DNA of 37,142 nucleotides from an uncultured Pelagibacteraceae bacterium. GTDB lineage: Bacteria; Pseudomonadota; Alphaproteobacteria; Pelagibacterales; Pelagibacteraceae. The first letter of the stretch is position 1. Each line of letters opens with the position of its first letter. The stretch is from positions 1-37,142 of the forward strand of contig CACKVV010000006.1 in assembly GCA_902603665.1 (NCBI GenBank), read 5' to 3'. Below, in pieces: positions 1-37,142 of this stretch. Position numbers and translations under genes: made by a program. Below the pieces are notes generated by a model. The model ran no database searches. It was given only the letters and a program-made list of their open reading frames with translations, and was not told where the DNA came from.

Positions 1-1
1 T

Positions 2-1207
2 AGAAAAGACGTAAATCTTAAAAGAACTTATAGATTTAAATATTCAAATAATGAATGGTCAGGCATTCCTATTATGGCTGCTAACATGGACGGAGTTGGT
101 GAATTAGGAATAGCTGAAAAATTATCAGAGTTTCAAATGATAACTTGTCTTACGAAACAACATGACATTAAAAAAATAAAAGCTTTTAAAAAAATTAAAT
201 CTATCCATCCAAATATTTCACTTTCAATTGGAATTAAAAAAAGTGATTTTGATAATTTAGACAAAATTTTGAAAGAATATAGTTTTATAAAGTTTATCTG
301 CATTGATGTTGCAAATGGATATTCAGAATACTTTTCTAAATTTTTAAAATCAGTTAGAGACAAATATCCAACTAAAACAATTATAGCTGGAAATGTTGTG
401 ACTGCTGACATGACACAAGAATTAATATTGTCAGGAGCTGATATAGTTAAAGTTGGAATAGGACCAGGTTCAGTTTGCACAACAAGATTACAAACTGGGG
501 TTGGATATCCTCAGCTTAGTGCTGTAATTGAATGTGCTGATGCTGCGCATGGTTTAGGTGCACATATAATTGCTGATGGTGGATGTACTTGTCCAGGTGA
601 TGTTGCAAAAGGGTTTGGTGGTGGTGCTGATTTTGTAATGTTAGGTGGTATGCTTGCAGGTCCAAAGTTTTTTAAATATATTCTAGATAAAGAGATTACT
701 TACATGGATTTTGTAGAATATAACAAATTATATTGTGCTGTATCAGGTTCATTAATAAGCCCTAATTCGACACCTGAGTTTGTATATTTAAAAGAAAATA
801 TAACTGAAAAGAAAATATGTGGTGAATATTATAGATGCTGCATACCATGTAGCTGTGATTTAATGAAATATTCAAAAACACAGAAAATGAAATATAAATT
901 CACTGATATTGAAAAAGAATTTTATGTATTAACAATTGATAATCCTTGTGGAAAAAAAGATTTTCCAATCCAAGTAAATAAAAATTATTTTTGCAATGGC
1001 GATAAGCTTGATAAGTCACAAGTAAGTGTCTTGGACAATAAATTAGTAATTGGTTATTTACATGATAGCAGACCATGCTTATCTTCTGACTTAGATTATA
1101 TCAATACCCATCAAGTAACTGGCAAGTTTTGTGAGTTTAGAAACAATACTCCTTTGGATCAATTAAAATCAGGAATGGGCGATATTTTCATAAAACTTGC
1201 AAGATAA
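2..1207 (+). CDS. GMP reductase-like protein with a Cys-rich C-terminal replacement (5' partial)
   Basis: The reading frame is open from base 2, and codons upstream of the track ATG at 74 match GMP reductase (...[13 protein letters not shown]), so the true start lies left of the window. Through about residue 196 of the track ORF it follows GuaC closely: [15 protein letters not shown], the catalytic-Cys loop GPGSVCTTR (Cys135) and the phosphate-binding stretch [15 protein letters not shown]. GuaC normally reduces GMP to IMP with NADPH. After MLAG the match ends. The flap (YGMSS...) and the last barrel strand/helix (LRGPV...GGLRSACTY) are not recognisable. In their place are about 180 residues with many Cys ([15 protein letters not shown], then further single Cys) that I do not recognise. 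Without the last barrel elements GMP reductase activity is doubtful. The N-terminal family call is secure; the function is not. Confidence 0.8.
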
Positions 1208-1239
1208 TTTTTTAATTTGTATAAGAATATTCAATCTAT

Positions 1240-1316
1240 GGCGGGGTAGCTCAGTTGGTTAGAGCGCGGGACTCATAAGCCCGAGGTCAGTGGTTCGATC
1301 CCACTTCCCGCTACCA
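1240..1316 (+). tRNA. tRNA-Met (CAT)
   Basis: A complete cloverleaf can be folded by hand. The 7-bp acceptor stem is 1240-1246 with 1306-1312 (two G-U pairs), the discriminator is A and CCA is encoded. The T stem AGTGG/CCACT encloses TTCGATC. The anticodon loop CTCATAA gives CAT. The anticodon stem is CGGG/CCCG plus an A-G mismatch next to the loop. GGCGGGGTAGCTCAG is typical of proteobacterial elongator tRNA-Met, but a CAT anticodon could also be a lysidine-modified tRNA-Ile. The 3' half is duplicated exactly 622 bp downstream, so this gene probably served as an integration site. Confidence 0.9.
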
Positions 1317-1317
1317 T
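1270..1317. repeat. 48-bp direct repeat, copy 1 (tRNA 3' half, att-like)
   Basis: This is the 3' half of the tRNA-Met gene from the anticodon stem through CCA plus one T. It is identical over 48 bases to 1892-1939. The flanking bases differ on both sides (G versus A upstream, T versus A downstream). A tRNA 3'-end duplication of this size is the classic attL/attR product of tyrosine-integrase insertion. No integrase gene is seen between the copies. Confidence 0.85.
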
Positions 1318-1554
1318 TCTAGACGATCAACATCATTTTGCTCCAATAGTGCTCCAATGAGAATTAGAATTTAGAATTTCAGATCTCTAACTTTTATGGT
1401 ATAATTTAATTTATGATACTAAAACAAATCTTCAATTTTTGGAAACATTGGAATTGTAGTTTATTTGTTAAAGTTCTTTATTCTTCAGATATATAAAAAA
1501 TCTTTTTTACTAAATTTTCAATAATAATCGTTTAATTTTAATTAAAGGGCTCTA
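1318..1554. other. Intergenic, tRNA to DUF2061-like gene
   Basis: A 237-base gap. It holds the extended -10 candidate at 1397-1405 and a 27-codon ORF from 1413 with no recognisable product. No tRNA, riboswitch or strong GC hairpin was seen. Confidence 0.5.
1397..1405 (+). promoter_or_regulatory. Extended -10 promoter candidate
   Basis: TGGTATAAT is a perfect extended -10 element (TGn plus consensus TATAAT). It lies inside the tRNA-flanked segment, about 150 bases before the small membrane-protein gene. The -35 region is poor, as expected for an extended -10 promoter. The predicted start near 1412 coincides with an ATG (1413) of a 27-codon ORF that I do not call as a gene. Confidence 0.4.
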
Positions 1555-1755
1555 ATGAGTAAAAAAGCATTATTTTATAAATCAGTTATATGGCAAGTTA
1601 TCGGGATGATATGGATATCATTCCTCTCTTATTTATGGTTTGGTAATTGGATACGATCCTTAGGTTTTACTACTATGGTTGTGATTGTAAGTATCTTCGC
1701 ATACGTACTTTATGAAATGTTGTGGGATAAATTTACTAAAAATAAGAAATTTTAA
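1555..1755 (+). CDS. Small DUF2061-like membrane protein
   Basis: 66 aa with two hydrophobic segments (about residues 10-30 and 37-54) and a basic C-terminus (KFTKNKKF). The layout YKSVIWQVIG...SFLSYLWFG...VLYEMLWDKF resembles the short two-helix DUF2061 family: an opening Lys/Trp helix followed by a second helix ending in (H/Y)E-x-LW. No biochemical role is established that I can rely on. It is the only plausible gene between the two tRNA-derived repeats, so it may be the remaining cargo of an excised or decayed island. An A/G-rich stretch (AAAGGG) about 8 bases upstream can serve as ribosome binding site. Confidence 0.65.
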   Translation: MSKKALFYKSVIWQVIGMIWISFLSYLWFGNWIRSLGFTTMVVIVSIFAYVLYEMLWDKFTKNKKF

Positions 1756-1985
1756 TTCCTGCTCCATATACGCGTCAATGACATTGGTTCTTGACTAAGA
1801 TTCTTTAATTTGATTCAATATCACTAGAAAGGAAAGAGAGCATTTACAGGAGTAATTGCTTTAGAGTGAGTGAGCAGGGTTCATGGCGATAGACTCATAA
1901 GCCCGAGGTCAGTGGTTCGATCCCACTTCCCGCTACCATAATATTTTTACAAATTAAATTTTTAGCTGTTAAAATTGATGATAGT
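1756..1985. other. Intergenic with tRNA-derived repeat copy 2
   Basis: A 230-base gap that contains the 48-bp repeat copy at 1892-1939. The 130 bases before the repeat are visibly richer in G than the surroundings (GGAAAGAGAGC...GTGAGTGAGCAGGG) and may be residual foreign DNA. No ORF or structured RNA was recognised there. Confidence 0.5.
1892..1939 (+). repeat. 48-bp direct repeat, copy 2 (tRNA-Met fragment, att-like)
   Basis: Exact copy of bases 1270-1317: anticodon arm 3' part, variable loop, T arm, acceptor 3' strand and CCA. The 5' half of a tRNA (D arm, acceptor 5' strand) is missing; upstream only ATGGCG followed by ATA precedes it. It therefore cannot fold as a tRNA. Best read as the distal attachment site of an element inserted at the tRNA-Met gene. 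Confidence 0.85.
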
Positions 1986-2786
1986 ATGTTTAAAATTTTA
2001 CTAATATTTTTTTGTTTTATATTTAATATAAATATAGCCATTGCAATCGATCAAATAGACGGATTTAAAGTTAAAAATCATTTTTCATCAAAGTTATTTT
2101 TAATTGATACTGCAAAGGCACCTACAATTATTTTATCTCATGGAAGCGGAGGTATATGGAAGCATATTTATATGTGGAAAGACATATTAAATAAAAATGG
2201 ATTTAATGTAGCAATTATTGATCATCACACAGAAAAAAAAATTAAACCTCATGTGGGCAAAAGAAATTATAAAGATTTTCCAGAAGAAAGAATAAAAGAT
2301 TTACTAAAATTTTCTCGATGGATAAAAAAACAAAAGTGGAATAAGAACAAAATTGGAGTAATTGGTTTTAGTTATGGTGGTGCAGGAACAAATCTTTTAG
2401 CAAATAGCCTCGAATTAGAGACAATAAAGACTTTTAAAAAAAAAGATAAAAATTTATTTGGTGCAATAGTTTCGTATTATCCTGGATGTGGCTTAGCTGG
2501 TGGATCCATACCACCAAAATCATATTTACCAATTATAATACATATTGCTGAGAAAGATGAATTAGTAACACCTTATTTAAATTGTGTAGAGCCTTTAAAC
2601 AATGAAAATTTAATTATTTATAAATATCCAGAGGCTCAACATTCCTTTGATGTTGATATACCAGGTTTTAAATATGAGGGTGTTATTTTTTCAACTGGTA
2701 GAAAGTTCACAAACATAGGTCATAAAAAATCCCGAGAATTAAGTATTAAAAGAACCCTAGCTTTTTTAAATGATAAATTAAAATAA
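1986..2786 (+). CDS. Secreted alpha/beta hydrolase (dienelactone-hydrolase-like)
   Basis: 266 aa. The N-terminus MFKILLIFFCFIFNINIAIA is a typical signal peptide with likely cleavage after AIA, so the enzyme should act in the periplasm. The mature part has the alpha/beta-hydrolase order: oxyanion region SHGSGG (about 51-56), nucleophile elbow GFSYGG (Ser about 129), an acidic residue in EKDELV (about 195) and a late His in AQHSF (about 219). Together these make a plausible Ser-Asp-His triad. The closest general family is dienelactone hydrolase/peptidase S9-like; the substrate cannot be read from sequence. It ends 7 bases before the convergent apt stop. A second secreted hydrolase of the same type lies at 14636-15655. 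Confidence 0.8.
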   Translation: MFKILLIFFCFIFNINIAIAIDQIDGFKVKNHFSSKLFLIDTAKAPTIILSHGSGGIWKHIYMWKDILNKNGFNVAIIDHHTEKKIKPHVGKRNYKDFPEERIKDLLKFSRWIKKQKWNKNKIGVIGFSYGGAGTNLLANSLELETIKTFKKKDKNLFGAIVSYYPGCGLAGGSIPPKSYLPIIIHIAEKDELVTPYLNCVEPLNNENLIIYKYPEAQHSFDVDIPGFKYEGVIFSTGRKFTNIGHKKSRELSIKRTLAFLNDKLK

Positions 2787-2793
2787 TTTTTTT

Positions 2794-3321
2794 TCAGTGA
2801 CCAGGAAATTCAATTAAATTTTCAACTTTATAATTATTCTGTATTAATTTTTCACATCCTCCTAGGTCAAATAAATTAATTACAAAAATGAATGCAGCTA
2901 CTTTTCCTTTTGAGATTTCAACTAACTTTGCAGCAGCTTCTGCTGTACCTCCTGTAGCAATTAAATCATCAATTATTAGGACATTATCTTTTTCATTAAT
3001 TGAGTCTTTATGCACTTCAATTGTTGCTGTTCCATATTCAAGTTCAAAATCAACAGAATGTACATCAGCAGGTAACTTATTTTTCTTACGTAACATGATG
3101 AATGGTTTCTTTAAAAGATATGAAACTGCAGAAGCAAATACAAATCCTCTGGACTCAATTGCAGCTATCTTATCAACTTCGTATTTTTTTGATCTTTCAA
3201 TAATTTGGTTAACAGTATCTTCAAAAGCTTTTTCATTTTTAATGAGAGTTGTTATGTCTCTAAATAAAATGCCTTTTTTAGGATAGTCAGGTATTGACCT
3301 AATATATTCTTTTAAATCCAT
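2794..3321 (-). CDS. apt: Adenine phosphoribosyltransferase
   Basis: 175 aa, the usual Apt length. It converts adenine and PRPP to AMP. Family features are visible: N-terminal IPDYPKKGILFRDITTL, AAIESRGFVFA, the RKKNKLPADVHS loop, and the PRPP-binding motif VLIIDDLIATGGT. It is divergently oriented from mtnP with only 40 AT-only bases between the two starts, so the promoters must share or overlap this gap. The pairing is meaningful because MtnP releases free adenine from methylthioadenosine, which Apt can return to the nucleotide pool. Its 3' end faces the secreted hydrolase gene with a 7-base gap. Confidence 0.95.
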   Translation of the reverse strand: MDLKEYIRSIPDYPKKGILFRDITTLIKNEKAFEDTVNQIIERSKKYEVDKIAAIESRGFVFASAVSYLLKKPFIMLRKKNKLPADVHSVDFELEYGTATIEVHKDSINEKDNVLIIDDLIATGGTAEAAAKLVEISKGKVAAFIFVINLFDLGGCEKLIQNNYKVENLIEFPGH

Positions 3322-3361
3322 ATTACTTAATTATAACTATTAAATAATTAATTTTTTAAAT

Positions 3362-4234
3362 ATGGCAAATAATAAATTAGCTATAATTGGTGGAAGTGGT
3401 CTTTACGATGTAGAGGAATTTATAGATAGAGAAATGTTGAGTATAGATACAGCTTGGGGAAAGCCATCCGATCAAATTTTAAAAACAAAATATAATAACA
3501 ATGAAGTATATTTTTTACCTCGTCACGGCCGAGGTCATTTTATATCTCCATCAAAAATAAATTTTAGAGCAAATATTGATGCCCTTAAACAACTTGGTGT
3601 AACAGATATTGTATCTATTTCTGCAGTAGGATCTTTAAAAGAAGATCATTCTCCTGGAAAATTTGTAATTGTTGATCAATTTATAGATAGAACATTTGCA
3701 AGATATAAAACTTTTTTTGAAGATGAAATAGTAGCTCATGTATCAATGGCTCATCCAACTTCAAACGGTTTAATGAATGCATGTGAGGAAGCAATAAAAT
3801 TAGAAAATATTAATTATCAAAGAGGTGGAACCTATGTAGTCATGGAGGGACCACAATTTTCTACATTAGCTGAGTCTAACTTATATAGATCATGGAAGGC
3901 TGATGTGATTGGAATGACAAATATGCCAGAAGCTAAATTAGCAAGAGAGGCTGAAATAAGATACGCATCAGTGTCAATGGTAACTGATTATGATTGTTGG
4001 CACCCAAGCCATGAAAATGTTGATGTACAACAGGTCATTAAAGTTCTTTTAGATAATGCTTCTAAAGCAAAAAATATGATTAAAAATTTGATCAAAAATT
4101 TTGAAAATCATATTGATCCAAATGATCCAACTAATAATTGTTTAGATGTTGCAATTATTACTGCTCCTGAAAAGAGATCCCAAAAAACAATTGAAAAACT
4201 AAAGTATATCGCTGGAAGAGTATTAAATAAATAA
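3362..4234 (+). CDS. mtnP: S-methyl-5'-thioadenosine phosphorylase
   Basis: 290 aa. It phosphorolyses methylthioadenosine (MTA) to adenine and 5-methylthioribose-1-phosphate. Diagnostic segments are the phosphate-binding N-terminus IIGGSGLYD, PRHGRGH, INFRANIDALKQLGV, SAVGSLKED, the substrate stretch MEGPQFSTLAES, GMTNMPEAKLAREAE and TDYDCWH. The Asp in TDYD and the NMPEA form favour adenosine-type MTAP over guanosine-type PNP. It starts 40 bases from the divergent apt start and overlaps mtnA by one base (TAATG), so translation is probably coupled. First gene of a four-gene plus-strand operon. Confidence 0.95.
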   Translation: MANNKLAIIGGSGLYDVEEFIDREMLSIDTAWGKPSDQILKTKYNNNEVYFLPRHGRGHFISPSKINFRANIDALKQLGVTDIVSISAVGSLKEDHSPGKFVIVDQFIDRTFARYKTFFEDEIVAHVSMAHPTSNGLMNACEEAIKLENINYQRGGTYVVMEGPQFSTLAESNLYRSWKADVIGMTNMPEAKLAREAEIRYASVSMVTDYDCWHPSHENVDVQQVIKVLLDNASKAKNMIKNLIKNFENHIDPNDPTNNCLDVAIITAPEKRSQKTIEKLKYIAGRVLNK

Positions 4235-5310
4235 TGAGAATTGAGGGAAAGAATTATAAAACTATCTGGTTTGATAAAAATTCAAAAAATGTCAAAATAA
4301 TTAATCAGACTAAATTACCTCATGAATTTATTATTAAAGACTTAGAAACTGTTAAGGATGCAATTAATGCAATAAAAGTTATGGAGGTAAGAGGGGCTCC
4401 ATTAATTGGGGCTACAGCAGCATTTGGTATTGTTTTAGCTATTAAAGAAAATAATGATTTAAATTTTATAAAAAAAAGTTCAGAAGATTTAGTAAAAGCA
4501 AGACCTACTGCAATTAATCTTCAATGGGCCGTTCATAGAATGAACAACAAAATCTCCATGATTAAATCTGAAAATCTATTTGAAGTTGCTTTAAACGAAG
4601 CTGAATTAATTTGTAATGAAGATGAAACATTTTGTGAAGAGATTGGAAAAAATGGTCTAAAGATAATAGAAGAAATTTATAATAAGAAAAAAAGCACTGT
4701 AAACATACTAACACATTGTAATGCTGGGTGGTTAGCAACTATTAATTGGGGGACAGCTACATCTCCAATATATCATGCACATAAAAAAGGTATACCAATT
4801 CATATTTGGGTAGATGAGACAAGACCCAGAAACCAAGGTGCAAATCTAACTTCATATGAACTTAATGAAGAAGAAATACCAAACACAATTATTGCAGATA
4901 ATACTGGTGGAATTTTGATGCAAAAGGGACAGGTTGATATGTGTATAGTTGGCACTGATAGAACATTATCTAATGGAGATGTTTGTAATAAAATTGGAAC
5001 TTATCTTAAAGCGCTAGCAGCAAATGATAATAATATTCCTTTCTATGTTGCGTTACCTGGCTCAACAATTGATTGGAATTTAAAAAATTCAAAAGATATT
5101 CCAATTGAAGAGAGAGATCCTAAAGAGCTTTCTCATGTAGATGGAATAATAGGAGATAAAATAATTGATGGAATTCAAATTTATCCTAAAAAAAGCAAAG
5201 CATTAAATTTAGCTTTCGATGTAACACCAGCAAAATATGTTACAGCTTTAATCACAGAGCGAGGAATATGTGAAGCATCTGAAGATGGCCTTAAAAGATT
5301 ATTTAAATGA
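4234..5310 (+). CDS. mtnA: 5-methylthioribose-1-phosphate isomerase
   Basis: 358 aa. It isomerises 5-methylthioribose-1-phosphate to 5-methylthioribulose-1-phosphate. The eIF2B-like fold markers are present: EVRGAPLIGATAAFG, RPTAINLQWAV, THCNAGWLAT with the catalytic Cys at 162, VDETRPRNQGA, and GTDRTLSNGDVCNKIGTY with the catalytic Asp at 242. The positions correspond closely to the Cys160/Asp240 pair described for Bacillus MtnA. The start overlaps the mtnP stop (TAATG) and the stop overlaps the aldolase start by 4 bases (ATGA), which indicates one tightly coupled transcript. Confidence 0.95.
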   Translation: MRIEGKNYKTIWFDKNSKNVKIINQTKLPHEFIIKDLETVKDAINAIKVMEVRGAPLIGATAAFGIVLAIKENNDLNFIKKSSEDLVKARPTAINLQWAVHRMNNKISMIKSENLFEVALNEAELICNEDETFCEEIGKNGLKIIEEIYNKKKSTVNILTHCNAGWLATINWGTATSPIYHAHKKGIPIHIWVDETRPRNQGANLTSYELNEEEIPNTIIADNTGGILMQKGQVDMCIVGTDRTLSNGDVCNKIGTYLKALAANDNNIPFYVALPGSTIDWNLKNSKDIPIEERDPKELSHVDGIIGDKIIDGIQIYPKKSKALNLAFDVTPAKYVTALITERGICEASEDGLKRLFK

Positions 5311-5939
5311 AAAATATAAAATCAGAAATAATTAAATTTTCAAAGTTGTTAAATAGCAGAAAATTATCAGCTCTTAGATCTGGCAATATCTCAGCAAGGT
5401 TTAAAAAAGGTTTTTTTATTACACCTTCTGGAAAGAAATATTCATCTCTTAAAAAAAAAGATATTGTGTATGTAAGTTTAAATGGAAAATTTGATAAAAA
5501 ATTAGGAATACCATCCTCTGAGTGGAAATTTCATCAAGATATTTATTTAAAAAAGGAAGAAGCTAATGCAATAGTGCATTCACATTCAACTAATGCCACT
5601 GCATTATCAGTTCATAAAAAATCAATTCCAGCTTTTCATTATATGGTAGCTTTAGCAGGCGGAAATGACATCAAATGCGCAAACTATGCAACCTATGGTA
5701 CCAGAAAGCTTTCAGTAAATATTTTAAAAGCTTTAAAAAATAGAAAAGCATGTTTGATTTCAAATCATGGCCAAATTGCATATGATGATAATTTATCCAA
5801 AGCTTTTGAATTAGCTGAAGAGGTTGAAAATCTCTCTTTGCAGTATATAACCGCACTCAAGCTTGGTAAGCCAAAGATTCTTTCAAATGTCGAAATGAAT
5901 AAAGTGTTGGCAAAGGCTAAAAATTATAAGAGAGGATAA
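5307..5939 (+). CDS. Class II (fuculose-type) aldolase, probable 5-methylthioribulose-1-phosphate aldolase
   Basis: 210 aa, class II aldolase/adducin family. It resembles E. coli FucA through the whole length: RSGNISARF, ITPSGKKY, PSSEW (Glu72), zinc His in VHSHS (His91, His93), IPAFHYMVALAGGN, YATYGTR and SNHGQ (His154). These positions are offset by only one from FucA Glu73/His92/His94/His155. Placed directly after mtnP-mtnA, the likely substrate is 5-methylthioribulose-1-phosphate, giving DHAP and methylthioacetaldehyde as Ald2 does in the DHAP shunt of Rhodospirillum rubrum and some E. coli. The alternative is MtnB dehydratase, the same superfamily, but no mtnC/mtnD-type gene is in the window. 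Family certain; substrate inferred. Confidence 0.8.
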   Translation: MKNIKSEIIKFSKLLNSRKLSALRSGNISARFKKGFFITPSGKKYSSLKKKDIVYVSLNGKFDKKLGIPSSEWKFHQDIYLKKEEANAIVHSHSTNATALSVHKKSIPAFHYMVALAGGNDIKCANYATYGTRKLSVNILKALKNRKACLISNHGQIAYDDNLSKAFELAEEVENLSLQYITALKLGKPKILSNVEMNKVLAKAKNYKRG

Positions 5940-5942
5940 TTT

Positions 5943-6983
5943 ATGACTAAAGTAGGAGAACACATTACTTTAGATATAATTGGTACAAATAGAGAGTACG
6001 AACCTGCTTTCTTTGAAAAATTAGTTTATAAAATAGCAAAAGTTGCAAAAGTAACAGTTTTAGAAATTTCAAAATATAAATTTGAACCTCAAGGCTTTAC
6101 ACTTGTAGCACTTCTTGCCGAAAGCCATATAAGTTTTCACACTTTTCCAGAAAAAGGTATAATTAGTTTTGATTTCTTTACGTGTGGAAAAGTTTCACCT
6201 TCAGTTGCATTGAAAATTATTAAAGAGGAAATTCAACATACAAATATAATTAAAAAAGAATTCAATAGAGATACAATTGATCTTTACCATGATAATTATA
6301 GCTCACCTGGTTTAAACAAAGCATATGTAGTTAATAAAGTTTTAGAAAATTTTAAATCTAAAGTTGGTCAATATATTGAAATTCTTGATTTGGAGCAATT
6401 TGGAAAAGCATTATTTATTGATAACGAAATACAAGTTGCTGAAAGTGATGAACATCTTTACAGCTCAACATTTGTTAACTCTGGCCTTAAATTGAACCCT
6501 AAAAAAGAAAAAGCTGCAATTATTGGTGGAGGAGATGGTGGAATTGCAAGAGAATGTATTTCACAAAACTTTGGTTTTATAGATTGGTTTGAATTGGATC
6601 CTGAGGTAGTTGATGTATGCGATAAACATTTGAGCAAAATAGGTGAAAAGGCTACTGAAAAAAATTCGGTAAAATGTGTATGGGGAGATGCTTTTGAAAG
6701 TATAAAATCTGTTAAAGATGATACCTACGATCAAATATTTGTTGATTTAAATGATGATCAATTTTGTATAGATCTTGCAGCAAAAAATATGGAATCTTTA
6801 GTGAGAATATTAAAACCTAAAGGAGTTATTACAGCGCAGGTTGGAAGCCAAGATAAAAAACCAAAACAGGTAGATAGTTGGTTAAATGTTTTTAATGAAA
6901 ATTTTGGAAATACACAACTTTCAAGAGTTTATATCCCAAGTTTTGATTGTGCTTGGAACTTTTCTTCATCAATAAATCATTAA
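5943..6983 (+). CDS. Fused S-adenosylmethionine decarboxylase - spermidine synthase-like protein
   Basis: 346 aa, a two-domain fusion. Residues 1-115 are a prokaryotic SpeD: GEHITLDIIG, then LLAESHISFHTFPE, with self-cleavage expected at Glu60-Ser61 to give the pyruvoyl group, plus His66 and FDFFTCG with Cys81. Residues about 120-340 are a spermidine-synthase-type methyltransferase fold with IIGGGDGGIARE (193-204), ELDPEVVD and GDAFE. The acceptor loop is unusual: VDLNDDQF replaces the common VD(S/C)(T/S)DPxGP. The fusion would decarboxylate AdoMet and transfer aminopropyl groups, releasing MTA for the mtnP-mtnA-aldolase genes just upstream (3-base gap). Standalone SpeD and SpeE are the common form, although fusions are known. 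Polyamine product uncertain. Confidence 0.88.
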   Translation: MTKVGEHITLDIIGTNREYEPAFFEKLVYKIAKVAKVTVLEISKYKFEPQGFTLVALLAESHISFHTFPEKGIISFDFFTCGKVSPSVALKIIKEEIQHTNIIKKEFNRDTIDLYHDNYSSPGLNKAYVVNKVLENFKSKVGQYIEILDLEQFGKALFIDNEIQVAESDEHLYSSTFVNSGLKLNPKKEKAAIIGGGDGGIARECISQNFGFIDWFELDPEVVDVCDKHLSKIGEKATEKNSVKCVWGDAFESIKSVKDDTYDQIFVDLNDDQFCIDLAAKNMESLVRILKPKGVITAQVGSQDKKPKQVDSWLNVFNENFGNTQLSRVYIPSFDCAWNFSSSINH

Positions 6984-7042
6984 TTTTTCTTTTTAAATAT
7001 CAATATTTGTGAAATAATAAATTTTATTATTTTGGAGGAAAA
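6984..7042 (+). promoter_or_regulatory. Leader of the ABC importer with two inverted repeats and a strong SD
   Basis: The 59-base gap contains AAATAT-CA-ATATTT (6995-7008) and a perfect 10-bp inverted repeat AAATAATAAA-T-TTTATTATTT (7012-7032). The second abuts GGAGGA at 7034-7039, an unusually strong ribosome binding site. The repeats are all A/T, so they could be chance, an operator, or the 3' end of the speDE transcript. Confidence 0.35.
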
Positions 7043-7894
7043 ATGAATAAATTTAAAACATTAGGATTAGGAATTTTAATTTCCTTTTTCTTAACTATCT
7101 CTTCAAATGCAGACTCTATTAAAATTGGAACAGAAGGTGCTTACCCTCCTTGGAATTCTAAAGATGCTTCTGGAAACCTTATAGGTTTTGAAGTTGAGCT
7201 TGCAAATGAACTATGCAAAATCATGAAAGCGGAGTGTACAATCGTCGAACAAGATTGGGATGGAATGATCCCAGCTCTATTAATGAGAAAATTTGATGCG
7301 ATCATGGCTGGTATGTCGATTACTGCAGAAAGACAAAAAACAATTACTTTTTCTCAAGGTTATGCTGATGAGGTTGCTTCTTTAGCGGTAATGAAAGGAT
7401 CTGATCTTGAAGGAATGGATACGCCAGAAGGTATAAATTTATCTTTAGGTGGATCTGATGTTAAAAAAGCTCTTAAAACACTTACAGGTGCATTAGCTGG
7501 TAAAACAGTTTGTGTACAAACAGCTACAATTCACCAAAACTTTTTAGATTCAGGTGATGTAGGAAGTGTAAATGTAAGAACTTACAAAACTCAAGACGAA
7601 GTTAATCTAGATTTAGCATCTGGAAGATGTGATGCTGCATTAGCAGCTGCTGTTGCTTTTACTGATTATGCTGATAAATCTGGTAAACCAGTTGTTCTAG
7701 TTGGACCTACTTTTTCAGGCGGTGCATTTGGAAATGGAGTAGGTGTTGGAATTAGACAAGGCGGAGATGATGCTATCGGAAAAAGAGATGCTAAACTTTT
7801 AAAAGATTTCAACAAAGCGATTGATAAAGCAAGAAAACAAGGAATTATTAGCAAACTTGCTATTAAACACTTTGGTTTCGACGCTTCTATGTAA
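7043..7894 (+). CDS. ABC transporter substrate-binding protein, basic amino acid type
   Basis: 283 aa, family 3 periplasmic binding protein. The signal peptide is MNKFKTLGLGILISFFLTISSNA, with likely cleavage after SNA. The mature sequence has IGTEGAYPPWN, GFEVELANELCKIM, QDWDGMIPALLMRKFDAIMAGMSIT and SGRCDAALA, as in Arg/Lys/ornithine and octopine/nopaline binding proteins. It has three Cys (CKIMKAEC, TVC), of which a pair could be disulphide bonded. The strong GGAGGA ribosome site and the stable hairpin right after the stop fit high expression of the binding protein relative to the permeases. Its place next to speDE makes a polyamine precursor such as arginine or ornithine an attractive ligand, but that is inference. 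Confidence 0.88.
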   Translation: MNKFKTLGLGILISFFLTISSNADSIKIGTEGAYPPWNSKDASGNLIGFEVELANELCKIMKAECTIVEQDWDGMIPALLMRKFDAIMAGMSITAERQKTITFSQGYADEVASLAVMKGSDLEGMDTPEGINLSLGGSDVKKALKTLTGALAGKTVCVQTATIHQNFLDSGDVGSVNVRTYKTQDEVNLDLASGRCDAALAAAVAFTDYADKSGKPVVLVGPTFSGGAFGNGVGVGIRQGGDDAIGKRDAKLLKDFNKAIDKARKQGIISKLAIKHFGFDASM

Positions 7895-7904
7895 ATATTT
7901 CAGA

Positions 7905-7933
7905 TTTGGCGACTATATAATATAGTCGCCAAA
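7905..7933 (+). terminator. Perfect 14-bp stem-loop between binding-protein and permease genes
   Basis: TTTGGCGACTATAT, one A, then its exact reverse complement. The hairpin sits 10 bases after the binding-protein stop and ends 2 bases before the permease ATG, with no T tract. It is best read as a 3' stabiliser/partial attenuator that lowers permease relative to binding-protein expression. It would also occlude any ribosome site of the permease. Confidence 0.75.
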
Positions 7934-7935
7934 CT

Positions 7936-8628
7936 ATGGAACTTCTCGCATTTGGCAAAACAGGTTGGGGTGATGAGTTATTTTATGCGACCCTAATGAC
8001 TTTAGCTGTTTCAATAACAGCTATGTTAATTGGATTTTTCTTTGCACTTATTTTTACTCCTTTAAAATTATCAAAACACAAATCACTAAATTTAATTGGT
8101 AATTTTTACACTACAGTTATTAGAGGTGTTCCAGAATTATTGGTCATTTATCTTTTCTTTTTTGGTGGAAGTGGAGCAATAATGTTTGTTGCTTCTATGT
8201 TTGGTTATTATGAATATATTGAAATTAATGCATTTATTACTGGTTCATTTGCAATAGGTATTATTTCAGGTGCATATTCAACAGAGGTATTTAGAGGAGC
8301 CATACAATCAATAGATAAAGGTCAGTTTGAGGCTTCAAAAGTTTTGGGGATAAAAAAACATATTCAATTTTATAAAATTATCCTTCCTCAAATGTTAAGA
8401 CTTGCAATTCCAAATCTAAGTAATGTTTGGCAAATTACATTAAAAGATACCTCTTTAATTTCAGTAACTGGGTTAGTTGAAATTATGAGACAATCATATA
8501 TTGCAGCAGGTTCAACTAGAGATCCTTTATTTTTTTACTCATTTGCAGCAGTTCTGTATTTATTATTAACGTTCTTGAGTATGAAACTAATAAACAAATT
8601 AGAAGTTAAATATAGTAGGGGATTTTAA
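7936..8628 (+). CDS. Amino acid ABC transporter permease (HisQ/OccQ-like)
   Basis: 230 aa, about five membrane segments (FYATLMTLAVSITAMLIGFFF onward). The cytoplasmic EAA loop reads GQFEASKVLGIKKHIQFYKI, as in HisQ/HisM-type permeases. IRGVPELLVIYLFFFGG is the usual loop for polar amino acid importers of the His/Glu/Gln/Arg family. The ATG is only 2 bases after a 14-bp hairpin, so no Shine-Dalgarno is free. Either initiation depends on hairpin melting or coupling, or a later Met is used (for example before TLAVS). It ends immediately before the second permease gene. Confidence 0.88.
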   Translation: MELLAFGKTGWGDELFYATLMTLAVSITAMLIGFFFALIFTPLKLSKHKSLNLIGNFYTTVIRGVPELLVIYLFFFGGSGAIMFVASMFGYYEYIEINAFITGSFAIGIISGAYSTEVFRGAIQSIDKGQFEASKVLGIKKHIQFYKIILPQMLRLAIPNLSNVWQITLKDTSLISVTGLVEIMRQSYIAAGSTRDPLFFYSFAAVLYLLLTFLSMKLINKLEVKYSRGF

Positions 8629-9306
8629 ATGGATTTTGAATTGATGATTGGTAGCTTTCCTAAGTTATTAAGTGCAACAGTAATTACTCTGAAGCTTTTA
8701 TCATTATCTTTATTTTTTGGATTATTTATTGGTTTACTTTTTGCAATTTTAAGGATGAATAAAAATCCAATTGTAAATAAATTTGCATACGGATACTCCT
8801 ACGTTTTTAGAGGCACACCATTATTGGTTCAAATATTTATTATTTATTTTGGCCTTGGACAAATTGAATACTTAAGATCTACTTTTTTATGGGTGATACT
8901 TAAAGAACCGTATTGGTGTGCAATAATTGCCTTTGCATTAAATACAGGTGCATACACATCAGAAATATTAAGATCAGCTTTTCAAACTATTAAACCAGGA
9001 TTAATAGAAGCTGGAAAAAGTCTTGGTATTCCTAACAAAGTAATTTTTTATAAAATCCAAATACCTATAGCGATTAAACAGTCATTACCCGCTTATGGAA
9101 ATGAAATTATATTAATGCTTAAAGGGACATCACTTGCAAGTACAGTAACTTTAATGGATCTTACAGGAGTTGCTAAATATATTATTTCAACAACTTTTAA
9201 ACCAATAGAGGTATTCATAGTTGCTGGAGGTATATATTTATTTATGACCTTTTGCGTTCATAATTTAATAAAATTTCTTGAGAAAAAATACGGTTTTCAA
9301 ACTTAG
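8629..9306 (+). CDS. Amino acid ABC transporter permease (HisM/OccM-like)
   Basis: 225 aa, partner permease with about five membrane segments. It has FRGTPLLVQIFIIYFG and the EAA loop AFQTIKPGLIEAGKSLGIP, the hallmark ATPase-contact motif. Its ATG follows directly on the stop codon of the first permease (TAAATGG), so the two are translated together to form the heterodimeric channel. No ATP-binding subunit follows; the next gene is the convergent MATE exporter, whose 3' end overlaps this one by 4 bases. The ATPase must be encoded elsewhere in the genome. Confidence 0.88.
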   Translation: MDFELMIGSFPKLLSATVITLKLLSLSLFFGLFIGLLFAILRMNKNPIVNKFAYGYSYVFRGTPLLVQIFIIYFGLGQIEYLRSTFLWVILKEPYWCAIIAFALNTGAYTSEILRSAFQTIKPGLIEAGKSLGIPNKVIFYKIQIPIAIKQSLPAYGNEIILMLKGTSLASTVTLMDLTGVAKYIISTTFKPIEVFIVAGGIYLFMTFCVHNLIKFLEKKYGFQT

Positions 9307-10613
9307 AATTTTAAATATATACGCTTGAAATAAAATCCCAAAGTTAGAGCTCTTAAAAAAAGAAAGATTGTAAAAGAAATCCACAAACCATGATTTGCAA
9401 AATTTTGGACTAAAAAATAAGAGGATAATAGATACAATATTACTGAAATAATCATTGCATCTCTAAGCTCTCTAGTTTGTGAAGCACCGATAAAGATTCC
9501 ATCAAATTGATAACAAAACGAGGATATAAAAGGTAATAAAATTAGCCAAATTGAAAACTGATAACTTATATTTTTAACACTTTCAATATCAGTCATAAAA
9601 TTAATGAATGTGTTATTTACAAAAAAATAAATAAAAGAAATTGCTGCTCCAGTAAATGAGCTTAATATAAATGAGTTTTTGACTGTATTTGAAAATAACT
9701 TTTTATTTTTTTTACCAATTGAAAATCCAATTATACCTTCTGTTGAAAAAGCATATGAGTCTAAGATAAATGCGGAAAGAAATATTAGGTTAATTAAAAT
9801 TGTGTTAGCAGCTATATACTCTTCTCCAATTTTACTACTTAAGTATGTAAACCAAAAAAAAGAAAAAGTTAATAAAATTGTTCTTAAAAATATATTTAAG
9901 TTTATTTCAATTAAACTTTTAATTTTAGAAATATTTAAAATTTCTTTAATATTTAAATTAATTTTTGTGTATTTTTTTAAGAAATGAAAACTGTAAGTTA
10001 AAAATATAAGGGAGGTTGCAAAAGTAGCTAATAGAGTTCCATACGCAACACCTTTAATATTTAGATCATATTCTAATACCAATATTGTACTTATTAAAAT
10101 ATTTAAAATTGATAAACTTCCAATTGCTAAACTTGATATTTTGGTTTTTTGTAATCCTATAAATAAACCAATTATAATATAAATAGTTAATTCAAATATT
10201 GATGAATAAATTCTAATATTAAAATAAACCTCGAAGTTTCTTTCAGTTTCTTCGGATAAATCAAAAAAAAATAGACATAAACTAAAAATCTGTTTTTTAA
10301 AAATTATCAAAAAAAATGAAATTAAAATTACAAAAAATAAATTTCTAAAAACCAAATTTAAAATACTTTTATAATCTTTTTTTCCGTACGATTGACTTAC
10401 AATGCCAACTGTTCCCATTCTTAAAAAACCAAAACTCCAAAAAATTAATGAAAAAAAACTTGTAGCTACACTTGTTGCAGCTAAAAAACTATTATTACCT
10501 GAATTTCCCATCAATGCTGTATCAACAATACCAACAAGAGGAATTGCAAGATTTGCAAAAAAAATAGGAATAGATAAGTTAATTATATATTTGATTGATG
10601 ACTTATCGCTCAC
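9303..10613 (-). CDS. MATE family efflux transporter
   Basis: 436 aa with about 12 hydrophobic segments, the normal MATE size. Family features are the N-terminal IPIFFANLAIPLVGIVDTALMGN and FGFLRMGTVGIVSQSYG, which contain the conserved (V/I)DTAL(M/L)G and the ...Q..G pattern of DinF-like MATE proteins, and FDGIFIGASQTRELRDAM in the second half. It would export cationic or amphipathic compounds using a Na+ or H+ gradient; the substrate is unknown. It lies 7 bases downstream of the DUF6165-like gene on the same strand and overlaps the end of the convergent permease gene by 4 bases. Confidence 0.88.
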   Translation of the reverse strand: MSDKSSIKYIINLSIPIFFANLAIPLVGIVDTALMGNSGNNSFLAATSVATSFFSLIFWSFGFLRMGTVGIVSQSYGKKDYKSILNLVFRNLFFVILISFFLIIFKKQIFSLCLFFFDLSEETERNFEVYFNIRIYSSIFELTIYIIIGLFIGLQKTKISSLAIGSLSILNILISTILVLEYDLNIKGVAYGTLLATFATSLIFLTYSFHFLKKYTKINLNIKEILNISKIKSLIEINLNIFLRTILLTFSFFWFTYLSSKIGEEYIAANTILINLIFLSAFILDSYAFSTEGIIGFSIGKKNKKLFSNTVKNSFILSSFTGAAISFIYFFVNNTFINFMTDIESVKNISYQFSIWLILLPFISSFCYQFDGIFIGASQTRELRDAMIISVILYLLSSYFLVQNFANHGLWISFTIFLFLRALTLGFYFKRIYLKF

Positions 10614-10620
10614 TAAGTGA

Positions 10621-11010
10621 CTAGTAACTTGTATATTCTTTTATTTCTTTTATTTTTGAGCCTGTATGATTATTTATTTCCAATTTTATTTTAGCTCTTT
10701 CATCATTTAAGAAATGCACATCTCTTGATAGTTTTATAAATTCATCACCAAAATCTGAATTTTTTTCACATAATCTCTTATCATCCTCTATTACCCAAAG
10801 CTTATTATTAATTTCTTTAAGAAATTTAAATAAGCTATCAAGTTTTTCGTCAGATTTTACATTTTTGAGAAATTGATCTTTAAGTACATCATGTTCATTA
10901 TTTATAAATCTAAGTTTTTCAGGATCCTTAATTTTTTCTTTTTTAATTTCTAAAATTGAAATTTTATCTAAAAGCTCACCAACAGAGACCTCAACTACTA
11001 TTTTATTCAT
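10621..11010 (-). CDS. DUF6165-like helical protein
   Basis: 129 aa, soluble, charged and predicted largely helical, without signal peptide or membrane segment. The opening VEVSVGELLDKISILEIKKEKI and the later INNKLWVIED...LNDERAKIKLEIN match my memory of the small DUF6165 family, often found near sugar/glycosyltransferase genes. It probably forms coiled-coil helices. Its function is unknown. It is divergent from the GT9 gene (32-base gap) and cotranscribed with the MATE gene below it. The glycosyltransferase neighbourhood hints at a cell-surface polysaccharide role, but nothing in the sequence proves this. Confidence 0.6.
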   Translation of the reverse strand: MNKIVVEVSVGELLDKISILEIKKEKIKDPEKLRFINNEHDVLKDQFLKNVKSDEKLDSLFKFLKEINNKLWVIEDDKRLCEKNSDFGDEFIKLSRDVHFLNDERAKIKLEINNHTGSKIKEIKEYTSY

Positions 11011-11042
11011 AATTTTTTATACTGTGTTAAGTTGTTACAAAT

Positions 11043-11984
11043 ATGTCTAATATATTAATTATTAAACACGGTTCATTAGGCGATATAGCTCAAGCGAGCG
11101 GTGTAATTCAAGATATTTCTGAAAATCATAAAGATGATGATGTATTTATTTTGACAACAAAACCTTATTTAGACTTATTTAGAAAAAATCCATATATTAA
11201 AGAGCCTATTTTAGATAAGCGATTATCAAGATTTAATCTTTTTTACCTATTTTCATTAATGAGAAGTTTAAAAAAGTATAATTTTTTAAAAATATATGAT
11301 TTACAAAATTCAAACAGAACATCCTTCTATAAAAATATCCTTTTTAAAAATTCTAATAAAGATATTTGGTCATCGTCTTTAACAACTTTGCCGGAGGGTA
11401 AAACAAAAGAAGAATTTGATAAGCTTTCGGTTTTAGATCGTTTTGATCATCAAATTAGAACCTCTAATTTAATTTCAAAACATACTCTTTACCCTGATTT
11501 TTCATGGGCCTGTTCTGATATTACAAATCTTAAAAATGAATACAATTTGAATAAATATATTTTGCTTTTCCCATTTTGTTCACCACACTTAACCATAAAA
11601 AGATGGCCGTACTATAATGAACTTTCAAACAAAATTAAAAATGAATTTAAAGATGAATACAAGATAATAGTTGCACCCGGACCAGAAGAAATAAAAGAAG
11701 CTTCAAATATAAACGCTGAATGTATTTTGGATAATGGAAAATCTCTAAATATTTCTCAATTAGCATCACTAATAAAAGATAGTACATTCGTAATAGCAAA
11801 TGATACTGGCCCTGCCCATATATCTGCCCACTTAGGTGTTAGAGGACTTGCATTATTTGGTCCTCACAAATCTGCAAAACTTGTAAGTATAGAGAGAGAA
11901 AAATTTAGAGCAATTCAGGTTGAAGATTTGAATAAATTATGTGCTGATAAGGTATTTGAAAGAATGATGGGGTTATTAAATTAG
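11043..11984 (+). CDS. Glycosyltransferase family 9 (heptosyltransferase-like)
   Basis: 313 aa. GT9/ADP-heptose:LPS heptosyltransferase layout: N-terminal ILIIKHGSLGDIAQASGVIQDI (the KxGSLGD glycine loop), a central YILLFPFCSPHLTIKRWP segment and the donor-binding FVIANDTGPAHISAHLG near residue 250, followed by ALFGPHKSAKL. These enzymes add heptose or related sugars to lipid A-core on the cytoplasmic face of the inner membrane. In SAR11-type cells the exact sugar is uncertain. With the GT4 enzyme at 12420 and the DUF6165 gene it makes a small envelope-glycan neighbourhood. Confidence 0.85.
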   Translation: MSNILIIKHGSLGDIAQASGVIQDISENHKDDDVFILTTKPYLDLFRKNPYIKEPILDKRLSRFNLFYLFSLMRSLKKYNFLKIYDLQNSNRTSFYKNILFKNSNKDIWSSSLTTLPEGKTKEEFDKLSVLDRFDHQIRTSNLISKHTLYPDFSWACSDITNLKNEYNLNKYILLFPFCSPHLTIKRWPYYNELSNKIKNEFKDEYKIIVAPGPEEIKEASNINAECILDNGKSLNISQLASLIKDSTFVIANDTGPAHISAHLGVRGLALFGPHKSAKLVSIEREKFRAIQVEDLNKLCADKVFERMMGLLN

Positions 11985-11993
11985 CCTAAAAAA

Positions 11994-12410
11994 TTAAGTG
12001 TAAATCTTATCCGCTAAACCATAACATAGAATAGCACTTAAAATAGTTAATACTCCAGGTGCAATTACACCTTCAATTGAAGTTTTATCTGTGTGACCTA
12101 ATTTACTGATCTTAATTGCATAAATACCAATTAAGAATGCCATTAAATTTTGTACAAATATCAAATTAAAAAATCCCCAGGTATTTTCAACACCTCCAGA
12201 TCTTATTAACATAATATAAATAGCCATTAAAACTGATCCAAGAAAGAATGATCCAAAAAATCTTGTCATGATAGCCCCAGTTTTATCCATTGCGTATTGA
12301 TCTAAAAAAGATTGAGTAGCAAAAATACATCTATATGCGTAGAAAGCGTAACCTAGAAAATGAACAACGAATACAACTAGGTAAAATATTCCGTTAAATT
12401 TATCTATCAT
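11994..12410 (-). CDS. Small four-helix membrane protein of unknown function
   Basis: 138 aa with four hydrophobic stretches: about residues 7-25 (FYLVVFVVHFLGYAFYAY), 48-66 (RFFGSFFLGSVLMAIYIML), 76-98 (WGFFNLIFVQNLMAFLIGIYAI) and 115-134 (VIAPGVLTILSAILCYGLA). It has no family motif I recognise. It is the last gene of a minus-strand run (thioredoxin-fold, GT4, then this; 9-base gap). Its 3' end faces the GT9 gene. It could be an accessory membrane component of surface-glycan assembly, but that is only a context guess. Confidence 0.6.
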   Translation of the reverse strand: MIDKFNGIFYLVVFVVHFLGYAFYAYRCIFATQSFLDQYAMDKTGAIMTRFFGSFFLGSVLMAIYIMLIRSGGVENTWGFFNLIFVQNLMAFLIGIYAIKISKLGHTDKTSIEGVIAPGVLTILSAILCYGLADKIYT

Positions 12411-12419
12411 ATTCTAAAC

Positions 12420-13502
12420 CTATAAGATTCGTTTATAGCTTTCAATAATCTTATCCCAATGAAAATTTTTTGAATTTTCTTTAGCTGCTTTTCCATATTC
12501 AAAATATTTATTTTCTTTAAATATTTGATCTATACTTGAATAAATATCATCCAAATTATTACCATCACAAATTAAACCAGTTTTTTCATGTATAATTGCA
12601 TCTGAAGCACCACCATCTTTTCCTCCAATTGAAGGAATTCCATATTGAGCTGCTTCCACATAGGCTATACCAAATCCCTCAACTGATTTTTTGTAAATAA
12701 TAGATGGCATTATAAATACATTAGATTTTGAAATTAATGCATTTTTAAAATCACTAGGAATATCTTTTAAAAATTTTACTTGATCCTCTAATTTAAGCTC
12801 AATTACAAGTTTTTTTAAATTTTCTTCTTCATCACCATAACCTATACATATGTAGACAATATCTGGATAAACTTCTTTTAGATTTCTGATAGCCATTATT
12901 ACTTTTTCATGATTTTTTCGTTTATCATATCTTGAAACAGTAATAAGTCTTTCTTTTTTACCCATAAATATTTCATCAGCTTTTTTTAAATCTTTGCTCG
13001 GTATTTCCTTTACAGGATCAACACCTGGATTAATTACTAAAATTCTGTGTTCTTCAACACCAAGATTGATAGCGAGATCTTTTGTAAAATTAGAGTTTGC
13101 TATTACATGATCTACATTATTTAATACATTTAGTACTTTTGTATTTAATCTTGAGCCTCTTGGATGATTAATTTCTTTAGAATGCATTAAACATATTTTT
13201 TTTTTATTGGTTTGAATTAGTTCTAAACTCTTCCAATGATCTGCAATTAGACATTGAACATTATTATTATGTTTTAAATATTCATTTATTAAATACGATT
13301 TCCTGTATTTTCTAAATAACTTAACACCACTGACTCTCTCAATTGAAAAAGAGACTGAATTATCAAATTTTTCAAAACCATCTGTATGATCTGCAAAAAC
13401 TTTTATCAGGAAAAATTTAGATAAAGATCTAGCTAAACCCCACATTAAATTTTGCATTCCACCAACATCAGGTGGAAAAGTTCTCGTTATTATTAAATGC
13501 AT
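12420..13502 (-). CDS. Glycosyltransferase family 4
   Basis: 360 aa, GT-B fold. The N-terminal domain starts HLIITRTFPPDVGGMQNLMWGLARSL, the acceptor-side motif of GT4 enzymes. The C-terminal nucleotide-sugar domain has LVINPGVDP, RLITVSRYDKRKNHEKVI and the EX7E-type region SVEGFGIAYVEAAQYGIPSIGGKDGGASDAI, with Glu residues positioned to bind the donor ribose/phosphate. It transfers a sugar to an envelope lipid or glycan; the specific acceptor is unknown. The start overlaps the stop of the upstream thioredoxin-fold gene (TAATG on the minus strand), so the two are translationally coupled. Confidence 0.85.
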   Translation of the reverse strand: MHLIITRTFPPDVGGMQNLMWGLARSLSKFFLIKVFADHTDGFEKFDNSVSFSIERVSGVKLFRKYRKSYLINEYLKHNNNVQCLIADHWKSLELIQTNKKKICLMHSKEINHPRGSRLNTKVLNVLNNVDHVIANSNFTKDLAINLGVEEHRILVINPGVDPVKEIPSKDLKKADEIFMGKKERLITVSRYDKRKNHEKVIMAIRNLKEVYPDIVYICIGYGDEEENLKKLVIELKLEDQVKFLKDIPSDFKNALISKSNVFIMPSIIYKKSVEGFGIAYVEAAQYGIPSIGGKDGGASDAIIHEKTGLICDGNNLDDIYSSIDQIFKENKYFEYGKAAKENSKNFHWDKIIESYKRIL

Positions 13503-14059
13503 TAATTATTCAACCACTTAATATTACAGCCCATGCTAGGTATCTGATCTTTGGGACCATTGCCTGTTTCAGATATTTGTTTCATTGCTATATACAAATC
13601 ACTTTCTCCAGATCTTACAGGTTTGAGTTCTTTTAACTCTCTTATTCTTCCTCTGTATTGAAGTTCTAAATTTTCGTTATAACCAAAAAAATCAGGAGTA
13701 CACACAGCTTCATATTTTTTTGCAACATTTTGCGTATCATCGATTAAATATGGAAAACTAAAATTATGCTTTTTTCCAAATATGATCATATTTTCAAATG
13801 AATCCTCTGGATAATTGATTTGATCATTGGAGCATATTGCAACCGATTTAATTCCAAAATTTTCAAGTTTTTTGCAATCCTCAGCAATATCTTTGATTAC
13901 TGCTTTTACATACGGACAATGATTACAAATAAACATAATGAGAGTTCCTTTCTCACCTTTTATTTCATTTAAAGAAACAATTTTATTTTCGGTTGATTTT
14001 AGACGAAAGTCGTCAGCTTTTTTTCCAAAATCACATATTGGAGTTTTTGTAAGAGACAT
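13502..14059 (-). CDS. Thioredoxin-fold redoxin (AhpC/TSA-like)
   Basis: 185 aa. It starts with the redoxin pattern GKKADDFRLKSTENKIVSLNEI...GTLIMFICNHCPYVKAVI. The CxxC in CNHCPY (about residues 45-48) is the redox centre, and ICSNDQINYPEDSFENM is the expected second segment. VCTPDFFGYNENLELQYRGRI follows, with Cys-Thr-Pro giving the cis-Pro loop. It lacks a signal peptide, so it should be a cytoplasmic thiol-disulphide or peroxide-reducing protein of the family often annotated as thioredoxin family protein/alkyl hydroperoxide reductase. It is divergent from the hexapeptide-repeat gene with a 17-base gap. Confidence 0.82.
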   Translation of the reverse strand: MSLTKTPICDFGKKADDFRLKSTENKIVSLNEIKGEKGTLIMFICNHCPYVKAVIKDIAEDCKKLENFGIKSVAICSNDQINYPEDSFENMIIFGKKHNFSFPYLIDDTQNVAKKYEAVCTPDFFGYNENLELQYRGRIRELKELKPVRSGESDLYIAMKQISETGNGPKDQIPSMGCNIKWLNN

Positions 14060-14076
14060 ATAATATTATATAAATT

Positions 14077-14589
14077 ATGTTTTACGATTTGGAAGATAAA
14101 AAACCAAAAAACTCTGGCGAAAATTGGGTTGCGCCTAATGCAGTAGTTATTGGAGATGTTACTTTAGAAAAAAATAGCAGTGTGTGGTTCAATGCTACTT
14201 TAAGAGGAGACATAGAAAATATCTTGATAGGAGAGGGATCTAATGTTCAAGATGGAAGCGTTTTACATACTGACCCAGGTTATCCTCTTAAAATTGGAAA
14301 AAATGTAACCATTGGACATTTGGTTATGCTTCATGGATGTACAATAGATGATAATAGTTTAATTGGAATTGGTGCTGTTGTTTTAAACAATGCAAAAATT
14401 GGAAAAAACTGCATCATAGGATCCAAAGCATTGATAACTGAAAACAAAGAAATTCCAGACAACTCTTTAGTTATGGGATCACCTGGAAAAGTTGTAAGAC
14501 AAGTTTCACCAGAAGAGGCAGAATTAATTACAAAAAACGCAGAAAGATATCAGGATAATTGGAAGAGATATTCTAAATCAATTTTTTAA
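14077..14589 (+). CDS. Gamma-carbonic anhydrase family / hexapeptide-repeat protein
   Basis: 170 aa, left-handed beta-helix built of hexapeptide repeats (VVIGDVTLEKNSSVWFNATLRGD, IGEGSNVQDGSVLH, IGKNVTIGHLVMLHGCTI, IGIGAVVLNNAKIG). The three expected metal His are visible in VLHTDPG, TIGHLV and MLHGC. This is the YrdA/PaaY/gamma-CA-like class, about 170-180 aa and trimeric. Whether it is an active carbonic anhydrase cannot be decided, because many members have no measurable activity. Only 17 AT bases separate it from the divergent redoxin gene, so the two promoters must overlap. Confidence 0.85.
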   Translation: MFYDLEDKKPKNSGENWVAPNAVVIGDVTLEKNSSVWFNATLRGDIENILIGEGSNVQDGSVLHTDPGYPLKIGKNVTIGHLVMLHGCTIDDNSLIGIGAVVLNNAKIGKNCIIGSKALITENKEIPDNSLVMGSPGKVVRQVSPEEAELITKNAERYQDNWKRYSKSIF

Positions 14590-14635
14590 AAAATTTTAAG
14601 TATTTTATTCTTATAAAACAAACTAAGATTAATTA

Positions 14636-15655
14636 ATGAAAGTTTTTTTTTTATTCATTTTTTTTATATTTAAAATAAATTCAGTATTTGCTGGAACTTC
14701 GCCATTGTGGAGTTTGGGCCCATATTTTAAAGAAGCAAAAATTGTAAAAATACCATCATATAATTCTGGCCCATTTCCAAATGAATTTATGAGTTTGAAG
14801 GATGGTTCATATAAAAATTCCCCAGTTAAAATAGATGCGTTAATTGTATTTCCAGATAAAGGGCAAGGTCCATTTCCAGTATTAGTTTTTAATCATGCAA
14901 GCGGTGGATCATGGATGTGGAGCAACAAATGGTTTAAATTTGATAGATTAATGGCAAGACGGTTGCTTAAAAAAGGGATCGCAGTAGTGTTTGTCGATAA
15001 TTTTACTGGGAGAAGTGTAATAAGTGCAGATGAAAATCAATCACAAGTAACAACTTTTTCATTTTATATTGATGCATTTATGACTCTTGAATATTTATCT
15101 AAAGATCCAAGAGTAAATATTAAAAAAGTTGGCATTACTGGGTGGTCAAGAGGAGGGATGAATTCACTTGCAATATCAGAAACAAGAATAAGAGATGCAA
15201 TTCTAAGTAAAAATTTATACTATACTGCTTCGTTACCTAGGTCTGTAGAATGTCGTCAATCCGGACTTTTTAGAAATCCTAAACCTATAAAAGAAACAAA
15301 AATTTTGATGGTTAATGGTAAAATTGATGACGCTTCGCATGCACACATTTGTGAAGAATACGGAGAAAAAATGAAATTAAATGGAGCAGACATTAAAGTA
15401 ATCACTAAGCAAGGATGGGGTCATGGATTTGAAGCTAACTACTCAGCAGAATTTGAAAAAGGGCAAGAAGTTTGGCATGGATGTCCAGATTATTATACGG
15501 AAGACAATGGAATGCCTAATAAGGACGCTAAAATAGATGACACATGTATTACTTTTGATGGATATCATATTGGAGGAACCAGAAAAGGTGGCAAAAGCTG
15601 GGAAAAATTTAGAACAACTTTCTCAAAATTTTTTAAAAAAAATTTATTAAATTAA
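14636..15655 (+). CDS. Secreted dienelactone-hydrolase family protein
   Basis: 339 aa. Signal peptide MKVFFLFIFFIFKINSVFA, with likely cleavage after VFA. The alpha/beta-hydrolase core has FNHASGGSWMW (oxyanion region), GWSRGGMNS (nucleophile Ser about 180), MVNGKIDDASH (acid about 229) and WGHGFE (catalytic His about 261). Four Cys in the mature C-terminal half (CRQSG, CEEYG, CPDYY, CITFD) may form periplasmic disulphides. The substrate is unknown. It overlaps the 3' end of the convergent PNPOx-like gene by 4 bases. With the 1986-2786 gene it is one of two exported hydrolases in the window, but the two are not close copies. Confidence 0.8.
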   Translation: MKVFFLFIFFIFKINSVFAGTSPLWSLGPYFKEAKIVKIPSYNSGPFPNEFMSLKDGSYKNSPVKIDALIVFPDKGQGPFPVLVFNHASGGSWMWSNKWFKFDRLMARRLLKKGIAVVFVDNFTGRSVISADENQSQVTTFSFYIDAFMTLEYLSKDPRVNIKKVGITGWSRGGMNSLAISETRIRDAILSKNLYYTASLPRSVECRQSGLFRNPKPIKETKILMVNGKIDDASHAHICEEYGEKMKLNGADIKVITKQGWGHGFEANYSAEFEKGQEVWHGCPDYYTEDNGMPNKDAKIDDTCITFDGYHIGGTRKGGKSWEKFRTTFSKFFKKNLLN

Positions 15656-16251
15656 GGAACTAACCAAGAATTTTTATTTGTTTTGAAATCAAATTTAGCT
15701 CGTCTATGACCTTTTGCAGCAAGATATAGCCATTCTATTGATTTTATATAACATTTAATAACAGTAAAATTTTTATAACCTTCCTCACTTTGTTCCATTG
15801 TATAATCAAAATCTTCTAACTTTGAAATCATACCTGAAGTAGGGTTTTCAGATACAGTTCCAGGAGGACTATCAGTTAAATAACATCTTCGACTAATGTG
15901 TTGAGTTTTCTTCCAAGATGCCTCTGTCACAGAATTTTGATTATTTATTTCACATTCAACTTTTACTCTTAATTGTATTTTTTCTTCTTTATCATAGAAA
16001 AGTAACGAAGCTTTATTATTGTTTTTAAGTATATCTACTTTTGGTGACCTTAAATCAGTATGAAATTGTAATAAATTATTTTCTCTGTCAGACTTCCTTA
16101 AAACAACTATTCTTCCCTCAATATCGTCTTTGTGTGAGCACATAAAAACTGGAATTCTAAAAGGCGAACCTCTATTGGTCACGGCATCTTCAAGCATAGA
16201 CCAGTACTTATTTTGTATTTCTGCTAAGTCTTCATAGTATGCTGGTTGCAT
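15652..16251 (-). CDS. Pyridoxamine 5'-phosphate oxidase-like flavoprotein
   Basis: 199 aa, split-barrel FMN-binding fold. Features include FRIPVFMCSHKDDIEGRIVVLRKSDRENNLLQFHTDLRSPKV, LRVKVECEI and a C-terminal SIEWLYLAAKGHRRAKFDF, which is like the PNPOx C-terminal dimerisation segment (VEWLyL...R). It may use FMN and could act on pyridoxine/pyridoxamine phosphate, but this subfamily (often called pyridoxamine 5'-phosphate oxidase family or heme-utilisation-like) is functionally broad. It lies 3 bases downstream of the beta-hydroxyacid dehydrogenase gene, so both are probably on one mRNA. Confidence 0.75.
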   Translation of the reverse strand: MQPAYYEDLAEIQNKYWSMLEDAVTNRGSPFRIPVFMCSHKDDIEGRIVVLRKSDRENNLLQFHTDLRSPKVDILKNNNKASLLFYDKEEKIQLRVKVECEINNQNSVTEASWKKTQHISRRCYLTDSPPGTVSENPTSGMISKLEDFDYTMEQSEEGYKNFTVIKCYIKSIEWLYLAAKGHRRAKFDFKTNKNSWLVP

Positions 16252-16254
16252 ACT

Positions 16255-17124
16255 TTATTTTCTAAATCTTTTTATTAAGCTAGAAGTATCCCAACGATTT
16301 CCACCCATTTCTTGAACATCGCCATAATATTTATCTACTAGCTCTGTAACAGGTAATAAAGAACCATTATTTTTAGCTTCTTCCATTGCAATTTTTAAAT
16401 CTTTTCTCATCCAATCAACAGCAAAACCAAAGTCAAATTTATCATCAATCATAGTTTTATATCTATTCTCCATTTGCCACGATTGAGCTGCTCCTTTTGA
16501 AATAACTTCAATTACATCTTCCATATTTAAACCAGCTTTCATTCCAAAATTTATACCTTCAGACAATCCTTGAACTAAACCTGCTATACAAATTTGATTA
16601 ACCATCTTAGCAAGTTGACCAGATCCAGCTTTTCCAAGTAACTTCATTTTTTTACTGTAACAATCAATTTTGTCTTCAGCTTTTTCAAAATCAGATTGAT
16701 CACCACCAATCATAACAGTGAGTGTACCATTCTCTGCACCAGCCTGACCTCCTGAAACAGGTGCATCTAATGCACCAAAATTATTTTTTTTAGCATAATC
16801 ATAAATTTCTCTTGCAATTGTTGCAGAGGCAGTTGTGTTATCAATATAAACAGATCCTTCTTTTATAGTTTTAAAAACACCATTGTCACCAAAGGTCACT
16901 TCTCTTAAATCATTGTCATTTCCAACGCAGGTAAAAATAAATTCTGCATCCTTTGCTGCTTCTGCTGGAGTTTCAGCCATTTTACCTTTGTAATCTTTAA
17001 TCCATTTTTCTGCTTTTGATTTTGTTCTATTAAAAACAGTTACATTATGACCACCTTTTGATATATAACCTGCCATCGGATAACCCATGACACCCAGACC
17101 AATAAAAGCAACATTACACGTCAT
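16255..17124 (-). CDS. Beta-hydroxyacid dehydrogenase (3-hydroxyisobutyrate dehydrogenase/GarR family)
   Basis: 289 aa, the standard length. The N-terminal Rossmann motif IGLGVMGYPMAGYISKGGHNVTVFNRT is followed by FTCVGNDNDLREV, the substrate motif DAPVSGGQAGAENGTLTVMIGG, and GSGQLAKMVNQI with the catalytic Lys. It oxidises or reduces a beta-hydroxyacid such as 3-hydroxyisobutyrate or tartronate semialdehyde using NAD(P). The FNRT after the second beta strand (Asn-Arg-Thr) favours NADPH. Substrate not decidable. It is divergent from the MFS transporter gene with only 8 bases between the starts, suggesting joint regulation or promoters inside the neighbouring coding sequence. Confidence 0.88.
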   Translation of the reverse strand: MTCNVAFIGLGVMGYPMAGYISKGGHNVTVFNRTKSKAEKWIKDYKGKMAETPAEAAKDAEFIFTCVGNDNDLREVTFGDNGVFKTIKEGSVYIDNTTASATIAREIYDYAKKNNFGALDAPVSGGQAGAENGTLTVMIGGDQSDFEKAEDKIDCYSKKMKLLGKAGSGQLAKMVNQICIAGLVQGLSEGINFGMKAGLNMEDVIEVISKGAAQSWQMENRYKTMIDDKFDFGFAVDWMRKDLKIAMEEAKNNGSLLPVTELVDKYYGDVQEMGGNRWDTSSLIKRFRK

Positions 17125-17132
17125 AATTTTCT

Positions 17133-18341
17133 ATGTTTAAAAGCTTAAGTTTAAAAGTAATTATATTTGGATTTATTTTTACATTTTTTTCAAGTTTTGG
17201 ACAGAGTTTTTTTATTGGTTTATTTAATCCGAGTGTAAGAGATGATCTAAATATTTCCCACGGACAATTTGGATCAATTTATGCAACCGCAACATTATTA
17301 AGTAGTTTTTTATTCATTTGGGTAGGAAAAAAAATTGACGATATTAATGTATTTAGATTTGCAATTTATGTAACAGTTCTTCTATCGTTTTCATGTTTTT
17401 TCTTTTCAAAAATTTCATCAATTGCATTTTTATTCATTGCTATATTTTTAATGCGATTTTCAGGTCAAGGGATGATGTCACATACGGCATCAACAACAAT
17501 CTCAAGATATTTTACTAAATCTAGAGGTAAAGCTTTAAGCATAGGATGGTTTGGTTTATCAGTTGCTGAATTTATTTTACCTGTAACAATAATATATCTT
17601 TTAACCATATATAACTGGCAAAATATTTGGATATTTATTTCATTGTTAGTTTTAGTTTTTCTTCCAATTGCATCTTACTTTTTAATTAAAGAACTAAATT
17701 TAGATTCAAGAGAAAATGCTGAAAATAACGAAGTTAAGAATAAAGACATTAAACAATGGGCAAGAATTGAGGTTATTAAGGATTATAGATTTTATATTAT
17801 AAGTGCAAACTTACTTGCCATGCCATGGATTGCCACTGGTGTTTTTGTTTATCAATCATTTATTACATCTTCCAAGGAATGGGGAGAATACGTTATTGCT
17901 CAATCTTTTATGGTTTATTCATTACTGTCAGTAATTACATTATTAATATCAGGTATCCTAATTGATAAGTTTACTAGCAGAAAATTATTAATTTTTATGA
18001 ATATACCTTTGCTACTTTCAACATTTGTTATTATTTTTTTTGATATTCCATTTACTGCATTTGTATTTTTAGGTTTAATTGGTATTTCAAATGGATTAGC
18101 TAACGTTTTAGGCTCATCCACATGGGCTGAGTTATATGGTGTAAAACACATTGGCTCTATAAAGGCTTTAACCACAGCATTGATGGTTTTTTCAACAGCA
18201 TTTGGAACAGCATTATTTGGTGTATTAATTGATTTTGGTTTTACGATTGAAAAAATTGCAATTGTTTCTTCAATCTATATATTTTCATCAATAGTTTTGC
18301 TTTTTTTTGTAAGAAAAAAACTCAATCCTGAATATATCTAA
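17133..18341 (+). CDS. MFS transporter
   Basis: 402 aa with about 12 hydrophobic segments. The N-half shows FGQSFFIGLFNPSVRDDLNISHGQFGSIYATATLLSSFLFIWVGKKIDD, with the G-x-x-x-D motif-A-like loop after helix 2, and FSGQGMMSHTASTTISRYFTKSRGKALSIGWFGLS, which is typical of the monocarboxylate/oxalate-formate-like MFS proteins. The substrate is unknown. It is divergent from the beta-hydroxyacid dehydrogenase gene (8-base spacer), which makes an organic acid plausible by association. It ends 43 bases before rpoZ. Confidence 0.85.
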   Translation: MFKSLSLKVIIFGFIFTFFSSFGQSFFIGLFNPSVRDDLNISHGQFGSIYATATLLSSFLFIWVGKKIDDINVFRFAIYVTVLLSFSCFFFSKISSIAFLFIAIFLMRFSGQGMMSHTASTTISRYFTKSRGKALSIGWFGLSVAEFILPVTIIYLLTIYNWQNIWIFISLLVLVFLPIASYFLIKELNLDSRENAENNEVKNKDIKQWARIEVIKDYRFYIISANLLAMPWIATGVFVYQSFITSSKEWGEYVIAQSFMVYSLLSVITLLISGILIDKFTSRKLLIFMNIPLLLSTFVIIFFDIPFTAFVFLGLIGISNGLANVLGSSTWAELYGVKHIGSIKALTTALMVFSTAFGTALFGVLIDFGFTIEKIAIVSSIYIFSSIVLLFFVRKKLNPEYI

Positions 18342-18348
18342 AAATAGC

Positions 18349-18375
18349 TTGATTTTTTATAGACCCAGGTATAAA
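18349..18375 (+). promoter_or_regulatory. Possible rpoZ promoter
   Basis: TTGATT (18349-18354) and TATAAA (18370-18375) lie 15 bases apart, short of the preferred 17. The implied transcription start is only a few bases before the rpoZ ATG, so the message would be almost leaderless. Weak call. Confidence 0.3.
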
Positions 18376-18384
18376 TAACCGGCC

Positions 18385-18903
18385 ATGGCTAGAGTTACAG
18401 TAGAAGATTGTATAGATAAAGTAGAAAGTCCATATGAGTTAGTGCTAGTAGCAAAAGAGAGAGCTACTCAACTAAATTCTGGGATAGAACCTACTTTAGA
18501 AAGAGACAATGACAAGAATACAGTTATCGCCTTAAGAGAGATTGCCGAAGAAACAATCAAAGTTCCAGATCTAACTGAAGCTGCAGTGTATAAATTAAGA
18601 AAACATGTAGAACAAGTTGATGATACAGGAGAAGAAGATGAAGATATTGGTGATGATTTTGAAAATTTATATAAAGGTGAAATATCTAAAAGTGGTGTTC
18701 CAATATTGCCTTCTAAAAGAGCTAGAAAAATTCCAGAAAAAATTCAAGTATCTAAAGATGATTTAGAAGAATTACAAAATTCAAATGAAACACCAATGGC
18801 TGATCCTATAGATACAAATGAGGAAAGTGGTGATGCTTCTTTAGAAGAAATGCAAGAAGAAGAAACTCTAGCAAACGAACAAGACCCAAATAATCAAGAA
18901 TAA
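18385..18903 (+). CDS. rpoZ: DNA-directed RNA polymerase subunit omega
   Basis: 172 aa. The N-terminal about 70 residues are the omega fold: [30 protein letters not shown] and the conserved [18 protein letters not shown]. Omega helps assemble RNA polymerase by binding the beta' subunit. E. coli omega is 91 aa. This one carries about 100 extra residues, strongly acidic ([21 protein letters not shown] and an E/N/D-rich end) with a short basic stretch ([14 protein letters not shown]) between. Alphaproteobacterial omegas often have C-terminal extensions, but this one is long. It stands alone, followed by a terminator hairpin. Confidence 0.93.
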
Positions 18904-18906
18904 AAA

Positions 18907-18936
18907 AAAGGGCCTTGAAATTAATCAAAGCCCTTT
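18907..18936. terminator. Bidirectional intrinsic terminator
   Basis: AAAGGGC pairs with GCCCTTT, continuing inward past one C-A mismatch to TTGA/TCAA around a 6-base loop. It serves rpoZ on the plus strand. Read on the minus strand it is followed by a run of T, a canonical terminator for the proX-like gene. It sits between two convergent stop codons. Confidence 0.85.
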
Positions 18937-18958
18937 AATTTAAATAATTAATAAATAA

Positions 18959-19972
18959 CTATTTTGGTAACCAACTTTTCCATTTATCAGGATTGTTGTC
19001 CAACCACTCGTTAACAACTTCTTTAACATCTCTTTTTTTGATATCTACTTCAACTAACATTTTAGCTTGGTCGATATTTTCTAATCTCATTCTTTCAAAA
19101 AAAGCTTTTGCATCAGCATGCTCTGCTTTAGCAAAAGTAGCAGGATTTCCATAGTTCATGGTATAGTCTTTGTCCCATCCAGTTGCAGGCCATCCTTTTG
19201 TACCACAAGTCTTCCAGTTATTTGCTTCGGTAAATGTATCACCTTCACAAGTTGCGTACTCAGGAAGTTGAACACCTACCATGTCAAACTCTCCAAAAAA
19301 CCAATGTGGTGACCATAGGTATAATAAGAAAGGTTCTTTTCTCATGTAAGCAGCTTTTGCCTCCGCAATTGCAGCAGCCTCTGTACCTAGCTCATCTGCT
19401 TGGAAATCAATTCCTAAAAGATCTAGTCTTTTTTGATCATGACAGTTCCAACCAGCTACTGGACAACCAATTAGTCTTCCTTTACCACCTGTCTCAATAG
19501 TTGCAAATTTAGCTTTATGTTTGTTTAGGTCTCTCCAAGTTTTGATACCTAATTCATCCGCAGCATATTTTGGAATCCAGTAATCTGACATACCTATAAT
19601 TCCAGTAGTTCCTAAAAGGTCAACTGTTCCATCGCCTTTGTAAGATTTTACTACTTTGCCATCATAAATTAAATCTTCATTAAACATTACATCATCTGCT
19701 TCAGCATAACTTGGCCAGCTCTCACAAGCAAAATCCAGCTCACCAGCTGCAATAGCTTCCCATAGACCAGTTCCTGAAGGGAATACTGTTTGTTTAATTT
19801 TATAACCCATTTCTCTTTCAAGAATTGCTACAGCCACTTCACAAGTAATTATTCCACCTGTCCAGTCAGCAATAGCAGCATGTAGTCTTTTAGCAGCATT
19901 TGCTGTTCCAAAACTACCTACCATAAGCACTAAAGATAAAAATAGTGCTGATATTGTTTTTGATAACTTCAT
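18959..19972 (-). CDS. Glycine betaine/proline betaine/TMAO-type ABC substrate-binding protein
   Basis: 337 aa, OpuAC/ProX family. Signal peptide MKLSKTISALFLSLVLMVGSFGTANA, with cleavage after ANA. The mature protein begins AKRLHAAIADWTGGIITCEVAVAILERE and has several Trp (DWTGG, ESWPSY, YLWSPHWFFG) that form the aromatic cage for quaternary-ammonium or sulfonium groups. SGTGLWEAIAAGELDFACESW is the usual ProX-like core. The ligand could be glycine betaine, TMAO, DMSP or choline; the overall look is closest to marine ProX/TmoX proteins. AGAGGAT lies 6 bases before the start. It ends the minus-strand run of permease, molybdoenzyme, GcvT-like and this gene, but a 123-base gap and its own terminator suggest its own transcript. 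Confidence 0.88.
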   Translation of the reverse strand: MKLSKTISALFLSLVLMVGSFGTANAAKRLHAAIADWTGGIITCEVAVAILEREMGYKIKQTVFPSGTGLWEAIAAGELDFACESWPSYAEADDVMFNEDLIYDGKVVKSYKGDGTVDLLGTTGIIGMSDYWIPKYAADELGIKTWRDLNKHKAKFATIETGGKGRLIGCPVAGWNCHDQKRLDLLGIDFQADELGTEAAAIAEAKAAYMRKEPFLLYLWSPHWFFGEFDMVGVQLPEYATCEGDTFTEANNWKTCGTKGWPATGWDKDYTMNYGNPATFAKAEHADAKAFFERMRLENIDQAKMLVEVDIKKRDVKEVVNEWLDNNPDKWKSWLPK

Positions 19973-20073
19973 ATGTTTTATCCTCTTTTTTAAATTTAAA
20001 AGTTTATTCTAGCTCAAAAATTTAGTGAATGTAAACTGTATATAAATTCAATACCTAAGACATTTATAGATTA

Positions 20074-20097
20074 AAAATGCGGTCTATTGACCATTTT
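20074..20097 (-). terminator. Weak terminator-like hairpin after the GcvT-like gene
   Basis: On the minus strand AAAAT-GGTC-AATA-GACC, a 2-base bulge and ATTTT fold into a hairpin directly at the stop codon, ending in a T run. Stability is modest. It could partly separate the GcvT-like gene from the binding-protein gene. Confidence 0.35.
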
Positions 20098-21271
20098 ATG
20101 GTTTATTTGGGATTGTACGGTCTATTCCTTTAACAATTTTTTTTTCATGATCAAAAAATGGTAATTTAACAACATTACAGTCATGGATTGTGCCATTAGG
20201 TAATTCTAACTTTAACTTTTTTCCAGGCCATTCTTTCGGTTCATAAAATCTCACATATCCAATTCCAAGTTTTAATGTAGGTGAGGGTACACCCGCAGTT
20301 ATATGTCCAACAACATTATCACCTTCTATAACTTTACTTCCAGAAGTTGGTGTATCAGTTTCACAAGTAACACCAAACAAACATGTTCCTTTATTTTTTT
20401 TTGATAACGCTTCCCTTCCAATAAAATCACCTTTATCCATATTTACAAAAAATTCTAAACCAGCCTCAAAGGGTGTCATAGTTGTATCAATATCAGTTAA
20501 ATTCCCAAATATTCCTCCTTCAATTCTTCTTATAGTCATTGCACGAGAGGATGATAATTCCATCCCAAAAGGCTTTCCACATTCCATAAGGTGATCCCAA
20601 AGAGCTAAGTGATCTGTCTTATCCCCATCAGAATAAATTTCAAAACCAAGCTCGTTTGTGAAACCAGTTCTTGAAACGTATAAATCCTGTCCACCAAGTT
20701 TAAAAAAACCTGATCTAAAATATGGCATGCTTTCATCTATATTTCCTTTTGATGCAGCTTTCATAATATCAATTGAAGCAGGACCTTGAATTTGTAGAAC
20801 CCTTGACTTCGGATCTGATATTTTGACATCAAAATTTTCACTATGGGCTAATAACCAATCTTCAAACGGACCGTCAGCTTGTACATACCAAAATTTATTA
20901 TCATTAAATTTAAAAATTACTCCATCCATAAAAATCCCACCTTGAGGAGTGCACGCTAACGAATAATAACCTCTACCTTCTTTTATTGATGAAATTTTTC
21001 TTGTTAATATTTTTTCTAAAAAGGGAATTGCATCCTTACCTGAAATTTCCACTGGCTTTTCTGGAACATCAAAAATTAATGCTTTCTGTCTTAGTAGCCA
21101 ATATTTTTCGATTGGATCTTCACCTATTGATATTGGAAAATATCGTCCAGCATAAACGCCACGGACCATTTTAGGACTATTGGTTCTTTCAATGTAAGGA
21201 GACTCTTCAAATCTTCTTGCACTAATTTTAATGGTTTTGTTAAGATCAGATTCTTCTTGTAGATTTCCCAA
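20096..21271 (-). CDS. GcvT/DmdA-family tetrahydrofolate-dependent aminomethyltransferase-like protein
   Basis: 391 aa. GcvT fold throughout: FDVPEKPVEISGKDAIPFLEKILTRKIS, GRGYYSLACTPQGGIFMDGVIFKF, LQIQGPASIDIM, SRTGFTNELGFEIYSD, TPFEAGLEFFVNMDKGDFIGREAL, and the C-terminal barrel GHITAGVPSPTLKLGIGYV. Canonical T-protein has paired Asp at GG..DD; here only one Asp remains (GGIFMDG), as I recall for the DMSP demethylase DmdA branch. The opening ARRFEESPYIERTN is also DmdA-like. A folate-dependent demethylase for a betaine or sulfonium compound brought in by the flanking transporter is a fair inference, but it is not the glycine-cleavage gene by context (no gcvH/gcvP nearby). It follows the molybdoenzyme gene by 10 bases. 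Confidence 0.8.
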   Translation of the reverse strand: MGNLQEESDLNKTIKISARRFEESPYIERTNSPKMVRGVYAGRYFPISIGEDPIEKYWLLRQKALIFDVPEKPVEISGKDAIPFLEKILTRKISSIKEGRGYYSLACTPQGGIFMDGVIFKFNDNKFWYVQADGPFEDWLLAHSENFDVKISDPKSRVLQIQGPASIDIMKAASKGNIDESMPYFRSGFFKLGGQDLYVSRTGFTNELGFEIYSDGDKTDHLALWDHLMECGKPFGMELSSSRAMTIRRIEGGIFGNLTDIDTTMTPFEAGLEFFVNMDKGDFIGREALSKKNKGTCLFGVTCETDTPTSGSKVIEGDNVVGHITAGVPSPTLKLGIGYVRFYEPKEWPGKKLKLELPNGTIHDCNVVKLPFFDHEKKIVKGIDRTIPNKP

Positions 21272-21281
21272 TTTAATCTCT

Positions 21282-23612
21282 CTAATTTGTTTTTGCGTTA
21301 GACCTTAAAATTGTTGGTGGATCAAATGCAGTTAATTTTGGAAGCGTATCATTATATTTTTCGATCTCAATAAGACAAGAATGTGCAATTGGACCTTGTC
21401 CAAGTTTAGATGTGCCTTTGTCAGGTGTTAATACATTTGGATTACCATGTTTACACATACTTCCATCTTGAGTAGGATTTTCTGGATCATACCAAGCACC
21501 AGTACTCATTTGTACTACTCCCTGCATTACATCATCTGTGATTTTTATACCTGCCAAACAAGATCCTCTATCATTAAACATTTTAACTACATCTCCATTT
21601 TTTAAATTACGTTTTTTTGCATCTATAGGATTAATTTCAAGCGGCTCTCTCTCATTTATTTTAAATGACTTACTATACTTTCCATGATCCATTTGGCTGT
21701 GTAGTTTATTTTTCGGTTGATTTGATATTAAGTGAAGCGGATATTTTTTATTTACTTTGCCCAACCATTCACAAGGCTCGAACCATACTGGGTGTCCTGG
21801 ACAATCATCATAATTAAAGTCAGCCACTGTTTTCGAGAAAATTTCTATTTTACCACTTGGTGTATTAAGTGGATTTTTTTGAGGATCTTCTCTAAAATCT
21901 TTCAACATTATTGTTGGTTCTGTTGGATCGCTAATTTTAAACCATTTTTGCTCTCTGAACTTTTCATATTTAGGTATCTCAATATTTGCAGCCGCTGCTC
22001 TATCAAATGTTTGTTTATAAATCCATTCTTGCCACTCATCTTGACTTTTTCCCTCAGTAAATTTTTCCTCAATACCCATTTTTTTTGCAATATTTGCAAA
22101 AATTTCAAAATCATTTTTAGATTGTCCGTAAGGTTCTATTATTTTATCCATAGATACTACAAATGGATCCCTGGGCGTCATCATTATGTCTGTTCTTTCA
22201 AGAGGAGTAGTGCAAGGCAAAACGATATCAGATCTTTTTGCAAGCGTATTCCAGCACCATTCATTTGAAATTATTGTATCTGGTTTTTCCCAAGCTTTTA
22301 TTAGTCTATTTAAGTCCTGGTGATGGTGAAAAGGATTTCCACCAGCCCAATAAACTATTTTAGTATCTGGATAGACATATGAATTTCCATTAAAGTCAAA
22401 TTTTTTTCCTGGGTTCAGTAAAAGATCACTAATTCGTGCAACTGGTATAAAATTCTCTATTTTATTTTCAGTTTGTGGAAATGCTGCTCCAGGTAAAACT
22501 TTAAATTGACCACCTATAAAATTGGTAGCACTATAACCAAAACCAAACCCACCTCCTGGTAATCCAATTTGACCAATCATAGAAGCAAGCATAATTGCCA
22601 TCCAAAACGGTTGTTCACCATGATCTTGTCTTGTTAAGGACCAACTAATAGATATCATACTTCTTTTTTTTACAATTTTTATCGCTAGTTCTTTAATTTT
22701 AGATGCTGAAATTTCACAAATATTTGAAGCCCATTCAGCATTCTTTACTACGCCATCATTTTTTCCCAAAAGGTAAGGTAAAAATTTATCAAAGCCCTCC
22801 GTATATTTATTTAAGAAATTAGTATCACTATGTCCTTCAGAATAAATTGTATGAGCCATCCCTAACATTAAGGCAGTGTCTGTGTTAGGTCTTGCTGCAA
22901 TCCATTCACCACTAACCTCATTAATTAAATCTGATTTAAGTGGACTAACATTTATAAACTCTATTCCTGAATTTGCAGATTCAATTAAATTTTCCTTTTG
23001 ATAATGATGACCCGTCCCACCTTGAGAAATTTGACCATTTTTAATTGGTATTCCACCAAAACAGAGAAAAACTTCAGTATTTTTTTTTATAGACTCCCAA
23101 CTAGTGCATGTATCAAGATAAGCACGATAACTCCCAAGAATATGAGGGACCATCGCCTCTGCAGCAGCAAAACTGTATGTAAATTTTGATCTAGTATATC
23201 CACCAACACAATTTAAAAATCTGTGTAATTGGCTTTGGGCATGATGAAATCTTCCTGCACTGGCCCATCCATATGAACCGCCAAATATAGAGGAGTTCCC
23301 ATGTTTATCTTTTACTCTATTAATTTCGTTTGCTACAAGTTCCTCTGCTTTATCCCAACTGACTGCAATAAATGGTTCAACGCCTCTTAAATTATTGTTT
23401 GCCCCCGGACCTCTTTCAAGCCAACTTTTTCTAACCATTGGCTTATCGATACGTGTTGGTCCGTCTAGAACATCAACAATTCCTTGTGCAATAGGTGATG
23501 GGTCTTTATCATGTTCCCATCCAACAAGTTCCTCAACCTTACCATTTTTAACTTTAGCTCTATAAGTACCCCAATGGTTACTTGTTAAAGGCAGACCTTT
23601 ATTTTTGGTCAT
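21282..23612 (-). CDS. Molybdopterin oxidoreductase, DMSO/biotin sulfoxide reductase type (cytoplasmic)
   Basis: 776 aa, bis-MGD enzyme of the DMSO reductase family, TorA/DorA/BisC branch. It has no N-terminal CxxC..C iron-sulphur cluster. GGSYGWASAGRFHHAQSQLHRFLN is diagnostic, with Tyr114 and Trp116, and TYSFAAAEAMVPHILG gives the presumed Mo ligand Ser147. These positions coincide with Tyr114/Trp116/Ser147 of Rhodobacter DMSO reductase. Tyr114 is a feature of DMSO and biotin-sulfoxide reductases and is lacking in TorA. No Tat (RR) signal precedes it, so it should be cytoplasmic like BisC. It reduces an S-oxide or N-oxide; the physiological substrate is unknown. It abuts the permease gene (stop/start adjacent) and is 10 bases from the GcvT-like gene. 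Confidence 0.88.
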   Translation of the reverse strand: MTKNKGLPLTSNHWGTYRAKVKNGKVEELVGWEHDKDPSPIAQGIVDVLDGPTRIDKPMVRKSWLERGPGANNNLRGVEPFIAVSWDKAEELVANEINRVKDKHGNSSIFGGSYGWASAGRFHHAQSQLHRFLNCVGGYTRSKFTYSFAAAEAMVPHILGSYRAYLDTCTSWESIKKNTEVFLCFGGIPIKNGQISQGGTGHHYQKENLIESANSGIEFINVSPLKSDLINEVSGEWIAARPNTDTALMLGMAHTIYSEGHSDTNFLNKYTEGFDKFLPYLLGKNDGVVKNAEWASNICEISASKIKELAIKIVKKRSMISISWSLTRQDHGEQPFWMAIMLASMIGQIGLPGGGFGFGYSATNFIGGQFKVLPGAAFPQTENKIENFIPVARISDLLLNPGKKFDFNGNSYVYPDTKIVYWAGGNPFHHHQDLNRLIKAWEKPDTIISNEWCWNTLAKRSDIVLPCTTPLERTDIMMTPRDPFVVSMDKIIEPYGQSKNDFEIFANIAKKMGIEEKFTEGKSQDEWQEWIYKQTFDRAAAANIEIPKYEKFREQKWFKISDPTEPTIMLKDFREDPQKNPLNTPSGKIEIFSKTVADFNYDDCPGHPVWFEPCEWLGKVNKKYPLHLISNQPKNKLHSQMDHGKYSKSFKINEREPLEINPIDAKKRNLKNGDVVKMFNDRGSCLAGIKITDDVMQGVVQMSTGAWYDPENPTQDGSMCKHGNPNVLTPDKGTSKLGQGPIAHSCLIEIEKYNDTLPKLTAFDPPTILRSNAKTN

Positions 23613-25736
23613 TTATTTTTTGGCTAAACCTAATGCTATTCTTTGTTTCTTTGTCCAAGCAAGGCTTATTCTATCGATTATAATTGCTAAAAGGACTATC
23701 CCAACACCTGCTGCCAATCCTCTTCCAGTATCAGATCTAGCTAATCCATTAAAAACCTCTAGACCTAGTCCTTTTCCACCTATAAGTGGAGTAACAATTT
23801 GCATTGCAAACGCCATAATTACAGTTTGATTAAAACCTATTACTAAACTTGGTATAGCTAAAGGAAATTTTACCTTATTAAGAGTTTGCAAAAGTGATCC
23901 ACCAAAAGATCTAGAAACTTCTGAATAGGTACCAGATACTTGAGTTAATCCTAGCGCGGTTAATCTTATTATAGGAGGTATAGAATATATTACTGTAGCC
24001 AGAACTGCAGAAACTATTCCACCTCCAAAAAACATTAAAACTGGAATTAAATAACAAAAATATGGAAGAGTTTGCATAGCATCTAGTACAACATCTTGAA
24101 TATTTTTAAATCTTTCGCTGTAAGAGGCTATTATACCAAGAGGCACTCCTATTATAAAACATAACAATACTGAGACTAAAACCGAGGATAACGTAATCAT
24201 TGATTGGGGCCATATTCCACAAGCTCCAATAAACAATAAAAGTATTATTGTAATAATTGCAAATCTTAATCCAACTGTAAAATATCCGATACTTGCAAAA
24301 ACTGCTAATGTATACCACCAAGGCGTATGAGTTAAAAAAATATCTAAAGGCCTTAACAAATTTAGATAAACAAATCCTCTTAATCCTTTAGAAAATGCAA
24401 TAAAGCCTGGATCAACTGTCAAAGACTCTACAGCATTAGAAATCGGTTGTCTTATTGATAACTTCCACTCTTTAGGAAAAGTTCCTATTTCATATAAATT
24501 CGAGTCTATGAATGAAATAATAAATAAAGCTATCAATGATGGAATCAAATAAAATCTTCCACTTATAAATTCGCCGATATCATTTGCAGTATTTTTATTG
24601 AAAATAGAAATTAAAATACTTGTGAAAGATGCAATAAAATTTGTAATTTTAATACATATAAAGTCTAAAATTTTGCTCGTAATATCTAAAGGCATTTCCA
24701 AAATTCTTGCAATTTTATATTTTTCTAAATTTTGAGGAAGTAAATGAAATTTTTTTACATTTGATGGAAGTTTATCTTCTTTATTACTACAAGCTTTACT
24801 AAATCTATCAAACATTATTGCCATAAATAAAATACAAAGACCACCTTCCATTGCCCATCCGACATCAAGTCTTCTTATTGCTTGCCATACTTGTCCACCA
24901 ATCCCTTCTGCACCAATAAAACATGCTAATACAACAAGAGCTAACGCCATCATAATAACTTGATTGATGCCCATCATAATACTTGGCAGTGACATAGGAA
25001 TTTTAATTTTTAATAATAATTGCAATTTACTTGAACCAAACGAAGTTGCAGACTCTACAGTTTCTTTTGAAACTTGTCGAATACCAGTGTTGGTTAATCG
25101 AATTATTGGTGGCATTGAATAAATCATTGTAGCCAATATTGCAGGTGCCCCCCCAATACCGAAAAAAAATAATGCAGGAAATAAATAAACAAAAGCGGGC
25201 ATAACCTGCATTGTGTCCAAAACAGGTTTCATAAAATTTTCAAATCTATCACTCTGAGAGCACGCTATTCCAAGTAATACTCCAAAAAATACACATAAGA
25301 AAACTGATAATCCCATCAAAGCAAGTGTTTGTAGAGATGCTTCCCACATTCCAACAGCTCCCCAAAAATAAATTACAAAGCATGAAAACAAGCCTAATCT
25401 TAGCCCACCAGCTATAAAACAAGGAAGAGTTAAAATTGCGGCGACTAAAACCCAAGGTGACTCAAGCAAAAAATCTTCTAAAAAATAATAACCAGCTTTA
25501 ATGTAATTTGCTAAAATTTTTGTAATCCATCTGTAATTTTTCTTTAGATAATCTTCTCCTTCATTTACCCATGCTGTAAAAGTAAATTCATCAGTTACAA
25601 CTTTAGGAAATTTTGATGGTCCGTCATTTTGACTTGAAAGAAATAAGGCTCCAATAAAAACTAATAATACCAATGAATATTTTATAATACTTTTTGTATT
25701 ATTTTTATTTTCTATTGTTTTTTGGACTACATCCAT
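23613..25736 (-). CDS. Tandem-duplicated glycine betaine/TMAO-type ABC permease
   Basis: 707 aa, about twice the usual ProW length. Two complete permease halves are visible, about residues 90-315 and 440-700. Each contains a DTMQ/DAMQ (M/T)P...YL(F/I)P motif, YS(M/I)PPIIRLT, an EAA-type loop (SATSFGSSKLQLLLKIKIP; SRSFGGSLLQTLNKVKFP), and FIGAEGIGGQVW or LIGGKGLGLEVF. The internal duplication lets one chain form the whole channel, as in TmoW-like transporters of TMAO/betaines. An N-terminal anchor helix (about 18-35) precedes a periplasmic segment. It starts 77 bases from the divergent ATPase gene and heads the minus-strand run that includes the molybdoenzyme. Confidence 0.88.
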   Translation of the reverse strand: MDVVQKTIENKNNTKSIIKYSLVLLVFIGALFLSSQNDGPSKFPKVVTDEFTFTAWVNEGEDYLKKNYRWITKILANYIKAGYYFLEDFLLESPWVLVAAILTLPCFIAGGLRLGLFSCFVIYFWGAVGMWEASLQTLALMGLSVFLCVFFGVLLGIACSQSDRFENFMKPVLDTMQVMPAFVYLFPALFFFGIGGAPAILATMIYSMPPIIRLTNTGIRQVSKETVESATSFGSSKLQLLLKIKIPMSLPSIMMGINQVIMMALALVVLACFIGAEGIGGQVWQAIRRLDVGWAMEGGLCILFMAIMFDRFSKACSNKEDKLPSNVKKFHLLPQNLEKYKIARILEMPLDITSKILDFICIKITNFIASFTSILISIFNKNTANDIGEFISGRFYLIPSLIALFIISFIDSNLYEIGTFPKEWKLSIRQPISNAVESLTVDPGFIAFSKGLRGFVYLNLLRPLDIFLTHTPWWYTLAVFASIGYFTVGLRFAIITIILLLFIGACGIWPQSMITLSSVLVSVLLCFIIGVPLGIIASYSERFKNIQDVVLDAMQTLPYFCYLIPVLMFFGGGIVSAVLATVIYSIPPIIRLTALGLTQVSGTYSEVSRSFGGSLLQTLNKVKFPLAIPSLVIGFNQTVIMAFAMQIVTPLIGGKGLGLEVFNGLARSDTGRGLAAGVGIVLLAIIIDRISLAWTKKQRIALGLAKK

Positions 25737-25813
25737 TGTATTTATAAGTTAAAATATATTATTTTACATTTAAAGGAAAATATTGTCTATTTTGATCTTA
25801 ATATAAAGAAATT
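25737..25813. promoter_or_regulatory. Divergent promoter region, permease/ATPase
   Basis: 77 AT-rich bases between the divergent permease and ATPase starts. Several TATAAA/TATATT-like boxes are present on both strands, but no convincing -35/-10 pair with 16-18 spacing. Any shared regulation of the transporter must act here. Confidence 0.4.
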
Positions 25814-26860
25814 ATGAGTGGTTCTTCAAAAATAACTTGTTCAAATATTTGGAAACTTTTTGGGCCTGATGAAAAAAGAGTAATGAAGGAACTAGATCCG
25901 AAATTATCAATTAAAGAAGTACAAGAGAAAACTGGACATGTAGTTGCCGTTAAAGATGTAAGTTTTTCAATTCAAAAAGGTGAAACTTTTGTTGTAATGG
26001 GTTTGTCAGGAAGCGGAAAATCAACATTAGTAAGATGCATTTCAAGACTAATAGAACCAACTTCAGGAACAGTCAAAATGGATGACGTAGATGTAACAAA
26101 GATGAGTAATAGAGAGCTACTAGATTTGAGAAGAAATAAAATGAGTATGGTTTTTCAACATTTTGGACTTTTTCCACATAGGACAGTTGTAGAAAATATT
26201 GGTTACGGTCTAGAAGTAAGGGGAAGCAAAAAAATTGAGAGAATTGAAAAATCAATGGAAGTTTTAAAAATGGTGGGTTTAGATGGATGGCAAAATAATT
26301 ATCCTCGAGAATTATCAGGCGGAATGCAACAACGGGTCGGTTTAGCAAGAGCATTGGCTGTAGATCCTGAAATTTTAATATTTGACGAGCCTTTCTCTGC
26401 ACTTGACCCACTCATAAGAAGAGAAATGCAAGACGAACTATTAAGTATTCAAGAAAAAGTAAAAAAAACTATGGTGTTTATTACTCACGACTTTTTAGAG
26501 GCAATCAAAATGGCAGATCATATTGCAATAATGAAAGATGGAGAAGTATCACAAATAGGAACACCCGAGGAAATTGTTGCAAATCCTAAGGATCAATATG
26601 TAAAAGATTTTTGTGAGGATGTACCAAAGTATAAAGTTTTAAGTGCAGGAAAAGTAATGAGAAAAGATTGTTGTGATGATACTAAAAAACTTTATTCATC
26701 TAAATCAGATTGCATTCCTGACAATTCCAAAATTGAAACTTTAATAGAAAAACTTGTTGATACAGACAAAAAATTTCCCGTTATTTGTTCAGAAACTGGA
26801 GACTTGCTAGGTGAAATTGACCGTTCTATTGTGTTGAAATCAATGAGATCTGCTAGTTAA
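25814..26860 (+). CDS. Glycine betaine/TMAO-type ABC transporter ATP-binding protein
   Basis: 348 aa, ProV/OpuAA-type ATPase. It has the N-terminal extension before the nucleotide domain (FGPDEKRVMKELDPKLS), then Walker A GLSGSGKST (63-71), Q loop VFQHFGLFPHRTV, signature LSGGMQQRVGLARAL, Walker B ILIFDEPFSALDP and the switch ITHDF. A C-terminal CBS-like tail (SKIETLIEKLVDTDKKFPVICSETGDLLGEIDR) may sense ionic strength, as in OpuA. It energises the permease encoded divergently at 23613-25736 and the binding protein at 18959. Its end overlaps the convergent DMT gene by 8 bases. The divergent placement of ATPase and permease is uncommon for proVWX operons. Confidence 0.92.
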   Translation: MSGSSKITCSNIWKLFGPDEKRVMKELDPKLSIKEVQEKTGHVVAVKDVSFSIQKGETFVVMGLSGSGKSTLVRCISRLIEPTSGTVKMDDVDVTKMSNRELLDLRRNKMSMVFQHFGLFPHRTVVENIGYGLEVRGSKKIERIEKSMEVLKMVGLDGWQNNYPRELSGGMQQRVGLARALAVDPEILIFDEPFSALDPLIRREMQDELLSIQEKVKKTMVFITHDFLEAIKMADHIAIMKDGEVSQIGTPEEIVANPKDQYVKDFCEDVPKYKVLSAGKVMRKDCCDDTKKLYSSKSDCIPDNSKIETLIEKLVDTDKKFPVICSETGDLLGEIDRSIVLKSMRSAS

Positions 26861-27785
26861 TTTGTTTATTACCTTTTATACTTTTCTCATTAACTTTATC
26901 TCTCCAAATAATTATCATACCAGCTAATATTATTAAAATAACGCCAGGAAAAAGTTGAGCCCAAGGTGCCTCATTAAAAAATATCCACCCCAATACAAAT
27001 GATGATGGTATTCCTAAATATTCAAATGATGCCATTTTACTTGCGGAGATTAATCTATAAGAATAAATAAATAAAATAGCAGCTGTACCACCAAGAATAC
27101 CAGTTAGTGTCATTAAAAAAAAGTCTTGAACATTTTTGATTTCAACATGGCCGCTGGTTACAAAAAATAATACTATTCCACCCAGTACATTAAAAATTAA
27201 TGAGTATAATTGTATTTTTGCAGTTGAATGACCTTCGGGAATAAATTTTAGTATTATAACACTAATCGCCCATGCAAATGCAGTCATAATTGGAAATATT
27301 GAATAAAAACTAAATATCTCACTGGTTGGTTTCATAATTAGAACAACACCAAAGAAACCTAAAAAAATTGCAGACCATCTATATTTACCAACTTTATCTT
27401 TTAAAAAAAATATAGATAAAATTACAATGAAAAATGGTGATGAAAATGTCAAAGTCATTGCTGTTGCAAACTCTAAATTTATTACAGAAATAAATACAAA
27501 TATATTCATTGATAAAAATGCCAAACCTCTAAAAAAACTTAAAATTAAAAATTTTTTGTCAATTTTTCGAAAAATTGAAAAATATTCTTTCGTGAATATT
27601 ATTAGAAGAATTAAAGGAATAATTCCCGCTGCATTTCTAAAAACAGCTAGTTGAATAACAGAATATTCATCACCAAGAAATTTTATCACAACCATGTATA
27701 AATCTATACAAAGTATAGCCATGAGCATCGTAGTCACAGCAAGATAGGTTTTCTTCACATCTACTTTTTCAGATGATAATTTCAT
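26853..27785 (-). CDS. DMT superfamily transporter (EamA)
   Basis: 310 aa with about ten membrane segments in two EamA repeats. The first repeat includes IQLAVFRNAAGIIPLILLIIF and EFATAMTLTFSSPFFIVILSIFFLKDKVG. The second includes GGTAAILFIYSYRLISASKMASFEYLGIPSSFVLGWIFFNEAPW. The pattern (A)xFxYxxIPxxxxxGxxxFxExP is typical of metabolite exporters of the RhaT/EamA group. The substrate is unknown. It is divergent from the Fe-alcohol dehydrogenase gene (42-base gap) and overlaps the ATPase gene end. Confidence 0.85.
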   Translation of the reverse strand: MKLSSEKVDVKKTYLAVTTMLMAILCIDLYMVVIKFLGDEYSVIQLAVFRNAAGIIPLILLIIFTKEYFSIFRKIDKKFLILSFFRGLAFLSMNIFVFISVINLEFATAMTLTFSSPFFIVILSIFFLKDKVGKYRWSAIFLGFFGVVLIMKPTSEIFSFYSIFPIMTAFAWAISVIILKFIPEGHSTAKIQLYSLIFNVLGGIVLFFVTSGHVEIKNVQDFFLMTLTGILGGTAAILFIYSYRLISASKMASFEYLGIPSSFVLGWIFFNEAPWAQLFPGVILIILAGMIIIWRDKVNEKSIKGNKQIN

Positions 27786-27827
27786 TGTAAAAATCTTTTA
27801 AAAAATTGTATAAACCTTACAAATAAA

Positions 27828-29018
27828 ATGAGTAACTTTAAACTAAATGAATCTGATATCTTATCAAATCAAGATTGGACTTTCCCAACCAATATTGCAT
27901 ACGGACCCGGACGTTTAAAAGAAATTGGAACAATTTGTAATAACTTAAATATAAAAAATCCCTTGATAGTAACTGACAAGGGAAGTCCAAAGTTGCCATT
28001 TATTTCGAATTTACAAAGTTATTTGTCTAATTCTAATGTAAAATCAGGTTTATTTTTCGATATATCCCCTAATCCAAGAGAGGATGAAGTTTCAGTTGGT
28101 TGCAAAAAATTTAAAGATGGAAATCATGATGCAATTATAGCTATAGGTGGTGGAAGTGCTATGGATGGAGGTAAATTAATTTGTTTAACAGCAAATAATG
28201 ATGTTCCACTAAGAGATTTTGAGTTTGAATTAACTCCTCCAATAATAAGTAAAGATAACCCATTTCCAAAAATTATAACTATTCCTACTACAGCAGGAAC
28301 AGGAGCAGAAACAGAAATTACAGCTATGGTAACTTATTTAAAAGAGGGAATGAAATTTTGCATGTGGCACCCAGATGTTAGACCTTCATTAGCATTAATT
28401 GATCCAGAATTAACAATAGGACTACCCGCTAATCTAACAGCATGGACAGGTGTAGATGCATTAATTCATGGAATTGAAGGATACTGCGTTCCAGGATTTA
28501 ATCCTATGTGTGATGGAGCAGCATTAGAAGGTCTATCATTGATATCCAAATCACTTGTAACTGCCGTAGAACAACCAGATAGTATTTTAGCAAGAGGTGG
28601 AATGCATGTTGGATCTTGTTTAGCAGGAATATCATTTCTAAAAGGATTAGGTAATGTACATTCTATATCTCACGTGGTTGGTGCTGAGTACAATACGCAT
28701 CATGGTTTAACTAATGCAATAGTTTTACCCGTAGTTTTACGTTTCAATTTACCTGGTATGGAGGAAAAAGTTCAAAGAATGTCTGAAGCAATGCAATATA
28801 AAGATCATTCAGTTGATGCATTCATTAAAAATATGGAAGATTTGTTAGATAGAGTAAAAATCCCTAAAAGCTTAAGTGAATTAAATGTTCCTGAGGACAG
28901 TGCAGCAAGAATTGCAGAGAAAGCAATGAAAGATCAAGCGTATGGCCAAAACCCTAAGAAAGTCTCTTTTGAAGAAATGAAAGAAATGGTTTTACAAAGT
29001 ATAAAAAAAGCTCGTTAA
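27828..29018 (+). CDS. Iron-containing alcohol dehydrogenase
   Basis: 396 aa, group III (Fe-dependent) alcohol dehydrogenase. The NAD-binding region is AIIAIGGGSAMDGGK (about 103-116), followed by IPTTAGTGAE. The metal ligands are Asp210, His214 (DALIHGIE), His278 and His292 (VHSISHVVG...THHG), with the same 4- and 14-residue spacing as FucO. It oxidises an alcohol or reduces an aldehyde; the substrate is unknown. It is first in a four-gene plus-strand operon with amidase (6-base gap), DMT transporter (1-base overlap) and a homocysteine-methyltransferase-like gene (3-base gap). An aldehyde dehydrogenase in the facing operon could take the next step. Confidence 0.92.
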   Translation: MSNFKLNESDILSNQDWTFPTNIAYGPGRLKEIGTICNNLNIKNPLIVTDKGSPKLPFISNLQSYLSNSNVKSGLFFDISPNPREDEVSVGCKKFKDGNHDAIIAIGGGSAMDGGKLICLTANNDVPLRDFEFELTPPIISKDNPFPKIITIPTTAGTGAETEITAMVTYLKEGMKFCMWHPDVRPSLALIDPELTIGLPANLTAWTGVDALIHGIEGYCVPGFNPMCDGAALEGLSLISKSLVTAVEQPDSILARGGMHVGSCLAGISFLKGLGNVHSISHVVGAEYNTHHGLTNAIVLPVVLRFNLPGMEEKVQRMSEAMQYKDHSVDAFIKNMEDLLDRVKIPKSLSELNVPEDSAARIAEKAMKDQAYGQNPKKVSFEEMKEMVLQSIKKAR

Positions 29019-29024
29019 GCTTTA

Positions 29025-30440
29025 ATGCTTGATAATCTTTCAGTTGAAGAAATTCAAAAAAATATAAATAACCGACAAATCTCAATTAAAGAAGTCTTAG
29101 TTTACTACTTAGAAAGAATAGAAAAATTTAATAAAAATATTAATGCTATAGTTTTACAAAAAGATAGAGAATTATTAATTAAGGAAGCAGAACAGAAAGA
29201 TAATTTAAAAAATAGCAAAAAAATTTTAAATGGTTTGCCTATAGCAGTAAAAGATCTTTCTGATGTTGTTGGTTTAAAAACTACATATGGTTATGAAGGA
29301 TCAAAAAATAATAGCCCAAAAAAAAATTCACTATTTGTAGATAAACTAATAGATAATGGAGCAATCATAATTGGTAAGACAAATACTGCAGAATTAGGTG
29401 TTGGTGGACATACGACTAACCGTCTTTTTGGACCTACATCTAATGTTTATAACTTTGAAAAGTCTGCAGCAGGATCGAGTGGTGGAGCAAGTTCAGCGGT
29501 TGCAGCTGGATTACTTCCATTTGCAGATGGCACTGATCAAATGGGATCTTGTAGAGGTCCAGCAGCATATGCAAATATTTATGGATATAGACCAACTCCT
29601 GGTTTGATTGCTGCTGAACGAACATATCAAAATTTTGATATACCTATTTTAACCACACCGGGATGTTTTGCAAAAACACCAAATGATATGGCATTTTTAA
29701 TTGACGCTATTACTGGAAGTCATCCATTAGATAATATTTCATTTGATTTAAATAGTTCATTTAGAGACGCAAAGTTTTCAGAAAAAGAATTTTCTAATTT
29801 AAAGATTGGTTGGCTATCTGATATGAATAATAAATATATTATTGAAAAATCTATTTTAGATATATGTGAAAAAAAATTAAAAGATTTAGAAAAAAATAAT
29901 CTTGAGATTGAATATTTAAAGCCAAACTTAGATACTGATACTTTATGGAACAGCTGGACTACCTTTAGATCTAAAAGTATTTATCAAGATACATTAAGTA
30001 TGGGCATTAAAGATATTAATTCTATGACATTTCAAGTCATTTGGGAATATAATAAAGGTAAAGAAATTCAATCTGATAATTTAAAATTAGCTTTTGAACA
30101 AAAAAATAGATGTACTGAGCAAGTTAATGAAATTTTTGATAAATTTGATTTTTTAGCTTTACCTTCTGCTCAATTGTTTCCTTTTGATAAAAGTATTCAA
30201 TTTCCAAGTAAAATTAACGAGACCAGTCTCGATACGTATCATAGATGGCTAGAAGTTTTTATTATATCAAGCCTCTTGGAGCTACCAACTATAACTATTC
30301 CTGTTGGTTTTAATGAAAATGGTTTACCAATGGGAATGCAGATTATTGGTAAAAATAAAGATGACTTAAAACTATTTGCGTTTGCTAAAACTTTTGAGGA
30401 AATTTACAATAATTCAAATCACAAACCAAAATTAAACTAA
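29025..30440 (+). CDS. Amidase signature family hydrolase
   Basis: 471 aa. The Ser-Ser-Lys triad can be placed as Lys76 (AVKDLSD), Ser151 (AAGSSGGASSAVAAG) and nucleophile Ser175 (TDQMGSCRGPAA). The 75- and 24-residue spacings equal those of FAAH Lys142/Ser217/Ser241. It hydrolyses an amide or carbamate in the cytoplasm; the substrate is unknown. The nucleophile loop DQMGSCRGPA differs from the common D.GGSIR.PA, with Gln-Met before and Cys after the Ser, which may affect specificity. GatA is excluded because no gatB/gatC lie nearby and the family signature deviates. It is second gene of the Fe-ADH operon and overlaps the DMT gene start by one base (TAATG). Confidence 0.88.
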   Translation: MLDNLSVEEIQKNINNRQISIKEVLVYYLERIEKFNKNINAIVLQKDRELLIKEAEQKDNLKNSKKILNGLPIAVKDLSDVVGLKTTYGYEGSKNNSPKKNSLFVDKLIDNGAIIIGKTNTAELGVGGHTTNRLFGPTSNVYNFEKSAAGSSGGASSAVAAGLLPFADGTDQMGSCRGPAAYANIYGYRPTPGLIAAERTYQNFDIPILTTPGCFAKTPNDMAFLIDAITGSHPLDNISFDLNSSFRDAKFSEKEFSNLKIGWLSDMNNKYIIEKSILDICEKKLKDLEKNNLEIEYLKPNLDTDTLWNSWTTFRSKSIYQDTLSMGIKDINSMTFQVIWEYNKGKEIQSDNLKLAFEQKNRCTEQVNEIFDKFDFLALPSAQLFPFDKSIQFPSKINETSLDTYHRWLEVFIISSLLELPTITIPVGFNENGLPMGMQIIGKNKDDLKLFAFAKTFEEIYNNSNHKPKLN

Positions 30441-31330
30441 TGGTAAGACATCGGCATCATTTTAAAATAGCTTTTATGTTAGCAATTGCAGCTGGATCGT
30501 GGGGAGTTTATTGGCTTCCTCAAAGATATTTAGAAAATGGTGGCTTAACTGGGGGGTGGGGAACTATTTCTCAAATGATGATAGGTATATTATTACTAAC
30601 CCCAATTTCTTTGTGGAGAAAATTTAAAGGTCGTTCGTCAGGATTAGAAATACCATTTGTTGGTTTTTTAACTGGAAGTGGTTTTATATGTTATGCCTTA
30701 AGTTTTTTATTAACAGATGTAGTACGTGCATTAATCATGTTTTACATGATACCAGTTTGGACAACAATTTTTGAAATAATTTTTTTAAAGAAAAGACCTG
30801 GCTTAGAAAGAGTTTTAACATTGGGTCTTGCTCTTGGAGGCTTATGGATTGTTTTTAGTAAATCAAATATTATACCACTACCTCAAAATGCTGGAGACTG
30901 GTTGGCGTTAGTAGGAGGTGTTCTTTTTGGTGGTGGGCTTATACGTTTGGAAATTACTAAAACAGATGGAGTATTTCCTGTAATATTTTCTTTTTTCTTT
31001 TATGGAACAATATTTAATATTTTCGCTGGTTATATTTTAAAAGATTATCTAGGACCTGTACCACCTGCAGAGGCTTTTCTCTCTATGTTTACTTTTTTGG
31101 TTCTTATTTCAGTATTTTATTTTATTCCTACGGGCGTAATAATAATGTGGTCACCATCAGTTCTAGGTGCTGGACTTTGTGCAATATTATATTTAAGTGA
31201 AATTGTTGTTGGGGTTGTGTCTGCTGGTATTTTAACGGATGAACCGTTTGGATGGCGAGAAATTGTTGGTAGTTCAATGATTGTGTTAGGGGGTGTGCTT
31301 GCAGTAGTGTTAGCCCCAAAAGAATCATAG
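30440..31330 (+). CDS. DMT superfamily transporter (EamA)
   Basis: 296 aa, about ten membrane segments, the usual EamA length. The first repeat has LAIAAGSWGVYWLPQRYLENGGL and LLTDVVRALIMFYMIPVWTTIFEIIFLKKRPG; the second has IPTGVIIMWSPSVLGAGLCAILYLSEIVVGVVSAGILTDEPFGWREIVGSSMIVLGG. It is a probable exporter or importer of a small metabolite. It is translationally coupled to the amidase and 3 bases from the methyltransferase-like gene, so its cargo is likely a substrate or product of that pathway. It is not a close relative of the DMT protein at 26853. Confidence 0.85.
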   Translation: MVRHRHHFKIAFMLAIAAGSWGVYWLPQRYLENGGLTGGWGTISQMMIGILLLTPISLWRKFKGRSSGLEIPFVGFLTGSGFICYALSFLLTDVVRALIMFYMIPVWTTIFEIIFLKKRPGLERVLTLGLALGGLWIVFSKSNIIPLPQNAGDWLALVGGVLFGGGLIRLEITKTDGVFPVIFSFFFYGTIFNIFAGYILKDYLGPVPPAEAFLSMFTFLVLISVFYFIPTGVIIMWSPSVLGAGLCAILYLSEIVVGVVSAGILTDEPFGWREIVGSSMIVLGGVLAVVLAPKES

Positions 31331-31333
31331 TAA

Positions 31334-32326
31334 ATGCTTTTCAAAGAAAAGCTAAAATCAAAAAATAAAATATTTTTAGATGGAGGAAACGGTTCTGAAA
31401 TAGCAAAACTTGGAGGCGACATGAGCCCTGCATTTTCTGCGTTAGCAACTTTAACATCACCAGATATCGTAATTAAAGTTCATGAAAATTTTATTGATGC
31501 TGGCTGTGATATTATTACTGCTAATACTTTTGCAACAAATAAACATAATTTGGAAAGTTTAAACAAAGGTGATCAAGTACATAAATTTATCTCAGACTCA
31601 GTTAAGCTTTCTAGAAAAGCGATATCAAATACTGGAAAAGAAAATAAAATTGCAGTAGCGGGTAGCCTATCAAACTTTTTTCCTCTAAAGGAAAATGAGT
31701 TTGTTCCAAATCCAGAATTTGTACCAACCTTTAAAAAAGAGGAAGAAAATTACAAAGAAGCTGCAAAAATTTTAAAAGAATCTGGAGCAGATTTATTGGT
31801 TCTAGAAATGCTTTTGGATGTAGACCACTCTAAAATTTTATTGAATGCAGCTCTCGAGACTGGTTTACCAGTATGGGTTGGATTGAGTTGTTGCGATAGT
31901 AAATTTGATAATACTGTTATTGGAAGAAATTTTAGAGCAGAGAAAGAAAAATCACTGATTTACGATGAGAATAAGTATAAAGACCAACCTAAATACTTAC
32001 CTGAAGATAAAATAATTTTACTAGAGGATATAATAAAATCACTTACGAGTTTAGGAGGTGATGTTTATGGAATAATGCACACTTGGTTTCAAGATAGCAT
32101 TGGTGGTTTAAAAATATTGAAGAATAATTGGAAAGGACCAATCATGTTTTATCCTGAAATACATAAATTTGACACTAATACACATAAAGCAATAATAACT
32201 ATGACAGAGGAAGAATTTTCAAACTCAATTTTAGAATTAATAGATGATCAAATTCAAATTGTTGGAGGCTGTTGTGGAGTTAACGACAAGCATTTAAAAA
32301 GACTTATACAATCTATATCTGAGTAA
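31334..32326 (+). CDS. Homocysteine S-methyltransferase family protein (His-variant zinc site)
   Basis: 330 aa, the MmuM/BHMT barrel. The opening IFLDGGNGSEIA matches the family's LDG.x.(T/S)E. VHENFIDAGCDIITANTFATN and LVLEML follow, and the C-terminal zinc motif GGCCG is at Cys313-Cys314. The third zinc ligand is normally the Cys of GINC/GVNC. At that place this protein reads YGIMHTW, so His249 replaces it. Normal members move a methyl group from S-methylmethionine, betaine or similar donors to homocysteine; here the substrate is uncertain. It is the last gene of the Fe-ADH/amidase/DMT operon. A paralogue with the same change is at 34485-35402. Confidence 0.85.
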   Translation: MLFKEKLKSKNKIFLDGGNGSEIAKLGGDMSPAFSALATLTSPDIVIKVHENFIDAGCDIITANTFATNKHNLESLNKGDQVHKFISDSVKLSRKAISNTGKENKIAVAGSLSNFFPLKENEFVPNPEFVPTFKKEEENYKEAAKILKESGADLLVLEMLLDVDHSKILLNAALETGLPVWVGLSCCDSKFDNTVIGRNFRAEKEKSLIYDENKYKDQPKYLPEDKIILLEDIIKSLTSLGGDVYGIMHTWFQDSIGGLKILKNNWKGPIMFYPEIHKFDTNTHKAIITMTEEEFSNSILELIDDQIQIVGGCCGVNDKHLKRLIQSISE

Positions 32327-32443
32327 ATTAATTAATATTCAAAAAGTTTTAAAATTTAAAATTAAATTTTTTTATTGAAGTCAATTTAGTTACTATGATA
32401 GTTTTAAATATTAATAAATAAGATTATATCATTATATATTTAA

Positions 32444-33304
32444 ATGAGTTCAAATAAACTTAGAGTACGAAGAAGCTTTATATTTACACCGGGTTTAAAA
32501 CCAGAGATGTTTCCAAAAGCAATCGAGTCCGGGGCTGACATGGTTTGTATAGAATTAGAGGATGGTATAGCGCTTAAGGATAAGAATGATGCAAGAAATA
32601 ATACACTTAACGCTTTAAAAACGCTCAAGATTAAAGAAGATGTAGAATTAGTTGTAAGAGTTAATTGTCAAAGAACAAAACATGGATTGTTAGATTTAGA
32701 GGCCTTTGCCTCAAGTAAGATAAATATTGGTGCAATAATGCTTCCCAAAGTAAAAACACCAGATGAAATAAAATTTATCGATGATCTGCTTACAGATTGT
32801 AATTTAGATACAGACCTTCATGTAATAATGGAAACGAACGAGGCTTTAGAATGTATTTATGACATTGCGCATGCAAGCAAAAGAACGGTGGCATTGTATT
32901 TTGGAGGTGTTGATATGGCAGCTGAACTTAGATGTGAGCATAAATGGGAAAATTTAGTATACGCAAGATCAAAACTAGTTCATGCAGGCGCAAGTATTGG
33001 GGTTGATGTAATAGATGTTCCATACTTAGATTTAGAAAATATGGATGGAATGAAAAAAGAGGCAGAGCTTGCAAAAAATCTTGGTTTTACAGGCAAAGGC
33101 TCTATCCATCCTAAACAGATAGGAATTTTAAATGAGGTTTTTACACCTTCAAAAGAAGAAATTAGTCATGCAAAAAGAATTGTAGATCAATTTAACGAAT
33201 CAAATACAGGCTTGGTTGTAATTGACGGCAAACTTATAGAAAAACCTGTTTTAAGAGAAATGCAAAGAAAAATATTAATTGCAGAAAAAATAAACAAAAA
33301 TTAA
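32444..33304 (+). CDS. HpcH/HpaI aldolase / CitE-like acyl-CoA lyase
   Basis: 286 aa, citrate-lyase-beta/malyl-CoA-lyase fold. Markers are RRSFIFTPGLKPEMFPKAIESGADMVCIELEDG, VVRVNCQRT, IMLPKVKTPDEI, VIMETNEAL, FGGVDMAAEL and the lid segment KGSIHPKQIGILNE. Mg2+ ligands are expected at the Glu of METNE and the Asp of GGVDM. It cleaves or forms a beta-hydroxyacyl-CoA such as malyl-, methylmalyl- or citramalyl-CoA. The first residues of substrate-binding Arg (RVN) are kept. It sits by itself between two facing operons, with a 117-base upstream gap that should hold its promoter. Confidence 0.88.
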   Translation: MSSNKLRVRRSFIFTPGLKPEMFPKAIESGADMVCIELEDGIALKDKNDARNNTLNALKTLKIKEDVELVVRVNCQRTKHGLLDLEAFASSKINIGAIMLPKVKTPDEIKFIDDLLTDCNLDTDLHVIMETNEALECIYDIAHASKRTVALYFGGVDMAAELRCEHKWENLVYARSKLVHAGASIGVDVIDVPYLDLENMDGMKKEAELAKNLGFTGKGSIHPKQIGILNEVFTPSKEEISHAKRIVDQFNESNTGLVVIDGKLIEKPVLREMQRKILIAEKINKN

Positions 33305-33307
33305 TAA

Positions 33308-34474
33308 TTAAAAATTATTATTAACTATTTCGTCCATCATATTAATCATATCTTTCTTATAATTTTCATCAGTTCCAGAATCTGTTTCAATTACAGAGAA
33401 ATAGCTTGCAACAACACCATTATTTAAATTTATTGCTAAAAATTGACCTCCAAGACCTGAATGGCCAATCCAATTACCACATTTCATTGTTGAATTTGAG
33501 TACTCTAAAAATTTATTTTTTGATAATTCCATATATTTAGTCCCTTTATTTTTTAATGTTTCATCTAAGAAAAATTCAGAACCGATTTTCCTATTTAATA
33601 CCCCATGCCCTTTTCTTGAAAAAAGAAGACCATATCTCAAAAAATCTCTAGAGATTAAACATCCGCCTCCCGAAATCCAAGGCATACTAAATCTATCTGT
33701 CCCCATATACATGGCATCTTCAAAACCTGCTGCTTCTACAGCCTCCAACAACCATTCTTTAAGTTTTTTTCCGCTTACTTTTTCAACTAATAAACCCATT
33801 ACATCTGTATTTGCTGATTTATAGTGAGATAAATCTGAAGTATTTTTTAAATCTTGATCTTTCAAAGATTTAATTGAATTTAAAAATTCTTCCTGGGTTA
33901 CTTTATAATTTAAATCATCGGGTAGTCTCCAACCACAAACTGGTTCATGTAAAAATGAAGAAGTATATGGATCTGTATAATCTTCGCTATAAGCATTTTG
34001 AATATTCATATCTAAAACATCTTGAATCGTTGCAGATGCATACCCAGAGCCAATATTAGGTAAATATTCTGAAACTTTTTTATTTAATTCAATAATTTTT
34101 TTTTCAACAAGTTCTCCAATAAATAAATTAATAAACATTTTTGTGATAGACATTATTGTTTGTGGGGTATTTTCGTTAAAATCATCTGCATATTTTTCAT
34201 ATAGAATGTCTTGATCTTTGCCTACCAACAATGAGCAAAAATATTTATGATTTATCATTTTATTTACTGATGGAATTTTTTCTATCTTGTCATTATATTT
34301 TTGGTTTAATTTTAATACATGATCAGATCTTAGAAGTAGACCATATCTGTTGATTTTATGTAAATTTCGGTAACCCTCTCTTCTTGTTTCCGGCAAATAC
34401 CATTTTGGTTTATTATCTCTTATAATTTTAAGCGTAGGATTTAATTCACTAATTATTTTTTTATCTTTTGTCAT
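33308..34474 (-). CDS. Serine hydrolase, beta-lactamase/EstB-like fold
   Basis: 388 aa. The nucleophile motif SxxK is at Ser109-Lys112 (IMSITKMFINLFIGE), as in class C beta-lactamase-like esterases. The general base Tyr is probably Tyr218 in SHYKSANTDVMGLLVEKVSG, and the third motif may be the GHSGLGGQ (about 337-344). No signal peptide is present, so it should be cytoplasmic and is more likely an esterase/amidase than a resistance enzyme. It is last gene of the minus-strand ALDH/VOC/methyltransferase-like operon (10-base gap) and ends 3 bases from the convergent CitE-like gene. Confidence 0.82.
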   Translation of the reverse strand: MTKDKKIISELNPTLKIIRDNKPKWYLPETRREGYRNLHKINRYGLLLRSDHVLKLNQKYNDKIEKIPSVNKMINHKYFCSLLVGKDQDILYEKYADDFNENTPQTIMSITKMFINLFIGELVEKKIIELNKKVSEYLPNIGSGYASATIQDVLDMNIQNAYSEDYTDPYTSSFLHEPVCGWRLPDDLNYKVTQEEFLNSIKSLKDQDLKNTSDLSHYKSANTDVMGLLVEKVSGKKLKEWLLEAVEAAGFEDAMYMGTDRFSMPWISGGGCLISRDFLRYGLLFSRKGHGVLNRKIGSEFFLDETLKNKGTKYMELSKNKFLEYSNSTMKCGNWIGHSGLGGQFLAINLNNGVVASYFSVIETDSGTDENYKKDMINMMDEIVNNNF

Positions 34475-34484
34475 TTCTTAAATT

Positions 34485-35402
34485 TTATTTTAAAACTGAG
34501 ATTGCACTTATTTTATCGGGACCAACACCACAACATCCACCTATAATCTGAGCTCCATTAGATATCCAATTTTTCGCTTCCTCTAAATATTTAGTCGGGG
34601 ATATATCATTAATTAATTTCCAATGAGGCTTTTCAAAGTAACCATTATTTGGATATGCACCTACAATTCCTTTGTGAACTTTTTTTAAAATTTTAACCGC
34701 TTCACCTGTAACTTTGATATCTGAATGTGCAACTAAAATTGGTCCTTCATGCATTTTACTAAATTTAGATAGGGAATTTTCTAAAGTATCGTAAAATTTT
34801 GCTTTTGAATTAGTTATACTCTCCTGATAGCCGTGCATTAATATATTTTCGTCTTCATTTATTGCACAAGAAATAGATAGCCAGATAGGTAATTTAACAT
34901 TTTTTGAGCACTCAATAATATTTTCAACCGTTCTATCCTTTGACGTCATGGCTTCTAAAATGATTAGGTCTACACCTGCTTCTTTTAAAATTTTTAAATG
35001 TTCATTAAAACCAGGTTTAATATCCTCTTCTGATAGTTTATCCCAACTGCCTGAAGTTGAAACTGATCCTGCAACAGCTATTTCTCTTTTAGAATGATTA
35101 GCAGCCTTTAAAGCTAATTTTACACTTTCTTCATTCCAAGCTTTCGTAAATTGATCATATCCGTACTCTTTCATTGATATCGGTGTAATAGCGTAGGTAT
35201 TTGAAGTAATGATATCTGCACCAGCATTAATATATTTTTCATGTACCTGAAGCATTTTATCCGGGTCATCTATTGCACATTTTCCAGCCCACAGATCTTT
35301 ATCCATCTTCGCGCCTGAACTTTCTAACTCTCCTCCATTTCCACCATCTAAAATAACTACACCATTAGCTTTTAATTTTTTCTCTACAAGATTGTATGAC
35401 AT
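34485..35402 (-). CDS. Homocysteine S-methyltransferase family protein (second His-variant)
   Basis: 305 aa. Family segments are VVILDGGNGGELE, VHEKYINAGADIITSNTYA, LIILEAMTS, LPIWLSISC and the zinc pair GGCCG (Cys290-Cys291). The position of the third zinc ligand (GINC in MmuM) reads ILVAHSDI, giving His226. Size and YPNNGYFE resemble MmuM more than BHMT. It shares the LDGGNG start and the His substitution with the 31334 gene but is clearly diverged from it, so this is not a recent duplication. It lies 3 bases downstream of the VOC gene in the operon led by the aldehyde dehydrogenase. Confidence 0.85.
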   Translation of the reverse strand: MSYNLVEKKLKANGVVILDGGNGGELESSGAKMDKDLWAGKCAIDDPDKMLQVHEKYINAGADIITSNTYAITPISMKEYGYDQFTKAWNEESVKLALKAANHSKREIAVAGSVSTSGSWDKLSEEDIKPGFNEHLKILKEAGVDLIILEAMTSKDRTVENIIECSKNVKLPIWLSISCAINEDENILMHGYQESITNSKAKFYDTLENSLSKFSKMHEGPILVAHSDIKVTGEAVKILKKVHKGIVGAYPNNGYFEKPHWKLINDISPTKYLEEAKNWISNGAQIIGGCCGVGPDKISAISVLK

Positions 35403-35405
35403 TTA

Positions 35406-35789
35406 TTATTGATTATTTGTAAAAGCGCAGATTTTATTTCCATCTAAGTCACGAATGTAAGAATAGTAAACTCCAGAGCCTTCGGGTCTCTCACCACCAG
35501 ATCCTTCGCTAGCACCTCCCAACTTAATTCCAACATCATGAAACTTATCAACCAATTCTCTTGAACTTGTTTGAAATGAAATTTGAGATCCATTACCAAC
35601 TGTTGCTTTTTCTTTGTTAAAAGGTTTTGTGACGTAAAATTCTATTTTTCCGTTGCTATTTTTTTGAGAATATCCAGCGCACACTTCATCTTTTTCAGTT
35701 CTTTCTAAATCTAAAACTTCTAACAATTCATCATAAAACTTAATGGACTGATCTAAATTGTTTGTGCCAACCATAACATAGCCAATCAT
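35406..35789 (-). CDS. VOC/glyoxalase superfamily protein
   Basis: 127 aa, one vicinal-oxygen-chelate domain made of two beta-alpha-beta-beta-beta repeats. IGYVMVGTNNLDQSIKFYDELLEVLDLE is the typical opening, IEFYVTKPFN the middle, and GVYYSYIRDLDGNKICAF the end, with the RDLDGN(K/H) turn common in glyoxalase/bleomycin-resistance members. The expected first metal His is not obvious (V-M-V-G-T), so metal binding and lyase activity are uncertain. It is 1 base after the aldehyde dehydrogenase stop and 3 bases before the next gene. Confidence 0.82.
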   Translation of the reverse strand: MIGYVMVGTNNLDQSIKFYDELLEVLDLERTEKDEVCAGYSQKNSNGKIEFYVTKPFNKEKATVGNGSQISFQTSSRELVDKFHDVGIKLGGASEGSGGERPEGSGVYYSYIRDLDGNKICAFTNNQ

Positions 35790-35790
35790 A

Positions 35791-37142
35791 TTATTTTGGC
35801 CAACCAGTTACAGCTTTTACTTCTAAAAATTCATGTAATCCCCAAACACCACCTTCACGTCCATTTCCAGATTGTCTATATCCTCCAAATGGAGCACCAG
35901 GGTCTGCACCGTTTCCATTTACATAAATTGTTCCAGCCTTAAGCTTCTTGGCAACTCTTTTTGCTTTTTCTTTATCCTCAGTTTGTAAATAATTACCTAA
36001 TCCGTACTCGGTTTCATTTACAATTTGAATAGCTTCTTCCTCTGTCTCAAAAGGTATTATAGATAAAACCGGACCAAATATTTCTTCTTTTGCAATACGC
36101 ATATCATTTGTTACATCGGTAAAAATAGTTGGTTTAATAAAATATCCTTTATTCATTCCGTTAGGTAATTCCGGTCCGCCTGCTGCAAGAGTTGCTCCTT
36201 CGTCAATTCCACTCTGAATAAGGCTTATTATTTTATTGTATTGAATTTTAGAGACAACAGGACCTATATGATCTCCTTTTTTTGAGGCATGGTCGACCTT
36301 TATCAAATTTGCTTCTTCGACAGCCTCTTTAACTGCTCTTTCATATATTGATTTTTCAACAAGCATTCTTGTCGGTGCATCACATGACTGACCTGAATTA
36401 CTCATTACGTTTCTGATACCATCTCGTACAGCGTTAGGGTAGGAGTCTGCAAAAACAATATTTCCACCTTTTCCACCTAATTCCAGGCAAACTCTTTTGA
36501 TTGTATCAGCTCCATTTTTTAAAATTAATTTACCTGCTCTTGTTGATCCTGTAAAAGATACTAAATCAATATCAGGATGAGATGAAATATCTGTACCAAC
36601 GCCAGCGCCATCACCATTTACAAGATTAAATACACCAGCTGGAAAACCTGCTTCATCAATCATTTCCGCAAACAACATTGCTGACATTGGAGCTATCTCT
36701 GATGGTTTATGAATCATTGTACAACCTGTTGCAAAGGCTGGAACAACTTTTAAAGCTATTTGATTTATTGGCCAGTTCCATGGAGTAATTAATCCGCAAA
36801 CTCCAATTGGTTCATAACAAATATGATTATTAGAGTTTGGTTCAAATTGCTCATCAAACTTAAATTCTTTGAGTCTTTTTATAAAATCTTCTAGATGAGA
36901 TTGTCCGCTTGATGTTTGAACGTCAGTTGCCCAATCCATTGGGGCACCCATTTCCATAGATATAGCATCAGCCATCTCTCCATATCTTTTTTTATAAATA
37001 GATAGTAATTTTTCTAATAAATTTAATCTTTCATCTTTTGAACTTTCGCTCCAGCTAACTAAAGCTTTTTTGGCTGCCGAGACGGCAGCATTAGTATCTT
37101 CTATTGATCCTAATGATATCGTTGCAAAAACTTCTTCGGTTG
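35791..37142 (-). CDS. NAD(P)-dependent aldehyde dehydrogenase (5' partial)
   Basis: The track ORF of 394 aa starts at an internal Met. The frame stays open to the window edge, and those codons read as ALDH N-terminus (TEEVFATISLGSIEDTNAAV...), so the gene continues beyond base 37142. Family features are ITPWNWPINQIALKVVPAFATG, the NAD-loop FTGSTRAGK, general base Glu165 (LELGGKGGN) and nucleophile Cys198 (NSGQSCDAPTRM), then EEIFGPVLSI and APFGGYRQSGNGREGG (track numbering). It oxidises an aldehyde to a carboxylate; the substrate is unknown. As first gene of the facing operon it could act on the aldehyde made by the Fe-alcohol dehydrogenase at 27828. Confidence 0.93.
   Translation of the reverse strand, partial: TEEVFATISLGSIEDTNAAVSAAKKALVSWSESSKDERLNLLEKLLSIYKKRYGEMADAISMEMGAPMDWATDVQTSSGQSHLEDFIKRLKEFKFDEQFEPNSNNHICYEPIGVCGLITPWNWPINQIALKVVPAFATGCTMIHKPSEIAPMSAMLFAEMIDEAGFPAGVFNLVNGDGAGVGTDISSHPDIDLVSFTGSTRAGKLILKNGADTIKRVCLELGGKGGNIVFADSYPNAVRDGIRNVMSNSGQSCDAPTRMLVEKSIYERAVKEAVEEANLIKVDHASKKGDHIGPVVSKIQYNKIISLIQSGIDEGATLAAGGPELPNGMNKGYFIKPTIFTDVTNDMRIAKEEIFGPVLSIIPFETEEEAIQIVNETEYGLGNYLQTEDKEKAKRVAKKLKAGTIYVNGNGADPGAPFGGYRQSGNGREGGVWGLHEFLEVKAVTGWPK

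Follow-up and report, generated by a model that had tools for sequence, protein, structure and literature searches.

A histidine-type subfamily of homocysteine methyltransferase homologues in a SAR11 gene island

Two proteins, P1 and P2, encoded in a 37,142-nucleotide stretch of SAR11 DNA (the window) were confirmed by sequence comparison as members of an uncharacterised homocysteine methyltransferase subfamily, in which His stands in for one of the three predicted zinc-binding cysteines. Both genes lie in a conserved island whose products seem to take up a methylated osmolyte and degrade it (Table 1). The window belongs to a genome of 740 kb and 58% completeness; among named genomes, those of SAR11 single cells are its closest relatives. 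With a probability of about 0.55, we suggest that P1 and P2 are zinc thiol methyltransferases with a His plus Cys-Cys site, which would pass a methyl group derived from an imported onium compound to a thiol, likeliest homocysteine.

Table 1. Features of the window, with coordinates, strand and basis or remark
Feature	Position	Strand	Basis or remark
OpuAC-type substrate-binding protein	18959..19972	-	closest solved relative TmoX 4xz6; Ser129 at TmoX Glu131
GcvT-like demethylase	20096..21271	-	closest solved: GcvT-like 3tfh, GcvT proteins, TMAO demethylase 9q5a
Molybdopterin S/N-oxide reductase	21282..23612	-	bisC family; closest solved relatives DMSO reductases
Betaine/choline-type ABC permease	23613..25736	-	TIGR03416 above cut-off
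ProV-type ABC ATPase	25814..26860	+	TIGR01186 above cut-off
EamA-type transporter	26853..27785	-	profile match
Iron-containing alcohol dehydrogenase	27828..29018	+	profile match
Amidase	29025..30440	+	profile match
EamA-type transporter, directly upstream of P1	30440..31330	+	profile match
P1	31334..32326	+	330 aa, PF02574 homocysteine S-methyltransferase family, His type
P1 Cys186-Cys187 codons (WVGLSCC), possible extra ligand	31889..31894	+	alignment column
P1 His249 codon (GIMH), first zinc-ligand column	32078..32080	+	MAFFT alignment, PDB-sequence profile search
P1 Cys313-Cys314 codons (GGCCG)	32270..32275	+	alignment
HpcH/CitE-type lyase	32444..33304	+	slot variable in other SAR11 genomes
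Beta-lactamase-fold hydrolase (probable esterase)	33308..34474	-	genus distribution same as P2
P2	34485..35402	-	305 aa, PF02574 homocysteine S-methyltransferase family, His type
P2 Cys290-Cys291 codons (GGCCG)	34530..34535	-	alignment
P2 His226 codon (LVAH), first zinc-ligand column	34725..34727	-	MAFFT alignment, PDB-sequence profile search
P2 Cys179 codon (WLSISC), possible extra ligand	34866..34868	-	alignment column
Glyoxalase-family protein	35406..35789	-	profile match
Aldehyde dehydrogenase	35791..37140	-	runs off window

Family and fold of P1 and P2

P1 and P2 are PF02574 members by both profile and fold. They scored 131 and 168 bits, respectively, against the PF02574 profile (cut-off 22), and Foldseek matched their AlphaFold models to the TIM-barrel of the MetH module, MmuM and BHMT (probability 1.00, TM approximately 0.64-0.81 by query length). 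Neither protein reached the MmuM equivalog NF007020 (81 and 124 bits, cut-off 215) or the BHMT equivalog NF005718 (74 and 73 bits, cut-off 338). The three-Cys zinc feature of the family (GxNC plus GGCC) is incomplete in both, the first Cys being His with GGCC present. Lacking this feature and falling below every equivalog cut-off, they were classed apart from MmuM and BHMT. Searches of Pfam, NCBIfam and PDB sequences returned no MetE/UROD-type match to either. The best fold match of P1 was the homocysteine module of MetH (Thermotoga maritima, 1q7m and 3bof), which differs in its (Cys)3Zn site (PMC539065) and in being part of a multidomain cobalamin enzyme. P1 and P2 are approximately 29% identical, consistent with the strong divergence noted in the preliminary description.

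The histidine at the zinc-ligand column

In the MAFFT alignment, P1 His249 and P2 His226 fell in the column of the GINC cysteine of Escherichia coli MmuM, and the GGCC motifs were aligned too. A search of PDB sequences with a His-type profile placed the H opposite the GINC cysteine of both MmuM (5dml) and T. maritima MetH (1q7m), with zero shift. It matched 12 solved sequences, all of them MmuM, MetH or BHMT, with Cys at this place wherever the alignment was shown. In the metal-free AlphaFold models, P1 His249 is on strand 244-251 and GGCC comes after strand 307-310, while P2 His226 is on strand 222-228 and GGCC comes after 284-287. These positions agree with the zinc site of MetH, in which the metal is bound by strands beta6 and beta8 (PMC539065). 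The alignment, the profile and the model strands thus concur with the initial reading that His replaces the first zinc Cys while GGCCG is kept; neither alignment places a Cys at this column in P1 or P2. The LDGGNG motif common to the two proteins is not group-specific, as orthologues read LDGGMG, LDGATG and others.

Distribution, conservation and selection

Every aligned SAR11 orthologue of P1 or P2 had the His, and so did the proteins of a third lineage, from another SAR11 family (GIMHC). The mmuM-like and bhmT-like paralogues of SAR11 retain Cys at the ligand column. P1 and P2 resemble BHMT and bacterial Bmt in fold, and probably also in using the methyl groups of onium compounds, but unlike the separate bhmT-like genes of SAR11 they are of the His type.

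The class scan covered 385 Alphaproteobacteria genomes, with the ligand residue read from the loci fetched, and His-type proteins were found in 18 of the 384 other genomes sampled. When 399 Pseudomonadota genomes were scanned, this genome aside, no intact His-type protein was found among the loci fetched from outside the Alphaproteobacteria. The loci fetched in that scan were Cys-type, save one with neither residue and one relative (L178:1486-2397, genome G203) that reads HE at the ligand column and IYAMTAGT instead of GGCC, and is apparently a member that no longer has a metal site. Intact His-type proteins scored at least 250 bits on the subfamily profile, Cys-type proteins below 170 and L178 186. 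Every protein with at least 250 bits has the His, and P1 and P2 combine such a score with the His and GGCC. The genome scans and profile scores show that a His-subfamily exists, the point that the preliminary description proposed to check by aligning many MmuM/BHMT homologues.

Within the subfamily alignments the His is invariant and the Cys pair of GGCC nearly so; the 155 His rows in the column comparison were selected by the His itself and say nothing on invariance. The dN/dS ratios of P1 and P2, against close and distant orthologues, ranged between 0.05 and 0.21. The suggestion that the change is old and conserved, rather than a random loss, is borne out by the presence of His throughout the orthologues, by the subfamily alignments and by this purifying selection. 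G012, the sole complete single-contig genome of the same genus in the sample, had Cys-type members only. Plasmid and phage collections yielded only distant relatives (<60% identity), and nothing relevant on a His variant of the PF02574 family was found in an open-access library.

One origin or two

With all columns included, the His proteins formed one side of a branch in the tree (support 98/91, 99% of bootstraps). When the six-residue motif was masked, the best tree needed two changes, 33% of the bootstraps kept one, and the AU test gave p 0.50. Since masking removed the support for a single origin, we do not claim one. The tree is compatible with a single origin, which with the motif masked is neither supported nor rejected, and the His of P1 and that of P2 may stem from one event or from two.

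Other residues separating His-type from Cys-type proteins

Additional alignment columns separated the two groups (MmuM numbering). Besides Cys229, replaced by His, there was a change from P/G to S at 123 and from Thr to Ser at 196, the loop that is mostly GP in Cys-type enzymes was S-x-S, and the Glu four residues after the Cys (233) was lost. P1 and P2 differ from E. coli MmuM (PDB 5dml/5dmm) at Cys229, in the GP loop and in the lost Glu, and share with it the fold, the LDG loop, the strand-end Glu and the GGCC pair. The strand-end Glu (MmuM 168, P1 E158, P2 E150), which did not vary among the His-type proteins, presumably holds the substrate amino group, as in BHMT and MetH. Together with the LDG and GGCCG loops it makes up the residues expected to hold homocysteine, all kept in P1 and P2. 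The earlier proposal that the His site might alter the methyl acceptor is weakened by this conservation. Because these residues are conserved and the GP loop is changed, the methyl donor is likelier to differ than the acceptor.

An acceptor other than homocysteine, either another thiol or a non-thiol to which the His tunes the site, is unlikely. The further group-separating columns (123, 196 and 233) would fit such an acceptor. So would the Rfam scan of the His-type loci, in which no riboswitch, including no SAM riboswitch, was detected; this result counts against our preferred reading. However, the presumed homocysteine-binding residues are conserved, and MetE, whose site is His-Cys-Glu-Cys, acts on homocysteine (PMC539065), so a change of ligand needs no new acceptor. 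SAM-V was found directly upstream of two of the Cys-type SAR11 mmuM loci scanned (L111:5435-5498 and L113:5208-5271), and since it was at these two only, the riboswitch contrast with the His-type loci is weak.

The column of P1 C186 and P2 C179 is next to MmuM position 196, at the end of the strand neighbouring the ligand strand. It holds Cys in 23 of the 40 His-type representatives and in none of the 35 Cys-type ones, and the Cys is invariant across the P1 and P2 orthologues used for the P2 model. This extra Cys, which the preliminary description does not mention, may replace a ligand or add one, and it is the main reason why we do not assert a His-Cys-Cys site. Both distributions would suit a relocated Cys3 site, with the third sulfur supplied from the neighbouring strand (P1 C186/C187, P2 C179) and the His acting as a base or hydrogen-bond partner instead of a ligand. 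Yet the other 17 His-type representatives lack the extra Cys (e.g. FSAR, FSSR) and nearly all of them retain His and GGCC. The His is invariant and the extra Cys is not, and we consider such a relocation unlikely as well. That P1 and P2 have a different TIM-barrel activity, metal-dependent or not, and are no longer methyltransferases is highly improbable: L178, with His and no GGCC, indicates that the family can drift off zinc, but strong selection maintains GGCCG, LDG and the Glu in both proteins, and one-carbon and demethylation genes are among their neighbours.

The gene island

The permease of the island passed the cut-off for choline permeases, and the ATPase that for betaine/proline/choline. 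The binding protein resembles TmoX, in which Glu114 of the SAR11 protein, equivalent to Glu131 of the DSS-3 protein, is essential (PMC8918994). In a pairwise alignment only, this Glu is matched by Ser129, and TMAO is thus disfavoured as the import substrate. As TmoX requires this Glu for TMAO, the substitution makes a compound resembling betaine, choline or a sulfonium the likelier import. No single known pathway fits the combination of amidase, probable esterase and reductase, and this counts against our preferred reading.

Gene order was largely constant in the P1-carrying SAR11 genomes. It starts with the molybdoenzyme, permease, ATPase, EamA, iron-containing alcohol dehydrogenase, amidase, EamA and P1, and continues with a variable slot, the esterase or not, sometimes MsrA, then P2, the glyoxalase and the aldehyde dehydrogenase. 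Across SAR11, the slot between P1 and the esterase held an HpcH/CitE-type lyase, an MR/MLE enolase-superfamily gene (L094:8991-10115) or nothing. In two close relatives (L066 and L068), P1 and the HpcH-type gene are kept and other genes replace the block from esterase through P2 to aldehyde dehydrogenase, showing that the end of the island is variable. Of 61 genomes of the genus, 14 have P2 and the same 14 have the esterase gene (p = 4e-14, a value that ignores shared ancestry and is no true probability). As these counts involve related genomes and one island, they show a unit and not independence. P1 was missing from some genomes that have P2 (G037, G017 and G009), which also counts against our preferred reading.

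The other SAR11 family has a distinct His-type lineage, which adjoins the same transporter, iron-containing alcohol dehydrogenase, amidase and esterase; near it are a GcvT-like gene and one for a DMGDH-like FAD/GcvT protein. The GcvT-like gene is loosely tied to P1 and P2, its close form occurring in few of the sampled relatives. In strain HTCC1062 opuA genes adjoin a GcvT-like gene without an assigned substrate (PMC3160333). Outside SAR11 the His-type neighbourhoods are mixed, with a one-carbon theme. Some of the genes are near FAD amine oxidases, GcvT and FTHFS/FolD/formate dehydrogenase/GMAS-type genes, and further neighbours include hydantoinases, a MetY-type gene and several kinds of importer. 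Genes in the GC-rich loci were called with a simple script, and only those checked against Pfam are cited.

Proposed function

In our preferred reading, the OpuA-type importer would bind a methylated cation in an aromatic box and take it up, and the dehydrogenases, hydrolases and reductase of the island would convert it. The methyl donor would be an onium compound, a quaternary ammonium or a sulfonium, either imported as such or made from the import by the dehydrogenases and the reductase. P1 and P2 would then pass the methyl group to a thiol, likeliest zinc-bound homocysteine, giving methionine, and the GcvT-like protein would move another methyl group to folate. The analysis establishes the family, the predicted fold, the register and conservation of the His, the selection, the synteny and the co-occurrence, while the zinc, its ligands, the donor, the acceptor and this order of steps are inferred. 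The metal, presumably zinc, would be held by the His on beta6 and the Cys-Cys on beta8, possibly aided by the Cys of the neighbouring strand.

Such a ligand set is chemically plausible in P1 and P2, since both MetE and MT2-A use a His-Cys-Cys zinc site for thiol activation (PMC539065). In those enzymes zinc is held by His and two Cys, with an added Glu in resting MetE, but the ligand positions in the barrel differ from those of MetH and there is no detectable sequence relation (PMC539065), so the analogy is one of chemistry only. For the donor, the Bmt of Phaeobacter inhibens transfers methyl groups from DMSP and betaine to homocysteine (PMC12366255). Only tentatively do we suggest that SAR11 has an undescribed route in which His-Cys-Cys methyltransferases, an OpuA-type importer and a sulfoxide/N-oxide reductase harvest methyl groups from a marine onium compound or its oxide, such as an alcohol resembling choline, or DMSOP after its reduction to DMSP.

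Human BHMT binds zinc through Cys217, Cys299 and Cys300, and when oxidised it forms a Cys217-Cys299 disulfide and releases the metal (PMC4101490). With His in the place of Cys217 no such disulfide could form, a possible advantage on oxidation, and the loss of the Cys might make His-type enzymes oxidation-resistant. The His-type proteins make up a coherent enzyme group, so far uncharacterised, that is encoded in a conserved catabolic island of single-cell genomes. As Cys-type and His-type paralogues share genomes, the influence of the ligand set on the reactivity and oxygen sensitivity of a zinc-thiolate methyltransferase can be studied in natural variants.

Additional observations

The molybdoenzyme of the island (21282-23612), of the DMSO/TMAO-reductase type, is encoded here by a SAR11 genome and in linkage with a betaine-type importer. 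A gene for a methionine sulfoxide reductase (PMSR) is located between the esterase and P2 in a related locus (L102:9435-9887) and has no counterpart in the window; an ORF of similar size fills this slot in L122, L124 and L125. One His-type protein (L146:1453-2394, genome G773) reads GGCF at the Cys pair, leaving a single Cys of the two. At positions 18385-18903 the window has a 172-aa ORF with an RNA polymerase Rpb6/omega domain, the ORF being longer than the domain.
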